Assembly: GCF_003333315.1 (NCBI RefSeq)
Contig: NZ_PSYR01000001.1
Location: 1,328,501-1,392,500, forward strand
Reading direction: 5' to 3'
Length of the DNA: 64,000 nt
Source: Acidiferrobacter thiooxydans
GTDB lineage: Bacteria; Pseudomonadota; Gammaproteobacteria; Acidiferrobacterales; Acidiferrobacteraceae
Shown here: positions 1 through 64,000 of the stretch, in pieces
Numbering within the stretch: position 1 is the first letter of the stretch
Layout of the letters: each line of letters opens with the position of its first letter
Translations under genes and position numbers: made by a program
Notes under the pieces: model-generated
What the model saw: the letters and a program-made list of their open reading frames with translations, nothing else
The model's database searches: none
Told to the model about the DNA's origin: nothing

Positions 1-118
1 CGCCCACGCCTACGATCGGCATGCCGAGCGCATCAACACTGACGCCAACACTCGCGCCCCCGGATACTTGGGCGATCTCTTCCTGGCTGAGTTCTCTGAT
101 GGAATGCGTGTTGTCCAT
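1..118 (-). CDS. Double-glycine leader peptide, bacteriocin-like precursor (3' end outside window)
   Basis: The reading frame runs off the left edge, so only the first 39 codons are visible. It starts at an ATG preceded by a good Shine-Dalgarno AAGGAG about seven bases upstream. The N-terminus contains RELSQEEIAQVSGG, which matches the double-glycine leader pattern of class II bacteriocins and microcins (an LS-x2-E-x2-x-V/I-S-GG type motif). Such leaders are removed by C39-peptidase ABC exporters. After the GG the peptide is small, glycine/valine-rich and hydrophobic (ASVGVSVDALGMPIVGVG), as in many mature bacteriocins. No exporter or immunity gene is visible, since the locus continues outside the window. 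The leader is convincing; activity is inference. Confidence 0.6.
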   Translation of the reverse strand, partial: MDNTHSIRELSQEEIAQVSGGASVGVSVDALGMPIVGVG

Positions 119-958
119 GAATGGCTCCTTGCAGTAATTTCTGACATTTTCCGTGTCGATATAGATAGGTTGATTACTACGCAGGCGATGGAATAGTCGC
201 CTGCGGATTTTTTTAACACCGCATCAAAGGGGCTGTCAATGCCGGGTGGGCGTTTAATGGGATGGATGGCCCGCTGTGCCGGACATGCGGTCTTTGGCAC
301 GGTGTGGCCGGCGGCAGTTCCCAATGTTCAAACCATTCCGCAGGCCGCCCGCCATGCGCGGGATGGTGATCGTTTCTATGGGTGTGTTGACAAAGGGCGG
401 CCCTTCCTGATCGGCGCACGAAGGAGATAGCAAGGGAGCCGCGGCATGTGCGGGTGTCTGTGGTTATTCACGCACCCAGGGCTCCGAGGTAAACTGGAAT
501 CGGCGTGCGATGGGCGTATGCATGGTCGCGCGTCCGTACAGGACAGATTGCGAGGGGTACAGTGATCCCGCCTTGCCGGGCCCCGAGTTGCGCCGAGGCT
601 TTCCTGGCACGCCCTGCATGGGCACACTCTATGGTGCTGCCAGCCCCCGTGAGATGACCATAGTGAGCGCAGCGCCACCGCGAAAGGGTGATCACTCATG
701 GGGAAGAAACATGAAGCGAGCCTGCGAGAGATCATCCCATTCACAATGTTCCGCTCGCCCTGGATAAACAATCGCATCGCAGCTCAGGACTTTAGGAGGT
801 CCACGATAGCTGCCGTCGCGAGGATTTTGCAGCCCGGCAAACTGTCTCCACGAGGAACCATCGTCATCTTTCGCCAGCGCGATCTCCGTTAAGCCCGCAG
901 AGGCTTTTGGGTAATGGCCGTTGCAACAAGGCGGCGATCTCGCCTTCCCTCGTGGAAA
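119..958. other. Stretch without recognised genes
   Basis: Only the short upstream region of the leader-peptide gene is interpretable here. The remaining open frames are arginine/proline-rich, lack ribosome binding sites and match no family I recognise. This looks like non-coding or decayed accessory DNA. Confidence 0.5.
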
Positions 959-1240
959 TCACATTGGCATCGCAGTGAAGTGCGGCCGGATGTCCGCCAA
1001 CAAGGCCATGAAGATCACGTCCTCGCGGCAGCCGCGCTCGACCAGACCGCTGGAGGCGATGGCGCGTGCGTAGGCGTAGAGAACCGTCTTCAGTAACGGC
1101 ACCATGTCATAGGTCGCTGTGCCGGTTTCATCATTGCCATAACGCGGTTCGAATATTGATATGCCGATCGTATGATCGAGGATAGCGGGGCGTGTATTCA
1201 AAGCGGCCGGGTAGGATTTTCTCAGAAAAGCTGATCCGGA
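959..1240 (-). pseudogene. N-terminal fragment of a DUF772-type (IS1182/IS5-like) transposase
   Basis: The frame contains FEPRYGNDETG, LLKTVLYAYARAIASS and the ERGCREDVIFMAL block, then ADIRPHFTA. This order is typical of the N-terminal DUF772 domain of IS1182-type transposases (fold-in of a charged, aromatic-rich domain before the DDE core). It ends at a stop straight after the domain, and no catalytic DDE region follows. Just upstream, the homologous start (SEKILPGRFEY) lies in another frame, so a frameshift near 1200 separates it from the rest. This is a dead transposase end-fragment; the exact IS family is uncertain. Confidence 0.55.
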
Positions 1241-1453
1241 TCAGACTCGTCTGGCGATAATCGTAGTCCTCGTATCGCGCCAGGGACTTAACCCCCCCCT
1301 CAGCAAGGGACTGTCACCGGTCATACGCATATTTCTCGGGCATTGGTAGCGCTCTTGTGATGTTTTCGACAGCCTAAACGTTTGCTACAACCGGCTGCCC
1401 AAAGCCGCCTAGCGAAGCGCCGCAGCTTTTGGCAGTCCGAGGTGGCACCGTTG

Positions 1454-2254
1454 TTAGGTTGCGGGTTTGATGGCCTCGATGGTTGCCGATACCACATATT
1501 CCGCAATATCTGTTCCTGGCGCCCAATCGCCGATGAAAGACTTGCTCTCATCTTTCGGTGCCACGCGAATCTCCGTAAATCCGCACTCCTGCAGCATGGC
1601 TTCGACTTCCGATACCAAGGAAGCGCCGGCCATACAACCTGTATAAAGCGTCATGTCCTTCCGGACTGCCTCCGGCAACAAGGCGAAGGCGACGACATCC
1701 GAAATCGCCAATCGTCCTCCCGGCTTCAAAACGCGGTGCGCCTCCCTGAATACGCGCGCCTTATCGGGCGACAGATTGATGACACAGTTGGAGATGATGA
1801 CATCCACGGCGCCATCCGCCGCTGGCAAATTCTCGATTTCGCCAAGGCGGAATTCGGCGTTACGATAACCGCCTTTCTCGGCATGGGCTCGGGCCTTGGA
1901 AATCATTTCAGGGGTCATGTCCACGCCGATGACCCGACCTGTGTCGCCCACTTGCCGGGCCGCGAGAAAACAGTCAAAACCGCCACCGCTGCCAAGGTCG
2001 AGCACAACCTCGCCTGTTTTCAGTGCGGCGATAGCTTGTGGGTTTCCGCAACCCAGCCCTATGTTCGCACCCTGAGGTACGCTACCAACGTCATCAGCCG
2101 TGTAACCGAGCCCTTGGGACAGGGTGTCTGCACTTGCCGTGGGTGTGCCGCAGCATGTCGGGCCGCAACCGCAGCCTGCACCGCCGCTTTCAGCCACACG
2201 GCCGTATTGCTGGCGCACGGCCTGCCGGATCTCGTCGCTCTTCAAGGCATCCAT
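1454..2254 (-). CDS. arsM: Arsenite S-adenosylmethionine methyltransferase
   Basis: ArsM transfers methyl groups from SAM to trivalent arsenic in the cytoplasm, giving methylated, partly volatile arsenicals. The 266-residue protein has the family's usual length. Residues about 25-40 carry the cysteine-rich [10 protein letters not shown] segment. The SAM-binding motif [17 protein letters not shown] is near residue 85, followed by GVDMTPEMI. The conserved arsenic-binding cysteines appear in [13 protein letters not shown] (about residue 160) and in YTGCMAGA (about residue 210). It lies 89 bases downstream of the sigZ remnant on the same strand, and sigZ-arsM pairing is common. With sigZ split by an IS, its expression may be altered. 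Confidence 0.93.
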
Positions 2255-2558
2255 AAATCTTTCCTGTCATTCAAGGGTTGCGACGTTTGTAGCGTCGTAT
2301 CCCTGTAGACGGAGATTCGGCAAAAAAGACGCAGGCTTCCCCGTCAGCCGCAGCTGCTCCCATCGCGGTTCTTGTCGCGTGGCGCGTAACCGATGATGCC
2401 GCTTCGTCCGGTTTCGATGTCACAGCAATCGAGCAAGCGCTGGCGCAAATTCCCTCTGCCGCGTTGTACTCGGGATTTTGCGCCGGAGAGGGAAATGCCC
2501 AAACGGTTGGCCACCTCTTTCTGGGGCAGGCCCTCTAGCTCCGATAGCACAAGGGCTG

Positions 2559-2561
2559 ATC
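2559..2561. repeat. 3-bp target-site duplication of IS copy 1 (partner 3823-3825)
   Basis: ATC immediately precedes the left inverted repeat and ATC immediately follows the right one at 3823-3825. Three-base duplications are typical for IS3-family insertion. Deleting the element plus one ATC restores the sigZ reading frame. Confidence 0.85.
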
Positions 2562-2624
2562 TGAAGTGGTCCCCCGTTGACGGACCTCTAATGGATGGAT
2601 TAAACCAACCACTTGGAGGTCACT

Positions 2625-2921
2625 ATGGAACGTCAGGTTCGTGCTCAATATACCGCCGATTACAAGGCGCAGGCAGTGTCATTGGCAGAGAGCCTCGGAG
2701 CGGCAAAGGCTGCCCGCAAGCTCGGTATTTCGGTCAAGACGCTGGCTAATTGGATCCGCATTTCGCGTGATGGAGCAGGGTTCGCCAAGGACGGGAAGCG
2801 CCGTCCTGTGAGCGATGTGGAAGCTGAGAATGCACGGCTTCGAGCCGAGAATGCTCAGCTGCGCATGGAGCGCGATTTCATAAAAAAAGCCGCAGCGTAC
2901 TTTGCGAAGGAGTCCAAGTGA
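2625..2921 (+). CDS. IS3-family transposase OrfA
   Basis: OrfA is the 98-residue DNA-binding subunit of the IS3-family transposase. Residues 8-55 form the helix-turn-helix (YTADYKAQAVSLAESLG, ARKLGISVKTLANWI), followed by a leucine-zipper-like coiled coil (VEAENARLRAENAQLRMER) that mediates multimerisation. The ATG start is preceded by GGAGGT. OrfA ends overlapping the orfB GTG start by four bases. Near its end lies the A7 run at which ribosomes can shift to produce the fused OrfAB transposase. OrfA alone typically represses or modulates transposition. Confidence 0.93.
   Translation: MERQVRAQYTADYKAQAVSLAESLGAAKAARKLGISVKTLANWIRISRDGAGFAKDGKRRPVSDVEAENARLRAENAQLRMERDFIKKAAAYFAKESK
2882..2888 (+). 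other. Programmed -1 frameshift slippery run (A7)
   Basis: Seven adenines at the FIKKA codons near the end of orfA, in the position where IS3-family elements slip -1 into orfB to make OrfAB. The same run is at 58525-58531 in copy 2. Use of the site is inferred from the family. Confidence 0.7.
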
Positions 2922-3811
2922 AGTACGCCTATATCGCCTCGCAGCGGACTCACTACCCGATCGGGTTCATGTGCCGGGTACTTGAGGTATCGACGTCGGG
3001 ATTCTTCGCCTGGCAGGCCCGAGAACGTGCGCCACAGAGCGACGCGGACGCTCCGTTGCGTGCAGCGATCATACAGGTCCACGAGGAAAGCCGGCGCCGC
3101 TATGGTCGCCGGCGCCTCACGCATGCCCTGCGCGCACAGGGCATGCGCATCAACCCCAAACGTGTGCATCGAGTGATGCGCGAGGAAGGCTTGCGAGGCG
3201 TGCGTAAAGGGCGCTTCGTGCCGCGCACGACCGACAGTGCCCATCAGCGCGCCATCGCCCCGAACGTCCTACAGAGGCGATTTAGCGTCGACACAGCCGT
3301 GCCGGCCTGGACAAGCGACATCACGTACGTTGCCACTCGTGAGGGCTGGCTGTACCTGGCGGTGATTATCGCCTTACAGACACGCCAGGTGCTCGGCTAC
3401 AGCCTCTCGGATCGCATGCCCGATGAGCTGGTGCTCAATGCGCTGCGCAATGCCTGCCATCTCCAGACACCGCCATCCGGTACGGTGTTTCATTCCGACC
3501 GCGGCAGCCAGTACGCCAGCGATGATTTCCGCAACGCTCTCGGCGCACTTGGCATGGTGGCCAGCATGAGTCGCAAGGGAAATTGCTGGGACAATGCGGT
3601 CTCGGAGAGCTTCTTCGCAACACTGAAGACCGAAGAAGCGACCGAGCCGTATGCGACAAAACAGGACGCCCACAGAGCGATCGCGCAATACATCCACGGA
3701 TTCTACAATCCTGTCCGCCTGCACTCATCACTCGGATACTTGTCGCCCAACGAGTATGCGCGCAGAATGCAACACCCAGATCAAGACCCGTCTATGAGGT
3801 CCGCTGCGTAG
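2918..3811 (+). CDS. IS3-family transposase OrfB (DDE catalytic subunit)
   Basis: This 297-residue frame carries the HTH_21/rve integrase core. The catalytic triad is visible as D in WTSDITYV (about residue 132), D in FHSDRGSQYAS (about 193) and E in WDNAVSESFFATLK (about 229). The C-terminal YNPVRLHSSLGYLSPNEYA block is diagnostic of IS3-family OrfB. It is probably expressed mainly as a frameshift fusion with OrfA; the GTG start overlapping the OrfA stop (GTGA) could also allow low-level independent initiation. The reading frame is intact, so the element is likely competent. Confidence 0.95.
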   Translation: MKYAYIASQRTHYPIGFMCRVLEVSTSGFFAWQARERAPQSDADAPLRAAIIQVHEESRRRYGRRRLTHALRAQGMRINPKRVHRVMREEGLRGVRKGRFVPRTTDSAHQRAIAPNVLQRRFSVDTAVPAWTSDITYVATREGWLYLAVIIALQTRQVLGYSLSDRMPDELVLNALRNACHLQTPPSGTVFHSDRGSQYASDDFRNALGALGMVASMSRKGNCWDNAVSESFFATLKTEEATEPYATKQDAHRAIAQYIHGFYNPVRLHSSLGYLSPNEYARRMQHPDQDPSMRSAA

Positions 3812-4147
3812 GGACCACTTCAATCGGTAAATTTCTGGCAGATCCGCGATCAATGGCCGAAGACAGCTCGCCAACTCTGTGACGTAATCATGCTCAGGCT
3901 CCGGTGCCGCGAGTTCATCAGGAAGCTCATCCCACGGTTTCTGCGACCGGTAGTGGTCGGCTATCGCGTTCGCGGCAATGCGGAACAACCAGGCGACAAT
4001 GCTGCCATGGGATTTGACCATATGCAGGCTCGTGTGGGCTTTGAGGAATACATCCTGAACAATGTCGTCCACCGCATAGCTCTCCCGTACACGTCGGGCA
4101 ACGTAGCTGCGCAATTGCGTCTTGTGTTCTTGCCAGAAATCAGGCAT

Positions 4148-4696
4148 CGGTGCTATGGGTTGAGCAACCTAAGGTTTCGGCCGTGCGGCGCCGGTCAATG
4201 AAGTGTCAGGAAACACGGCGCGCTGTCCCAGGCGTCCGCGCGAGCCGGTTGTTAGGGCACCTTTTCTTGGGGCAAATCTCGGACGCGCCGGGAGACGTCA
4301 GGATAGTAACGGCTATAGTTACCTGTCAAGCGCAAACAGGGACCGTTCTCTCAGTCCCCCAAAAAGAACCCGGGCATTGTGCGTGGCTCAAGCCTTAAAA
4401 AGCCAACCAAAGTTACAGGGCTATAGGTGATGATCGCCTCGCATAATCTCGATACAGCCTTGGATCCGTAACGCGCCCCCATCGCACCTCACCTGGTGTC
4501 TCTTAGTGGCTTCGGAGACCCCCTATTGTCGAGCGCCTCGTAGCGCTGACATAAGTTGCGTGTAGTGCAGTATTTCCAGTGTGGTCTCTGCGCCAGAGGG
4601 TCAATTATTTCCAAGCGCGGCCCCGACGGGCTTTCGCGGATATCGCCGAAACGCACCATGCCATTTTCGGCTCCTCAGCAGAATTAGTGGGTCTAA
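4148..4696. other. Stretch without recognised genes (sigZ upstream region)
   Basis: This holds the presumptive promoter region of sigZ on the minus strand and then no frame I recognise. Weak similarity to the N-terminal side of a secretion ATPase (ADIAETHHAIFGSSAEL, about 4637-4690, another frame) suggests it merges into the ATPase relic that follows. Confidence 0.4.
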
Positions 4697-5108
4697 TTCA
4701 CGACCGACATGCTCTTCATCGGCGAGGTGCGTGGCCCGCTCGAGGCCGCGGCGGTGGTCTTGCAGGCCGGCATCGGCGGCCCGATCATCACGACGATCCA
4801 CGCCGAGTCCGTGGAAACCGCCATTGAACGCCTCACGGCGCTGGCCGCCCATGAAATAGGTCCGGAGGGAGCCACCTCCCAGATTGCCGCGCACCTGGCG
4901 GCCGTCGTCCACCTCACACTGTCCTCGCGGCCGATCGGGACCTCCCGTCGCCACGGTGTGACACCGGCACCCCTCCTGTTGCTCTCTACGCAACTCCTGC
5001 GCGTACGCCCCCGAAGACGCGGGATTGGGTTCCGCCATCGAGCGGCACGAGACCTCTCAGATTCAGCAGGCGGCCTATACGCAGAATGTGCGGCGGACGC
5101 AGCAGTAA
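4697..5108 (+). pseudogene. Fragment of a type II/IV secretion (PilT/DotB/TraJ-like) ATPase
   Basis: The frame contains DMLFIGEVRGPLEAAAVV and GGPIITTIHAESVETAIERL. These match the Walker B/Asp-box and His-box region of hexameric secretion ATPases (pattern: D-x-L/I-x-x-GE-x-R followed by a TIHA-type motif). No Walker A precedes it, and a stop codon lies directly upstream. The C-terminal continuation (SAIERHETSQIQQAAY, ending at TAA 5106-5108) is in a different frame, so a frameshift lies around 4950-5030. It looks like the leftover of a conjugation or pilus locus. The exact subfamily cannot be told from this fragment. Confidence 0.5.
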
Positions 5109-5196
5109 GGATTCAGCAGGAAGACGGATGCTGCATGTGAGCACGGCAAATTCTGATAGAATCCCCATCAAGCTCATAGGGATTGCGAATACGACC

Positions 5197-5225
5197 CTGT
5201 GGCCTCCCCTTGAGGGAGGCCACAG
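5197..5225 (+). promoter_or_regulatory. Perfect 12-bp hairpin in the antitoxin leader
   Basis: CTGTGGCCTCCC at 5197-5208 pairs perfectly with GGGAGGCCACAG at 5214-5225 across a 5-base loop. It lies 17 bases before the ATG at 5243 and just upstream of the GGAG ribosome binding site. No T-run follows, so it may be an RNA-level control or processing element rather than a terminator. Confidence 0.45.
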
Positions 5226-5242
5226 GAGCCCCGGAGATTCCG

Positions 5243-5500
5243 ATGTACAGCGCTTCAGATCAATCCACCACGCTTCTCACACAAGAAGTCATGCCGGAAA
5301 AAACGCTGACTGTTCTTCAGGAGTTTTCTCGTGGCCGCCTCATGTACAGAGAGGTCATGAACACTTTGTCGTTAGACAGCGACGAAATGTTATTTCGGTT
5401 GATGGCACAAGCGGACCTTCCTATGCCGCATCTGTCCGACAAAGAAACGAACGCCATGATATCCCAGTTCAGACAGTTTTTGCGGCATGCCGGAATCTAA
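5243..5500 (+). CDS. Small antitoxin-like protein upstream of a broken PIN-like toxin
   Basis: An 85-residue acidic/mixed protein of a family I do not recognise by name. The ATG is preceded by GGAG six bases upstream. It contains FSRGRLMYREVMNTL and LMAQADLPMPHLSDKE, which resemble the ribbon- or helix-type antitoxins found before PIN toxins (UPF0175 or similar), but no diagnostic domain is certain. Its 3' end overlaps the next frame by 14 bases, the usual toxin-antitoxin arrangement. A 12-bp hairpin sits in its leader. Antitoxin is inferred from position and size. Confidence 0.5.
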   Translation: MYSASDQSTTLLTQEVMPEKTLTVLQEFSRGRLMYREVMNTLSLDSDEMLFRLMAQADLPMPHLSDKETNAMISQFRQFLRHAGI

Positions 5501-6074
5501 CGTCACACAGTGTGAGTTGGTCGTACCCGATGCCGGACCTCGCATCACCTTGGCTTACGCGGATCGGCTGGATCTCCTGCTGACTTTGCGCGTTACTGTG
5601 GTGGTGGTAGATAGGGTGTAGTACGAGCTTACCCGGCACCACACAGAAACCAGCCAGCGAATCCTGGCCTTTCTCCATCACAATCACATCCCCATTATGC
5701 GAACGACCATTGGCGAAGAGGCCCGGACTCAGGGACCGGCATTTCGCAAACAGCATGCGGGGGAACGCGCAGTGCAGGATTTCCTATTCGATTTTCACCA
5801 TAAAAAGTCACCAGGAGAGAAGCGTTACGCAACCTTGTTATTCGAGGATCATAAGATTGCGGGTACTGCGTTTGTCTTGCCTGATAATGTGTACTTGCTG
5901 TCTACGAGGGCATTTCGCCTTGAGTTAGAACATCGACATATCATTCAGTCCGCAGAAAAGATTTTACAACAATCTCAAGCGGCCAGCCGTATACCTTCCA
6001 AACGCTCGGTCAATACGCCCCAAAATCGAATTCTCGAATCAAGCCATTTTAAATATGACACCCGTGCCTCCTAG
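5487..6074 (+). pseudogene. PIN-like toxin with an in-frame amber stop
   Basis: Reading from ATG 5487, the N-terminus ELVVPDAGPRITLAYADR has the first acidic PIN-type residue in a V-x-DAGP context. After a TAG at 5619-5621 the same frame continues openly for about 150 codons. That part includes GERAVQDFLF, RYATLLFEDHKIAG and PDNVYLLSTRAFRLELE, consistent with the later acidic residues of a PIN fold. The stop is a single-base change from a sense codon, so this was a full toxin of about 195 residues. With the toxin dead, the antitoxin may be free to decay. Family assignment rests on motif pattern only. Confidence 0.5.
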
Positions 6075-6276
6075 GCGGGACTGTAATTCTGGATAGTGCA
6101 GACCGACATTGACTTCTGTCAAGAGAAGGGTGCGCGCGGCCGCTGCCGGGGCATTCGCTCTCCGTCACGTATTGCACGAAGCCAGTTGGGGCGTTTAGAG
6201 CAGCCCGCGCGATGCCGGTGCGCACCGCTCCGTTGTGTCCGTCAAGTTGTGCAAGTGCCTTCCTGGTGTAAACAGC

Positions 6277-6300
6277 CCCGACCTAAGGTCGGGAGCTTTT
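6277..6300 (+). terminator. Rho-independent-like hairpin
   Basis: CCCGACC-TAA-GGTCGGG (6277-6293) followed by AGCTTTT. The orientation fits rightward transcription from the toxin-antitoxin pair at 5243-6074. Confidence 0.5.
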
Positions 6301-6362
6301 CACCACATCACACGCAGGCACAACCGCGCGAAATCAGGCTGGTTTATGGGCCTCAGCGGTCC

Positions 6363-6803
6363 TTACAATAAAGCCTGCAGCAAGGCATGTTGGGGTGAGG
6401 AGAATGGATTGACCACTGTCACTCCCGCCCATGTAAAGCCTTCCTGAAGGTCTTCGGATAACAGAAGGCGACATCCTGATCGCGAAGCCGCAGACAAGAT
6501 CACGGCGTCCCATATCCCGAGATTATGGTCGACCGCGAGATCGGCTGCCACCAACATCACATCGAGTGAGGTCTCGATCACGGGGAAGGCGTCGCGCCAG
6601 CTTGAGAGCGCGTTGCGCGCATCGGCTCGGGGTTTTCCTGCTTTGCGGACAAGGACATTAAACAGCTCGCCTAGGACCTGAGCGGGTACGACGGTCGCCC
6701 CCGGCGGTAGGCGAGCAATAAGGGTAAGGGCGACATTTCGCCGCTCAGCCCCATTAACCCCTTCCGCGTAGGCAAGCACATTCGTGTCGAGCGCAACCCT
6801 CAC
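6363..6803 (-). CDS. PIN-domain ribonuclease toxin, VapC-type
   Basis: VapC toxins cut specific RNAs (often initiator tRNA or rRNA) in the cytoplasm and are held off by a partner antitoxin. The 146-residue protein starts MRVALDTNVLAY, the classic first PIN aspartate. It has E in VLGELFNVLV (about residue 46), the WDAVILSAA aspartate (about residue 100) and LLLSEDLQEG (about residue 116), so all four acidic positions appear present. It begins inside the last codons of the upstream antitoxin gene (4-base overlap), showing translational coupling. It looks intact, unlike the PIN-like gene at 5487. Confidence 0.88.
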   Translation of the reverse strand: MRVALDTNVLAYAEGVNGAERRNVALTLIARLPPGATVVPAQVLGELFNVLVRKAGKPRADARNALSSWRDAFPVIETSLDVMLVAADLAVDHNLGIWDAVILSAASRSGCRLLLSEDLQEGFTWAGVTVVNPFSSPQHALLQALL

Positions 6804-7045
6804 CGATCATCCTCGTAGAGTTCCTCGCGCGTCCACCGTCCGGCATCGCTAAGCGGCTGCCCTTCTAAACGCGACAATAAAGCAGCGCGCCCGCGCATCG
6901 CGACATCGTCGTCCTTGTTGACGGGAATGAGCCGCGCAATGGGTTTACCGTGGCTCGTTACCACGTATTGGCGACCCTCGCGAACCTCACGTAGAAGGGT
7001 AGAAAACTGGCGATTGGCATCAGCTGCGGAAATGAACTTGTCCAT
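6800..7045 (-). CDS. Phd/YefM-type antitoxin
   Basis: An 81-residue antitoxin for the adjacent VapC toxin. The N-terminus is a Phd-type dimerisation and DNA-binding fold, seen in ISAADANRQFSTLLREV and the diagnostic VTSHGKPIARLIP segment. The C-terminal tail (GRWTREELYEDDR) is acidic and likely the toxin-neutralising part. It precedes and overlaps the toxin by 4 bases. Such antitoxins autorepress their operon; a perfect AGTAGT-N7-ACTACT inverted repeat lies 14-32 bases upstream of the start codon. Confidence 0.88.
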   Translation of the reverse strand: MDKFISAADANRQFSTLLREVREGRQYVVTSHGKPIARLIPVNKDDDVAMRGRAALLSRLEGQPLSDAGRWTREELYEDDR

Positions 7046-7058
7046 GACGTCCGCGTAA

Positions 7059-7077
7059 AGTAGTAATAATAACTACT
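7059..7077 (-). promoter_or_regulatory. Candidate Phd-family operator
   Basis: AGTAGT (7059-7064), 7 bases, ACTACT (7072-7077) form a perfect inverted repeat in AT-rich DNA just upstream of the antitoxin start. This is the usual place for the autoregulatory operator of a toxin-antitoxin operon. Confidence 0.55.
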
Positions 7078-7184
7078 ATACAATCCTCACCAAAAAGCGC
7101 AAGCATTCCTCGATTTGCGGCAGGGTTACAGCAGGATTACCGTAAACTAGAGGGTGCGGGGGGGTCTGTAAGCGCTTGATTTTA

Positions 7185-7260
7185 TGGTGGAGCCAGGCGG
7201 GATCGAACCGCCGACCTCCTGCATGCCATGCAGGCGCTCTCCCAGCTGAGCTATGGCCCC
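7185..7260 (-). tRNA. tRNA-Ala (anticodon GGC)
   Basis: On the minus strand the sequence folds as a full cloverleaf: acceptor GGGGCCA pairs with TGGCTCC (one G-T pair), the D arm includes AGCTCAGCTGGGAGAGC, the anticodon stem CCTGC/GCAGG encloses the loop ATGGCAT (anticodon GGC), and the T arm includes GGTTCGATCC. CCA is encoded at the 3' end (7185-7187). The 3' end is near the phd promoter; the 5' end is 16 bases from the gltX stop. Confidence 0.95.
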
Positions 7261-7276
7261 TTAGCGCGCGGCTACT

Positions 7277-8689
7277 TTAAGGTCTCGCCTCTCGAAAAGC
7301 AAGCGACTGCGCGACGGCCGCATGGAGGCGTGATACGCAACGCTCACGTCCGAGCAGGGCGCAGGTCACATCGATCGGCGGCGAGACCGAGCTGCCGGTC
7401 ACGGCGATACGCACCGGCTGGGCGAGTTTACCGAAAGTCAGCCCCTGATCGGTGGCCACGGCTTCGAGTGTCGCGTGCACGGCCTCGCGTGTCCAGGTGG
7501 ACTGCGTGGCCAACGCCTCGGCGAGCGCCGTGAGTGCCGCATGCGGGGCGTTAGCCAGGATGGCCTGATTTTTCGGGTCGTCGATCGTGACTTGCTCGTG
7601 ATAGAAAAAAAGTGCCTGCGCGGCCATCTCCACCAGTGTCTTGGCACGCTCCCTGAGGGCCAGGACGACGTCGGTGAGTGCCGGACCGGCGGCGGGATCG
7701 GCGCCGCGTTCGACGAGGAACGGCCGCAGGCGCTCGGCAATGTCAGCGGCTGGCAGGGTCTTTATGTAGTGCTGATTGAGCCACAGGAGCTTTTTGGGAT
7801 TGATGGCGGCCGCTGCGGCATGCACGTCCTTGATGTCAAAGAGCGCGATCATCTCCGCGCGCGTGAATATCTCCTGGTCGCCGTGGGCCCAGCCGAGGCG
7901 CACGAGATAGTTGATGAGGGCCTCTGGCAGGTATCCTTCGTCGCGATACTGCATGACGCTCACCGCCCCGTGGCGCTTGGAGAGCCGCGCGCCGTCTTCA
8001 CCGAGAATCATCGGGATGTGGGCGTAGGCCGGGGGCTTGGCGTCGAGCGCGCGCAGCATGTTGATCTGGCGCGGGGTGTTGTTCAGATGATCGTCGCCAC
8101 GGATCACGTGCGTGATGTCCATGTCCATGTCGTCTACGACTACCGTGAAGTTGTAGGTCGGCGTGCCATCGCTGCGGGCAATGATGAGGTCGTCGAGCTC
8201 GTCATTGCGAAACACCACCCGTCCCTTGACGGCATCGTCCACCACCACCTCGCCTGTGAGCGGGTTTTTGAAGCGCACCACGGCCTCCGGCGACGGCCCG
8301 TGGCCGAGCTCGCGACAGCGGCGGTCGTAGCGCGGCTTTTCCTTACGCGCCATCTGCGCGGCGCGCTGCTCCTCGAGCTCGGCCTTCGTGCATGTGCAGT
8401 AATAGGCGTGGCCGTGGGCGATGAGTTCCGACAGGACCTCGCGGTACCGATCGAAGCGCCGGGTTTGGTAGAATGGGCCCTCGTCATAGTCGAGGTTCAA
8501 AAACGCCATGCCTTCGAGGATCGCGGCCACCGACTCGGGTGTCGAGCGTTCGAGGTCGGTGTCCTCGATACGCAGGACGAAGCGCCCCTGATGCTTGCGG
8601 GCAAACAGCCAGGAATAGAGCGCGGTGCGCGCCCCGCCGATGTGCAGATAGCCCGTGGGGCTTGGAGCAAAGCGTGTGCGTATCGTCAT
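7277..8689 (-). CDS. gltX: Glutamyl-tRNA synthetase
   Basis: GltX charges tRNA-Glu with glutamate in the cytoplasm. The 470-residue protein has the usual bacterial length. The HIGH-type motif appears as [17 protein letters not shown] near residue 10, and the KMSKS-type motif as [10 protein letters not shown] near residue 235. A cysteine-containing zinc-like region ([12 protein letters not shown], with CRELGHG later) is around residues 98-125. The gene diverges from the AddB-like gene with only 11 bases between the start codons, so each promoter must lie within the other's coding start. tRNA-Ala follows it on the same strand and may be cotranscribed. Confidence 0.96.
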
Positions 8690-8700
8690 AGTGGGGGGCT

Positions 8701-11310
8701 ATGGTACTGAAAACCGCGAATGAATTCACGGGCGGCGCGGATTCCGAACTCTACGCGGCGCTGGCCGCCGGCGCATGCGTCATCACCGCCAACAACCGCC
8801 TCGCGCACCACCTGCATCTCGGCTATGCGCGCCACCTGCGTGCCACCGGTCGCCGGGTGTGGGAGACGCCCGACATCCTCCCCTGGTCGGCCTTCGTACA
8901 ACGCTCGGCGGAGGCCGCGCGCGCCCATGCGGGAGGGCGCTCGCCGCTGACCGCCGCCCAGGAGCAGTGGTTGTGGTCGGAGCTTGTCACCGAATATGAC
9001 CCCGGTTTTCTCTGCCAGGATCGGGCATTTGCGGCGCAGGCCGCCGAGGCCTGGCAGCTGCTCGCCGATTATGCCTTGCCGCTGCCGGAAGCGGGGGGCG
9101 ATCGCGAGAGCGAGATATTCGTGGCGCTGGCGCGGGCCTTCATGCGGCGTCTTGCCGCCCTCGGCCGCGACGACGCCGCCCACGATCCCACGCGGGTCGC
9201 CGAGGCGATCGGCGCCGGGCGCATAGCGATCAGCGCCCAGGTCCTATGGGCGGGCTTTGAGCGCCTGACGCCGGCGCAAGAGGCGGTGAAGAGGGCGTGC
9301 GCGGCGCGCGGCGCGCACGTCTCGGTCCTGCCGCTGCCAAACTGGGGCGGGGAGGGCGACGCGCGCATCTTTGCGACCGCGACCGAGGAATTGACCGCGG
9401 CGCTCTTGTGGGCGCGGGAGCGCATCGCCCGTGAGGGCCATGGGCGCTATGCGCTGGTGGTGGCGGATCTTGCCGCCGAGCGTAGACGCGTTGTGCGGCT
9501 GGCCCATGAGATTCTGGCATCCCACCCGGGGGCCGAGACCGTACCCTACGAGATATCGCTTGGCACGGCGCTCGGCGAGGCGCCGGTGGTGGCGGCCGCG
9601 TTGCGTGTCTGGCAATTGGCGGGCGGGATGTTGGCCGCCGGGGAGGCCGCCGCACTCATCCAGTCGCCGTTCCTTCATGAGGCCAAGGCCGAGCGTTCGG
9701 CGCGCGCACGGTGCGCCTATGAGATGTTGATGGGCACGTCCGAGGTCGATGTGACGGCGCTGGCGCGTGCCCTGCGCGGTGGCGCGCCTAGCGCGCACGC
9801 CGGCTTTGCGCGTCTTGCGGGCATCGTCCGCCGCTGGCCGCGGCGGGCGTCGGCGAGCGCCTGGGCGGGACTGCTCATGGGGGCGCTCAGCGCCGTCGGC
9901 TGGCCGGGCGCGGCCGCGCGCGAAGACTATCAGGCGATCGCCGCGGTGCATGACGTCCTGGAGTCATTTGCCACCCTGGAGGCGGTGGCCGGGGGGATGT
10001 CCTACGCGAGGGCGCTCGGGTTTGTGCAAGGCGCGCTCGGTGACCGAGTCTTTCAGCCGCGCGGGGGTGATGCCCCGTTGCAGATCCTGGGACCGCTCGA
10101 GGCGATAGGCCTCACGTTCGACGGTCTCTGGGTGATGAATCTGCATGACCGGGCGTGGCCTGCCGTGCGTCCCCCCCATCCGCTGCTGCCGCTGGCCTTT
10201 CAGCGCGCCCATCGCCTCCCGCATGCCTTCGTCGAGGACGATATTCGCTTTGCCGGGCGCGTGCTCGAGGATCTCGTGGGCGCCGCGCCCGAGACCATAC
10301 TGAGTTCCGCCCGGCACGACGCCTCCGGTGCGCTGCGCCCGAGCCGGGCGTTGATCGCGCGCGGTGCGGTGGATGGGCAAGCACCGGCGTTTGTGAGCCG
10401 CTTTGGGCAGGCGTTTGCCGCGCGCGCGGCGCTCGAGGACTATCCCGTGCGCGCCGCACCCTTGGACGATGCGCGCACCGGACCGTTCGCGGCCGGACTG
10501 CTCGCCGCCCAGGCCGCGTGCCCGTTTCGGGCCATGGCCCAGTACCGTCTGCGTGCGGACGCTCTCGATGCCCCGGGATACGGACTGACGCCGGCTGTGC
10601 GCGGCGCGGTGGCGCACAAGGTCATGGAGATCTGGTTTGGCGAGTTGCCGGAGCCGCGGGCGTGGCTTGCCCTGGACACGGATGCGCGCGCGCGCCGTAT
10701 CGCCGAGACCGTGGCCGCCGCGCAGGCCACGGCCGCCGACGACTATGCGCGCTTCCCGGCGGCGTTCGTGGTCCTCGAGGCGCGCCGCATGGAGCGCTTG
10801 CTGGCGCAATTCCTCGAGCGCGAGGAGGCGCGGCCGGCGTTTCGGGTGGTGGAGCGCGAGAAGGAGGTGGCGCTGCGCTGCGGGCCGCTTGCGATGCGCG
10901 GCCGCATCGACCGTGTGGATGTGGTCGACGGGCGTACGGTGCTCATCGACTACAAGACCGGCCGGATGCCGGCCGTGGATTGGATGACCGACCGCCCCGA
11001 ATACCCGCAGCTTTTGTTTTATGCCGTGGCCGAAGGTCCGCAGGTGGCGGGTATCGCGTACGCGGGATTGTCGGCGCGCGACGGCGGCTACAAGGCCTGG
11101 ACGCGTGATGACGCGCTCCTGCCGGAGGCCACGGTGGTGGCCGATTGGGGGCAGGTGACCGGGGCGTGGCCGGCGCTCCTGGCGCGCCTGGCGGGGGATT
11201 TCGCGGCCGGCGGCGGGGCCGTGGATCCCTTGAACGGGGCCTGTGAATATTGCGGGCGCGAGGGTTTCTGTCGGATTGACGAGGGCGGCGGGGGTGGTGA
11301 TGACGAGTGA
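8701..11310 (+). CDS. AddB-like PD-(D/E)XK nuclease, probable DNA repair protein
   Basis: Partner of the adjacent UvrD-type helicase in an AddAB/RecBCD-like double-strand-break resection complex. The first about 600 residues are an inactivated helicase-like scaffold (VITANNRLAHHLHLGYA at the start; DGLWVMNLHDRAWP in the middle). The C-terminal nuclease has the conserved IDYKTGRMP motif near residue 755. Cysteines in AQAACPFRAMAQYRL and in CEYCGREGFCRID (C-x2-C-x5-C) match the four-cysteine iron-sulphur staple of AddB-type nucleases. Length (869 residues) suits the family of 'probable DNA repair proteins' in gammaproteobacteria. Its stop overlaps the helicase start by 11 bases. Confidence 0.85.
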   Translation: MVLKTANEFTGGADSELYAALAAGACVITANNRLAHHLHLGYARHLRATGRRVWETPDILPWSAFVQRSAEAARAHAGGRSPLTAAQEQWLWSELVTEYDPGFLCQDRAFAAQAAEAWQLLADYALPLPEAGGDRESEIFVALARAFMRRLAALGRDDAAHDPTRVAEAIGAGRIAISAQVLWAGFERLTPAQEAVKRACAARGAHVSVLPLPNWGGEGDARIFATATEELTAALLWARERIAREGHGRYALVVADLAAERRRVVRLAHEILASHPGAETVPYEISLGTALGEAPVVAAALRVWQLAGGMLAAGEAAALIQSPFLHEAKAERSARARCAYEMLMGTSEVDVTALARALRGGAPSAHAGFARLAGIVRRWPRRASASAWAGLLMGALSAVGWPGAAAREDYQAIAAVHDVLESFATLEAVAGGMSYARALGFVQGALGDRVFQPRGGDAPLQILGPLEAIGLTFDGLWVMNLHDRAWPAVRPPHPLLPLAFQRAHRLPHAFVEDDIRFAGRVLEDLVGAAPETILSSARHDASGALRPSRALIARGAVDGQAPAFVSRFGQAFAARAALEDYPVRAAPLDDARTGPFAAGLLAAQAACPFRAMAQYRLRADALDAPGYGLTPAVRGAVAHKVMEIWFGELPEPRAWLALDTDARARRIAETVAAAQATAADDYARFPAAFVVLEARRMERLLAQFLEREEARPAFRVVEREKEVALRCGPLAMRGRIDRVDVVDGRTVLIDYKTGRMPAVDWMTDRPEYPQLLFYAVAEGPQVAGIAYAGLSARDGGYKAWTRDDALLPEATVVADWGQVTGAWPALLARLAGDFAAGGGAVDPLNGACEYCGREGFCRIDEGGGGGDDE

Positions 11311-14300
11311 TGCCGAGGCCCGGCGTGCGGCCATCGACCCGACCCGCTCGCTCGTGGTTCAGGCCCCCGCCGGATCCGGCAAGACCGCGCTTTTGATTCA
11401 GCGCTATCTGGCGCTGCTCGCGCGTGTCGAGACCCCCGAGGAGATACTCGCGCTCACCTTTACGCGCAAGGCCGCCGAGGAGATGCGGTCGCGGGTGCTG
11501 GCGGCCTTGACGGCGGACTTCACGGCCCCCGGGGACAGTGACTACGAACGCGAGCTCGCGGCCCTCGCGCAGGCCGCCGCGCGCCACGGCGAGCGGCGCG
11601 ATTGGTTTCTCGCCGATTGCCCGGGACGGCTGCGCATTCAGACCTTCGATGCGTTCTGTGCGCAGATCGTCAACCAGTGGCCGGCGGCGGCCGGTGTCGG
11701 CGTGGCCCTGGAGGTGGCGCAAGACCCTGCGGCCCTCTATGCCGAGGCCGCGCTCGCGACGTTCGCAGACCTGGGGGCCGATGACGCCGTGGGCTTGGCG
11801 CTCGCGACGCTGCTGCCGGCCCTTGCCAACGATGTCGATCGTTTCGTGGCCCTGGTCGGGGAACTCTTGGGGCGCCGCGAACAATGGCTGCCGGTGGTGC
11901 TCGAGACCGGGTCGGCCGCCCCCGAACAGGCGCGCGCGCGTCTCGAGGGGGTGTTTCTGCGTCTCGCCCATGAGGCCATGGCGCGCGCCCGCGCCCTGTT
12001 TCCGGAGGAGGCGTTGGGACCGGCCTGCGCGTATCTCGCAACCCTCACCGGTGATCCGGACTGGCAGCCGGCGAATCTGGGCGCCGACGGGGTGGAGGCC
12101 TTGCGACTCTGGCAGCGCCTCGCCGGGTATTTCCTGACCGGTGGCGGGGGGCTGCGTAAGCAGCTCAAGGATTGGCCGAAGGATCTCGGGCCGACGCGGG
12201 CGTACATGGCGCAATTCCGCGATCCCGAGGGGCTTGCAAGCGCGCTCAATGCGCTTGTCGCCTGGGGGCCGTGCATCTACGGCGATGACCAATGGCAACG
12301 GCTGTCGGCCTTGCTGCGCATCCTGCCGGCGGCCTCGGCGCAGCTCCAGATGGTGTTTGCCCGCCACGGCGCGTGGGACTTCACCGAGGCCGCGCTACGC
12401 GCCCTGCAGGCCCTGGGTGCGGAGGGGGAGCCGACCGCCGGGGCGCTGCGGCTCGACCGGCGCCTGCAGCATATCCTCGTCGATGAGTTTCAGGACACCT
12501 CGGTCCTGCAATACCGGCTGCTCGAACGCCTGACGAGCGAGTGGGTGCCGGGGGAGCCGCGCAGCCTGTTTGTGGTCGGCGACCCCATGCAATCGATCTA
12601 TGGATTCCGCAAGGCCGAGGTCGGGTTGTTCTTCAAGCTCAGAAATGAAGGGCTCGGGTCGTGGCCGTTGGAATCGGTGACCCTGAGCGCCAATTTCCGC
12701 TCGCGCGGCGGTCTTGTCGCGTGGGTCAACGAGGCCTTCGCGCGCCTTTTGCCAAAGCGCTTCGTGAGTGACGAGGGGGCGGTGCCGCACGCGCCCGCGA
12801 CCGCTGTGCGCGGCGCCGGCGGCGCGGTGCGCGTCCATGGGCTCGTGGATGCCGACATGGCCGCTGAGGCCGACTATGTGGCGCGGCTGGTGGGCGATAT
12901 CCGCGCGCAGCGCCCGGAGGTTGAGATCGGCATTCTGGTGCGCTCGCGATCGCATGGGCATGCCATCGCGGCGGCGCTCAGCGCCGCCGGGCTACGCTTT
13001 GCCGGCGAGGAGCTCTACGCCCTGGGGACGCGCCCCGTGATCCGCGACCTGCTAGCGCTCACCGAGACGTTGCTGTTTCCGGCGGCGCGCCTGAGCGCCT
13101 TGAGCGGTCTTCGGGCCCCCTGGTGCGGGCTCGATCTCGCCGATCTGGTGGCGCTCTGCGAGGGTGACCCGCGAGCGCTCGTCGACATCCTCGCAGACGA
13201 GGGGCGCGTGGCGCGCTTGAGCGCTGACGGGCGCGCGCGCGTGGCGCGGATGCGCGAGGCGTTGTGCGCGGCCCAAAGACAGCGCGGGCGCGTGCCGTTA
13301 TCGCGCTGCATGGAGGAGACCTGGCTTGCGCTCGGCGGACCCGCGGCCCTGACTACGCAGGCGGCGCTCGACGAGGCCTTAGTGTTTTTCGAGGCCTTGT
13401 CGGAACGCGAAGTGGCGGGCGAGGTAGACCTCTGGCAGCTGCGCGCGCACCTGCAAAAACTCTACGCACCCGCCGATCCACAGGCCTCGGGCCTGCATAT
13501 CCTGACCATCCATAAGGCCAAGGGCCTGGAATACGATGTCGTCATCTGTCCGGGGCTCGGGCGTCGGACGCGCGGCGACGGACGTCCGCTGTTGCTCGTG
13601 CAGGAGACCGAGGGCCCACGCGGCACGGACCTGCTGCTCGCGCCGCTCAAGGCCCATGATGAGGACAAGGACTCGCTCTACGATGCCCTGTGGGCCTTTG
13701 CGGCGCGTCGTCGCGAGCATGAGGTCCGCCGGCTGCTTTATGTAGCGTGCACGCGTGCCCGCGAGGATCTGCATCTCATCGGTCATGCCCAAGGCAAGGA
13801 CGATGGTTCGGTGCAGGCGGCAGGCCTTTGGACGGTGTTGTGGCCCGTCATAGGGGAGACCTTCCGGCAGTCATGTGTGGCGTGCGGGTCCGGTGCCGAG
13901 GCGGTTGCGCTCCCGCCCACCGGTCTGCGCCGGGTCGCGCGCAGGGCGTTGACTTGGGTGTCGCCGGGGCCCTCGTCGGTCATGCGCGAGGAACAAGCGG
14001 CGAACGTCGACGCGCCGGTGGCCTTCGATTGGGCGGGCAGCCGTATCCGGCGCATCGGTATCGTCGTGCATGCCCTGTTGGCGGAGTTGGCCGAGGCCGG
14101 CCTGCCGGAGGGCGGGGGGCTCCCTGATGCCCTGGTGACGCGCGCGCAGGGCCTCCTGTATGGTCAGGGATTTGCGGCACAGGACTTGCCATCGGCGCAC
14201 GCCACGGTGATGGAGGCCCTGACATCCACGTTACAGGATGCCGACGGGCGCTGGATCCTGGCGCCGCACGCACAGGCGCGCAACGAATACGCCCTGAGCA

Positions 14301-14584
14301 CGTTCGACGGCGGGGCCGTGGTCACCGCGCGCGTCGATCGCACGTTCATCGATGGCGAGGGCGTCCGCTGGATCATCGATTACAAGACCGGCCGCCACGA
14401 GGGGGCGGACCGCGAGGGGTTTCTCGAGCGCGAGCGCGAGCGCTATAGCGGACAGCTGGCGCGTTATGCGCGTCTCTTTCAGGATCTCGATGGGCGGCCC
14501 GTGGAACTCGGGCTGTATTTCCCGTTGCTGGCGGCCTTCCGCCATTGGCGCTACGAGCCCGGCGACGAACGGCGCGACGGGTGA
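11300..14584 (+). CDS. UvrD/AddA-like helicase-nuclease
   Basis: ATP-driven helicase of the AddAB-like end-resection machine. The start is ATG 11300, chosen because Walker A (APAGSGKTALLIQRYL) follows about 25 residues later and the frame overlaps the nuclease gene end. Helicase motifs in order: LTFTRKAAEEM; ILVDEFQDTS (motif II, about residue 395); VGDPMQSIYGFRKAE (motif III); LTIHKAKGLEYDVVI (motif V); VRRLLYVACTRAREDLHL (motif VI). The C-terminal PD-(D/E)XK nuclease has IIDYKTGRHEG near residue 1030, so both partners keep nuclease motifs. About 1094 residues, as expected for AddA. Confidence 0.9.
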   Translation: MTSDAEARRAAIDPTRSLVVQAPAGSGKTALLIQRYLALLARVETPEEILALTFTRKAAEEMRSRVLAALTADFTAPGDSDYERELAALAQAAARHGERRDWFLADCPGRLRIQTFDAFCAQIVNQWPAAAGVGVALEVAQDPAALYAEAALATFADLGADDAVGLALATLLPALANDVDRFVALVGELLGRREQWLPVVLETGSAAPEQARARLEGVFLRLAHEAMARARALFPEEALGPACAYLATLTGDPDWQPANLGADGVEALRLWQRLAGYFLTGGGGLRKQLKDWPKDLGPTRAYMAQFRDPEGLASALNALVAWGPCIYGDDQWQRLSALLRILPAASAQLQMVFARHGAWDFTEAALRALQALGAEGEPTAGALRLDRRLQHILVDEFQDTSVLQYRLLERLTSEWVPGEPRSLFVVGDPMQSIYGFRKAEVGLFFKLRNEGLGSWPLESVTLSANFRSRGGLVAWVNEAFARLLPKRFVSDEGAVPHAPATAVRGAGGAVRVHGLVDADMAAEADYVARLVGDIRAQRPEVEIGILVRSRSHGHAIAAALSAAGLRFAGEELYALGTRPVIRDLLALTETLLFPAARLSALSGLRAPWCGLDLADLVALCEGDPRALVDILADEGRVARLSADGRARVARMREALCAAQRQRGRVPLSRCMEETWLALGGPAALTTQAALDEALVFFEALSEREVAGEVDLWQLRAHLQKLYAPADPQASGLHILTIHKAKGLEYDVVICPGLGRRTRGDGRPLLLVQETEGPRGTDLLLAPLKAHDEDKDSLYDALWAFAARRREHEVRRLLYVACTRAREDLHLIGHAQGKDDGSVQAAGLWTVLWPVIGETFRQSCVACGSGAEAVALPPTGLRRVARRALTWVSPGPSSVMREEQAANVDAPVAFDWAGSRIRRIGIVVHALLAELAEAGLPEGGGLPDALVTRAQGLLYGQGFAAQDLPSAHATVMEALTSTLQDADGRWILAPHAQARNEYALSTFDGGAVVTARVDRTFIDGEGVRWIIDYKTGRHEGADREGFLERERERYSGQLARYARLFQDLDGRPVELGLYFPLLAAFRHWRYEPGDERRDG

Positions 14585-14705
14585 TTGATTCGGCGTTTTC
14601 GCAACCTATGTCTTGATAGCCATATCCCGGATTCTATGATCGATTTTGGTGTGGCGTTCGTGTATAAATATTGAGGATATGCGTGGTTGATCGTGGAGGA
14701 TTGTC

Positions 14706-14984
14706 ATGCCTATTGGAATGCAGCGGGCCGTACCTCGACTTCCCGTATCCGGGCTGCGCGACTACATCTTGGAGTTCGCCTCTGCTCGTGGCGTCGTCTA
14801 CGTCGAAACACCGGCTGACAAGCTGGCCGACACGATCACGCGGCTCTCCGACGACGAGATCCACCTGGACGAGATCGAGCGCTTGCTGATTGCCCTGGAG
14901 CGTGCCGGCGTTGTTGCGAGCAACAGCGTGGTGCCGCTGCACATCAATTACCTGCGCGAGGAGCTGAATGTTCGATCCGTTTAA
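14706..14984 (+). CDS. Small antitoxin-like protein preceding a Fic relic
   Basis: A 92-residue protein with no family I can name. A GGAGG ribosome binding site precedes the ATG. The middle is rich in acidic helices (LADTITRLSDDEIHLDEIERLLIALE in two segments), and the C-terminus reads INYLREELNVRSV. Its last 17 bases overlap the start of a Fic-family frame, the arrangement of an antitoxin-Fic toxin operon. It does not show the VbhA-type inhibitory S-x-x-x-E-G/N motif clearly. A regulatory partner of Fic is a positional inference. Confidence 0.5.
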   Translation: MPIGMQRAVPRLPVSGLRDYILEFASARGVVYVETPADKLADTITRLSDDEIHLDEIERLLIALERAGVVASNSVVPLHINYLREELNVRSV

Positions 14985-15320
14985 AGATTTCGCGACGGCA
15001 GGCTATCTCCGGAATCGCTTTCAGGAAAAGGATTTCCGGATCATAACGCATATCGAGCACGAGGTCTTTGTCCGCAACGCGCCCGTGGCGCAGTAACAGC
15101 GCGCCGGCAAAACCGAGGTCTCGTACTTGGATGTCCTGACCGTTCATCGCACCTTTTCTCGGAGTTCTACCCTTGGGCGGGGCAAGATCGCGCCGCCACG
15201 ATGCCTGAGAGCGCGGTGAAGAAAGGAACGGTCCTGTTCGCGCATCCGCTCTCGGCAAGGCTCGCAGTAGAGCAAGGCCTGCGTCTTGGCCAAGACCGGA
15301 TTGTGGGCTGGGCATGTAAA
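14968..15320 (+). pseudogene. Fic/DOC-family protein, broken by a stop and a frameshift
   Basis: Starting at ATG 14968 the frame reads KDFATAGYLRNRF, then hits TAA at 15094-15096. It continues in the same frame as TEVSYLDVLTVHRTF. A one-base shift near 15155 is needed to read SEFYPWAGQDRAATMPESAV and KGTVLFAHPLSARLAVEQGL. The YLDVLTVHRTFF-x-FYPWAGQDR pattern is typical of the N-terminal part of Fic domains, which AMPylate protein targets. The catalytic HPFxxGNGR motif is absent because the frame runs into the ISL3 transposase region. Two lesions plus truncation make it clearly dead. Confidence 0.65.
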
Positions 15321-15331
15321 GCAGACACGGC

Positions 15332-16722
15332 ATGCCCGCGAATATCCTGAACCTGGCGGCCTACAGCGTCATCGATATCGCTGAGGACGAGGACGACTAT
15401 CACATAGACGCCGAGGCGAAGAAGCCGCCCGCGTGCTGCCCTCACTGCCAATCCGACAACCTGATTGGATTCGGGCGCCGGGAACAGATGATTCGCGACA
15501 TGCCGATGCACGGCCGCCGTGTCGGCCTCTACATAGACACTCGCCGCTACCGCTGCCGAGCCTGCGACAAGACGTTCTACGAGCCGCTGCCGGAGATCAA
15601 CGAGAAGCGGCTGATGACGCAGCGCCTAGTCGATTGGATCGGCAAGCGGGCCGTCAAGCACACCTTCGCCAGCATCGCGGAGGAAGTTGGAATCGACGAG
15701 AAAACCGTTCGGCTGGTCTTCGGGGACTATGTTAATGCTCTTGAGGCGACCATCCGCTTCGAGACGCCGAAATGGATGGGCATTGACGAAATCCACCTCA
15801 TCAAGCCCCGAAGCGTCATCGCCAATATCCAGAACAACACCATCGTCGAGCGGCTGCAAAACCGGAACAAGGATACCGTGGTGCGCTACCTGTCGCGCCT
15901 GGAAGGCCGGGAACATATCCAGTACGTTGCCATGGGCATGTGGGCACCGTACCGGGATGCGTGCGCGGCGGTCATTCCGGGCGCCCAGATCATCGTGGAC
16001 AAGTTCCACGTCGTCCGGATGGCGAACGACGCTGTGGAGCGCGTGAGGAAGGGCGTGCGCGAGCGTCTGACGCTCAAACAAAAGCACGGTCTCATGCATG
16101 ACCGTTTCGTGCTCCCAAAGCGCGAGCACGCTCTCGACGACCGGGAGCGCTTATTGCTCTCTAGATGGACGCGCAACTACGACGAACTGGGACTGGCCTA
16201 CCATCTCAAGGAAGAGTTTTTCGGCATCTACGACGCGAAATCACTGACGAGGCACAGGGGCGCTACATCGAGTGGAAGCGGCGCATCATGCCGGAGGTCG
16301 CACCGGCCTTCGCCGACCTGGTGCGGGCCTGGGAGGACTGGACACCGTGGATTCTCGGCTACTTCGACCATCCAGTGATCGATGCCTACACCGAATCCCT
16401 GAACAGTCTCATGCGCGTCATGAATCGGCTCGGCCGCGGCTACAGCTTTGAGGCGCTGCGGGCCAAGATTCTCTTTGCTGAGGGCGTCCACAAGCGCAAG
16501 AACAGCCGACCGAAATTCGAGCGGAAAGAGCATCGGGCAGCGCCCAACATGAAAGGATTCGAGATGGGCCGCGAGATTCCGGCGGGCGCCCGGGGCTTCA
16601 TGAGTGGTAACGAACTGCCTTCCGCTCAGAAACGCTATCCGGAGCCATCAACGCAGCCGGAGAAGAACGACGGGGCCGACATCTCAACACTCGTCCGACT
16701 CATCGAGTCCGGAGAGCTTTGA
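15332..16722 (+). pseudogene. ISL3-family transposase with a frameshift
   Basis: The N-terminal zinc ribbon is seen in CCPHCQSDNLIGFGRR and the second pair in YRCRACDKTFYEPLP. The DDE core includes WMGIDEIHLIKPR, the second aspartate in IIVDKFHVVRMANDAVE, and TESLNSLMRVMNRLGRGYSFEALRAK at the end, which is diagnostic of ISL3. The frame breaks near 16240 (GIYDAK then ITDEAQGRY is one base out), so the second half (to 16722) is in another frame. Without the slip it would be about 460 residues, normal for ISL3 transposases. The right end probably carries the imperfect repeat near ATGGATTCCGTGATGCCCC at 16738; I cannot define a matching left end. Confidence 0.85.
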
Positions 16723-16755
16723 CCCCATTTCAATCATGGATTCCGTGATGCCCCC

Positions 16756-16786
16756 AAAAAAAGCCCCCTTCCGTGGGGAAGGGGGC
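16756..16786 (-). terminator. Rho-independent terminator for the ArnT-like gene
   Basis: GCCCCCTTCC (16763-16772) pairs perfectly with GGAAGGGGGC (16777-16786) over a 4-base loop. Read leftwards, the stem is followed by seven T (A run at 16756-16762). It lies about 85 bases downstream of the minus-strand stop at 16870. Confidence 0.85.
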
Positions 16787-16869
16787 CCCACCATCGTCCT
16801 TGATGGGTATCGACGCATCCTTGCGACGGGTTCTACTGTACCTCGCCGCGCGCGGCCGCGCCCTCCGAC

Positions 16870-18579
16870 TTAGGTCCCGGCCGATGCCGCGCGTGCCGGT
16901 CCCGCCTGATGGCGCGGGTGGGCGTGGGACTGCGCATGCGCGTGACCGGTCAGCGAGTGGCGCGCGTGCGGCAAAGCCGGGCGGTGGTCCCGGATCGTAT
17001 TCTCCACGGCTACGTCACGACCGTTGCTGGCCACCACATGGAAGTGTCCGTAGCGCGCCCATGAGGCTTGATCCTTGATCGAGCCCACGATGAATACCCG
17101 TTGCCGCCGTGCCAGTGCCACCAGGGCCTTGCCGGTGATCAGACGATGCGCCTCGGGGTAATGGCGGACGCCGTAATAGAGATCCCCCTGGCGCGGATCG
17201 AAGACGTAGATCGGCCGGTGGAGATAGAAGTCCAATGACGAAAGGTCCTCGTAATGATGCGCCACGAACACATAGGAGTGCGGCGTGAGATGCGGGATCA
17301 AGGCCATGGCCAGGTCTTTCGAGGCGTAGCGATTGGGGTGCGCGATCGAAAACGTCAGATACAGCGCGGCAAAGGCCGCGAGCGACCCCACGGCGGCCAC
17401 CGGCAGCACACGCATCATGCGTGGCTGCCGCTCCCAGAGCGCGGCCAGGAAGAAGCCGAGGTAGATGAGCGCTGCGCCGATGAGGTAGGGACGCATGGTC
17501 GCGTGCGGGATGTGCAGGGCCACGATCCCGGCGATCACGCAGAGCACGGCGAATGCCGCCAACAATCGTACGAGCGAACGGCCCTTGAGATCCGGCATGG
17601 CGCGTCCCAGGAATAACGCGAGCGCCGGCATCGCCGGCAGCATATAGTAAGACGATGAGGTCTTGGACAGCGTAAAGAAGATGACATAGGTCGCCGCCCA
17701 GATGAGCAGGAAGCGATCCAGGCGGTCGTACGGCCGCCTCCTCATGAAGGCCTCCAGGAAGAACGGTGTCCACGGGAAGATGCCTAGCAGCAGGTGCTCG
17801 AAATTGTAGTAGAACGGCGGCCGCCGGTAATCCATTGGCTTCAGGGTCCCGAGGAAGCGGTCGAAGTGCTCCTGGATGATGTAACGATCGAAGAATCCGG
17901 GGACGTGCAGCACCATCCAGATGTGCCAGGGCAGGGCGATGACGAAAAAGACGCCCCATGCGGCGAGAAACGGCCGCCAGCGTATCGTGCGCCGCTCGAG
18001 CGCCAGGAATACGATCACGATGAGCCCAGGCAGGACGATCCCTATGAGGCCCTTGGTAAGGCACGCCAAGGCACTCGCGGCCGCGGCCAGCATCAACCGC
18101 GAGGGCCTTTCGGGGTGCTCGATGTAGGCGTAGAACGCAAGCAGCGTGATGGTATGAAAGAGCGTGAACGTCATGTCGAACATCGCGAGCTGCGACATCA
18201 TGTAAAAGCCGATCGACGAGAACAGGATCACCGTCGGCCATAGCGGCTCACGAAGCCGCGCGCGGGCGAAACGCGTCACAACCACCAAGGTCCCGAGGGC
18301 GGCCAGGGCCGAGGGTAGGCGCGCGGCGAACTTTCCTATGCCGAAGATCTTGTAAGACAGCATGATGAGCCAGTAGAGGATCGGCGGCTTCTCGAGGTAG
18401 GGCATGCCATCGAGGCGCGGTATCATCGGGTTGTGCGTGAGCATTTCGCGCGCGGCCTCGGCATAGAGACCTTCGTTCAGATTGAAGAGCGGCCGCAATG
18501 CGAGTGGGACGAAGGTCAGGACCAGTATGGCTAAGATCAGGACGGCGGTGGCGCCGCGACGTGTGACAGGAGACGACAT
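16870..18579 (-). CDS. ArnT-like membrane glycosyltransferase (GT39/GT83 type)
   Basis: This family uses polyprenyl-phosphate-linked sugars to modify lipid A or proteins on the periplasmic side of the inner membrane. The 569-residue protein is strongly hydrophobic with a run of about 11-13 predicted segments. Near the N-terminus it shows NLNEGLYAEAAREML and LDGMPYLEKPPILYWL. These include the E/D-x-Y/R and E-K-P-P/Y-L-x-Y-W blocks typical of ArnT-like enzymes. Further on, KTSSSYYMLPAMPALAL matches the conserved lysine-serine-rich loop. Substrate is unknown. It is a stand-alone gene with a strong terminator; no arn sugar-synthesis genes are in the window, so aminoarabinose transfer is unproven. 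Confidence 0.8.
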   Translation of the reverse strand: MSSPVTRRGATAVLILAILVLTFVPLALRPLFNLNEGLYAEAAREMLTHNPMIPRLDGMPYLEKPPILYWLIMLSYKIFGIGKFAARLPSALAALGTLVVVTRFARARLREPLWPTVILFSSIGFYMMSQLAMFDMTFTLFHTITLLAFYAYIEHPERPSRLMLAAAASALACLTKGLIGIVLPGLIVIVFLALERRTIRWRPFLAAWGVFFVIALPWHIWMVLHVPGFFDRYIIQEHFDRFLGTLKPMDYRRPPFYYNFEHLLLGIFPWTPFFLEAFMRRRPYDRLDRFLLIWAATYVIFFTLSKTSSSYYMLPAMPALALFLGRAMPDLKGRSLVRLLAAFAVLCVIAGIVALHIPHATMRPYLIGAALIYLGFFLAALWERQPRMMRVLPVAAVGSLAAFAALYLTFSIAHPNRYASKDLAMALIPHLTPHSYVFVAHHYEDLSSLDFYLHRPIYVFDPRQGDLYYGVRHYPEAHRLITGKALVALARRQRVFIVGSIKDQASWARYGHFHVVASNGRDVAVENTIRDHRPALPHARHSLTGHAHAQSHAHPRHQAGPARAASAGT

Positions 18580-18648
18580 AGGCGCATGCTAGCAGACACG
18601 ACCGCGATGCGTAAGGTGTCGGCGACGGTGGACAGGCGGGGGTGTGGC

Positions 18649-19311
18649 TTAGGCCGTGCCGGAGCGCTTGCCGGCGGGAGGCGCGGGCGCAACATCCCGG
18701 CGGTCGCTTGCCGCGGCGTCGGTGGGGGCGCGGAGCGCGCCGATGTAGCGCAGGAGTTCTTGACCGCAGCGGGACAGGGTCGAGGGATGGGCGTAACGCA
18801 TGGTCTCCCGGCATCCCTCCCATGCCGACAGAATGAACAGCGCGGCGGCCTCGCAATCGATGTCGGCCTGCACGAAGCCTGCGTGGCGCGCACGTGTGAG
18901 ACCGGTGCCCAGTCGCTTGCGCCAATGCGCGAGTCGCTCGCTTATCAAAAGCTGGGCGGCCGGGTCATGCGCCACGAGCTCTGCGATGAGCCGCGGCAGC
19001 GAGTGGTGGGTACAGGCCTCGCCAGTGGCGATATGGCGGGCAAGCCCTGCGGAAAGCCGCGGCAGGGGATCGCCTTCCGATGCCAGAGGCTGTATCCATA
19101 GCTGGTCGATTTCCCGGCCCATGGTCTCCAGGAGTGTCGTCACGGCCAGGGATCGCTTGTCCGGAAAGTGATGATATAAGGCGCCCTTGGTCACCCCAGC
19201 GCGCGCGGCGATGCGATCGAGTCGCGCGGCCTTGAATCCCCGTTCCCGGAGTTCCTCCCACGTCGCCTCGATGAGGCGCGTATAGGTCGACGGTCCGGGC
19301 CCCCGTGTCAT
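18649..19311 (-). CDS. TetR/AcrR-family transcriptional regulator
   Basis: A 220-residue repressor-like protein. The N-terminal helix-turn-helix is clear: LIEATWEELRERGF, LDRIAARAGVTKGALYHHFPDKRSL (residues 10-50). The C-terminal ligand domain is about residues 60-200 (ALFILSAWEGCRETMRYA near the end). The final tail is Ala/Pro/Arg-rich and probably disordered. It is downstream of wrbA on the same strand, separated by 190 bases containing a hairpin, so it may have its own promoter. The ligand and target genes are unknown. Confidence 0.85.
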   Translation of the reverse strand: MTRGPGPSTYTRLIEATWEELRERGFKAARLDRIAARAGVTKGALYHHFPDKRSLAVTTLLETMGREIDQLWIQPLASEGDPLPRLSAGLARHIATGEACTHHSLPRLIAELVAHDPAAQLLISERLAHWRKRLGTGLTRARHAGFVQADIDCEAAALFILSAWEGCRETMRYAHPSTLSRCGQELLRYIGALRAPTDAAASDRRDVAPAPPAGKRSGTA

Positions 19312-19440
19312 CGGATCACAGGTGATGCCGGCGCAGCGTGAAGCGCCGCGCCCCCGCCGCGGATCAGGCCCGCGTTGATGAGCGGCGGATCCCCAGAGCT
19401 GTGCGGCTCGGGGTCATGGTCATCACCCAACGAAAACGCA

Positions 19441-19460
19441 GGGTGGCGCGTGAGCCACCC
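19441..19460 (-). terminator. Hairpin downstream of wrbA
   Basis: GGGTGGC (19441-19447) pairs perfectly with GCCACCC (19454-19460). It lies about 45 bases past the wrbA stop, in a 190-base intergenic gap. There is no strong T-run, so termination strength is doubtful. Confidence 0.4.
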
Positions 19461-19501
19461 GCGCTTGCCCGGGCCGCGGGGGTCGGCGCGCCGGATCGGG
19501 A

Positions 19502-20110
19502 TCACGCCGCGGTCTGCAGGCGCGCGGCCAGCCGCGCGACGTGTTCGCCCTGAAAACGCGCGATCGAGAGCTCGTTGGCGCTTGGTTGGCGGCTGCCATC
19601 GCCGCCCGCGAGCGTGGCCGCCCCATAGGGGCTGCCGCCGGTGATCTCGTCCATGCGTGTCAGTCCGGCGCAGGAGTAGGGGACCCCGACTATGATCATG
19701 CCGTGGTGGAGCAGGGTGGTGTGGAAGGAGGTCACGGTCGTCTCCTGGCCACCGTGCTGCGTGCCGGTGCTGATAAATACGCTGCCGATCTTGCCGATCA
19801 ACTTGCCGGCACGCCACAGCGGACCTGTGAGGTCCAGAAAATGGCGCATCTGTGCGCACATGTTGCCGAAACGCGTGGGTGTGCCAAATAGGATGGCATC
19901 GTAATGTTCGAGATCGGCGGGCTCGGCGATGGGCGCCGCCTGCGTGGTCTTGGCATGCATGGCCGCCAGGGTCTCAGGCGGCAGCAGTTCCGGTACGCGC
20001 TTGACGTCGACTGTGGTGCCATCGACCGCGCGCGCCCCTTCGGCGACGGCCTCGGCCATGCGCTCTACATGTCCCCAAGTGCTGTAGTACAAAACGAGAA
20101 TACGGCTCAT
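19502..20110 (-). CDS. wrbA: NAD(P)H:quinone oxidoreductase, WrbA-type flavodoxin-like
   Basis: WrbA reduces quinones by two electrons using NAD(P)H and FMN, avoiding semiquinone radicals. The 202-residue protein has the usual length. The FMN phosphate loop is in [19 protein letters not shown] (residues 3-22). [18 protein letters not shown] and [19 protein letters not shown] are the hallmark WrbA segments, with [19 protein letters not shown] near residue 165. The start is ATG 20110 with an AGGAGGG-like ribosome binding site. It diverges from an HxlR-type regulator across 87 bases, a pairing common for redox-sensing control of quinone reductases. Confidence 0.92.
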
Positions 20111-20161
20111 GCAACCCTCCTGTGAGGAAACGCGTTATGATGATGGCACTCTAACCGCACT

Positions 20162-20198
20162 TAGTTATCTTTGTGAAGTAGGTATTTAAAAGTAACTA
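20162..20198. promoter_or_regulatory. Candidate operator between wrbA and hxlR
   Basis: TAGTTA (20162-20167) and TAACTA (20193-20198) form an inverted pair 25 bases apart in an AT-rich segment reaching the HxlR start codon. HxlR regulators commonly bind such paired sites in divergent promoters. Inferred only. Confidence 0.3.
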
Positions 20199-20548
20199 TG
20201 GAGACATCCTCGCCCTGTCCGGTCGATGCCGTCCTAAAGCTCCTCGCGGGGCCATGGACGACGCATGTCTTGTGGGTGCTGCAGACCCAGGGCGCGCTGC
20301 GTTTCGGGGCCTTGAAGCGCGCCATCCCCGGGATCTCGAGCCGACTCTTGACCGAGCGCCTGCGGCGGCTTGCGAGCGCAGGCTTCGTGGCGCGCGAGAT
20401 GGTGCCGAGCGTCCCGCCGCAGGTGACCTACCGCCTGACCGAGCGCGGCCGCCGGTTGGGAGAGGTCCTGGCGCAGCTGCAGCCTATTGTGAGTGAGTGG
20501 GAGGCGCAAGCGGCCAGCGAGGTCGAGGCGCCTTTGGGGTTGCCGTGA
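20198..20548 (+). CDS. HxlR-family winged-helix regulator
   Basis: A 116-residue MarR-like regulator of the HxlR type. CPVDAVLKLLAGPWTTHVLWVL is the family's start, with the cysteine at residue 7 that often senses reactive electrophiles or oxidants. The recognition wing is in LKRAIPGISSRLLTERLRRL and VPPQVTYRLTERGRRLGEVL. It is transcribed away from wrbA, which it probably controls. A second reading, that it acts on another target, cannot be excluded. The ATG is preceded by sparse Shine-Dalgarno sequence. Confidence 0.85.
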   Translation: METSSPCPVDAVLKLLAGPWTTHVLWVLQTQGALRFGALKRAIPGISSRLLTERLRRLASAGFVAREMVPSVPPQVTYRLTERGRRLGEVLAQLQPIVSEWEAQAASEVEAPLGLP

Positions 20549-20597
20549 CGGCAGCGGCCGTGCACGGTCTTGCCGGCGTGCCCCGGCGCGGGGCGTT

Positions 20598-21968
20598 ATG
20601 AGCACGGTACTGGCTGCCATCCTGGGGGCGCTCGCCGGCGGCTTGGCCGGCGCGTGGCTGTGGGGGCGGGAGCGGGGCCGCCAGAGGCGCACGGCCGCGG
20701 CGCTTGAAGAGACCCGGCAGGCGCTGACTTTGCGGGATGCTGAGCTGCAGCGCACGAACGCGGCGCTCAACGCGCTGCAGATCGAGCATATGAAGCTCAC
20801 GGAGCGCGCGCGCTACGAGGACCAGATTCATAACGAGCGCTTGGCGTCCTTGCGCGATGCCCAAAAGACCGTAGGCGAGATGTTCAAAGGGCTGTCACAA
20901 GAGGCCTTGCAGCGCAACAACGAGTTATTCCTGGGGCTTGCCCAGGAGCGTCTGGCGAACCTCACCCAGGGTGCGAGCGCCGAGCTGCACGCCCGCGAGC
21001 AGGCGATCGCGCACCTCGTGGGGCCGGTGGTGGAGCGCCTCAATCGCGTCGATGCCCTGCTCGCGCAGCTGGAGGTCAAGCGCGAAAGTGCCTATCAATC
21101 GCTCACAGATCAGGTCAAGGCGCTGATCGAGAGCCACCTGCCGAGACTCCATCGGGAGACCGCAAACCTCGTGAAGGCCCTGCGCGAGCCGGCCGCGCGC
21201 GGGCGTTGGGGCGAGCTGCAATTAAGGCGCGTAGTGGAAATGGCCGGTATGCTCGATCATTGCGATTTCATCGAGCAGGCCCAAAGGACCGGGGACGAGG
21301 GGCGCATCCTGCGTCCCGATCTGGTGGTGAGGCTGCCCGGCGGCCGGCATGTGGTCGTGGATGCCAAGACCCCGGTCGACGCCTATCTGAACGCCGTGGA
21401 GGCCGATGACGAGGTGGTGCGGGCCGCGTCCCTGAAGCGTCACGCCGCGCAAGTGCACACGCATCTCGGTCAACTCGCGAAAAAGGCCTATTGGGAACAG
21501 TTCCCGCGGGCCCCGGAGTTCGTGGTCATGTTCGTGCCAGGCGAGGTGTTCTTCAGTGCCGCCCTGCGCGAAGATCCGTCCCTGATCGAGACCGGCGTCG
21601 ACCAGAAGGTGATTCCGGCAAGCCCCACCACCCTGATCGCGCTGTTGCGCGCCGTTTCTTATGGCTGGCAACAGGATGCCATCGCGCGCAACGCCGAGGA
21701 GATCGCCGCGCTCGGCCGCGAGCTCTACAAGCGTGTGGCCCTGCTCGGCCGGGGCTGGTCGGATACCGGCGCGAAACTGGCGGCTGCGGTGCAGGCCTAT
21801 AACAAGACCGTCGGCACGCTCGAGGCCCGGGTCCTGCCGCAGGCGCGGCGTTTCCGCGATCTGCGCGCCGGCGACGAGGAGGAGATCGCCGCGCTCGATG
21901 TCCTGCCCGAGGAGCCGCGTCCGCTATCGGCGCCGGAGCTTGCCGGACCCGCGAATGCGGAGGACTGA
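20598..21968 (+). CDS. rmuC: RmuC-family DNA recombination protein
   Basis: RmuC proteins limit DNA inversion/rearrangement and have a predicted PD-(D/E)XK-like nuclease core. The start is ATG 20598, which gives an N-terminal membrane anchor ([16 protein letters not shown]). A long coiled coil follows (about residues 30-180: [20 protein letters not shown] and onwards). The C-terminal domain has the family's [17 protein letters not shown] and [15 protein letters not shown] motifs, then [16 protein letters not shown] and [15 protein letters not shown]. About 456 residues, normal for the family. It stands between hxlR and ybiT on the same strand, separate from the wrbA locus in function. Confidence 0.92.
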
Positions 21969-22060
21969 GGAGGGGGGTGCGAGATGACGCGCCCCGGCCT
22001 TTGCGTGTAGACTGCGCGGCTTTGTTTGCGCAAACCCCGATTCGGTTCGGTAGGACTCTC

Positions 22061-23674
<1,614 letters not shown>

Positions 23675-24829
23675 GGCGGGCGCGCCCGGTCGTGACGGGC
23701 GAGTAGGGTCGGTAGATCGACGGCGCGCAGCCCGCGCGCCTGCAAGCCCCGCAGGAGCCCCGGCAGGACCGTCTCCAGGACCGGCCGCCCGGCATAATCG
23801 CGCGCGTTGCGGCCATCATGCAGCAAGAGCACGGCGCCGGGCATAAGCCCCCGTGACAATCGTCGGGCGATGCGCGCGGGTGCCGGGTCTTGGGTGTCGA
23901 AGGCGCGGTGCGACCAGGCGGCATAGTGCAGGGCGCGCTCGGCGAGCAGCGGCGCAAGCCAGGGGTTGCGGAACCCGAGTGGGGCCCGAAAGCATGATGG
24001 TGCCCGGCCGCTTACGTCGGCGAGCAGGTCTTGGGTGTCATCGATCTCGCGCGCCAGGCGGCGCGATCCAAAGAGCGCGAAGCGGGGGCTATGGTCCCAG
24101 CTGTGGTTTTCGATACTATGGCCGGCGCCTACGGCGGCGCGTATGAGGTGCGGCGCCTGGCGGGCGCGGCGGCCGATACAAAAGAAGCTGGCGCGGGCGT
24201 CATACTGGGCGAGCAGCGTGAGGATGCGCGGGGTGAGCGTCTCGTCTGGTCCATCGTCGAAGGTCAGCGCCACCTGGGGTTCGGCGGTGGCCACACGGGT
24301 GATGACAGGGCCAAGGAATGAGCAGCGCGGACACAGGCAGGACGCCGTCAGCGCCGCCTGGGTCGCGGCGATCGCCGCCACGGCCGGGATGGCGGCCACG
24401 GCATGCCAGGCAGCCCCGGCGGCCAGCAGGCCATCGAGGGCGTTGACGGCCTGAAAGACGTGGCGGGCATCGAGGCGCGCCATTACGGGCCCCCGGGCGG
24501 CCACCGGACCGGGCGGGGGCGGCAGGGCCATGGCGCCCCGTGCGATGGGAGAACGGGGCCTATGCCCCCCATGGGAGTAGTCTGATGCATGAGTGTAAGC
24601 CGGTTGACCGTCATCTGCGACGGGTCGAGGCCCTGATATCCCTAGGGCGCGTCATGACCGGGGCTTCCAGGGTGAGGGGTGCACGGATGGGGGCTTGGCA
24701 TGGCATCGACGCTACACGGATTCGCGGGAGGCGGCAAGGAATGGCGGGCCCGACGATGAAAGGCGCGGCACCGGGAGACCCGGACGGAGGCCGCGCGCGC
24801 AGGCCTTCGCGAGAGGTCGTGTTGAGCGC

Positions 24830-25768
24830 ATGAGGATCTTCTATTATCCGGCGGATCGACGTCAGGAACTCGAGGGTCGGGGTGATATCCTCGGGGTCGT
24901 GGGTTATGGGACCCCGGCGACCTGGCAGGGGCGTGCGCCCTATGTCGCCACGGCCCTGGTGCCCATGGGGCCCCCGATGTATGAAGTGATCGCCGGGGGC
25001 CCGGCGATATCGGCGACACGCGAGGGCGTCCACTACGCCCACGACGGCGAGTGGCTGTTCGCGGCGGTCGCGCTCGGGGCCCGTGAGCCAATGGCGTCGG
25101 TCGCGGCCGAGGCCTATGGACGCATCCTGCGCGTCGCCGAGGGCGAGGGTTACGGATACCTGATCCGTGCGTGGCAGTATTTTCCGGACATTCATGGCCT
25201 AGACCAGGGGCTCGAGCGGTACCGGCAGTTCAATCGCGGTCGCCACCAGGCCTTGGAGGGCTATCTGGCGCGCGGCGGGCTGCGCCCCGCGGCGACCTGC
25301 ATCGGTGCCCCGCGCGGCGATCTGACACTGCATGTACTGGCGCATCGCACCCCCGGTCTCGCCATCGAGAACCCGCGACAGGTCAGTGCCTACCGCTATC
25401 CCGACATCTATGGCCCGCGCCCCCCGGATTTCGTGCGCGCCATGAAGGTGGCCAGTGCCGGCCGCGGGTGGTTGTGGATATCGGGCACGGCGGCGATCGT
25501 CGGCCATGAAAGCCAGGCCCCCGGAGACCTGGAGGCGCAGGCGCGCGAGACCTTCGCCAACCTCGATGCGCTCGTGGCGTGCGCGGGCCTCGGGGCGGAC
25601 CGCCAGGTGCTGGCCGTCAAGGCCTATGTGCGCGTCCCGGACGGTGCCCGGCTGTCCTGGCCGCAACCGTGGGGGATGGCGCCGGCCTTGATCCTGCGCG
25701 GGGATATCTGCCGCTCCGAACTCGGCCTGGAGATCGAGGCGGTGGTGGTGGACGGCGAGCGACGATAA
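24830..25768 (+). CDS. Chorismatase (XanB2/FkbO/Hyg5-type)
   Basis: Chorismatases cleave chorismate to pyruvate and a hydroxybenzoate (3- or 4-hydroxybenzoate) or a dihydroxy acid. These serve as aryl starters for xanthomonadin-type pigments or polyketides. The 312-residue protein begins MRIFYYPADRRQE, with ILGVVGYG near residue 25. It shows the family's central YLIRAWQYFPDIHGLDQGLERY (as YLIRAWQYFPDI and GLERYRQFNRGRHQALEGY) and GWLWISGTAAIVGHESQAPG near residue 215. It is first in a gene string for an aryl-polyene-like product, so it probably supplies the aryl head group. Upstream in-frame codons are arginine-rich, so the ATG at 24830 is the likely start. Confidence 0.8.
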   Translation: MRIFYYPADRRQELEGRGDILGVVGYGTPATWQGRAPYVATALVPMGPPMYEVIAGGPAISATREGVHYAHDGEWLFAAVALGAREPMASVAAEAYGRILRVAEGEGYGYLIRAWQYFPDIHGLDQGLERYRQFNRGRHQALEGYLARGGLRPAATCIGAPRGDLTLHVLAHRTPGLAIENPRQVSAYRYPDIYGPRPPDFVRAMKVASAGRGWLWISGTAAIVGHESQAPGDLEAQARETFANLDALVACAGLGADRQVLAVKAYVRVPDGARLSWPQPWGMAPALILRGDICRSELGLEIEAVVVDGERR

Positions 25769-25777
25769 GGACCGGGC

Positions 25778-26653
25778 GTGGATATCAGGCGACGGGCGCA
25801 AGCACAGCCTATGGGAAGCGAGCTGGCGGCGGATCGGCGGGGCGCGTCATGGGGTGTGCGTCTCGGGTGTATGGTCCTGGGGATGTTTGGGGTCGGCACG
25901 GTGGCGGCCCAGACCGCGCACTACCAAGGCGGTGTGGGGGTGGCCCTCTTCCTGGCGCCTGCCTATCCGGGTTCCGACAGTGAGCGGCTATTCGCCTACC
26001 CCTACCCGTACTGGGACTACGAATCCCCCACGCTGCACCTGCACCACCAACACCTGCGTGCGAAATGGGCCCGTCATTCGTCGTTCAGTATCGGTCTTGG
26101 GGCCAATGGCTCGCCGCCGGCGGCGGCCGGTACACCGGATGCGCGCGCCGGCATGCCGAACCTAGACCCGACCGTGGCCCTGGGGCCGGATATCATGATG
26201 CGCCTCCCCGCGCGCGCCGGCGGCTGGCGCATCTGGCTGGGCGCCCGCGCCCGCTATCGTTGGGCCATGGGCCCCGGCCTGCAGCTTATGCCGCTTGGCA
26301 GCAGCGCCTCGGCGTTCGTCGAATCGCGGACCCCGCGCGGGCGCGTCTGGCCCATTGTGGTAAGCTTTGGCCCCGTTTTTCGCGGCCATGGGGTCAACGA
26401 GTATTTTTTCGGCGTGCCACCAGCCTATGCGGCGGCGGGGCGGCCGGCCTATTCCGCCCCTGGCGGTTATGCCGGGGTACGGCTTACGGCGGCCGTGAGC
26501 ACGCGCGCGGGCCCTTTCGATTTTGCGATCTTCGGGCGCTATCGCAACTACTCGGGTGCGGCGTTTGCATCGAGCCCCTTGCTGAAGGTGTCGAATACGC
26601 TCATCGTCGGGGCGGCGGTGGTATGGGTGTTTGTTCGCTCCGGGGATGATTGA
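25778..26653 (+). CDS. MipA/OmpV-family outer membrane protein
   Basis: Beta-barrel scaffold/porin-like family of the outer membrane. The GTG start is preceded by AAGGA. A signal segment, GVRLGCMVLGMFGVGTVAAQ (residues about 27-46), ends at a plausible AQ-T cleavage. The mature part begins HYQGGVGVALFLAPAYPGS, then alternating strands with YPYPYWDYES, and GRYRNYSGAAFASSPLLK close to the C-terminus; the last residues are aromatic-poor (VWVFVRSGDD), so a terminal F signature is imperfect. It follows the chorismatase by nine bases. Export of the polyene or outer-membrane attachment is a possible role. Confidence 0.75.
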   Translation: MDIRRRAQAQPMGSELAADRRGASWGVRLGCMVLGMFGVGTVAAQTAHYQGGVGVALFLAPAYPGSDSERLFAYPYPYWDYESPTLHLHHQHLRAKWARHSSFSIGLGANGSPPAAAGTPDARAGMPNLDPTVALGPDIMMRLPARAGGWRIWLGARARYRWAMGPGLQLMPLGSSASAFVESRTPRGRVWPIVVSFGPVFRGHGVNEYFFGVPPAYAAAGRPAYSAPGGYAGVRLTAAVSTRAGPFDFAIFGRYRNYSGAAFASSPLLKVSNTLIVGAAVVWVFVRSGDD

Positions 26654-26728
26654 TGATGGCGCTATGAGCGATCGGGTGGCAGGTCCGGCGCGTACGGAAT
26701 ATGGCTTAGGTTTCGAGAGGATAGCGGA

Positions 26729-26995
26729 GTGAATAGCAGGCAAACCGATTTTGAGCGTGAGATTGCGCAGCTGCTCGTGAGCAGCCTGAACCTGGCGCTC
26801 GATGCGGACTCGATCGATCCCGAGGCCCCGCTGTTCCGCGAGGGTCTGGGGCTCGATTCGATCGACATGCTGGAGATTGCGTTGGCGATCTCCCAGCATT
26901 ACGGTATCCAATTGCGATCCGATGACCCGGAGAACGCCGTCATCTTCGCATCCCTGCGGGCGCTCGCCGCGACCATCGGCGCGCGCCGGACCTAA
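26729..26995 (+). CDS. Acyl carrier protein
   Basis: An 88-residue ACP that carries the growing chain through a phosphopantetheine arm. The attachment serine is in LFREGLGLDSIDMLEIALAI (GLDS-I-D-M), and the following helix has VIFASLRALAATIG. The GTG start at 26729 has an AGGA-type ribosome binding site. It is the dedicated ACP of the biosynthetic cluster, not the fatty-acid ACP, because of its position between MipA and the acyltransferase. Only one ACP is visible; aryl-polyene systems often have two, so another may lie elsewhere. Confidence 0.88.
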   Translation: MNSRQTDFEREIAQLLVSSLNLALDADSIDPEAPLFREGLGLDSIDMLEIALAISQHYGIQLRSDDPENAVIFASLRALAATIGARRT

Positions 26996-27044
26996 AAAAG
27001 GCACGGACTGCGGTTTTTTGGGGTACGGTGGGTAAGGGACGGCG

Positions 27045-28066
27045 ATGGCCCAGGCGTGGTTTGAAAAGCGTGAGCGCGGCAGCCGCTTCGGGCTGCGCGC
27101 GGCGCGGATCCTGGCGCTGCGCCTGGGACGGCGCACGGCGCGCGTCCTGTTGTGGCCGATTACCGCTTATTTCTTCTGGGCCCTGCCCGAGGGCCGTGCC
27201 GGCCTGCGCCGCTACTATCAGGCCTTGGACGGCCAGCAACCCACACGCGCGCGCCTGTTCGGTCATTACCTGACCTTTGCGCGCACGATCCTAGATCGCG
27301 TCTATTTGCTGGCCCGGCATCGCGACGCGCCGCGTTACGAGATTCGCGGCTTCGAGGCGGTCGCTTCGTACCTGGACCACGGCCAGGGCGTCATCCTGCT
27401 GGGCGCGCATATGGGCAGTTTCGAGGCCGCGCGCGCCGCCGCGTTTTTGCGCCCGGAGCTGAAGATCCAGGTCATCATGCATACCGGGGTATCGCGCAAA
27501 TTGGCCGAAGTCCTGACGGTCCTACAGCCCGAGGCGCGGGATTCGATCGTACCTTTGGGGGGCCGGCGTCGTTACTGCGGGTACGCGAGTTTCTCGCGCA
27601 GGGGGGCCTGGTGGGGTTCATGGGCGATCGCACCATCGCCGGCGAGACCACCTATCCCGCTGATTTCCTGGGGGCGACGGCGCCATTCCCGCTGGGACCT
27701 TTGCGGCTTGCAGCCGTCCTGCGCGCCCCGGTATTCTTCTTTACCGCGCTCTACCGCGCGGCGGCCGACGGTGTGTGCCGCTATGAATTGGTATTCGAAC
27801 CGCTGTGCGGTCCGGCCCCGGACGCAAAGGCGCGTGAGGAATGGATGCGACAGCTGGGGGAGCGCTATGCGCAAACCCTGGGGACGTTCTGTCGCCTGGC
27901 CCCCGACAACTGGTTTAATTTTTATGACTTCTGGCAAACCCCGGACGGGGATTCGTTTCGCCGCAGCGCTGCTCGCGATCCTGACGACCGGGATGGCCCG
28001 CGCGGCCAGTCGCCCATGGACGGTCCCGATGCTGCTAAAGACCCTGGCGCACACGGTGACCCATAA
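27045..28066 (+). pseudogene. LpxL-like acyltransferase, frameshifted in a G6 tract
   Basis: The N-terminal half (27045 to about 27560) reads as a HtrB/LpxL-type lipid acyltransferase, with the HX4E catalytic motif in LLGAHMGSFEAARA. After a run of six G at 27557-27562 the continuation is in another frame: GGPASLLRVREFLAQGG, FMGDRTIAGETTYPADFLG and DNWFNFYDFWQTP, typical of the family's C-terminal end. A single added or missing G explains the shift. Aryl-polyene clusters contain such an acyltransferase, believed to anchor the aryl polyene to the membrane. Whether the shift is real, an error, or phase variation is unresolved. Confidence 0.75.
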
Positions 28067-28505
28067 GGTGCGGTTTATCGAGGTCAATCACCTGGCGAGT
28101 CTGCGGCGCCCCGTGCAGGCGCATGGCACGCTCCAGTATGAGAAGCCCGATACCCTCATCATGACCCAGAGCGCGCCGCGCAAGGCCGTATACCGGATCG
28201 TCGGTGACCGGCTGTTTGTCAATCAGGCCCGCCGGGGAGTACCGGTCAGCCGTTATCCCGGCGTGATCGCCATGGTGTCCGGGTTCGAGGGGCTTTTGAG
28301 CGGGAACTACGCCTTGCTCACGCACGATTTCCACGCGCGCCTGCAGGGGGATCGCAAGGCCTGGCGACTGCTGCTGCGCCCACGTCTTGCCGCCTTGAAG
28401 CGGGCCCTGGTGAGTGTCGCGATCAGTGGGCATGGGGCGCGTCTTGCAGAGATCGTGACCCGCGCCCCGAACGGTGATAGCTCGGATATGCGCATCCTTC
28501 CGTGA
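27924..28505 (+). CDS. LolA-like outer-membrane lipoprotein carrier-type protein
   Basis: A 193-residue periplasmic-type protein. The ATG at 27924 overlaps the acyltransferase C-terminus, and a signal-like hydrophobic segment follows (GIRFAAALLAILTTGMARAA). LKTLAHTVTHKVRFIEVNHLA and the segment YEKPDTLIMTQSAPRKAVYR have the shape of a LolA-type half-barrel. Such proteins recur in aryl-polyene clusters and may shuttle the lipid product across the periplasm. It overlaps the exporter by 4 bases (GTGA), so translation is coupled. Identity rests on cluster context plus weak sequence resemblance. Confidence 0.65.
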   Translation: MTSGKPRTGIRFAAALLAILTTGMARAASRPWTVPMLLKTLAHTVTHKVRFIEVNHLASLRRPVQAHGTLQYEKPDTLIMTQSAPRKAVYRIVGDRLFVNQARRGVPVSRYPGVIAMVSGFEGLLSGNYALLTHDFHARLQGDRKAWRLLLRPRLAALKRALVSVAISGHGARLAEIVTRAPNGDSSDMRILP

Positions 28506-30817
28506 ACGCCAGACCAACGGCATTTACGGTGACCGCCGTGTGGCTGGCGGCGTTGGCGATACTGGCGGCGCTGATCGTCCATACCGCGCGCTTTGGAGGG
28601 AGCCTGACGGCGTTTCTGCCGCGATCGGGCAGCACGGTGCAGCGCGCCCTGGTGCACGGCCTTCACAAGGGCGCGGCATCCCGTCTTTTGTTGCTGGCGA
28701 TTCGCGGCGGTACCGGGGTAGCGCGGGCGCGGGCGTCACGGGCGCTCACCCGGCGATTGCGCCGCGATACGCGCGATTTTGCGCTGGTCGCCAATAGCGG
28801 AGCGGCGGTAGCGCGGGGTGTCGAGGGATTTCTGTTCCACGACCGCTATCTGCTGGCGCCGCGCACGTCGTGGACGGTGCCGGCGCTACGCGCCGATCTG
28901 CGGCGTGATCTGGCCATTCTCGAGTCCCCGGCGGGCTTGAGTGCCACCAAGGTCCTGGCCGATCCCACGGGCGCGGTCATGGCCGCGGCCCGGCCCTGGC
29001 GGGGCGCGGCGGGAGGGCCGCGCTCGCGCCATGGCGTGTGGGTGTCGCGCGACGAGCACGCGGCGCTATTGCTCGTGGAGACGCACGCGTCGGGGTTTTC
29101 GGTGGGACCGCAGCGCCGTGCGCTCGGCCTGATCCATGCCGCGTTCGCGCAGGTCGCGGATCATAAGCCGCTGTCTCTGGAGATCGGCGGCACCGGGGCG
29201 ATAACGGTGGCGGCCAATGACAAGGTTGCAGACAGCGCCAAGCGTCTGACGATCATCGACCTCATCTTGGTGGCGGGGATCTTGGGATTCGTCTATCGCT
29301 CGGGACCGCCGCTGCTCGTGAGCCTCGTGCCGCTTGCCAGCGGGGCGATGGTCGCCACCGCGGTCATCGGTTTGGTGTTTCCGAGACTTGCGATCACGAC
29401 GCTCGGGTTTGGCACCATGCTGATCGGCGTGGCCATGGACTACCCGACCTATGTGCTTTTGCATGTTCGGGGCGGGGAGAGCGTTCCGCGCGCGGCACAG
29501 CGCGTGGCGCGCGCCCTGGGACTGGCGATGATCGCCATGGTGATCGGATTTTCCACCATGATCACCTCGCATCTCGCCGGTCTCGTGCAGCTCGGTGTAT
29601 TCGCGGCCGTAGGGCTTGCGGCGGCGGCATTGGCGGCGCGCTATGTCCTGCCGTTCATGATCCCGGCATGGCGTCCGCTCGCCGATCTGTCCGTGTGGGA
29701 CGATCGCGCGGCACGGGTTTCCGCCCGACTGCGTCGTGCGCGCGGTGCGGTGGTGATAGTGGCGTTGGCCGCCATCGGGGTTCTCTGGCAGCACGGCGGC
29801 CACGTATGGGATGACCACCTGTCGGCCTTGAGTCCGGCGTCGCATACCCTCATGCGCGAGACCGGGCGACTTAGCCGGGCGTTCGGAGTGCCGGGGCTCT
29901 CGTCGCTCGTGGTGGTGACCGCCGCCAATCGTGAACGGGCGCTGGTGGCCTCCGCCGCGCTGCGACCGGTATTGGCAAGGCTACGCCGGGAGCGCGCCCT
30001 TGCCGGTTACCGGATGGCGGCCCAATACCTGCCGAGCGTGGCTGTGCAGAGGCGCCGGCAGCGCGCGCTGCCAGCGCCTGCGATCCTGCGCCGGCGACTG
30101 CGCGCCGCGGCCGTCGGCATGCCATTTCGCCTACGCGCGTTTCACGAATTCGTGGCGGCCGTCGCCAAGGCGCGCCACGCGGCCCCGCTACGTCCCGCCG
30201 ATCTGCCGGCACCGATGCGCATGCAAATGGGTGGCCTGCTTATGCGGGTCCATGGGCGGGGTGTGGCGTTCGTGCCTCTATCCGATGTCCGCAATGCCCG
30301 GCGCGTGGCCCGGGCGATACGGGCAAGCGCGGTCGCGGGGGCCCACTATGTGGTGGTGAAGCGTGCCGTGGGGCGTCTCATGGCCGGCTATCGCGCGGCG
30401 CTGTTGCGCCATGCGCTCATCGCCGGGGCGCTCATGGCGGTGGTCATCGCCATCGGTCTGCGATCAGTGCGCGAGGCCACGCGCCTTGTGCTGCCGATGG
30501 CCGCGGCGATCGTGACCACCTGTGCCTTGCTGGTGATGACAGGTCCGGGCCTCACGCTTTTGAACCTCGTGGCCTTGCTGCTCATTGCCGGTCTTGGCAT
30601 GGGCTACGCGCTGTTTCTCGGGGAGCATGGGCTCATCGCCGAACGCCGGCCGCTTGCGCCCTGGGTATGCGCCGCCACCACCATAACCGGATTTGGGGTC
30701 ATGGCCACGGCGCCTGTGGCGATGTTGCGCTCGGTAGGCCTGACCGTGAGCCTGGGGGCGCTGCTCGCGCTGCTCTTTACCGCCGCCTGGTCCTTGGGCG
30801 CGTCGCGGGCCTCATGA
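28502..30817 (+). CDS. MMPL/RND-family lipid exporter
   Basis: A 771-residue inner-membrane exporter for the polyene or its lipid conjugate. It has an N-terminal transmembrane helix (AFTVTAVWLAALAILAALIV), a periplasmic loop of about 220 residues, a bundle around residues 255-390 (LTIIDLILVAGILGFVYR; LGFGTMLIGVAMDYPTYVLL; IAMVIGFSTMITSHLAGLVQ), a second large loop, and a second bundle (LIAGALMAVVIAIGL; LLNLVALLLIAGLGMGYALFLGEHG). Conserved aspartate AMDYPTY is the usual proton-relay type residue. GTG start; its stop overlaps the ketosynthase ATG, so the operon is tightly coupled. Confidence 0.85.
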   Translation: MNARPTAFTVTAVWLAALAILAALIVHTARFGGSLTAFLPRSGSTVQRALVHGLHKGAASRLLLLAIRGGTGVARARASRALTRRLRRDTRDFALVANSGAAVARGVEGFLFHDRYLLAPRTSWTVPALRADLRRDLAILESPAGLSATKVLADPTGAVMAAARPWRGAAGGPRSRHGVWVSRDEHAALLLVETHASGFSVGPQRRALGLIHAAFAQVADHKPLSLEIGGTGAITVAANDKVADSAKRLTIIDLILVAGILGFVYRSGPPLLVSLVPLASGAMVATAVIGLVFPRLAITTLGFGTMLIGVAMDYPTYVLLHVRGGESVPRAAQRVARALGLAMIAMVIGFSTMITSHLAGLVQLGVFAAVGLAAAALAARYVLPFMIPAWRPLADLSVWDDRAARVSARLRRARGAVVIVALAAIGVLWQHGGHVWDDHLSALSPASHTLMRETGRLSRAFGVPGLSSLVVVTAANRERALVASAALRPVLARLRRERALAGYRMAAQYLPSVAVQRRRQRALPAPAILRRRLRAAAVGMPFRLRAFHEFVAAVAKARHAAPLRPADLPAPMRMQMGGLLMRVHGRGVAFVPLSDVRNARRVARAIRASAVAGAHYVVVKRAVGRLMAGYRAALLRHALIAGALMAVVIAIGLRSVREATRLVLPMAAAIVTTCALLVMTGPGLTLLNLVALLLIAGLGMGYALFLGEHGLIAERRPLAPWVCAATTITGFGVMATAPVAMLRSVGLTVSLGALLALLFTAAWSLGASRAS

Positions 30818-32013
30818 TGGAAGACGGTCTCGCCATCACGCACTATACGCTCACGAGCGCCTTCGGCCGCGGCCTCGCCGCCCAGCGCGCCGGGCTCATG
30901 AGCGGGCGGTCGATGCTGGTTCCGCATACCCTGGCGGACGGGACGGCGTGCATGATCGGGCAGGTCGCGGGTCTGGAGGAGGTGGTCATGCCCGCGGCCC
31001 TGACACGCTATGATTGCCGCAACAATCGCCTCGCGCGGTTTGCGCTCGACGCCGATGGCTTCGCGCAGGCGGTGGGCGCGACTGCGCGCCGCGTGGGCGC
31101 CTGGCGTATCGGGGTGGTGATCGGCACGAGCACCTCGGGGATCGCCGCCACCGAGGCGGCCTATCGGGCCCCGGTCTTTCAGGGGCCGGGGGCACTGCCG
31201 GTCGATTTCCCGTACCGCGAGACCCACAATGTGTTTTCGTGCGCGGACTTCGTGCGCCGCTATCTCGGTGTGAAAGGCCCGGCGCTGGTGGTGTCGACGG
31301 CGTGCTCATCGAGTGCCAAGGCGTTCGCCACCGGCGCGCGGCTCATCGCCTCCGGTGTCTGTCAGGCGGTGGTGGTGGGCGGCGTCGACAGTCTCTGTGA
31401 TACCACGCTTTATGGCTTTCATGCGTTGAATCTTTTGTCCCGGACGCATCCCCGGCCGTTCGATGCCGACCGCGATGGGATTGCGATCGGCGAAGCGGCG
31501 GGATTTGCGCTCCTCGCGCCGGCCGGAGATTGTGGCGAATCCCGAGGATTGCGCCTGGTGGCCACCGGCGACAGCGCGGATGCCTACCACATGACCGCCC
31601 CGCATCCCGAGGCACGGGGGGCGCGCGCGGCGCTGGAGGCGACCCTCACGAGCGCCGGCTGGCGACCGGACACGGTCGACTATGTGCACCTGCATGGCAC
31701 CGGGACTGCGCACAACGATGCCGCCGAAGATCTGGCGCTGATGCGCGTGGGTCTTGGTGCGGTCCCGGCGAGCTCCACGAAGGGGGCCATCGGGCATACA
31801 CTGGGGGCCGCGGGTATGTGCGGGGTGGTGTTGACGGCTGAGGCCATGGCTGCGGGATTCCTGCCGGGGACCGTCGCTACGCGATTGCCCGATCCGCGAT
31901 TCCGGTCGCGTCTGCTGCTTTCAGGCGAGAGCGGCGCAATCCGCCGGGCCTTGGTCAATACCTTCGGATTTGGCGGCAGCAATTGCTGTCTCGCGCTCGC
32001 ATGGCGCCCGTGA
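30814..32013 (+). CDS. Beta-ketoacyl-ACP synthase (FabF-type ketosynthase)
   Basis: This enzyme condenses the aryl starter and malonyl-ACP units. The ATG at 30814 overlaps the exporter's stop. The 399-residue protein has the full catalytic set: Cys in VVSTACSSSAKAF (about residue 168), His in HLHGTGTAHNDAAED (about 300), and Lys/His in STKGAIGHTLGAAGM (about 330). NTFGFGGSNCCLAL closes the fold. It sits in a polyene-type cluster beside a ketosynthase-like partner, the usual pair for aryl-polyene chain building. No ketoreductase or dehydratase gene is in the window. Confidence 0.9.
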   Translation: MMEDGLAITHYTLTSAFGRGLAAQRAGLMSGRSMLVPHTLADGTACMIGQVAGLEEVVMPAALTRYDCRNNRLARFALDADGFAQAVGATARRVGAWRIGVVIGTSTSGIAATEAAYRAPVFQGPGALPVDFPYRETHNVFSCADFVRRYLGVKGPALVVSTACSSSAKAFATGARLIASGVCQAVVVGGVDSLCDTTLYGFHALNLLSRTHPRPFDADRDGIAIGEAAGFALLAPAGDCGESRGLRLVATGDSADAYHMTAPHPEARGARAALEATLTSAGWRPDTVDYVHLHGTGTAHNDAAEDLALMRVGLGAVPASSTKGAIGHTLGAAGMCGVVLTAEAMAAGFLPGTVATRLPDPRFRSRLLLSGESGAIRRALVNTFGFGGSNCCLALAWRP

Positions 32014-32807
32014 ACATATATGTTGCCGGATGGGGCGTCCTGGGTCCGGGCCTTCCGGACGCGCAAGCGGCGCGCGCCCTATTAGCAGGGGAGCGGGCTT
32101 ATCGGCATGACAGGGTGCGCATGCCGCTCGCCGAGGGACTTTCCGCCAATGAGGCGCGGCGCTGTCCGATGTCCGCGCGCTATGCCCTGGATGTCGGACG
32201 GCAGGCCTTGCGCGCCGCCGGCTGGGACCCGGCGGGGGTGGCTACGGTGTTCAGTTCCGCAAGCGGCGATCTCGAGATCGCCGACAAGAACTGCCGGGCC
32301 TTGGCGCAGCCGCCGATCGCCCTGTCGCCGACCCTGTTTCACAACTCCGTGCATAACGCCGCCGGGGGCTACTGGGGGATCGCGACCGGCTCGCGGGCGC
32401 CTACGACCAGTCTGTCTGCCTATGATGACAGCTTCGCCGCCGGCCTGCTCGAGGCCTTGACCACGGTCGGCCCCGGCCGCGCGTGCCTCTTGATCGCCTA
32501 CGACCTCTCACCGCCTGCGGCGTTTGCCGCAGTACGCGGGATTACCGCACCGTTTGCCGTGGCGCTGGCCCTGACCGCTGAGCGGCCACCGGGGTGGTGC
32601 GCGATGTTGTCGTGGGAATGGGGGTACTGTGAACCAGCCGCCGACATCCCCATGTCGGATGCCGCGCTCGAGGCCCTGCGTGTCGCCAACCCGGCCGCGC
32701 GTAGCCTGCCGCTTTTGCGTACGCTCGGCCTCCAGCAGGATGGGATCCTGTCATGGCCAGACGCGGGTGGCGGCGCCCTGCGTTTGGCGGTGTCTTTCGG
32801 CCCATGA
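32001..32807 (+). CDS. Ketosynthase-like protein (chain-length-factor type)
   Basis: A 268-residue protein beginning MAPVNIYVAGWGVLGPGLPD, with SSASGDLEIADKNCRAL and the diagnostic FHNSVHNAAGGYWGIATG then TTSLSAYDDSFAAGLLEAL. This is the Ketoacyl-synt_2 type 'beta-ketoacyl synthase N-terminal-like' partner of aryl-polyene clusters. The catalytic cysteine of a true ketosynthase is not in place (N-x-x-H-N-A-A-G-G-Y), so it is probably non-condensing and may set chain length or hold the complex. It overlaps the active ketosynthase by 13 bases. Its function is not established here. Confidence 0.8.
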   Translation: MAPVNIYVAGWGVLGPGLPDAQAARALLAGERAYRHDRVRMPLAEGLSANEARRCPMSARYALDVGRQALRAAGWDPAGVATVFSSASGDLEIADKNCRALAQPPIALSPTLFHNSVHNAAGGYWGIATGSRAPTTSLSAYDDSFAAGLLEALTTVGPGRACLLIAYDLSPPAAFAAVRGITAPFAVALALTAERPPGWCAMLSWEWGYCEPAADIPMSDAALEALRVANPAARSLPLLRTLGLQQDGILSWPDAGGGALRLAVSFGP

Positions 32808-33241
32808 CGGCGGTCGCGGGGCACGCCCGTCGCGGGCAGCCCCGAGGCGGGAACGTCATACCCTAACGGGGGTGACCAAGGGGGCCCGTCCTTGTCGGCG
32901 ATTCGTCTGCAGGCTGAGGCGGTAGGGCGCGCGCAAGGAGGCGGAATGCCCATGATCTATACGGTGCGATGCCGTTATTCGGAAGCGGCACCGGGGATGG
33001 GGAACGTTTCCCGGGTATCGAAGAAGGCCAGTATGTGTGGCAAGCGCCCTATGACGGGCCTCTGAAGGGGGTTCGGCTCAGGGTGTGGCGCCTGCGCGCT
33101 GCGGGGCGGGATCGGACCTCGGCCAAGCGCCGCATCGCGATCGCTTGGCCTCTTAAGAGAATTCGCCGAGAGCCCGCCCCGCGCTGGGCTGTGTCCACGT
33201 CCCCATGGAGGGCCCCTGCAGGGCCCGCGCCCCTAACGCGC
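32808..33241. other. Intergenic stretch with a weak small frame
   Basis: There is a strong AAGGAGG before a short frame (ATG 32946, 39 codons: MPMIYTVRCRYSEAAPGMG at the start). Similarity continues poorly in the next frame, so it may be a degraded small ORF or nothing. A palindrome GGGCCCCTGCAGGGCCC lies at about 33209-33225. No clear gene is called. Confidence 0.4.
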
Positions 33242-33547
33242 TCAGTGATGCCCTTTGACGGCATGCCAAAAGGCCAGTCCGCCGGCCTTGGCGGCATGTC
33301 CGATCGCAAGCCCGACCTTCTTGGCCTCATGCCCGATGGCCAGTCCTACACGCTTGGCCTTGTGCCCGACATCGTGCGCGGCCGTGCCGAGGCTATGGCC
33401 GACATGGCGGGCATCATGGTTCAGGTCTGCCGAGGCGCGCGGACTGGCCATGGCGAAAGAACCGAGAACGACGGCCATGATTATGAGGCGGTGTAGGGCG
33501 TGATCCGGTGGATGGCGCCACGCGCTGCGTCTACGGTGCATAGACAT
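33242..33547 (-). CDS. Small secreted histidine-rich repeat protein
   Basis: A 101-residue unknown protein. A signal peptide (LHRLIIMAVVLGSFAMASPRASA, central hydrophobic part IIMAVVLGSFAMA) ends before DLNHDARHVGHS. The mature half is a tandem array of 11-residue units: GHKAKRVGLAI, GHEAKKVGLAI, GHAAKAGGLAF, then WHAVKGHH. Each unit has His/Lys on one face and Gly/Leu/Ile on the other, so an amphipathic helix is likely. Function unknown; a membrane-active, metal- or surface-binding peptide would fit. The start is uncertain (no clear ribosome binding site). It is convergent with the ketosynthase-like gene. Confidence 0.6.
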   Translation of the reverse strand: MSMHRRRSAWRHPPDHALHRLIIMAVVLGSFAMASPRASADLNHDARHVGHSLGTAAHDVGHKAKRVGLAIGHEAKKVGLAIGHAAKAGGLAFWHAVKGHH

Positions 33548-33749
33548 GGTTGCCGTAAAGCCCATTATGGATACGCTTCAGTATAGCAGGATTCGATCCC
33601 GACCAGGAGGAGGGGGAATAGCGCGCGCCGGCCTAAAGCGGCTTGCCGATGGCGATCGGAATGGCTATCGTCGGGCGTTGCCGGGAAACGGGGGGTACGG
33701 CCTATGGGTCGCGCCCCACATTCTTTGGGATGTGAGATCGGGAGGTGTC

Positions 33750-34766
33750 ATGACGAAATCGATCAAGGCCTGGGCCGCGACCGGCCCTGGCAAGCCGTTT
33801 GAGCGCTTTTCCTATGATCCGGGTCCGCTCAAGGCCGACGAGGTGGAGATCCAGGTCGAATATTGCGGACTCTGCCATTCAGACCTGTCGATGTGGCAAA
33901 ACGAGTGGGGCCTATCCACCTACCCACTGGTGCCGGGTCATGAGGTGGTCGGTCGGATCGTGGCATGCGGCGGCGAGGTGCGCGGGCTCGCCGACGGACA
34001 GCGCGTGGGCCTTGGATGGTTCGCGCGCAGCTGCATGCATTGTGCGCAGTGCATGGCCGGCGACCATCACCTATGCCCTGCGGCGGAGGCGACCATCGTC
34101 GGGCGCCACGGAGGTTTCGCCGAGCGGGTGCGCTGTCACTGGGCATGGGCGGTTCCGCTGCCCGAGGCCTTGCCGTCGTCTTCGAGCGGGCCGCTTTTTT
34201 GTGGCGGGATAACGGTGTTTAGTCCGCTCATGGAGCTTGGCGTGCGTCCCGTCGATCGTGCCGGGGTAGTGGGCATCGGTGGATTGGGGCACCTTGCCCT
34301 GCAATATCTGCGCGCCTGGGGCTGTGACGTGACCGCCTTTACCTCGCATGCCGGCAAGGCCTCGGACCTTGAGTCTCTGGGCGCCCACCGAGTCGTGGCG
34401 AGCACCGATGAGCGCGCCTTGACGGACATGACAGGCTCCCTGGACCTGCTCTTGGTGGCCACCAGCGCACCGCTCGATTGGCCGCGCTTCCTAACGACCC
34501 TCGCGCCGCGCGGTCAGCTCCATTTCGTGGGCGCGGTACTAGAGCCGCTCAACATCGGGGCGTTCAGTCTCATAGCCGGGCAAAAGTCGGTGTCGGGATC
34601 GCCATTTGGTCGCATCAGCACGCTCCGGCACATGCTGGATTTCAGTAAGCGCCATAATGTTGCGCCCATCGTCGAGCATTTCCCCATGAGCCGCGTGAAC
34701 GATGCGCTCGATCATCTGCGGTCTGGTAAGGCGCGTTATCGGATCGTACTGGACCCCGATTTCTGA
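33750..34766 (+). CDS. Zinc-dependent alcohol dehydrogenase (YahK/CAD-type)
   Basis: A 338-residue NAD(P)-dependent medium-chain dehydrogenase that oxidises alcohols or reduces aldehydes. The ATG at 33750 has GGAGGTG. The catalytic zinc ligands are in YCGLCHSDLSMW and PGHEVVGRIVA. The structural zinc set is CMHCAQCMAGDHHLC. The cofactor fold is VVGIGGLGHLALQYL. HFVGAVLEPLNIGAFSLIAG near residue 275 is typical of YahK-like enzymes. It is between the polyene region and the LuxR gene and not obviously part of either; a role in product modification is possible but unsupported. Confidence 0.9.
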   Translation: MTKSIKAWAATGPGKPFERFSYDPGPLKADEVEIQVEYCGLCHSDLSMWQNEWGLSTYPLVPGHEVVGRIVACGGEVRGLADGQRVGLGWFARSCMHCAQCMAGDHHLCPAAEATIVGRHGGFAERVRCHWAWAVPLPEALPSSSSGPLFCGGITVFSPLMELGVRPVDRAGVVGIGGLGHLALQYLRAWGCDVTAFTSHAGKASDLESLGAHRVVASTDERALTDMTGSLDLLLVATSAPLDWPRFLTTLAPRGQLHFVGAVLEPLNIGAFSLIAGQKSVSGSPFGRISTLRHMLDFSKRHNVAPIVEHFPMSRVNDALDHLRSGKARYRIVLDPDF

Positions 34767-34794
34767 CGAGAGGATAGGGGGCCTCGGTCCTATA

Positions 34795-34809
34795 TTGGAA
34801 CTGGTCCAA
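34795..34809. promoter_or_regulatory. Candidate regulator box upstream of luxR
   Basis: TTGGAACTGGTCCAA is an imperfect palindrome (TTGGA/TCCAA around five bases) about 115 bases upstream of the LuxR start. Its size is somewhat short for a canonical lux box. It could be a LuxR-type operator or part of the ADH end. Proposed from position and symmetry only. Confidence 0.3.
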
Positions 34810-34923
34810 GTATAAAACACCGTGCACCTATCGAATTTCCCGTGTTGCCCACCCGTAGGCCCAATGATAAGGTAAAATCGTCATGTGGTTTGGGAGACGA
34901 GTGGACAGGGCGGGGGGTCCGAT

Positions 34924-35697
34924 ATGCGCAAGAGACTGGCGCGTCTGTCGAGGCGGGATCTGCTGAACGTCGCGGAGATCAGCCACGTAACCGCCGGGGC
35001 CGACAGCATCGAGGCGGCGAACACGGTCTTTCGGTCGATATATGGCCTGCTGCCGGTGCGTGGCGTGATCTGTATTCTGGCGCGTTGGGAGGCCGATGGC
35101 GGGATTCGCGAGGTCCGTCAACTCCTGAACTTCGGTTACCCGCCGGAGTGGTTGGCCTTGTACCGCGAACGGCGTTATGACCGGGTGGACCCGGTCATGC
35201 GCGGCTATCATGGCGGTAAGGATGTCCAGGTCTGGTCGCAGGCCTTTCGCGCGGCGCGCTCAGCAACCGAGCGGGCGTTTATCGAGGCCTGTATGGCATT
35301 CGATCTGCGTGAGGGCGTGACCGTTGGCCGGAGCGGCACGGACGGCTGCGGCAGTCTATTGTCGTTCTGGGGCAATGCCCTGGGGCAGGCGGCCCGGCAC
35401 CGCACGATCATCGAATGTCTGGCGCCGGCCGTGCACGATCTCTTGCTGCGACTCTCGCGGCCGGGCATCGGTCTTTGGCCACAGGATGCCAACCGGGGAT
35501 TGACGCCGCGCGAGCAGCAGACGCTCTATTGGGCGAGCCTGGGCAAGACGACGTGGGAGATTGGTCGAATCGTTGGAATCCGCGAACGGACGGTCATGTT
35601 TCATGTGGGAAATGCCATGCGCAAGCTGGAGGCGCGGAATCGCGCCCAGGCCATTGCCAAGGCGACGCTTCTCGGGATACTGGCGCATCCGCCTTGA
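34924..35697 (+). CDS. LuxR-type quorum-sensing transcriptional regulator
   Basis: A 257-residue protein with an N-terminal autoinducer-binding domain and C-terminal GerE-type helix-turn-helix. The binding domain shows YPPEWLALYRERRYDRVDP (W, Y, Y, D-P of the AHL pocket) and VWSQAF. The DNA-binding domain is LTPREQQTLYWASLGKTT and VMFHVGNAMRKLEARNRAQA. Start ATG 34924 is favoured over a GTG at 34885. It is paired with an AHL-synthase-like gene converging from the other strand, and the two coding ends overlap by 104 bases. It likely activates or represses genes when an acyl-homoserine lactone is bound. Confidence 0.9.
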   Translation: MRKRLARLSRRDLLNVAEISHVTAGADSIEAANTVFRSIYGLLPVRGVICILARWEADGGIREVRQLLNFGYPPEWLALYRERRYDRVDPVMRGYHGGKDVQVWSQAFRAARSATERAFIEACMAFDLREGVTVGRSGTDGCGSLLSFWGNALGQAARHRTIIECLAPAVHDLLLRLSRPGIGLWPQDANRGLTPREQQTLYWASLGKTTWEIGRIVGIRERTVMFHVGNAMRKLEARNRAQAIAKATLLGILAHPP

Positions 35698-36307
35698 GCC
35701 AATGATGAAAGCGCGTGGGACGGCGGTCCGTGTGGCATTCGAAGACCTGGCGATCGAATCGCGCAGCGATGCATAAGGGGCCGGTGCCGAATCGTCGCGG
35801 AGGTCCAAGCGGGACACAGGGCAGGCCGCGACGGCGGAGGTGGCGAAGGTAGCGGGTCTCGACGACGAGATATAAAAACCGTACGTCGCGCGCGCAGGCC
35901 CAGCGATAGATCGCCTTATACAGCAGGCTTGAGACCCCCAGCGGTCGCGCCGCGCCGGCGGCCGGCGGCAATGTCGCAAGCCGCGTGATCTCGGCATAGT
36001 CCGGGCCCTTGGGAAGCCGATAGCCAGGCCGCAGCAATGGCCGGAAGTCATGGTCGAGCATGAACGGGCGTCCCGGCGGGATGAGCCGCACGACACCGAC
36101 GAGGGCGCCGTCGCCGGCGAACACACCCACGGTCGTGGATCCGTCCTCGTAGCCATCACATTCCAGGCCGTCAGGGCGTGGCGCCACCCAGCCGAGTTTC
36201 TGGCAATAGATGGCGTGGCGCAGTCGGAACCCCCGGTCCCGATCTTCGCGGGTTTCGAGGACGCGGACGGTAAGCCCGGCTTCTGTGAATGGTGCGATAT
36301 CGGCCAT
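35594..36307 (-). CDS. LuxI-like N-acyl-homoserine lactone synthase (GNAT-type)
   Basis: A 237-residue enzyme. The ATG at 36307 is preceded by AAGGGA. It shows the LuxI-type order: RGFRLRHAIYCQKLGW (R, F, W), then DGLECDGYED (acidic pair), ALVGVVRLIPPGRPFMLDHDF, then AEITRLATLPP (the E-x-x-R pair). So it likely makes an acyl-homoserine lactone from SAM and acyl-ACP. The C-terminal about 35 residues extend beyond the usual core and overlap the luxR 3' end on the opposite strand. PEP-CTERM-associated acyltransferases share the motif and are an alternative. The luxR neighbour favours AHL synthesis. Confidence 0.78.
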   Translation of the reverse strand: MADIAPFTEAGLTVRVLETREDRDRGFRLRHAIYCQKLGWVAPRPDGLECDGYEDGSTTVGVFAGDGALVGVVRLIPPGRPFMLDHDFRPLLRPGYRLPKGPDYAEITRLATLPPAAGAARPLGVSSLLYKAIYRWACARDVRFLYLVVETRYLRHLRRRGLPCVPLGPPRRFGTGPLCIAARFDRQVFECHTDRRPTRFHHWLKADAPVSREASPWQWPGRDSAPPACAWHFPHET

Positions 36308-36710
36308 GATGACGATCCCTTGCGGCATGACGGCCAAGGAATAGCGGAAAATGGGCGACAACGTACCTGTTGGTTTATGTAGGTTCGGGGTGTCATCAGG
36401 GGAAAATAGTGGGGGTCTGGCGCCGGGCGGCGTGTGAGGGCCGACAGTCGGGACGCGCTGCGCGGGGATGGGCGATGCCTGGGCCACGGGGGTGCGCACG
36501 GGCGTGGTGCCGGGGCGCAGACGCAGGCCATGGCCGGTCTTGGCATCATGATGGTCCGTGGGGTGGGGTTAGGCGCGGCTTCCGCAGGCCGCTGGTGGGC
36601 GAGGGTGGGACAAACGGCCGCCCTTCCCGATAGAATAGCCGCGTCAACGACCCGCCCTAACAGGCCATGCGGCCGGCAATGCGGGCGGGGCTTGGAGGGG
36701 AATACCAAAA
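36308..36710. other. Stretch without recognised genes (upstream of luxI and IscB-type locus)
   Basis: It contains the luxI promoter region on the minus strand and then no recognisable frame. The last bases before 36711 would be the host flank of the IscB-type element (see the next feature). Confidence 0.45.
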
Positions 36711-37015
36711 GGCTCGGTTGACGAGGGGCCGGGAGACCGGCAGACGTGGGTAACGGGTCGTTCAGACGCACCGGCGCATGCTTCCCCATGTTCGCCGCTC
36801 TGCAAGGCCGGGATCACATTGTAGACATCATGGCCTATGCGGGCGAAAGGCAAAGCGCCGCAGGTCCCCGCCGCCGTCGCTAGACGGGAGGCGGTTGTCC
36901 ACAACCCCGAGGGGAGACGGGCCGCACATGGTAGGCCGGCATGGCCATGGCCCGCGTCACCATGGCCGTTGCCGGGCCACTAGGGGCCCGTAAGGGCCGT
37001 TTGACCGGAGGGTGT
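36711..37015 (+). ncRNA. Candidate omega RNA of an IscB-type element
   Basis: This gene-free stretch lies directly upstream of an IscB start codon, where IscB omega RNAs are encoded. It starts GGCTCGGTTGACGAGGGGCC (GGCTC as in known scaffolds) and is full of self-complementary blocks. One is the perfect GCCGG-GAGA-CCGGC hairpin at 36728-36741; others include GGTTGTCCACAACC (36894-36907) and GGGCCACTAGGGGCCC. No open frame with a ribosome binding site fits it. The call rests on position and local structure; I could not fold it or align it to a covariance model. Exact ends are unknown. Confidence 0.45.
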
Positions 37016-37345
37016 ATGGCCGTATTCGTTTGGGACAGAAGAAAGAGGCCGCTGACGCCATGCTCCGAGAAACGGGCACGGCTCCTGCGGACGCGGGGCC
37101 GGGCGGCCATTCGCGCCAGGGGGTACTTCACTATCCAGACCGCACAAGGACTGGTACCAGGCATCCATCACCGATTCTGCACCCGGATCCGGCGGGCGGA
37201 CGGCTATGGATATTCGCAGACCACGATAGCCACAGACAAAGGAGAGGCGGGAACCGGGGCGGCTTACGCCGCCGCGCCCTCCCTCCCCGGCCAGATGGGC
37301 CATACGGCCCACGATGATGCCGGGGTTTCCCGCGCCAACGGATGA
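37016..37345 (+). pseudogene. iscB (deletion derivative): Internally deleted IscB: N-terminal PLMP-like end fused to C-terminal domain
   Basis: The ATG at 37016 follows GGAGGG. The first 30 residues (MAVFVWDRRKRPLTPCSEK, then RARLLRTRGRA) match the RRXRR/PLMP start of IscB, the RNA-guided Cas9 relative. The next part, AIRARGYFTIQTAQGLVPGI, HHRFCTRIRRADGYGYSQ, matches the IscB C-terminal end (VGRVAIRASGSFNIQT-type, then RADGYGY). The RuvC, bridge helix and HNH regions, about 350-400 residues, are missing, but the fusion is in frame and 110 codons stay open. The stop overlaps the cupin ATG (ATGA). It is nuclease-dead; whether the miniature is still expressed or binds RNA is unknown. Confidence 0.7.
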
Positions 37346-37713
37346 ACCTGTGCGCAGGGGGACCAGTGGCCAGGCCTCAACCGACCTATGAGACCAAGGA
37401 CGGATCACGGATCCAAGAATTATGGCACCCCGATCATCACGGTGGCGGGGCCATGAGCCTCGCGCAGGCGACGGTCGATGCCGGTGCCGCAACAAGGCTG
37501 CACCGCCATATGCGCAGCGAAGAGATCTATCATGTCGTGAGTGGCGCGGGGATGATGGAGTGTGGTTTGGAGCGGTTTGCGATCAAGGCCGGCGATACCA
37601 TACGGATCCCCGCGGGTGTCGCCCACCGCGTGGTGGCATCCGTCTCCGCGGCGCTTGTGATCCTGTGCTGCTGTGTGCCGCCTTACCGCCATGACGACAC
37701 GCAAGTCCTCTAA
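37342..37713 (+). CDS. Small cupin-domain protein
   Basis: A 123-residue single-cupin protein. Motif 1 is GAATRLHRHMRSEEIYHVVSG (H-x-H-x4-E type, metal-binding), and motif 2 is GDTIRIPAGVAHRV. Such small cupins are often sugar isomerases, mannose-6-phosphate-isomerase-like or sensors; nothing here selects one. The start ATG overlaps the stop of the IscB-derived frame (ATGA), and a GTG or later start cannot be excluded. Its end overlaps the next membrane protein by 23 bases. Confidence 0.75.
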   Translation: MNLCAGGPVARPQPTYETKDGSRIQELWHPDHHGGGAMSLAQATVDAGAATRLHRHMRSEEIYHVVSGAGMMECGLERFAIKAGDTIRIPAGVAHRVVASVSAALVILCCCVPPYRHDDTQVL

Positions 37714-38023
37714 GCTGCCGGCTGCCCGGCGATCACGGCCGGCGGCACACCGGGACCCCGTGCGTACGGTGTGGCTCATGCTGGTCGTGGCCGCCGCCGT
37801 GGGGGTCTGTCTGTACCCGCCATGGAACAACGTATGGACGAATTTCGAAGGTTTCCGCATGCATGCACCGCTCGTGTATGCATTTTTGTGGTCACCTCCG
37901 CCACCGGTGTTCCCCGTGGCGCGCACCATTGACCTCGCGCGGCTCGGGGAGGAGCTTGCGACGGTGGTGGTGGCCGGGGGTGTGGTGTACTGGGCGCTTG
38001 GCAAGCGCCACACGCGCCGGTAA
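37691..38023 (+). CDS. Small inner-membrane protein of unknown function
   Basis: A 110-residue protein. A basic N-terminus (TTRKSSKLPAARRSRPAAHR) precedes TVWLMLVVAAAVGVCLYPPW (segment 1), and LATVVVAGGVVYWALG (segment 2) comes near the end, so a two-helix topology is likely. It overlaps the cupin gene and may be cotranscribed. I recognise no family. Confidence 0.55.
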   Translation: MTTRKSSKLPAARRSRPAAHRDPVRTVWLMLVVAAAVGVCLYPPWNNVWTNFEGFRMHAPLVYAFLWSPPPPVFPVARTIDLARLGEELATVVVAGGVVYWALGKRHTRR

Positions 38024-38067
38024 GCGGCGGGGGCGTCCCGGACGCCTCGGGGGTCCGGGACCGGATG

Positions 38068-39039
38068 TCAGGCGGCGCTGCGGATGAAGGCGTCGGCGTA
38101 GATGTCCTTGAGCGCCGCGCCCGCCAGATACAGGCGTTTTTTCGCAGACTGCACCATGTCAGGATGGCCGCACAGAAAGGTGCGCCAGCCGGCGACGCGC
38201 GGCTGATCGTTCAGGGCAACATCGAGCACGCGCCCGTGACGCAGATCCCCGGTCGGGGCCTCGCGCGACACGCACGGATGGTAGTGGACGGTGGCATGGC
38301 GGTAGGCAAGCGCGCGTAACTCGTCTACGAGGTACAGGCCGTCTTTATGGCGGCTTCCATGGTAGAGACGGATGGGGCCGCGGTGTCCCTGACGCAGGGC
38401 ATCGCGGAGGATGCCGTAGAGCGGCGCGAGACCTGATCCAGTGCCAAGAAGCAGTAGGGGCTGGTCCGGGTCGGACAGCATATAAAAACATTCCCCGAGC
38501 GGCCGGCTGACCGCTACCTGATCGCCGACCTGCAGGGACTCGTGGATCCACCCGCTGACCCGACCTTGTGACACCTTGCGCACATGGAGCGTGAGATGCG
38601 GATCGAGCGCCGGGGCGCTGGCGAGCGAGTAGCTACGGCTTAGCCTCTCGTCCTTGAACACGTTGATGAATTGGCCGGCACGGTAGTCCCCCATGCCCGG
38701 ACACTCGAGGGCCACCGAGACGATCTCGCGGTTCAAAGGCGTGATCGCGCGCACCGTAGCGACAAGTCGCCCGGCGTCCGTGCCAGGATGCTCGACGCGC
38801 ATGGATTGGTGCGGTACGCATTGGCACGCCAGAAAGTAACCGCGTGCGCGCAGCGTGTCCTTCAGGCCCTTTTGGGAGGCCTCAGGGACTTGCCCGTCCA
38901 CGGCGCGCAAAAGGCAGGTCTGGCAGACACCGCTGCGGCACGAGGAGGGGACGCTCTCGCCGCCGCGGGTCAACGCCTCGAGGACGCTTTCGCCATCGGC
39001 GCATGCGTAGGTCTTGTCGCCTAGAAGTATCTCGGGCAT
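38068..39039 (-). CDS. Ferredoxin-type NAD(P)H-flavin reductase
   Basis: A 323-residue electron-transfer protein. An N-terminal plant-type [2Fe-2S] ferredoxin domain has CRSGVCQTC (C-x4-C-x2-C) and the fourth cysteine in FLACQCVPH. A ferredoxin-NADP reductase-type domain follows, with RSYSLASAP (FAD) and LLLGTGSGLAPLYGILRDAL (NAD(P)). It resembles CDP-6-deoxy-delta-3,4-glucoseen reductase-like and phenol-hydroxylase-reductase proteins. It is 15 bases behind a truncated haemoglobin, both under an NsrR-type box. It probably re-reduces that haem protein, working as the reductase half of a split nitric-oxide dioxygenase. Confidence 0.85.
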   Translation of the reverse strand: MPEILLGDKTYACADGESVLEALTRGGESVPSSCRSGVCQTCLLRAVDGQVPEASQKGLKDTLRARGYFLACQCVPHQSMRVEHPGTDAGRLVATVRAITPLNREIVSVALECPGMGDYRAGQFINVFKDERLSRSYSLASAPALDPHLTLHVRKVSQGRVSGWIHESLQVGDQVAVSRPLGECFYMLSDPDQPLLLLGTGSGLAPLYGILRDALRQGHRGPIRLYHGSRHKDGLYLVDELRALAYRHATVHYHPCVSREAPTGDLRHGRVLDVALNDQPRVAGWRTFLCGHPDMVQSAKKRLYLAGAALKDIYADAFIRSAA

Positions 39040-39054
39040 GGGGTCTCCGAAGGG

Positions 39055-39423
39055 TTAGCGGCCGAGGATGTCCGCGCGCGTGCCCTCGCAGATCGCTGCG
39101 ACCTCGTCGATGCTGTCTTGTGGCACGTTCAGTTCGCGCAACGTGGCCGACAGATGGTCTACGATGATGTCAAAGTGCGTGTCGTTCAGGCCGCGCGCCA
39201 CCAGATGGGCATGCCCGCGACGCATGTCGGCCCCTGTGTAATGGTTGGGTCCGCCAAAGGCCATGGTGAGGAAGGCCTTTTGCTTGGCGGCCTGTCTTTC
39301 CATGTCCACGTCGTCGAAGAATCCATTCACGCGGTCGTCGGCCAGGACCTTGCGGTAGAAGATATCCACAGCCACGTTGACCGCCTGTTCACCACCGATC
39401 TTCTGAAACAATGCCTGACTCAT
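39055..39423 (-). CDS. glbN: Group 1 truncated haemoglobin
   Basis: A 122-residue haem protein. FQKIGGEQAVNVAVDIFYRKVLADDRV has the B9-B10 FY pair, KQKAFLTMAFGGPNHYTG the E-helix region, and MRRGHAHLV the proximal histidine. Such haemoglobins detoxify nitric oxide to nitrate or carry oxygen. A GAGGAG ribosome binding site precedes the ATG. The perfect NsrR-type palindrome lies 24-48 bases upstream, and a reductase follows, so nitric-oxide dioxygenation is the best reading. Confidence 0.9.
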   Translation of the reverse strand: MSQALFQKIGGEQAVNVAVDIFYRKVLADDRVNGFFDDVDMERQAAKQKAFLTMAFGGPNHYTGADMRRGHAHLVARGLNDTHFDIIVDHLSATLRELNVPQDSIDEVAAICEGTRADILGR

Positions 39424-39446
39424 GTCGCTCCTCGGTTATCGTATGC

Positions 39447-39471
39447 AAAGATGTATACAATATACATCTTT
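39447..39471 (-). promoter_or_regulatory. NsrR-type operator (perfect palindrome)
   Basis: AAAGATGTATA and its exact complement TATACATCTTT flank three central bases (CAA). This matches the NsrR consensus (AAGATGYATTT-type inverted repeat). It is upstream of glbN, which lies on the minus strand; the nsrR gene itself is about 160 bases away on the other side. Confidence 0.85.
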
Positions 39472-39630
39472 AACGGGACAACCTGCCGGAGGCCTTGAGC
39501 CTCACGAATCAGTCGGCAGGTATGCCCCTACACTAAGACAGGGGGCTTCGTATTGTCAAATATCATTCGACGGGGATTTGACGCGCCTGTACCCCGCACT
39601 CATCATGATCGGGGCTTTTGAGGAGATCTC

Positions 39631-40092
39631 ATGCAGTTGACCCGCTACAGTGACTATGCCTTGCGGATATTGATGTATTTGAGCATGAAGGAGCGCGACG
39701 GTGCGGCCACGATCAGCGAAATTGCCGCCTTTTACGGCATATCGCGCAATCATCTCGTAAAGATCGTGCACCGGCTGGGGCAACTCGGTTTCGTGACGAC
39801 CGCGCGCGGCAAGGGGGGTGGTCTCAAGCTTGCGCGTAGCGCCGCGCAGATCGGCATCGGTGAGGTGATACGCAAGACAGAGGCGCACTTCGACATCGTC
39901 GAATGTTTTGACGTGCAGGCCAATCGGTGTCGCCTGACGCCGATCTGTCATTTGAAAGGCATGCTGGCCGCCGCCCAGGCACAGTTCCTGCGCGAGCTCG
40001 ATGCCTACACCCTGGCGGATGCGATCGCCGGTCGGGATCGGGGATTCGCGTCGCTTCTCGATCGTATCCGGCTCAGCACCGCGGGCGCTTGA
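39631..40092 (+). CDS. nsrR: Rrf2-family nitric-oxide-sensing repressor NsrR
   Basis: A 153-residue regulator with an N-terminal winged helix (MQLTRYSDYALRILMYLSMK) and the recognition region YGISRNHLVKIVHRLGQLGF. The three cysteines in VECFDVQANRCRLTPICHLKG coordinate an iron-sulphur cluster that nitric oxide destroys, releasing DNA. The ATG has a GAGGAG. It faces away from the glbN-reductase pair and its perfect operator. Confidence 0.9.
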   Translation: MQLTRYSDYALRILMYLSMKERDGAATISEIAAFYGISRNHLVKIVHRLGQLGFVTTARGKGGGLKLARSAAQIGIGEVIRKTEAHFDIVECFDVQANRCRLTPICHLKGMLAAAQAQFLRELDAYTLADAIAGRDRGFASLLDRIRLSTAGA

Positions 40093-40625
40093 GCGAATCC
40101 AGGCATGCACCGCCCGCTGGTGCGCAAACGGCGGGGCATGCCGCGCGCAGGGTAGGGGGCACGATTCCGTCAAAGTCGCGTCTCGCGCACTTATTGCGTG
40201 AGGCGAAGCCAGTCGATGGGGCGGGTGGCCGGAAACGGCGGGCGGGGGCTTTTCCCGGGGGAGGGGAGAGTGTTTCCTCAAGGGACGGCAGCAAGGTCAA
40301 CGCCTCTGCGGGGACCAGGCGTTGGAACCGGGCGATTGGTGCGCGTTCTACGCCGGCTTTACGCGAGAGATCGTTGCGCGCGGCACATGCTTTGTCATCG
40401 GCTACTTCGTGATCGCCAAGATTCACGACACGGAAGGTGACCGGGCGGTGTGGGGCCACCCCAGGACTCGCGCGGCTGTCTCGAAATGCGCGCTCGGCGG
40501 CTGGGGCCGGACGCGCGACGGATCGTAGCAGGCACAGCTTGCCCGAAAGCGCAAAAAATTATGCGCTCCGTTTTCTCGTAGCGTATCATTCGCTTACGGA
40601 AAATACCGCATTCTTAGGGACCACC
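40093..40625. other. Stretch with a possible Nmad3-like remnant
   Basis: A frame around 40290-40430 reads DQALEPGDWCAFYAGF and TCFVIGYFVIAKIHD, reminiscent of the 'nucleotide modification associated domain 3' beta-strand pattern. It has no clear start and breaks quickly. The rest shows nothing I recognise; the last part should hold the promoter of the next gene pair. Confidence 0.3.
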
Positions 40626-40847
40626 ATGCTCCACCGTCACCTGAATCACCAGACTCTTACTCTCGCCGCCATTGATGATGTGATCGGGCGCGGCAAGGTA
40701 TACGACTGGGCCGACCTGCGATCCGCGGTACTCCGTGACCGGACGGTGCGGGAGAAGGTGTTTCGTGTGTGTCAGGCGCACGTTCACGATCCGTATGCCC
40801 AGCGCTATCATTTCTGGAAGCACTATGTCGAACAACACGCTGCCTAA
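40626..40847 (+). CDS. Small antitoxin-like protein paired with a nucleotidyltransferase
   Basis: A 73-residue charged protein of unknown family: MLHRHLNHQTLTLAAIDDVIG at the start, YDWADLRSAVLRDRTVREKV in the middle. It overlaps the following nucleotidyltransferase start by 23 bases, the layout of a two-gene toxin-antitoxin operon. Its role as the small partner is inferred from that layout only. Confidence 0.5.
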   Translation: MLHRHLNHQTLTLAAIDDVIGRGKVYDWADLRSAVLRDRTVREKVFRVCQAHVHDPYAQRYHFWKHYVEQHAA

Positions 40848-41559
40848 TTGGGAAGAGGTCCTCTCCGCGGCCGCTCGTCTCCAACGCATCCTGCCGGACG
40901 CCGTTCTGGTAGGCGGGACCGCATCGGCGGTGTACGCCAAGCACCGGTTTTCGACCGATGCGGACCATGTGCTGGTTGACCTACGAGAGCGATTTGATCA
41001 GGTACTGGCGGATCTGGAGGCCGTGGCCGGTTGGAAAACTACACGCATTCAACGTCCGCTACAGATCCTGGGCAGTCTGGATGGCATTGAGACGGGGATC
41101 CGACAGCTAATTCGCGGCCAACCACTGGAAACTGCCCAGGTCGAGCTCCTTGGCCAGAAGATTACGGTTCCCACTCAGGGCGAGATCCTGCGCATCAAGG
41201 GTGTATTGATCCTGAAGCGCAACGCCACGCGCGACTATCTGGATTTTGTTGCCTTGGCGAATCACATGGGCAGCGACCAGATGGTAGAGAGTCTGCGCCC
41301 CTTTGACCGCCTTTACCCACAACCGAACGATGAATCGGCGTTGCAGCAACTTCAGATTCAGTTAGCCAATCCGCTACCTTACGACTTGGAAGGCGTCCAT
41401 CTCAGCGAATACAAGCATCTAGATCCTCGCTGGCACAACTGGAGCGCAGTTAAGGCCGTGTGTCGTGATTGTGCCACGCAGATCTTCGACTCCATCACGG
41501 GACTCGAGACAGATCAAAAAAAGACACAGAAACAAGATGATTGCGGATCCAAGCTATGA
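40825..41559 (+). CDS. Nucleotidyltransferase-fold protein (AbiEii/MNT-like)
   Basis: A 244-residue protein. Residues about 28-50 read VLVGGTASAVYAKHRFSTDADHVL, the G-G/S-T-A-S plus D-x-D region of polymerase-beta-like nucleotidyltransferases. LETAQVELLGQKITVPTQGE and ILILKRNATRDYLDFVALAN (the lysine-rich, D-x-D-x type second block) are typical of the AbiEii-like group. These toxins transfer nucleotides to tRNA or to themselves. The small upstream gene overlaps it and may be its antitoxin. The final tail is lysine/glutamine-rich (DQKKTQKQDDCGSKL). Confidence 0.6.
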   Translation: MSNNTLPNWEEVLSAAARLQRILPDAVLVGGTASAVYAKHRFSTDADHVLVDLRERFDQVLADLEAVAGWKTTRIQRPLQILGSLDGIETGIRQLIRGQPLETAQVELLGQKITVPTQGEILRIKGVLILKRNATRDYLDFVALANHMGSDQMVESLRPFDRLYPQPNDESALQQLQIQLANPLPYDLEGVHLSEYKHLDPRWHNWSAVKAVCRDCATQIFDSITGLETDQKKTQKQDDCGSKL

Positions 41560-42217
41560 CTATAGGCGCACGAACATCGATCAAGGCGGCCTACATCTAA
41601 GCGGCCCATCCCGGCCATTGCTGCCACCTTACCCGCGCGCCGTCGAGGGCGGTTTAGCAGCCTTGGCGAATGCAGATAACGCACCCTCAGGTTGGCGCGA
41701 TAGGTGTGGTGCGAGTACGCAGGCAATGAGGGTTTTTCTGGCCCCTGTGCAGGCCTGCGCACCCGCATTCCGTTTATCCCGCTTCGCGGCGATGATCGCC
41801 TCGTGTTTCGGTGTATTGCGATAGGTGGGCGGCGCCCGTCCTTTGAAAACGGCTCAATCCAATGACGCCCGACAGCCATCATAAGTGCGAGCTCGCCCTC
41901 AGGGTCGGGTCTGCGTCCAGGGTCTCGAGTAGGAAGGGCCAATACGGATCGATCATCTACGCGTGCAAAGGACGGGGCGCCGCCCGCTCGCAAAAAGGCC
42001 CAGCTCGGAATGCGCCACACACACAGTCGTCATGCCGCTGCAAATAGCTCGTGGTCCACATCCTCGATTAGGTCGGGGCGTGACACGGGGGGCTTTTTCA
42101 TATGGTTTTATTCGTATCGATACATCTTCATCCACGGCGCCTGCTACCTACACGGTGCGGGCGCCACTCTCTGCGCCGGCAATGCGTGTGTGGCGCGTCT
42201 GAAAGTACGATGGGCGT
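41560..42217. other. Stretch without recognised genes
   Basis: Only arginine-rich shadow-type frames and a minus-strand frame (YRNTPKHEAIIAAKRDKRN, about 41795-41825) that I cannot place. Possibly a decayed transposase, but no motif supports it. Downstream end for the DUF2283-type gene lies at 42218. Confidence 0.4.
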
Positions 42218-42415
42218 TTAGGATGCAACCTGTTCAAAGGAAAACTGGGGGATATCCGCGCGGTCACTGGCGTGCTCAATGGTGATGCCGCAGATTTGTC
42301 CTTGCGTATCAAGATCGAGTATGGTGTTTTCATCAAGATCTTGCGTTTCTGCGATATCCGCAGAACGCAGTTCAATGTAAAGCGTGTCGGTGTCCTGGAA
42401 GTATTGGATCTTCAT
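42218..42415 (-). CDS. DUF2283-family protein
   Basis: A 65-residue protein with the DUF2283 pattern YFQDTDTLYIELRS and DENTILDLDTQGQICGITIE (beta-strand rich, acidic). It overlaps the upstream DUF4258-like gene by 4 bases. DUF2283 proteins often stand next to DUF4258 proteins, a pairing suspected to be a toxin-antitoxin system. Function is not established. Confidence 0.65.
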   Translation of the reverse strand: MKIQYFQDTDTLYIELRSADIAETQDLDENTILDLDTQGQICGITIEHASDRADIPQFSFEQVAS

Positions 42416-42648
42416 GGCGTGAATCTCCGGTCGAAGAAGGCGTTGTGAACCGCGCCCCCGGCAAGTAACAAGACCACCCGCAAATATTGGTTACCCGCCG
42501 CCGGAATCAGGCCCCATCGGCGAATACGCCCGTCTTGCTGTATGGTCTCTTTTAAGGGGTAGCGTATGACGGTCTCTATCCATTCGACTTCAATGGCGAT
42601 GCGATCAGGGCGTTCACGTATAGCCTCAAAGTATCTGGTGGTTTTCAT
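42412..42648 (-). CDS. DUF4258-like small protein
   Basis: A 78-residue protein beginning MKTTRYFEAIRERPDRIAIE, with IETVIRYPLKETIQQDGRIR and YLRVVLLLAGGAVHNAFFDR. It resembles the DUF4258/RelE-like small toxins often paired with DUF2283. A GGGAG ribosome binding site precedes the ATG. It overlaps both the preceding integrase fragment and the following DUF2283 gene by 4 bases, so the three are translationally chained. Confidence 0.5.
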   Translation of the reverse strand: MKTTRYFEAIRERPDRIAIEVEWIETVIRYPLKETIQQDGRIRRWGLIPAAGNQYLRVVLLLAGGAVHNAFFDRRFTP

Positions 42649-42917
42649 GCCGACTCCCTCACCAAATCTTTTTCTTTGTGGCCAGTATAGCGCGTCTGTG
42701 CCTGCAGAGTCTCGTGTCCTGTGATCGAATCCGCCTCCATGGGACTAAGGCCCATCTCAAGTAGCCGGCTGCCCCATGGCGCGATTATGCAAGGGTTTCG
42801 ATACCGGAGACCCCGTAGGCGCGCGCAGGGGCAGGGATATCGAATCGGCGTATGCTTCCTATAGGCGGACGGCATGGCAGGCCATGGAGGCATGGCCCAC
42901 ACGATGCCGCAGGCCAT
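42645..42917 (-). pseudogene. C-terminal remnant of a tyrosine recombinase
   Basis: The end of this frame, RLLEMGLSPMEADSITGHET then LQAQTRYTGHKEKDLV, matches the C-terminal part of phage-type integrases: the R-L-L-E-x-G-L helix, the SITGH-type histidine segment, and a Y in TRYT (catalytic tyrosine position). Upstream of about residue 45 the frame is unrelated. The catalytic arginine domain is gone, so this is an excision or integration scar. It marks an old mobile-element end beside the small toxin-like genes. Confidence 0.55.
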
Positions 42918-43404
42918 ATAAGACTTCGAAGGCCACCATAGGCCGTGGTATAGCGGTGTGGGTGGCCCAGGTAATAAGGGCGCCGGTCGCCCGGCGTAGG
43001 GGGTGCGGCGTGATCCTTCCCTGGAATCATGGACACGCAGTTGAACCGCATGGCGCTGCTTGAAGGTCTCGAAAGCGGGCTATCAGAGGCAAGAAGGTGG
43101 GTGCTTGCGAGCGTAAGGACGGCCATGATTGTGCGCGCGGGTTTCTTCTCTGCCTAGCATTCATGTCGAACGCAACCTCGACACGGGAGGCCCTGAGGCA
43201 ACAGGCGGGGGCCACCGGCCAATGGGTCCCGGAGCGGGTCGTCTCCTTGATCGGCCAAGGTGGCCGCGAATGCCACCGCAGGGATAGCCTTGATCTAGGG
43301 GTGGGTTCTGACGCTCGCACCTTGACTCACAAGGGTTATGGAAACAGGAGAGAAATGGCGGAAAGAGCCCGGACGTTCGGGGGACGAGTCGGCAGCTGTC
43401 AGGG
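42918..43404. other. Stretch without recognised genes
   Basis: No frame with a family I know. A minus-strand frame includes WATHTAIPRPMVAFEVLYGLRHRVGH, which could be eroded recombinase or transposase sequence, but motifs are absent. Confidence 0.35.
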
Positions 43405-44646
43405 CTATCTCTTGCGGATGATTTCTATGGCGTTGCCGTGGCTTCCGTAGTCGGATGCCCAGTCAATAAGGGTCAGGACGCGGTTGCGCATACCCATGAT
43501 GCGATAAAGATGCAGACCGATCCATAAGAGCCAGGCACCGGGTCCTCGCCAGCGTATGTGCCAGCGGTCGATTTGGCAGACAGCGTCGTAGCGGCCCAAC
43601 ACGACCATGCTGCCCTGATCTCGGTAGATAAAAGGAGGCGGCGGAGGGTGCTGCAGGAGCCCGGCACGAATGACGGTCGCCGCGTACCGCCCGCTTTCGA
43701 TAGCAAACGGTGCCACTTGCGGCCACGGATGTTGGTGGCACGGGGCGAGACCATCACCGACCACGAAGACCTCGGGGTGATCGCGCACCCGGAGATGGGC
43801 GTCTGTGATGACCCGGCCGCTGTGAGGATCCGCTCCTGGCAGGGTGGCGGTTAGGGGATGGGCGCGTACGCCCGCCGTCCACACCAGGGTGCGGGCCGGT
43901 AAGGGTGCGCCCGAATGGCTTTGTACCACCTGGCCATCATAGGCAGTAACATGCGTATCGAACAGGATCTCGCCGTGCAGCGCGCGGATCTTGGCGGCGG
44001 CGGCGGCCTGCAGGGACGGCGCAAAACCGGGTAGCAGCGCTGATCCCCCTTGAATCAGCACAACGCGCGGTGGGGTCTTTTGGAGTTCGGGATAACGTCG
44101 GCGCATCAGGATCCGTATGAGCTCCAGTAGGGCCGTCGCGAACTCCACTCCAGTGGCCCCTCCGCCTGCGACCACAAACGTAAGCCAAGCCGAGCGTTCG
44201 GCGGAGGTTGTGCAGCTCGTGGCCCGCTCAAAGGCATAAAGAATACGCGAGCGCGCCTGTTCGGCGACCTCCACTCCCTTCAGGTCGAAGGCATGCAGGG
44301 CGAGATCGGCATGACCAAAGAAATTCGTGACGCTGCCCAAGGCCACTATCAAGTAATCATAAGAGAGGGTGGCGTTTTCGGCGAGCCGGACCGTACGAGC
44401 GGCGAGATCGATGGCAAGGACACGGTCCAGCCGAAAGTGTGCGCCGGTCGGTGCCAGCAATGGCCGCAGCGGCGTGGCGATTGCTTCTGCCGGCAGTTCG
44501 CCGGTGGCGACCTGATAGAGGAGTGGTTGAAACAGGTGGTAATTATTGTGGTCAACGAGGGTCACGGTGCAGGGGGCGCCTTGCAGTGCCCGTGCCGCCG
44601 CGAGCCCGGCAAACCCCCCTCCGAGAATCAGTACCTGTTTAGCCAT
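43405..44646 (-). CDS. Type II NADH dehydrogenase (NDH-2)
   Basis: A 413-residue single-subunit, non-proton-pumping NADH:quinone oxidoreductase of the inner-membrane surface. FAD binding: VLILGGGFAGLAAARAL at the start. NAD binding: VVAGGGATGVEFATALLEL (about residue 160). The family's AP-F-A-I-ESGRYAA and WTAGVRAHPLTA segments are present. Start ATG 44646 is chosen over an upstream ATG because of fit and the overlap with the previous gene's stop (ATGGCTAA). A C-terminal amphipathic end binds the membrane. It feeds electrons to quinone without conserving energy. Confidence 0.88.
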   Translation of the reverse strand: MAKQVLILGGGFAGLAAARALQGAPCTVTLVDHNNYHLFQPLLYQVATGELPAEAIATPLRPLLAPTGAHFRLDRVLAIDLAARTVRLAENATLSYDYLIVALGSVTNFFGHADLALHAFDLKGVEVAEQARSRILYAFERATSCTTSAERSAWLTFVVAGGGATGVEFATALLELIRILMRRRYPELQKTPPRVVLIQGGSALLPGFAPSLQAAAAAKIRALHGEILFDTHVTAYDGQVVQSHSGAPLPARTLVWTAGVRAHPLTATLPGADPHSGRVITDAHLRVRDHPEVFVVGDGLAPCHQHPWPQVAPFAIESGRYAATVIRAGLLQHPPPPPFIYRDQGSMVVLGRYDAVCQIDRWHIRWRGPGAWLLWIGLHLYRIMGMRNRVLTLIDWASDYGSHGNAIEIIRKR

Positions 44647-45148
44647 GACGGGTGTTCCGCGTCGGCGTCCGGCGGTTGGGCCAAGCGAGCACCATAATAT
44701 GGGCCATGGCATTGCTAAGACCAAAACGAATCCCCGGCATCAGGGTTTCAATCAGCAGCAGGAGGATTGCCCGGGCGCCGTGCGCAAAAAAGGCCGCGAT
44801 AAGCATGGTCATGACCGCGGTGTCGACCATGGTACCTGGGCGGAACAGCCCGGCGGTCTGAAGGCGCGACAAGAGCGCCCCTGCGGCCAGGGCCGCCATG
44901 ATCGTGCCCAGGATCTCAGGGAAGGGCGGAAGACCATGGGGGCGATTATTCGGAAGGTATGGTGCACGGTAGAGGAGGTCGCCGCGCGCCGGAATCAGCA
45001 CAAACGCCGATCCTTGTCGGAATCCCGCGCTGTAAATGGCAACTGCGGCGCGGCCCACAACGTTTCCTCCATTCCCGGTTATGCATAGAGAGTCGGCCAT
45101 GTGCAGGGCATTGGCTATCCTGGTCAGACGGGGATGGGCGACGTTCAT
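44639..45148 (-). CDS. Small membrane protein upstream of NDH-2
   Basis: About 169 residues with two hydrophobic stretches, ILGTIMAALAAGALLS and TAVMTMLIAAFFAHGARAILLLLIE (in two pieces), near the C-terminus. The start ATG 45148 is uncertain and the N-terminal part shows no family signature. Its stop overlaps the NDH-2 start by 8 bases, which suggests coupling. Unknown function. Confidence 0.45.
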   Translation of the reverse strand: MNVAHPRLTRIANALHMADSLCITGNGGNVVGRAAVAIYSAGFRQGSAFVLIPARGDLLYRAPYLPNNRPHGLPPFPEILGTIMAALAAGALLSRLQTAGLFRPGTMVDTAVMTMLIAAFFAHGARAILLLLIETLMPGIRFGLSNAMAHIMVLAWPNRRTPTRNTRHG

Positions 45149-45460
45149 GTCCTCGGCCTGACGGCACACCCCAAAATCGGTCATCCGGCGGCGCAGGATG
45201 GCGCCTTCGTAAAACCCGGCGTTAGCGCTCGCGCGATGGCCCATGATCGCTGTGGGCGGTCGTCTGGGCGGTTCACGCCCGGCGTCGCCGGCGTGATCGC
45301 GACGCTTGCCGGATATCGTCTCTGGGCGTCGGTGGGCCCATGCGCGCACCCGCTCGGGATTCGGCACGCTGGCCAGGGTCGACAGCGCCGAACAAGCCGG
45401 CGGCCGCGCGAGAGTGCCACCGGCGCCTGAAGCGCTAACCAGAACGGGGGTCCCTATGAG
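45149..45460. other. Intergenic stretch
   Basis: About 310 bases between the SDR gene end and the small membrane protein start. Upstream in-frame codons could extend the membrane protein, but composition changes, so I see no clear gene. Confidence 0.4.
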
Positions 45461-46246
45461 CTACCCGCCATGTCGAAATTCTGGATAGATCAGCATGCCC
45501 CCGTCGACGGCGATGGTGGTGCCGGTGATGTAACTTGCCAGATCGCTTGCCAGGAAGGCCACCACTGAGGCGATCTCGGTGGGGGTACCGAGGCGCCCCA
45601 TGGAAATTTTGTCATCGAGATCCTTGAGCGAATTTGGATCATTCCAGACGTCCTCATTGATCGGCGTCTGGATGGCGCCCGGTGCGACCGCCACCACGCG
45701 GATCGCCTTGTCGGCAGTTTCCTGAGCCAGGGTTTTGGTGAACATCGACAAGCCGGCCTTGGCGCTCGTGTAAGCGCTATAGCCTTCCCAGGGAATGAAT
45801 TCGTGGACCGATGTGATATTGATGATGACACCGCGCCCGGCCTTGATCATATGAGGAAGGACGGTTCGCGCGCAGTAATAGGGTCCGAGCAGATCGACGG
45901 CCAGAACCTTCTGCCAATGCGCGGGATCGTCTTCGCCGACTGGTGCCCTTTGACCGTCGAGGCCCGCGTTATTGACAAGGATGTCAATCCCTCCCAGTGC
46001 CGCGCTGGCTTGCTGCATGAGGGTATTGACGGCGGCGGGATCGGAGAGGTCAGCGGCGAAGGCCTGAGCCTTGCCGCCTTGGCCGGTTATGGTCTTCACC
46101 ACCGTCTCGGCTTCCGCTTGTCCCTTGCGATAATGAACGGCTATCTGAGCGCCCGCCTGGGCCAGCGTTACCGCCATCGCCCGTCCCAGGCCCCCGCTTG
46201 CCCCTGTCACGAGCGCCCGTCGCCCGGAAAGATCTACCGTAATCAT
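45461..46246 (-). CDS. Short-chain dehydrogenase, glucose 1-dehydrogenase-like
   Basis: A 261-residue SDR. Cofactor motif: ALVTGASGGLGRAMAV. NNAG: ILVNNAGLDGQRAP. Catalytic triad: S in IINITSVHEFI, Y-x3-K in AYTSAKAGLSMF. ITGTTIAVDGGMLIYPEF closes it. Glucose/ribitol dehydrogenases have this form, oxidising glucose to gluconolactone. Its start overlaps the glucoamylase stop by 4 bases (ATGA), so the two are coupled; glucose released from alpha-glucan would be its substrate. Substrate is inferred. Confidence 0.85.
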   Translation of the reverse strand: MITVDLSGRRALVTGASGGLGRAMAVTLAQAGAQIAVHYRKGQAEAETVVKTITGQGGKAQAFAADLSDPAAVNTLMQQASAALGGIDILVNNAGLDGQRAPVGEDDPAHWQKVLAVDLLGPYYCARTVLPHMIKAGRGVIINITSVHEFIPWEGYSAYTSAKAGLSMFTKTLAQETADKAIRVVAVAPGAIQTPINEDVWNDPNSLKDLDDKISMGRLGTPTEIASVVAFLASDLASYITGTTIAVDGGMLIYPEFRHGG

Positions 46247-48597
46247 GCGCTACCTCCTGTGATATCGATGTGAATGTCCTCGCCGAGCCAAGCGCCGTCT
46301 ACCCAGTGAATCGTGAAATCTATGACGGTGCCGGCCGTCATCGTTCGCGTGGGCAGAATTGCCAGATGGGCAAGACCGTAATTTTCGGAGGGGATGTCGG
46401 TCAGGTCCTGCCAGCCGTTGTGACCGAAGTGTACGATAAATGGTGCCGGCAGCATGACGCGCAGCTCCTCATTGGCTTTCATATCGCGTGGGCGTTCCTT
46501 TAGGGTCCATAGACGAAAATCGAGATGCGGCCGCAGGCCATGGTAACGCGCGAACGTGTGAACCGGGCGGTCGACCGGATATCCGAGTATGCGGCTGTGG
46601 CAGAGCTTGATGAATTCGGCGTGGGCCCAAACCAAAGGCATCGCCGACCCGCTCGGCTTGCCGGGAAATAGCCCACGTTCAGGGATGGCTGGGCTATCCC
46701 ATATCTGCTCGGGCAAGAGGCCGCCGACCCCGGCCATGCGGCTCATTGCCTGCAGGTAGGGCAACGGATCTTCGCCTGCGCAGATCGCATAGTGGCCGCG
46801 TTCCCCCGCCAAAAGCGGCCAGCCCCGTCCGATGCCGCTGCCATCGAAAGGAGAGCCGTCGACATGTTCGCCATAACCATCGTCATTGTAGCGATGCCAG
46901 ACCGGGCCGCTTGGGGTATCGCTCTTTAGCAGACCATCCATGACGACGACCGACTCCGCTATCCGTGGATCGTCTGCGCGGCGCAAGCCGTAGCGGACGA
47001 GCTGCAAAAAATCATTGGAGATCTGCTTATCGGCGGCCAGTTGCGGGTTGTCTGACCGGTTCTTGATCGGTACCGTCTCCTGTTCGGCGTGGCTGTCGCG
47101 CAGTATGTCGGCGGGGGTCATGCGGATATAGTGGCCGGTGACCCCGAACTGGTGGGCAAGCTCGCTTCCCTGGGCGTAGGTCCAGGCCTCGATATGCCTA
47201 TTCCAGTGATCGGCGACCATCAGTGCGAGCGTGCGCGCCTTATCGTCGAGGTAGGGAGCGCCTTCCACGAGCGCGGCGATCGCGACCGCCAGAGTAAAGG
47301 CGTTGACGCCGCTGTCTTCTTCCCACCGATCCTGGGTGGTGACAGGACCTTCGCGAACGATAAAGCGCAGCGCCCGAAAAACCATACCGTGGATGGGGAC
47401 ATCGTTCAGGGCGTGCTGGGCGTCAAGGGCGGCGGCCAACAGTACCGGAAAGCCGGCCTCATCGAGTTGCACCCCCTGCCAAAAGGGTTTTCCGTTGAGC
47501 CATTGGTTTTGAAACCAGTGACCGTCGGCCTGTTGGGTGCTGATGAGGTAGGTGAGGACCTGACGGGCCTCGATATGAGCGCCCATAGCAAGCAGGGCCC
47601 CGGCGCTCTCTACTAGGTCGCGTGACCATACGAGGTGATAGCCGCCCAGGCTATCATTTGCCTCGCCCCAGGGGATCGACAGACTGGCCACCAGGGCCCC
47701 TGGGAAGGTGCGGTCTTCGTGAATCTTCAGGACATTGGCCGAACGGAGATAGAGGGTCTCGATGGCGGCCGGCAGATGGCGGGCGAGTTGCGCAGACAGG
47801 GGATGGGCGTCGTGCCAGGCCTGCCAATGTGCCGTATAGAGATTGAGACACGGGCCGAATCCCTGGGCAAGCGATGACCAGGCGTTGGTGGCGGCCGCCT
47901 CCTTGCTGCTGCCAAGGCCAAGTGCCAGTGTCCCGGAGCGGGGGAGTTCCGCAGCCAGGGCGACTTCACCGGGTCCCGCTTCATCATACTGCCAGGACAT
48001 GCGTCCATGCTGATGAAAATCCTGCCAGAGATCACTAGCCCCTACCTCACCCACTGAGCTGCGGACCAGAGCCGCATCGCCGCTGGCTGTTCGGCAAGTC
48101 AGGGTTAGACCAAACGGTCCCTGTTCCGCCCATAGCACGGGACGCCCGGCCCATGTGTCGACCCATGCATGGTTACGTTGCGCATCCTCGCCGAGACGGG
48201 CGGCACACAGGACATAGGGGCGCATAGCGCTGTCACCGCGGAGCGTGAAATCGATCAGCAGGACATCGCGTTGGGGATCGGGACAGACGCGAAATGTCAT
48301 TTCGAAGCGGGGGTGGTGATGGGTTATGGTGGGCAGAGGCACGCGCGGGTCGTGGAGGTCGATATGAGGCTCCGGGAGGGCCTTCAGTTCCTGCCAGAAG
48401 CCTTGATCGTCGGCGATAATAAAGCCGAGGTCACGGATCTGAGGGATATCGATGCTGGGATAAAAAACCTCGGTGATAATGCCGTATCCCACCGTGAACC
48501 AGACCTTGGATGTGCCTAGCGCCGTGCCGACACAGTCTTTGCGTGCGGTCGACCAGACGGGATGTCGCCATGTGGCAGATGGTGCCTTGCATGACAT
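46243..48597 (-). CDS. GH15 glucan 1,4-alpha-glucosidase (glucoamylase)
   Basis: A 784-residue protein of glycoside hydrolase family 15 that trims glucose from alpha-glucans. The first about 260 residues form the N-terminal beta domain. The catalytic (alpha/alpha)6 domain includes the general acid in GYHLVWSRDLVESAGA (about residue 335), WNRHIEAWTYAQGSELAHQFGV (two pieces), and the late glutamate in WAHAEFIKLCHS (about residue 690). No signal peptide is seen, so it acts in the cytoplasm, on glycogen or maltodextrin. It overlaps the SDR gene and so likely feeds it glucose. Confidence 0.88.
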   Translation of the reverse strand: MSCKAPSATWRHPVWSTARKDCVGTALGTSKVWFTVGYGIITEVFYPSIDIPQIRDLGFIIADDQGFWQELKALPEPHIDLHDPRVPLPTITHHHPRFEMTFRVCPDPQRDVLLIDFTLRGDSAMRPYVLCAARLGEDAQRNHAWVDTWAGRPVLWAEQGPFGLTLTCRTASGDAALVRSSVGEVGASDLWQDFHQHGRMSWQYDEAGPGEVALAAELPRSGTLALGLGSSKEAAATNAWSSLAQGFGPCLNLYTAHWQAWHDAHPLSAQLARHLPAAIETLYLRSANVLKIHEDRTFPGALVASLSIPWGEANDSLGGYHLVWSRDLVESAGALLAMGAHIEARQVLTYLISTQQADGHWFQNQWLNGKPFWQGVQLDEAGFPVLLAAALDAQHALNDVPIHGMVFRALRFIVREGPVTTQDRWEEDSGVNAFTLAVAIAALVEGAPYLDDKARTLALMVADHWNRHIEAWTYAQGSELAHQFGVTGHYIRMTPADILRDSHAEQETVPIKNRSDNPQLAADKQISNDFLQLVRYGLRRADDPRIAESVVVMDGLLKSDTPSGPVWHRYNDDGYGEHVDGSPFDGSGIGRGWPLLAGERGHYAICAGEDPLPYLQAMSRMAGVGGLLPEQIWDSPAIPERGLFPGKPSGSAMPLVWAHAEFIKLCHSRILGYPVDRPVHTFARYHGLRPHLDFRLWTLKERPRDMKANEELRVMLPAPFIVHFGHNGWQDLTDIPSENYGLAHLAILPTRTMTAGTVIDFTIHWVDGAWLGEDIHIDITGGSA

Positions 48598-49538
48598 GAG
48601 GGTTCCTCCCGGGATCGTGTTTTGTTCCTTATCTTGTTAGGAGTAGACCGCAAGCGGCCTCAAAAGTGCAATGGGACGAATGATCACTCCCAATTGTCTC
48701 ATTATGCGCTTTTGTCTGGAGATCGATACTCTCTGGCGGGCTATGTTCGGTAAGGCGGCGGCGTCGCGTACGCCTGGCATGACCCGCGGCGCGCCGGATC
48801 CTCGTCTGTACAATCACGTGCGGGCCGGCTTTCGGTGCGCGCGCCGGGATGTCCGTTTCGCCTGAGGGCTTATCCGTAAAGGAGCGTTTCAGGAGTGTCG
48901 GCCCCCTGGGTCGCCACGATCCCCGAGGTGCACACCCCGGTCCGCTCGGTGTGCGCATCGTCGGCATGTGCCACGGCCCGCGGCGTCGGTGCCGGACCCC
49001 CACAGCGGTCCGGCGGATCGACACGACCGTGAGTGGCCCAAGTCCTGCCATGGGTCGGTAAGCGGCGCGGGGCCGATCGCGATCGCTGCACGGCGCGCAC
49101 CCACCTACTATACGCAGGGATTGTATTCACACCGAAGCCACCAAAAATCCACAAGAGAACTGGTGCCGTCCTGCGACATTTGGCACGGGCCCGACGGTAC
49201 TTCTTTCGAATGGCCCTTACCGTCCCATTGTGGGTGGCGCAATATGGATTCCATCATATCCTAGGATAGTACATGGGATTTACATCAATAAAACGTCAGA
49301 GTTAGCCCCTAAAGCCAGATTGACTTCAAATCGATGCCATCCTAACCACCCATAACTACGCTTGGGATCGGCGTCGCGATCCGCAAATGATGCTACGGCC
49401 CTACCGGGCCGTTGCCTGTTGAGAGCACTCAACAAGAATCAACGCTTCGCAGTATACGGCATTATGATCATAGGCCAAATGCGCAAGATCAACAGTAGGA
49501 CACCGTTATGATTATACTCTTAGAAAATAGGAGTGCTT
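48598..49538. other. Stretch without recognised genes
   Basis: Divergent upstream regions of the glucoamylase and lipoamide dehydrogenase genes with AT-rich sequence near 49270-49530. Frames inside are arginine-rich and lack motifs. A GGAGG-like ribosome binding site for the glucoamylase lies at about 48602. Confidence 0.45.
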
Positions 49539-50927
49539 ATGAAAAAACCGGAGACGATCGACGTTTTAACGATTGGCGCGGGGGGCGGGGCCTACCCGGC
49601 CGCCTTTTGGTTGGCGAAAAGGGCGCAGCGTGTGGTCATGGTGGACCCCAAAGGGGTCATGAGCGGGAATTGTCTGGCGGAAGGTTGTGTGCCGTCCAAG
49701 GCGGTGCGCGAAATGGCGCGCCACGTTACGCGCCATCGCCGCTTCGAGTCTTATGGGATGGGTGGCGAGCCTACGATAGATTACAGAAAAATTATCGCCC
49801 ATAAGGACAATGTACAAAGGTCCCGTTACCTCCAGCACGGGGAAGAGCTGGCGCGATCGAGAAATATCGAGCTCATCAAAGGACGGGCGAGCCTGCAAGA
49901 CCCTCATACCGTGACGGTTGAGACGGATGCGGGGGACCGCCGCTATACCGTCCGTCACATTATCGTAGCAAGCGGCGCGGATGTCTTTGTGCCGTCGATC
50001 CCCGGGGCGGAACTGTGTCTGACCAGTAGTGATTTGTATCGCTTGAACCCGACGGTGAAGGTCCTGCCGCAGACGCTCACGGTGATAGGAGGCGGCTATA
50101 TTGGTGTAGAGACCGCATCGTTTTATGCCGCATTGGGCGTTCACGTAACGGTATTGCAGCGGGGTCGTCAGCTGCTATCTGGCATGGACCCGGATATGGT
50201 GGCAATGCTCGTGCCTTTGCTAGATCCCCGTATTCGCGTGATGTTCGAGATCGATGTCGACCGCATAGAGCAGGGGGTACATGGCATGACGGTGCATTAT
50301 CGTCAAGGTGACTTCAGTGGCAAAGAGTTGAGCGATCAGGTGCTGATCGCGGCCGGACGCAGGCCGGTCCTACCTGAGGGGCTCGCCGCACTCGATATTG
50401 AGGCCGGTCACACCGGTATTGCGGTAAACGGTGCGCTACAGACATCGCATCCTCATATCTATGCGTGTGGCGATGTTAATGGACGAGTGCCGCTGTTTCA
50501 TGCCGCCGTCCGCGAGTCTCTGGTCGCCGCTCATAATATCATGGCCGGGGATGTGGCGGCCGATACTATGGATTTTACGAATGTCCCGACCACGGTATTT
50601 ACCTTGCCGGCCGCAGCCTATGTCGGCATGACCCGGACCGCCGCGGCCCAGAGGGGCGTGGCGGTCGTAGAGGCCGGGTATGAATTTTTGGAGGATTCGC
50701 GGGCCCAGATTTTTGGCGAGACAGGCGGTGGTCTGCGGTTATTCTTCGAGCCTAGGTCCTTGCGCCTGATAGGAGGTTGGGTCGTGGGAATAGATGCCGG
50801 CAATCTCATCGGTGAAATCGGCTTGGCGTGCGCAAACGGCTTGACGGCACAACAGCTGGCGGCATTCGCGGATCAGCATCCCATGACGTCCGAGGGTATC
50901 GGTCATGCGGCCCGCAGTCTGCTTTAG
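49539..50927 (+). CDS. Dihydrolipoamide dehydrogenase-type flavoprotein
   Basis: A 462-residue pyridine nucleotide-disulphide oxidoreductase. FAD motif: LTIGAGGGAYPAAFWLA. Redox-active pair: NCLAEGCVPSKAV (C-x4-C). NAD motif: TVIGGGYIGVETASFY. C-terminal catalytic dyad HPMTSEG (H-x4-E). It should be active; substrate could be lipoamide of a 2-oxoacid dehydrogenase or another dithiol. It precedes ppsA by 35 bases, so they may form one transcript. No E1/E2 genes are in the window. Confidence 0.85.
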   Translation: MKKPETIDVLTIGAGGGAYPAAFWLAKRAQRVVMVDPKGVMSGNCLAEGCVPSKAVREMARHVTRHRRFESYGMGGEPTIDYRKIIAHKDNVQRSRYLQHGEELARSRNIELIKGRASLQDPHTVTVETDAGDRRYTVRHIIVASGADVFVPSIPGAELCLTSSDLYRLNPTVKVLPQTLTVIGGGYIGVETASFYAALGVHVTVLQRGRQLLSGMDPDMVAMLVPLLDPRIRVMFEIDVDRIEQGVHGMTVHYRQGDFSGKELSDQVLIAAGRRPVLPEGLAALDIEAGHTGIAVNGALQTSHPHIYACGDVNGRVPLFHAAVRESLVAAHNIMAGDVAADTMDFTNVPTTVFTLPAAAYVGMTRTAAAQRGVAVVEAGYEFLEDSRAQIFGETGGGLRLFFEPRSLRLIGGWVVGIDAGNLIGEIGLACANGLTAQQLAAFADQHPMTSEGIGHAARSLL

Positions 50928-50962
50928 GCGCATGCGCCCACAATCAGGTGGAGGGGAGTGCT

Positions 50963-53407
50963 ATGGCAGAGGGGAAACCGTATAAGTACATCAAGTTTTT
51001 CGACGAAATCGGCATAAATGATGTGGCGTCCGTTGGTGGCAAGAATGCGTCTTTGGGGGAGATGTACAGCAAATTGGATGCCGAAGGCATCAAGGTACCC
51101 TACGGGTTTGCAGTGACCGCCGACGCCTATCGCGCCATGCTCGATCAGGCGCAGGCCTGGGAGCCGCTGCGGGCCGCTCTCAATGGCATCAATTCCGGCG
51201 ATATCATCGATCTGAGCCGCCGCGCCAAGCAAGCGCGCAATCTCGTTTATGGGGCCGGACTGCCGCCTGATTTGGTGACGGAGATCCGCGCCGCATATGG
51301 ACGACTGAAGGCCAAATACGGGGAGGACGTGAGTCTTGCCGTGCGCAGTTCCGCGACCGCCGAGGATCTTCCTACGGCAAGTTTTGCCGGCCAGCAGGAT
51401 ACCTATCTCAATGTGCAGGGTGAGGAGGTGTTACTGGACGCGTGCCGGCGCTGCTTTGCGAGTCTTTTTACGGATCGGGCCATCCATTATCGCATCGATC
51501 AGGGATTTGACCATTTTAAGGTGGCCCTTTCTATCGGTGTTATGAAAATGGTGCGCTCGGACCTTGCGGCATCCGGCGTCATGTTTTCTCTCGATACCGA
51601 AACGGGATTTCCGGATGTCGTCTTTATCACCGCATCCTATGGCCTTGGCGAGAATGTCGTACAAGGGTCTGTCGATCCGGATGAGTTCTACGTACATAAG
51701 CCGACTTACGTGCAAGGGTACCGCGCCGTGTTACGCCGTACGCTAGGCGGCAAAAAAATCAAGATGATCTATGCAACCGGCGGCACGCGTGAATTGACCC
51801 GGAATGTGCCGACTTCTCCCGAAGAGCGTGCCCATTATTGCCTGAGCGATGCCGAGGTGTTCATCCTCACGGATTACGCCATTAAGATCGAAAAGCATTA
51901 CAGCACAAAAGCCGGGTACGGAAAACCGATGGACATGGAATGGGCCAAGGACGGATTGGACGGGCAATTGTATGTGGTCCAGGCGCGCCCTGAGACCGTA
52001 GCATCGCAACGTCGCGAGAACAGACTGGAGGTCTACCACCTAAAGGGAAGGGGAGAGGTTGCCGCAACCGGACGGGCCGTCGGTGCCAGGGTCGCCAGCG
52101 GCACCGTGCGTGTGATCAAGGACGTGGAGCACCTGTCCCGGTTCCGCCCCGGGGAGGTCTTGGTGGCCGATACGACTACCCCCGATTGGGAGCCCGTGAT
52201 GAAAATCGCGGCGGGTATTGTAACGAACCGCGGTGGGCGCACCTGCCATGCCGCCATAATTGCCCGGGAGCTTGGCATCCCCGCGGTGATCGGCGCTGAT
52301 GACGCCACCGATGTATTGCGCGACGGGGACATAGTGACTGTGTCCTGTGCCGAGGGGGATATTGGCCGGATCTACCGTGGCAGTATCCCATTCGACATTG
52401 AGCGCACCGATCTTGCGTCGCTACCGCGCCCGAAAACAAAGATCATGATCAACCTGGGCAATCCCGAGATCGCGTTTGGGACAAGCCTCATCCCCAACGA
52501 TGGCGTGGGTTTGGCGCGAATGGAGTTTATCATAAGCGGGCACATCAAAGTGCACCCCATGGCGCTGCTGCACCCGGAACGGGTCGCTGATGCCCATGTC
52601 CGCGCAGAGATCGCGCGAATCACCCAGGGCTATCCGGATGGCGCGGCCTATTTTGTGGAACGTCTCTCCGAGGGGGTGGGTATGATAGCGGGCGCATTCT
52701 ATCCCAAACCTGTCATTGTCCGAATGTCGGATTTTAAGACGAATGAATATGCCGCGTTGATGGGGGGAAAAGACTTTGAGCCTGTCGAGAGCAACCCCAT
52801 GCTGGGTTTCCGTGGCGCCTCGCGCTACGCCCACCCCGCCTACGCGGAGGGGTTTAGCCTGGAGTGTGCCGCCATGCAACGAGTAAGAGGGACCATGGGA
52901 TTGACGAACGTCATTCTCATGCTGCCCTTCGTACGGCGTGTGGGCGAGGCGGATCAGGTGATCGCGAAAATGGCCGAGCAGGGTCTTATCCGCGGTCACA
53001 ACGGACTCCAGATATACGCTATGTGCGAGATCCCCAATAACATCGTTCTTATAGACGAGTTCGCCAAGCGTTTCGACGGCTTTTCTATCGGCTCCAACGA
53101 CCTGACACAGCTCGTCTTGGGCGTAGATAGGGATTCTGAGATCGTGGCATTTGATTACGATGAACGCGACGAAGGGGTCAAGGCCATGATTCGGCTTGCG
53201 GTAGAGGGGTGTCGCCGCAATGGTATTCACTCCGGCTTATGCGGGCAGGCACCGTCGGACTATCCAGAAATGGCTCAGTATCTCGTGGAGATCGGGATTG
53301 AATCCATCAGCCTCAACCCGGACACGGTTCTTGCGACCACGCGCCATGTGCTTGAGGTAGAAAAGCGCCTGTCTTCGCTATCCGTGGCGCGCGACAAGAA
53401 ACATTAG
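50963..53407 (+). CDS. ppsA: Phosphoenolpyruvate synthase
   Basis: PpsA converts pyruvate plus ATP to PEP, AMP and phosphate. The 814-residue protein has the normal length. Start ATG 50963 has a GGAGGGGAG. ATP-grasp-like N-terminal domain: VRSSATAEDLPTASFAGQQD. Phospho-histidine loop: GGRTCHAAIIARELGIPAV. C-terminal TIM-barrel domain: MLGFRGASRYAHPAY and the catalytic cysteine loop IHSGLCGQAPSDYPE. It lies by lipoamide dehydrogenase and near a PFOR operon, suggesting a gluconeogenic link from pyruvate. Confidence 0.95.
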   Translation: MAEGKPYKYIKFFDEIGINDVASVGGKNASLGEMYSKLDAEGIKVPYGFAVTADAYRAMLDQAQAWEPLRAALNGINSGDIIDLSRRAKQARNLVYGAGLPPDLVTEIRAAYGRLKAKYGEDVSLAVRSSATAEDLPTASFAGQQDTYLNVQGEEVLLDACRRCFASLFTDRAIHYRIDQGFDHFKVALSIGVMKMVRSDLAASGVMFSLDTETGFPDVVFITASYGLGENVVQGSVDPDEFYVHKPTYVQGYRAVLRRTLGGKKIKMIYATGGTRELTRNVPTSPEERAHYCLSDAEVFILTDYAIKIEKHYSTKAGYGKPMDMEWAKDGLDGQLYVVQARPETVASQRRENRLEVYHLKGRGEVAATGRAVGARVASGTVRVIKDVEHLSRFRPGEVLVADTTTPDWEPVMKIAAGIVTNRGGRTCHAAIIARELGIPAVIGADDATDVLRDGDIVTVSCAEGDIGRIYRGSIPFDIERTDLASLPRPKTKIMINLGNPEIAFGTSLIPNDGVGLARMEFIISGHIKVHPMALLHPERVADAHVRAEIARITQGYPDGAAYFVERLSEGVGMIAGAFYPKPVIVRMSDFKTNEYAALMGGKDFEPVESNPMLGFRGASRYAHPAYAEGFSLECAAMQRVRGTMGLTNVILMLPFVRRVGEADQVIAKMAEQGLIRGHNGLQIYAMCEIPNNIVLIDEFAKRFDGFSIGSNDLTQLVLGVDRDSEIVAFDYDERDEGVKAMIRLAVEGCRRNGIHSGLCGQAPSDYPEMAQYLVEIGIESISLNPDTVLATTRHVLEVEKRLSSLSVARDKKH

Positions 53408-53677
53408 AAAAATATATGCAAACCCCAATGGGGCGCACAATGTTAGTGTTCGGGATCAGATGAAAAGCGCATCGGGATGCGAAATGCGATCCCGAACGTA
53501 TTTGTAATGAAGGGGGCGCTATTGTCAGTCGCTAGGCCCAATTGGAAATAGGGGCGGGCGTACATGAAAGTCGGCCGCCAGGCACTACAAATTATGCCGT
53601 ACGATACGGATACGGCCACTTATCATATATCGCCAAAGCCGATATATGTTGCGTCCAGACCATAACAGGAGACGCCG

Positions 53678-54604
53678 ATGACGCTTGCGAGCCTCGAGGC
53701 AGTACTGGACCTTGCCGCATCGTTGCCTCGCCTGCGAGCGGCGGTGGTTGATGCGGGCGAAGAATGCGTTCTTCGCGCCGCCTGCGAGGCGCATGATCAT
53801 GGGTTTATCGAGCCCATTTTGATCGGCGATAAAGGCCGTATCGGGCAGCTTTTGGAAACGATGCCTTCTGATGGCGGTGATCGTCACGTGTTCCGCATTA
53901 TACCTGCCAGCAACTCTGAGGAAGCTGCCGAGAAAGGCGTCGAGATGGCTATCGCAGGGGACGCGCAGATTGTTATTAAAGGCCACATTCATAGCGATGT
54001 CTTCCTTCACTCGATTTTAGCGAAACTGCGGATCGGCCGCAGGCTATCGCATGTGTTTATTGCCGAGCTAAAGACCTACGAAAAATTGCTTTTTATAACA
54101 GATGCGGCAGTGAATATCAGCCCAGATCTGCGTGATAAGGCCGCCATTTTACAAAACGCCATTGATTTGGCGCACTTGCTCGATATAACGGAACCGCAAG
54201 TGGCCTGCATTTCGGCAGTTGAGGTCATAAATCCGGCCATCCCCTCGACTATAGACGCGGCCTGCCTGGCGAAAATGGCCGACCGCGGACAGATTATCGG
54301 TGCACGAGTCGATGGACCGCTGGCTTTCGATAACGCGATATCGGCGGAATCAGCACGAGTCAAAGGAATTCGTAGTAGTGTGTCAGGACACGCCGATATT
54401 TTGCTTGTACCAGACCTGGTTTCCGGAAATATTCTGGCCAAGGATCTGGAATACCTGGCGGGTGCCACGCTGGCAGGACTTGTGCTAGGCGCCCGGGTGC
54501 CGATCATTCTTACTTCCCGATCCGATCCGCCGCGCGCGCGGCTCGTCTCGGCAGCCCTGGCCGTTGTGATGAACGATCGTCTTTCAAAAAGAACCCCTGC
54601 CTGA
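53678..54604 (+). CDS. Phosphate acetyl/butyryltransferase family protein
   Basis: A 308-residue PTA/PTB-type enzyme, exchanging CoA and phosphate on acyl groups. It starts MTLASLEAVLDLAASLPRLR, carries EEAAEKGVEMAIAGDAQIVIKGH, ADGPLAFD-type RVDGPLAFDNAISAESARVKG, and ILLVPDLVSGNILAKDLEYL, all typical of phosphate butyryltransferases. No kinase partner gene is next to it. With ppsA and PFOR nearby it may handle acetyl- or acyl-phosphate. Substrate specificity is open. Confidence 0.82.
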   Translation: MTLASLEAVLDLAASLPRLRAAVVDAGEECVLRAACEAHDHGFIEPILIGDKGRIGQLLETMPSDGGDRHVFRIIPASNSEEAAEKGVEMAIAGDAQIVIKGHIHSDVFLHSILAKLRIGRRLSHVFIAELKTYEKLLFITDAAVNISPDLRDKAAILQNAIDLAHLLDITEPQVACISAVEVINPAIPSTIDAACLAKMADRGQIIGARVDGPLAFDNAISAESARVKGIRSSVSGHADILLVPDLVSGNILAKDLEYLAGATLAGLVLGARVPIILTSRSDPPRARLVSAALAVVMNDRLSKRTPA

Positions 54605-54757
54605 GCGGTAGCCATAGGAACCGTTAACGCGCCAACGATCGTGGCTACGCCATGATCCAAAAAAGAGGCCGATTGCTCGTTCGGCGGCGGTCACGCCAAG
54701 GCCATATCGAAAAAAAGGGCAAAACGGGACGATGTGTAACGCTTGAGGAGGTGGGCT

Positions 54758-56030
54758 ATGACCCATGTCATGACGGATATACTTATCATCGGTGGGGGGC
54801 CTGTCGGCATGATGACCGGAATAACGGCCGCCGATTTCTGGCCGGGAAAAAAGATTTTGGTGGTGCGCCCCGAAGCGGAGGCGCTAACCCAATGCGGCAT
54901 ACCGTATATATTCGGCATGCTTGGAGGGACCGATTAGTATCTTTCGGGACGCGCGCCGTTGCTTGCGGCAGGCGGTCAATTGCGCATCGGTTTCGTGAAA
55001 TCCGTATATAGAATAAAACGCGAGGCGTTGCTCGAAGATGGCACATGCATACGGTAAGAGCGGCTTGCGCTGGCCATTGGCGGAAAAAACTTTATGCCAG
55101 CGATGCCAGGGATGGATCTAGATGGGGTATGGGGCATTCATAAAGATCATGACTATTGAGAGAACATGTTTAGGGGGGTTATAAAAGTCATGAAGCGCCT
55201 CACGGTGATAGGCGGAGGGTTTATCTGGGTAGAATTCGCCGATGAAATAAGGAAAGGGGGGATTGGTGTGCATATTATTGAGGCGCGCGCATTTGCTTGA
55301 GGGCGCTTTTGATATAGACGCCCATGAACAGTTCGCGCGTCGAAGCGATAGTGATGACAGGACAGGCACCGTTGGCGGTCTAGTGGGTACTTGTCGGAAT
55401 CGGCGTGAAGATGAACGTGGCGCTGGCGGAATCCATGGGCCTTACTATTAATCATGGAATCATATGGGTTTATGCGTTGCAGCGTTCGCGGGAAAATAAG
55501 GTCGCGTTTGCGGTCGGTGATTGTGCGTATACGGCGGATTGTTTCACACGGCGACCCAGCCATGCAATGGTGTCCTAGCAGGCCGCAGCACAAGGGCGTG
55601 TCGCCAGCACGAATTTGTATGCATTGCCTCAAACTCGCCATAACATCGGTTCTGTGAGTGTGTACGCGAGCGAAATCGAATGTCTGGCTTCTGGTGTGGC
55701 AGGTCTTACAGCGTGCGAAGCAGAAGCGGAATGGGTGAGAGTGATTTACGGGGAGGCCCATTTGCCAGAACACTATCCGGCATCCATGCCAAACACAACG
55801 GAGCTATTCTGCCGGGTTATATTCGCAGCGGATCCGTTTCAGATTATGGGGGGCAGGGCTGGGTGGGCCGGCGACGGGTGAGCTTGTCAATACCATAGCG
55901 CTTGCGATCCAGGCACATGTCGCTGCGGCAGATATCGTGACGATGCAGTTTTGTAGACAGCCAGCCAGCCAGCCACGCGTTACTCCGTCCTTGCATCCCT
56001 TAGTTGCGGGCACAGGAGATTCCTTGCGCC
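54758..56030 (+). pseudogene. Decayed NADH oxidase/CoA-disulphide-reductase-type flavoprotein
   Basis: From ATG 54758 the frame reads DILIIGGGPVGMMTGITAADF and QCGIPYIFGMLGG (FAD site and redox Cys region), then stops at TAG 54935-54937. Pieces in several frames continue: IGGKNFMPAMPGMDLDGVWG, TVIGGGFIWVEFADEIRKGG, and NTIALAIQAHVAAADIVTMQ. Together these follow the order of a pyridine nucleotide-disulphide oxidoreductase, with many stops and frameshifts, so it has been inactive for some time. It directly follows the phosphotransacylase gene. Confidence 0.75.
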
Positions 56031-56264
56031 GGCGTATTCATGCGCATTCAGAGCGGTCGGCGTCGCAAGTGCAAGTACGGCAAATTCAAGGGGCTTGGGG
56101 TGGCGGGCTCCCATGCGCCGATAATGTGAGATCTGAACACCAAAAATATGGCGGCCAGGCGCTATTTCGTGTGCGGGCTGTGATCGCCACCACTTCCTGG
56201 TCTGTGCCCAGGCCCCTAGGAGGTTACGGGGCGAGAAAGTGCCACGTATGAGCGAGCGAATTCT

Positions 56265-57959
56265 TCAGGAGGGCTCGGCTATCATAGTGATGTAGCCTAC
56301 CGGGCATTCGTGGGCGCACAATCCGCAGCCTTTGCAGTAGTCATAGTCTATGCGGTAATGGGAGCCATCGGCGGCCAGCTCGCGGGTCTTTAGAATGGCT
56401 TGATCCGGGCACAGCGTCCAGCAATTGTCGCAGGCCATGCAGGTACCGCATGAGAAGCAACGGTTGGCGTCGGCCGTGACCTGATGAATCGTCAAGCCAC
56501 CAGCGATTTCACGATTGTCTAGGCGATCTTTCGGCGGGAGGAAGGGTTCTTGCGGGCGTTGTGCATGTTCGAAATAGTGGAGATTAAGTCCATCAATGCC
56601 GATTGTCGGAAATTCCGACTTCGCCGGATCGCGAGGTTGGCCCAGCAAATGGGCATGAATGGCGGCTGCTGCGCGTCTGCCGTCTCCTACGGCGCCACTC
56701 ATGGTGCCCCAGGCGTGCTCGCGGGCATCGCCGCCAACGAATAGGTCGGCATGTCCTGTCACGCGCCCGGCCTCGTCCGCTAACAAAAAAGGTTTGTGGC
56801 CGAGCAGAGCCTCCATGCCCTCTGGGTCGACCTCTTGGCCAACGGCGGGAATAACCTGATCGACATGGAGCACCGTTTCGGTTCCCTCGAATGGGATGAC
56901 ATCGAAGCGGTTGTTGGCATTGGCCACTTTTTTCATACGGACGAGCTCTAGCCCAACCACTTTTTCACCGCGTAGGATCAGGCGGTGGACGCCATGCTCC
57001 GTGTGGAATAGGACGCCTTCCTCCTGTGCCTGATGGATATCGAGCGGGGTGGCCTTCATGGCGACTTCGCGGGCAACGCCTGGCCCGGGTAGGGCGTCGT
57101 GGGTGATGAGGTGCACTTGCGTCCCGGCGCGCGCAAGCACGCGGGCCATGTCGATGGCGCTGTTTCCGCCGCCCACGATCGCGGCGGAGCGATACTTAGG
57201 CACGGTACCGAAGGCCACCCAGTCCTGTAATAACGTGAACGCCGAATGCAGATCGCTGGGGGTCCGCCCATCCACATCCCATGGACGGGCGCGATGACGG
57301 CCTGGGCCCAGGAAGACGGCCGCATACTCCTGGGTCAATTCCGCAAGCGAGAGGTCGCGGCCCAGAGCCGTATTGGGTAAGAAGGGGATGTCAGCGGCAA
57401 GGAGTCGTTCGACTTCCGCGTCGAGTACCGTGCGTGGCAGACGGTAAGCCGGCAAGGCCATACGCAAGGTGCCGCCGGCAGCGGGCAGCCGGTCAATAAC
57501 CGTAGCTGAGATATGCAATCTGCGGAGGTGGTAGGCGCAAGAGAGTCCTGCGGGACCGGCCCCCACCACGGCTACCTTGGGGGCATTGAAGGGGAGCGGC
57601 GGTAGCGCGTAGTCCCAGCCGGCGCGGATCGCCTCGTCGCCCAGCAGCCGCTCGCAATTGTGAATGGCGATGGCGGCGCCGAAGTGGCCGCGGTTACAGG
57701 CGTTTTCGCAGGGGTGGTCGCATACCCGCCCGGTGATCGAGGGGAGGGGGTTTATCGCCACCAGGAGCCCCCATGCGCCCTTGAGATCCCCTTCTGCCAC
57801 CCGGGCGAGATAATCGCACGGGTTTTCTCCCGCTGGACAGCCGTTGTGGCAAGGCGCCGAACGCTGAGAATAAACGGGCCGCATCGTGCGCCAACTGCCC
57901 GTTTTGAAGGCATGGGATGTGGCGGGGTATGCAAAGGCGCCGGGGGTCATGACTGGCAT
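56265..57959 (-). CDS. GltD-like NADPH oxidoreductase fused to a 2[4Fe-4S] ferredoxin (PFOR-linked)
   Basis: A 564-residue fusion. N-terminal domain: cysteines in PCHNGCPAGENPCDYLAR and CDHPCENACNRGHFG (glutamate-synthase small-subunit-type clusters). FAD site: VAVVGAGPAGLSCAYHL. NAD site: AAIVGGGNSAIDMARVLA. The C-terminal ferredoxin has RCFSCGTCMACDNCWTLCP and YDYCKGCGLCAHECPVGY, matching the delta ferredoxin of PFORs. A GGAG ribosome binding site precedes the ATG. It lies 11 bases after the porB end in the por operon, so it probably transfers electrons between the PFOR and NAD(P)H. Confidence 0.85.
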   Translation of the reverse strand: MPVMTPGAFAYPATSHAFKTGSWRTMRPVYSQRSAPCHNGCPAGENPCDYLARVAEGDLKGAWGLLVAINPLPSITGRVCDHPCENACNRGHFGAAIAIHNCERLLGDEAIRAGWDYALPPLPFNAPKVAVVGAGPAGLSCAYHLRRLHISATVIDRLPAAGGTLRMALPAYRLPRTVLDAEVERLLAADIPFLPNTALGRDLSLAELTQEYAAVFLGPGRHRARPWDVDGRTPSDLHSAFTLLQDWVAFGTVPKYRSAAIVGGGNSAIDMARVLARAGTQVHLITHDALPGPGVAREVAMKATPLDIHQAQEEGVLFHTEHGVHRLILRGEKVVGLELVRMKKVANANNRFDVIPFEGTETVLHVDQVIPAVGQEVDPEGMEALLGHKPFLLADEAGRVTGHADLFVGGDAREHAWGTMSGAVGDGRRAAAAIHAHLLGQPRDPAKSEFPTIGIDGLNLHYFEHAQRPQEPFLPPKDRLDNREIAGGLTIHQVTADANRCFSCGTCMACDNCWTLCPDQAILKTRELAADGSHYRIDYDYCKGCGLCAHECPVGYITMIAEPS

Positions 57960-58267
57960 GGGGGATCTCCTTATGCGAAATGAAGGCCACCGCGGCGCAC
58001 GGTGTCCGCACCCTCTGTGTCGAGGGCGTCAGGGGCTCCCCCTTTCAGGGCATAGCTCTCGATATTGTGATCGGCGAGGGCCTGGAGATGGGCCAGTTCT
58101 TCACGGGCGAGGGGGTCGTCTGCAAACAGATGCTTAAAGCGTCCCTGGAGCTTCAGGTAGTCCGCCACCGGGTGAATCTCGCGGATCGGCATGACCTCGA
58201 CCAATGAAGTGGTCCCCCGTTGACGGACCTCTAATGGATGGATTAAACCAACCACTTGGAGGTCACT

Positions 58268-58564
58268 ATGGAACGTCAGGTTCGTGCTCAATATACCGCC
58301 GATTACAAGGCGCAGGCAGTGTCATTGGCAGAGAGCCTCGGAGCGGCAAAGGCTGCCCGCAAGCTCGGTATTTCGGTCAAGACGCTGGCTAATTGGATCC
58401 GCATTTCGCGTGATGGAGCAGGGTTCGCCAAGGACGGGAAGCGCCGTCCTGTGAGCGATGTGGAAGCTGAGAATGCACGGCTTCGAGCCGAGAATGCTCA
58501 GCTGCGCATGGAGCGCGATTTCATAAAAAAAGCCGCAGCGTACTTTGCGAAGGAGTCCAAGTGA
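58268..58564 (+). CDS. IS3-family transposase OrfA (copy 2)
   Basis: Identical in protein sequence to the OrfA of copy 1: helix-turn-helix ARKLGISVKTLANWI, then a coiled coil. The A7 slippery run is at 58525-58531. Its identity to copy 1 shows recent spread within the genome. Confidence 0.93.
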   Translation: MERQVRAQYTADYKAQAVSLAESLGAAKAARKLGISVKTLANWIRISRDGAGFAKDGKRRPVSDVEAENARLRAENAQLRMERDFIKKAAAYFAKESK

Positions 58565-59454
58565 AGTACGCCTATATCGCCTCGCAGCGGACTCACTACC
58601 CGATCGGGTTCATGTGCCGGGTACTTGAGGTATCGACGTCGGGATTCTTCGCCTGGCAGGCCCGAGAACGTGCGCCACAGAGCGACGCGGACGCTCCGTT
58701 GCGTGCAGCGATCATACAGGTCCACGAGGAAAGCCGGCGCCGCTATGGTCGCCGGCGCCTCACGCATGCCCTGCGCGCACAGGGCATGCGCATCAACCCC
58801 AAACGTGTGCATCGAGTGATGCGCGAGGAAGGCTTGCGAGGCGTGCGTAAAGGGCGCTTCGTGCCGCGCACGACCGACAGTGCCCATCAGCGCGCCATCG
58901 CCCCGAACGTCCTACAGAGGCGATTTAGCGTCGACACAGCCGTGCCGGCCTGGACAAGCGACATCACGTACGTTGCCACTCGTGAGGGCTGGCTGTACCT
59001 GGCGGTGATTATCGCCTTACAGACACGCCAGGTGCTCGGCTACAGCCTCTCGGATCGCATGCCCGATGAGCTGGTGCTCAATGCGCTGCGCAATGCCTGC
59101 CATCTCCAGACACCGCCATCCGGTACGGTGTTTCATTCCGACCGCGGCAGCCAGTACGCCAGCGATGATTTCCGCAACGCTCTCGGCGCACTTGGCATGG
59201 TGGCCAGCATGAGTCGCAAGGGAAATTGCTGGGACAATGCGGTCTCGGAGAGCTTCTTCGCAACACTGAAGACCGAAGAAGCGACCGAGCCGTATGCGAC
59301 AAAACAGGACGCCCACAGAGCGATCGCGCAATACATCCACGGATTCTACAATCCTGTCCGCCTGCACTCATCACTCGGATACTTGTCGCCCAACGAGTAT
59401 GCGCGCAGAATGCAACACCCAGATCAAGACCCGTCTATGAGGTCCGCTGCGTAG
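58561..59454 (+). CDS. IS3-family transposase OrfB (copy 2)
   Basis: Identical in protein sequence to OrfB of copy 1, with the DDE residues in WTSDITYV, FHSDRGSQYAS and WDNAVSESFF. Intact, so it can supply transposase in trans for both copies. Confidence 0.95.
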   Translation: MKYAYIASQRTHYPIGFMCRVLEVSTSGFFAWQARERAPQSDADAPLRAAIIQVHEESRRRYGRRRLTHALRAQGMRINPKRVHRVMREEGLRGVRKGRFVPRTTDSAHQRAIAPNVLQRRFSVDTAVPAWTSDITYVATREGWLYLAVIIALQTRQVLGYSLSDRMPDELVLNALRNACHLQTPPSGTVFHSDRGSQYASDDFRNALGALGMVASMSRKGNCWDNAVSESFFATLKTEEATEPYATKQDAHRAIAQYIHGFYNPVRLHSSLGYLSPNEYARRMQHPDQDPSMRSAA

Positions 59455-59660
59455 GGACCACTTCATGCAGCCAAGGTACCCGCCAAGCGGATTCCGGCCA
59501 CGCGGTGGTGAAGACCTCGAGACAACCGGTGGCGTTGGCGACGGCCACATCGGGGCCTGCCGCCTCTAGAGTCAGCCGTGCCGCGAGCGCCTGCCCGCAA
59601 CCTTGGCAGGCACGATGCCCGGATTCCAGGCCTTGAAAGCGTGGCTGGGTCCCGCGAAGA

Positions 59661-60824
59661 TCATGCAGTGTCTGTGACATCAGGGGTGGTCTCCCGGCCG
59701 GTTTGTGAATGGATCGGCAGCAGCTCAGGTCGGAGGTCGATTGCGCTCATGCGCGGATGAGGTTTGGTGATGGCCTCAAGGAGGCGCGGATAGATCGCAA
59801 GCGGCACGTCCCGGCCGCCCAGGCCGGCTGCGAAATTGTGGACGCGCGGTGGCTTGTCCATGTCTGTGAGGGCGGAGCGTATTTCGGCCCCCACGATACC
59901 GTCGGCGCCGGGTGCAATGGCGCGCTCGAGTACGATGAGATCGGTAAGACCGGCGCACGCCGCGCGTAGCGCCGCCACGGGAAAGGGGCGAAAACAGCGC
60001 AAGTGCATAAGCTTTACCGGCGGCCCAGGAAACTGATCACGCGCGTCCAGGAGCGTGCCAAACACCGAGCCGAGAGTAAGGATAGCGATGCGTGCCTGTG
60101 GCGGCCCGTCCACGCGCAAAAGCGGCGCCTGTTCGCGCCCGCACATCATGGCCCAGTCTCTTGCTGCGGCTACGATTTCCTGTTCGGCACCCAGGAGCGC
60201 CGTATGGTGCATATGGCGTGCTTCGGTGAAATACTCCGGTGCGACCAGGGTGCCCATGGAAAGCGGGGCTAGTGGATTTATGGTGCGCGCAAAATGATAG
60301 GGTGGCAGGAAGCCGTCGACCGCTTCCTGAGTCGGCAATTCCAGTGATTCCAGGGTGTGGGTGAGAGTAAAGCCGTCCACGCACACCATAACCGGCAGTT
60401 CGCAGTATTCGGCGATACGAAAGGCCTGGATGGTCGTATCCACGGCGTCCTGGTTGTCGGCACAGTAGAGCTGGATCCAGCCGGCATCGCGCACCGCCAT
60501 CGAATCCTGCTGGTCGTTCCAAATGGAAAGCGGGGCCGATACCGCGCGGTTCGCGCACGTTAGTACCAAAGGTACGCGCAGCCCGGAGATATTAAAGAGC
60601 ACTTCGCTCATCAGCAGAATGCCTTGCGAGGCGCTGGCAGTGTAGGCGCGGGAGCCTGCGCAGGCCGCGCCCAGTACTACCGAGGCGGCCGAGAATTCGC
60701 TTTCCACGCTCACTAATTCACAATGAAGCTTGCCGTCTGCCACAAGCGTGGCAATGCGCTCCACAATGTGGGTCTGCGGCGTGATGGGATAGGCGGCCAC
60801 CATCTGAGGCCGACATAGGGCCAC
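59661..60824 (-). CDS. porA: Pyruvate:ferredoxin oxidoreductase alpha subunit
   Basis: The subunit binds pyruvate/CoA with TPP in the beta partner. From GTG 60824 the protein (387 residues) has VVAAYPITPQTHIVE-type MVAAYPITPQTHIVERI, VSVESEFSAASVVLGAACAG and AYTASASQGILLMSEVL, all diagnostic. Upstream, MSQALEGP from ATG 60865 would be the normal start, but one C is missing in the run near 60842-60848, putting it out of frame with QAIAHAVALCRP. So the native N-terminus may be lost to a frameshift, and the GTG start is a fallback. It overlaps the porB start by 20 bases. Confidence 0.88.
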   Translation of the reverse strand: MALCRPQMVAAYPITPQTHIVERIATLVADGKLHCELVSVESEFSAASVVLGAACAGSRAYTASASQGILLMSEVLFNISGLRVPLVLTCANRAVSAPLSIWNDQQDSMAVRDAGWIQLYCADNQDAVDTTIQAFRIAEYCELPVMVCVDGFTLTHTLESLELPTQEAVDGFLPPYHFARTINPLAPLSMGTLVAPEYFTEARHMHHTALLGAEQEIVAAARDWAMMCGREQAPLLRVDGPPQARIAILTLGSVFGTLLDARDQFPGPPVKLMHLRCFRPFPVAALRAACAGLTDLIVLERAIAPGADGIVGAEIRSALTDMDKPPRVHNFAAGLGGRDVPLAIYPRLLEAITKPHPRMSAIDLRPELLPIHSQTGRETTPDVTDTA

Positions 60825-60848
60825 GGCATGAGCAATGGCCTGGGGCCC

Positions 60849-61424
60849 TCAAGCGCTTGTGACATGGGTACGCCCTTTCCAGATGCCGCTCGGCGTGGCG
60901 GCGGCCACTTGATCGATCAGGCGGAGATTGCGTGCCAACACCTCACCGGCGAAGCGTATTACCAGCGCGTTCTTGAGGCTCGCAACTGGTAGCAGCTCTG
61001 TCAGCGCAAGGAAGGCCGCTAACAGGGCGGTATTGGGCATGGGACGACCGAGGATCTCAAGTGAGAGGCGCGTGGCGGGTAGCGCATAAGTCGTTCGCCC
61101 AAAGGCGTCCGACAATGCCCGCGAATCCCGCTGGGAATTGATCACTACCCCGCCTTCGGGGGCAAGACCCGCCAGGCTCTCCGGTAGTGCGGCCAGGGTT
61201 TCGTCCTGGATGATGACAAAGACGGGTTGGTTTACCTCGCAACGGCGACGAATCGGTGTTTCGGCAATGCGTACGAATGCCGCCACAGGGGCCCCTCGGC
61301 GTTCCGCGCCGAAGCTCGGAAAGGCCTGCGCAAACCACCCTTGGGCAATGGCGGCAGTGGCAAGCCCATAGGCTGCGACGACACTACCCTGCCCACCCCG
61401 TCCATGGATACGAATCTCAATCAT
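60849..61424 (-). CDS. porG: Pyruvate:ferredoxin oxidoreductase gamma subunit
   Basis: A 191-residue gamma subunit (domain III). It starts MIEIRIHGRGGQGSVVAAYG and has FPSFGAERRGAPVAAFVRI, both typical. Start ATG 61424 has a GGAGGG. It is first in the minus-strand por operon (porG-porA-porB-gltD-like). The final codons overlap the would-be porA ATG. It is intact, but a lost porB makes the complex non-functional unless a second copy exists. Confidence 0.88.
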   Translation of the reverse strand: MIEIRIHGRGGQGSVVAAYGLATAAIAQGWFAQAFPSFGAERRGAPVAAFVRIAETPIRRRCEVNQPVFVIIQDETLAALPESLAGLAPEGGVVINSQRDSRALSDAFGRTTYALPATRLSLEILGRPMPNTALLAAFLALTELLPVASLKNALVIRFAGEVLARNLRLIDQVAAATPSGIWKGRTHVTSA

Positions 61425-61798
61425 GCTATCCCTCCGTGGCCAATCAATAAGCGCCATTTCCGATAGAGAGGACTGCCGATTTCTGTGCATGGCGACCGCT
61501 GGTTTCGGTCACAGACGAATGATCCAACCCAACGATAATAATCGCCAAAAGAACGGGCCAAGCTATAATACAGAGATACACTACGGTGATAAACCGCCAC
61601 TAGTGTTGATATCCATCATGCGAGAGTTATTGGGGATATGTCGCGGCCGGCGGACAGCGTGCTTGCATCCCTCCTTGATGGAAATCGCGCGAACGCCGGC
61701 ATGCACACCAGCCCGCCGTTATCGTGGCGACGCCGTGGCCTTGTGGCGCCCGGTCGGTCCATCATCGGGAGCGCGATCTCATCCCTATTCCGTTAAGG
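61425..61798. other. por operon upstream region, no gene recognised
   Basis: It should hold the por promoter. No frame shows a motif I know. Confidence 0.4.
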
Positions 61799-62280
61799 TC
61801 AGGCGCCCTGCGCCTCGGCCACGGTCCGGTGGACCTCCTCGCCGGCCATGACCTCTTTTCCTCATGCAGGCGGCAAGCGCATTCAGCGCCGTGCGTTTTC
61901 TTTTGAGTATCGTGCGTACACCGGCGGTGTCCGTCCTCGAACCGCATTTTGACGGTCGCATCAATTTCCCGTGCCGTGTCTTCGCGGCAATGACGTTCCT
62001 CTGGGTATTCGCTTACCTAAGTAAAATGTCTGCTGGCGTCGCCCATAGGTGAGTGCGCCGGGCTTGTCGCTCAGGCCGAGTCCTGTGACCATGTCGCGGG
62101 CAATCTCGCTTGCACGTTCAAGATCACACGCTCAAGATCATTGGATGCGTCGGTTGAGGTATTACCAGGCACGATCGCTACGGCGGCCCGTTTGTCGAGC
62201 AGGACGGTAATCTCGTCTTTGCGCTTATCTTTCGTGGCGAGAAGCTTCTCAGCCACTGGCAATTGCAGTGTTCGGAGGGC
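61799..62280 (-). pseudogene. ftsH (remnant): C-terminal remnant of FtsH protease
   Basis: Pieces in order on the minus strand: ATKDKRKDEITVLLDKRAA and GNTSTDASNDLERV (the STGASNDLERA-type region), then in another frame DLERASEIARDMVTGLGLSD and ALTYGRRQQTFYLGK, and finally KEVMAGEEVHRTVAEAQGA ending at TGA 61799-61801. These match the peptidase end of FtsH (ARDMVTRYGMS and E-K-E-x-M-x-GEEV). A near-repeat of 14 bases, GATCTTGAGCGTGT then GATCTTGAACGTGC, causes one frame break. The AAA+ and zinc-site regions are absent. Confidence 0.7.
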
Positions 62281-62540
62281 GCGCCCGTGGTAGCGTAACA
62301 AGAGCGCCAGGGGGATCTTGGCGCTCAGGGAACATACGCCCCGGCCGCTGCCCCCGAAGTCCGATCTCTTCCTTGCCCCGCATGGTTTCGGCCGATCTCT
62401 CTCCGCCGCTCGCCCACCGGGCGCCACGGCGGCGGGGCTTGGGATGGCGCCGGATTCCTCGCGCTCAGCAAGACCTGCCGCTCGTGCGCCAGCGCCGCGC
62501 TCGCTACCCCGCCGGCTTCGGTCGGCCCGTGACGTAAGGC

Positions 62541-63166
62541 CTCATGACAGCCGGAACCGCTGGCCGTCGTCGGCCAGGCGTTTGATGGCCGTGTGCGAGC
62601 GGCTGCGGAACACGAACACCGTCCCCGGCAAGGGGTCCTCGTGCAGGACTGGCCGACACCCTTACGCCAGCCCGTCGATACCGGCCCGAAAGTCCACCGG
62701 CTCGATGGCCACCAGCACGCGCATGTGCGGGGTAATGGCGATCATGGCGCCTCCCTGGAGGCCGCGCACAGGCCCACCAGACGGTCAAGACCGGGGCCCT
62801 GCAAGCGCACCCGCAGCGTCTGGCCACGCGCGTTCTGCAGCTCGACTGTGCACTCGGCGATCCCGGCCTCAGCCGATGGTGCGAGTCCCGGCCACGCGAC
62901 AAACGCGACGGGGCGCGGCCCGGCGGGAGCGGCGCCCCCTGCGTCCGCGATGTGTTGTAGGAGCTGCTGACCATCCACGCCGCGCAGGCACTCCATCGTC
63001 GCGCCACCCCGTAGCGCCTAGCCATGCTCACGGCTGCGGCCCCTAAGGCCTTGGGGATCCGCGCGCCCTGTGGGCGACGCTCCCGCCGGCATTGGAATAG
63101 GGCTTGTGTGTGCTCCAGGGTCTCGCCGCCATCCGGCCCGGGTTCCGTCTTCATGGTCTCGTCCAT
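62541..63166 (-). mobile_element. Decayed IS66-family element (tnpA-tnpB remnants)
   Basis: On the minus strand a tnpA-like relic contains ARIPKALGAAAVSMARRYGV near 63075 and AECTVELQNARGQTLRVRLQ near 62800. It ends at TGA overlapping the tnpB ATG at 62745 (stop/start overlap as in live IS66). TnpB begins MIAITPHMRVLVAIEPVDF and has a stop just after GIDGLA; later residues GTVFVFRSRSHTAIKRLADD are still readable. Frameshifts split tnpA. The large tnpC is missing. It is inactive. Confidence 0.7.
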
Positions 63167-64000
63167 TCGCTGCGTTCCTCATCGGTTGGAGTACGCCGTG
63201 GACGTTAGCGGGGGCAAAAACCATGTCCTGCCTGCGGGTGGGAAGGGCACGAACCCGATAGCGAAAGCCGTCATTGACAAGAACGGTCAGATCCCTCTCA
63301 GGGAACCGCGGCAGGTCGCAGGATCCCACCATGCCGGGTGACGGGCGCGATGAGCCGCCGGCAGCTTGGGACGCTGGTGGCGCGGAGCCATCGTCCTCGG
63401 TTTCGACCTACAGGCCCTGGCGGATCGTACAGCGCCAAAGGCATGGCGCCCAGGACATGACCCAGAGGCGCCGCCGGGCCGGCGCCGCCATTCTCCCGGT
63501 CAACCGGAAAGACAGGCGGTGGGTGGCGGCCACGGCCGACGGCCGTGCCGCCCCAACGTGACGTGTCACGTATCCGCCATACGACGCAACTAGACTCCAA
63601 TCATGCGCACCCTACAGCGCCGCTCTTTAGGGCCACGACCAAAACAGATCGCACAAAATGACGCCGCCCGGATCGCCTACTGCACCACAAAAGAGCAGGC
63701 AAGGGGATGCCAGACAATAAGAAAAGACAAAATGACACGGCGATTCAATGGGATATAACACCTCACTTCGCTGGCATGTTTCATGCGTACTTATTGTGCA
63801 GCGCCTATTTGTCCATGTAGACATGGACCCAGATGGACCGCGCGTCATGAGTAGACATTGTGGGAATCACGGCCAGGATAAAGGTGAAGCCATTGAGCGC
63901 CTGTTTCCTTTCTAAACAATCAAATGGTCACGGTTATCCTTCCGCGCATCTGCGTCTGGGCCCAGGCACGCGCCACCAACGGCTTCCTGGCGGTCCTGAA
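63167..64000. other. Right-edge stretch without recognised genes
   Basis: No frame with recognisable motifs. There is one neat inverted repeat at 63811-63828, and AT content rises after about 63600. The window may end within another gene, but I cannot identify it. Confidence 0.4.
63811..63828. repeat. Perfect 8-bp inverted repeat
   Basis: GTCCATGT (63811-63818) and ACATGGAC (63821-63828) with two central bases. It could be an operator or the end of a mobile element; nothing else supports either. Confidence 0.4.

Follow-up and report, generated by a model that had tools for sequence, protein, structure and literature searches.

The stretch of DNA analysed here (the window, 64,000 nucleotides) comprises bases 1,328,501 to 1,392,500 of contig 1 (C1) of an Acidiferrobacter genome of 3.25 Mb in 4 contigs (G000). 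In the NCBI taxonomy, Acidiferrobacter belongs to the family Acidiferrobacteraceae of the order Acidiferrobacterales. At window positions 24830 to 32807, profile searches identified eight functions, all on the forward strand, referred to as locus A. The first gene (24830..25768) encodes a Hyg5/XanB2-like chorismatase (PF21168, 102 bits; TIGR04444, 178 bits, below the model cut-off of 325) and is followed by genes for an arcC-type MipA/OmpV-like outer-membrane protein (25778..26653; PF06629, 100 bits) and an acyl carrier protein (ACP; 26729..26995; PF00550; NF006617, 122 bits, above cut-off) with its serine in the motif LGLDSID. Next come an LpxL-like acyltransferase gene whose frame is broken near position 27560 (27045..28066), a LolA-like periplasmic carrier (27924..28505; PF19574, 62 bits) and an HpnN-like exporter of the MMPL/RND type (28502..30817; PF03176, 31 bits). 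An ApeO-like ketosynthase (KS; 30814..32013; NF006618, 435 bits, above cut-off) and an ApeC-like partner resembling a chain-length factor (32001..32807; PF13723, 81.5 bits) complete the block. The starts of the chorismatase, KS, partner and LolA-like genes were assigned in this analysis, the last by frame inspection. Neighboring genes overlap by 4 bases (LolA-like and exporter), 4 bases (exporter and KS) and 13 bases (KS and partner). The eight unidirectional, tightly spaced functions of the original prediction were borne out.

Divergent from this operon, on the reverse strand, lies an arcN-type polysaccharide deacetylase gene (23623..24531; PF01522, 97 bits). The genus to which the window belongs is represented by 14 genomes (G000 to G013) and its sister genus by three (G014, G016 and G017). 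The deacetylase gene adjoins the chorismatase gene in all eight stretches of the genus and both stretches of the sister genus that reach that point. Since the accessible text of PMC3949708 lists arcN as the polysaccharide deacetylase (and arcC as an MltA-interacting protein) of the Azoarcus arc loci, and since the two genes are neighbors in both genera, the deacetylase belongs to the locus A gene set.

The KS carries the motifs TACSSS, HGTGT and GHTLGAAG, with the Cys-His-His residues all present, and no Cys was found in the segment of the partner that aligns with the KS nucleophile region. The top PDB matches of the KS and partner were 6qsp_A (207 bits) and 6qsp_B (51 bits), respectively, 6QSP being the ApeO:ApeC pair. 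By these matches, the window is predicted to encode the active ApeO-like KS and the ApeC-like partner lacking an active Cys that characterize aryl-polyene type II polyketide synthases, together with the LolA-like and MMPL export genes of such clusters. Moreover, the gene set includes a chorismatase, as in the xanthomonadin and arcuflavin systems. The best PDB match of this chorismatase was 5ag3 (138 bits), presumably Hyg5, compared with 108 bits for FkbO (4bps). At the position of the Cys in its ICRSELGLEIE motif, 5ag3 likewise has Cys, whereas 5a3k has Ser and FkbO (4bps) has Ala; the enzyme thus has an active-site Cys as in Hyg5, unlike FkbO. This residue matters for the chorismatase product. 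Since the score lies below the TIGR04444 cut-off, the product is not readable from the sequence, and the accessible text of PMC3949708 likewise holds that sequence alone is no predictor of chorismatase product.

In the window, a single 486-aa open reading frame (27045-28505) spans the LpxL-like and LolA-like genes. It is not a natural LpxL-LolA fusion but arises solely from the absence of one base near 27560 relative to G005 (DNA identity, 91%). Alignment with G002 across the same stretch contained a single one-base gap. As the window copy is frameshifted, its LpxL-like identity was taken from the intact G005 relative (340 aa; PF03279, 35 bits). Nine other genomes of the genus have an LpxL-like match, and all seven of those checked have an open frame of 335 to 349 aa. 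The missing base might mark a cluster that is starting to decay in the G000 strain, but we consider this very improbable: seven other locus A genes that were compared are free of internal stops, and E. coli apeD and apeJ mutants are still partly pigmented according to the accessible text of PMC8253772. Moreover, of the substitutions relative to G005, 32 of 51 fall on third positions of the LpxL frame before the break and 18 of 24 after it. Since this bias is kept past the break, the latter would be either very recent or a sequencing or assembly error in a G/C run.

The original prediction also noted no ketoreductase, dehydratase or adenylation gene in the window; from the block itself, ketoreductase, dehydratase and ligase genes are indeed absent. 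When the ligase, dehydratase and ketoreductase of the sister-genus genome G014 were used as queries, their best matches in G000 clustered at C1:103,273-106,141, with identities of 45%, 37% (a weak match; E, 1e-5) and 58%, respectively. The block in which they lie, locus B, extends over about 102.4 to 108.4 kb of C1, directly behind groES-groEL, which were named from their own sequences. Its ligase gene shares a contig with the window KS, about 1.25 Mb away, as against 1.44 Mb in G005, a genome in one contig. After groEL come genes for a 262-aa membrane protein with no family match, an AMP-ligase (PF00501), a FabA-like dehydratase, an ApeP-like dehydratase (19.4 bits, below the Pfam cut-off of 27) and a FabG-type ketoreductase (NF004200, 332 bits, above cut-off). 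A family GT2 glycosyltransferase gene (PF00535) and a gene for a FAD protein of the Trp-halogenase family, with the motifs GGGPGG and WFWFIP, lie on the opposite strand. The top NCBIfam score of the halogenase-like protein was to CmlS (197 bits), far below the model cut-off of 900.

Two other candidate sites and one other explanation were considered and set aside. A short-chain dehydrogenase gene in the window (45461-46246, reverse strand) encodes a protein that scored 129 bits against the sister-genus ketoreductase, versus 267 bits for the locus B ketoreductase, and it is not beside the cluster in G005. A KS locus at C2:626-646 kb encodes a type I KS-AT-ACP protein, an AMP-binding protein and two acyl-CoA dehydrogenases and is a different system. 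Finally, an insertion cutting the cluster, such as the change in composition after 32.8 kb might reflect, found no support, because no ketoreductase, dehydratase or ligase gene occurs there in eight other stretches of the genus; these run from the deacetylase to the KS partner, and that of G004 was read just 0.6 kb past the partner.

With the two loci taken together, family assignments place the ACP of a putative aryl-polyene pathway in the window and a putative aryl-activating AMP-ligase at locus B. The ketoreductase and dehydratases would likewise be supplied by locus B and not by the window, the second dehydratase matching ApeP weakly and below cut-off, and locus B also holds the putative halogenase-family and glycosyltransferase genes seen in xanthomonadin and arcuflavin systems. 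Counting against such a pathway are the frameshifted LpxL-like gene, the below-cut-off scores of the chorismatase, ApeP-like dehydratase and halogenase-like protein, and the membrane protein with no family match; nor did loci A and B show a thioesterase, methyltransferase or LolB-like gene. Because the seemingly missing enzymes, including the ketoreductase and dehydratases, were found together at locus B along with the ligase, the pathway looks essentially complete and, by its predicted functions, divided in two throughout the genus. Of the two possibilities that the original prediction had raised, dependence on genes elsewhere was therefore upheld by the block at C1, and an unusual reduced product need not be invoked; the latter was ill-fitting in any case, since a pathway lacking ketoreductase and dehydratase would yield a less reduced product rather than a more reduced one.

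The existence of both loci, the genes in them and their occurrence across the genus are read directly from the genomes. The KS was found in all 14, and the ligase and ketoreductase, with the two-locus split, were found in 13; in the other genome (G008, 85% complete), the contig stops some 200 bases past groEL. In all 13, groEL is followed in constant order by genes for the membrane protein, ligase, two dehydratases, ketoreductase, GT2 and halogenase-like protein. Next after these are hlyIII/SprT-like genes in 11 of the 13, with other DNA between in G005 and G003. Among the 13 genomes of the genus other than G000, 8 could be read at locus A from the deacetylase to the KS partner, and none of these has ligase, dehydratase or ketoreductase genes there; the stretches of the remaining 5 are cut by contig ends. 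In comparisons of G000 with G005 (simple Nei-Gojobori), dN/dS was 0.04 to 0.30 for seven locus A genes (those for the deacetylase, chorismatase, MipA, ACP, MMPL exporter, KS and partner, with LolA left out) and 0.08 to 0.41 for seven locus B genes; the yardsticks were GroEL at 0.03 and RmuC at 0.11, the G005 RmuC reading having one internal stop. Both loci are thus under purifying selection.

In the sister genus, the set is joined in one cluster, the order being RmuC, deacetylase (divergent), chorismatase, MipA, ACP, small membrane protein, ligase-dehydratase fusion, LpxL, LolA, exporter, KS, partner, dehydratase, ketoreductase and glycosyltransferase. This cluster is whole in two of the three genomes (G014 and G016) and is cut by contig ends in G017. 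At the groEL site, no locus B genes were found in G014, where another open reading frame precedes HlyIII/SprT, in G015 (a member of the same family in which no KS or ligase was found), where an SprT match lies 185 bases from groEL, or in G016, within the 1.8 kb before the contig end; groEL was not found in G017. Given the groEL site without these genes in G014, G015 and G016, locus B looks like an arrival specific to the genus, and locus A seems still to occupy the site of the joined cluster, which would be the ancestral one.

Across the order, 57 genomes were surveyed for the KS (threshold E, 1e-70) and the ligase (E, 1e-40). Each was found in 33 genomes: 30 had both, 3 had the KS only (G008, G020 and G031), 3 had the ligase only (G034, G053 and G056) and 21 had neither (Fisher P = 1.5e-9, with kinship ignored). 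At these thresholds, the six genomes with one gene but not the other count against a strict pairing, although a fragmented ligase was found in G020 at a looser threshold. Of the 17 genomes outside the genus with both genes, 9 had them on one contig less than 25 kb apart (G014, G016, G019, G021, G024, G027, G033, G038 and G049), and 8 had them on different contigs (G017, G026, G029, G030, G040, G046, G048 and G055), although these are draft genomes in which a split is neither shown nor excluded.

We considered the possibility that locus B is a separate pathway and that locus A, alone or with FabG and FabZ of fatty acid synthesis, yields some other product that is poorly reduced or short. The two loci are indeed physically unlinked, and general fabG and fabF genes are present at C2:584-586 kb. 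However, no KS or ACP gene was found at locus B within the 19.9 kb read, and locus B holds just those functions that are missing from locus A and that the sister genus keeps within one cluster. This, together with the co-occurrence of KS and ligase across the order, counts for a two-locus pathway, and we regard separate pathways as quite improbable. Rather, the window block is very probably one of two loci that together encode a yellow-pigment pathway, namely an aryl-polyene pathway of the xanthomonadin/arcuflavin type, in which the cooperation of the loci and the nature of the product are inferred.

The steps of such a pathway can be proposed from the enzyme families. The locus A chorismatase would produce a hydroxybenzoate, 3-HBA and perhaps 4-HBA as well, which the locus B AMP-ligase would load onto the locus A ACP. 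The KS and its chain-length-factor-like partner (locus A) would extend the chain with malonyl units, each of which the ketoreductase and two dehydratases (locus B) would convert to a conjugated double bond. Attachment of the chain to a carrier lipid or sugar may be aided by the LpxL-like acyltransferase together with the GT2. Transport to the outer membrane would fall to the LolA-like, MMPL and MipA proteins, and the ring may be modified by the halogenase-like FAD enzyme.

The descent of the two loci was compared using mean identities of G000 proteins to the sister genus, the rest of the order and named outsiders, with matches of E above 1e-6 or below 60% of query length left out. For locus A, the respective values were 52, 39 and 39% for the chorismatase, 52, 33 and 33% for the MMPL exporter, 51, 29 and 30% for LolA, 60, 48 and 48% for the KS and 55, 37 and 41% for the partner. 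For locus B, they were 45, 43 and 44% for the ligase, 58, 60 and 57% for the ketoreductase and 29, 43 and 54% for the GT2; the membrane protein, both dehydratases and the halogenase-like protein had no sister-genus match within these limits, with shorter matches of the two dehydratases lying outside them. The two genera formed one clade in the KS tree (support, 100/100), the chorismatase tree (96/96) and a quick MMPL tree (SH-aLRT, 100). In the ketoreductase tree and the concatenated locus B tree, the genus was placed beside betaproteobacterial records with moderate support; the ligase tree did not resolve its placement. In a quick tree that carried a long-branch warning, the GT2 and the sister-genus glycosyltransferase belonged to separate deep clades. 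The sister-genus stretches read yielded no relative of the halogenase-like gene, whose nearest match outside the genus, among the records compared, was from a Polaromonas sp. (L024, 63%).

In AU tests, a clade of the two genera was not rejected (P = 0.24 for the ketoreductase, 0.48 for the ligase and 0.30 for the concatenation), and constraining the genus with all named outsiders was rejected (P = 0.017 and 1.5e-7). These runs were made without L017, L033 and L035 for the ketoreductase and without L033, L035 and G020 for the ligase; the concatenation, without L017, L033, L035, G020 and genomes missing either gene, retained 32. Since the tests do not reject a clade of the two genera, foreign descent of the ligase, ketoreductase and dehydratases is unproven. 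The identities and the glycosyltransferase and halogenase genes nevertheless suggest, as a reasonable suspicion, that locus B is of foreign origin, and the topology tests allow common descent. A possible reading, somewhat less likely than not, is a hybrid pathway, in which a resident half for starter synthesis, chain extension and export was joined, in the genus ancestor, by a betaproteobacterial-type arc half for activation, reduction, glycosylation and halogenation that settled behind groEL and replaced resident genes. If so, two half-pathways of different descent now cooperate.

Two unlinked loci for this class of pigment have a precedent. According to the accessible text of PMC3949708, Azoarcus BH72 has two unlinked arc loci, both essential for pigment as judged by insertion mutants; its chorismatase yields 4-HBA as well as 3-HBA, the latter being activated by its ligase. 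Compared with the gene lists given there, loci A and B share the chorismatase, MipA, polysaccharide deacetylase, ACP, acyltransferase, LolA, exporter, KS, KS-N-domain partner, two dehydratases, reductase, AMP-ligase, glycosyltransferase and halogenase. This close similarity, with the family and PDB matches, supports the reading of the block as an aryl-polyene/xanthomonadin toolkit in which a chorismatase provides the starter. The genes are divided in another way, however. As listed for Azoarcus, one locus holds the KS, partner, a dehydratase, the ketoreductase, glycosyltransferase, MipA, chorismatase and halogenase, and the other holds the deacetylase, exporter, LolA, acyltransferase, a dehydratase, the ligase and ACP. 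Here, the deacetylase, chorismatase, MipA, ACP, acyltransferase, LolA, exporter, KS and partner are joined, and the ligase, dehydratases, ketoreductase, glycosyltransferase and halogenase are apart; in addition, neither an arcM-like methyltransferase nor a second acyltransferase was seen in loci A and B. The organization is unusual but has a precedent in Azoarcus BH72, from which it differs in the division.

With the ApeA-R systems of E. coli CFT073 and Xenorhabdus doucetiae, as far as described in the accessible sources, the two loci share the KS/CLF pair with 6QSP as best match and ApeH-, ApeI-, ApeP-, ApeQ-, ApeD-, ApeL- and ApeM-like functions. In contrast to those single clusters, there are two loci here, with no equivalent of ApeR, ApeB, ApeK or ApeN seen in them; and a dedicated chorismatase is present, whereas E. 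coli draws 4-HBA from UbiC (PMC8253772, accessible text). By its description in PMC3949708, the Xanthomonas xanthomonadin system has two features in common with the present one, a chorismatase (XanB2) that provides the starter and a putative AMP-ligase for its activation, but it is one cluster. Among the titles listed in literature searches, which leave out most subscription journals, none connects Acidiferrobacter with aryl polyenes. In acid-loving bacteria more generally, aryl polyenes have come up before: the abstract of a paper on Acetobacteraceae genomes (PMC8776678) contains both terms.

These results show how a search limited to one cluster would call a pathway incomplete though the genome holds the rest. 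A biosynthetic set is split between two chromosomal sites throughout a genus and, with the joined form found in the sister genus, the sequence of events is open to reconstruction. The Acidiferrobacter group thereby gains a candidate membrane-pigment pathway, for which protection from oxidative stress, as reported for the E. coli aryl polyene in the accessible text of PMC8253772, would be a plausible role.

Homologues of the chorismatase, the MipA-like protein, the LpxL-like acyltransferase, the LolA-like protein, the MMPL exporter, the ketosynthase (KS) and its partner were found together in a 20.4-kb stretch of L019, whose record title is Candidatus Gallionella acididurans, and the same stretch also carried homologues of the second dehydratase, the ketoreductase, the GT2 protein, the halogenase-like gene and the deacetylase. 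Neither the ligase nor the acyl carrier protein (ACP) was matched in these 20.4 kb.

Downstream of the aryl-polyene-type cluster, a zinc alcohol dehydrogenase gene (window 33546-34766) was present in 7 of the 12 other stretches from the genus and not found in 3 genus stretches that had several kilobases of flank; this gene was not counted in the pathway gene set. Among the metabolic genes past the cluster (window 32.9-64 kb) were those for a GH15 glucoamylase-like protein, PPDK and a subunit of pyruvate:ferredoxin oxidoreductase. At 38068-40092, a bacterial-type globin and a 2Fe-2S/FAD oxidoreductase were neighbours, and an Rrf2-type regulator was encoded divergently from the pair.

Third-position GC was approximately 0.75 to 0.85 in most open reading frames at 7-33 kb and mostly 0.55 to 0.77 outside this region (1-7 kb and 32.9-64 kb).

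Elsewhere in the genome, a separate type I polyketide synthase locus (L090; G000:C2:626000-645900) encoded an AMP-binding protein, two acyl-CoA dehydrogenases, a KS-AT-ACP protein and a KAS III-like protein.

Two transposase genes with rve and HTH_21 domains (2918-3811 and 58561-59454) were of the same length, with identical Pfam scores, and are probably copies of a single IS3-type element.
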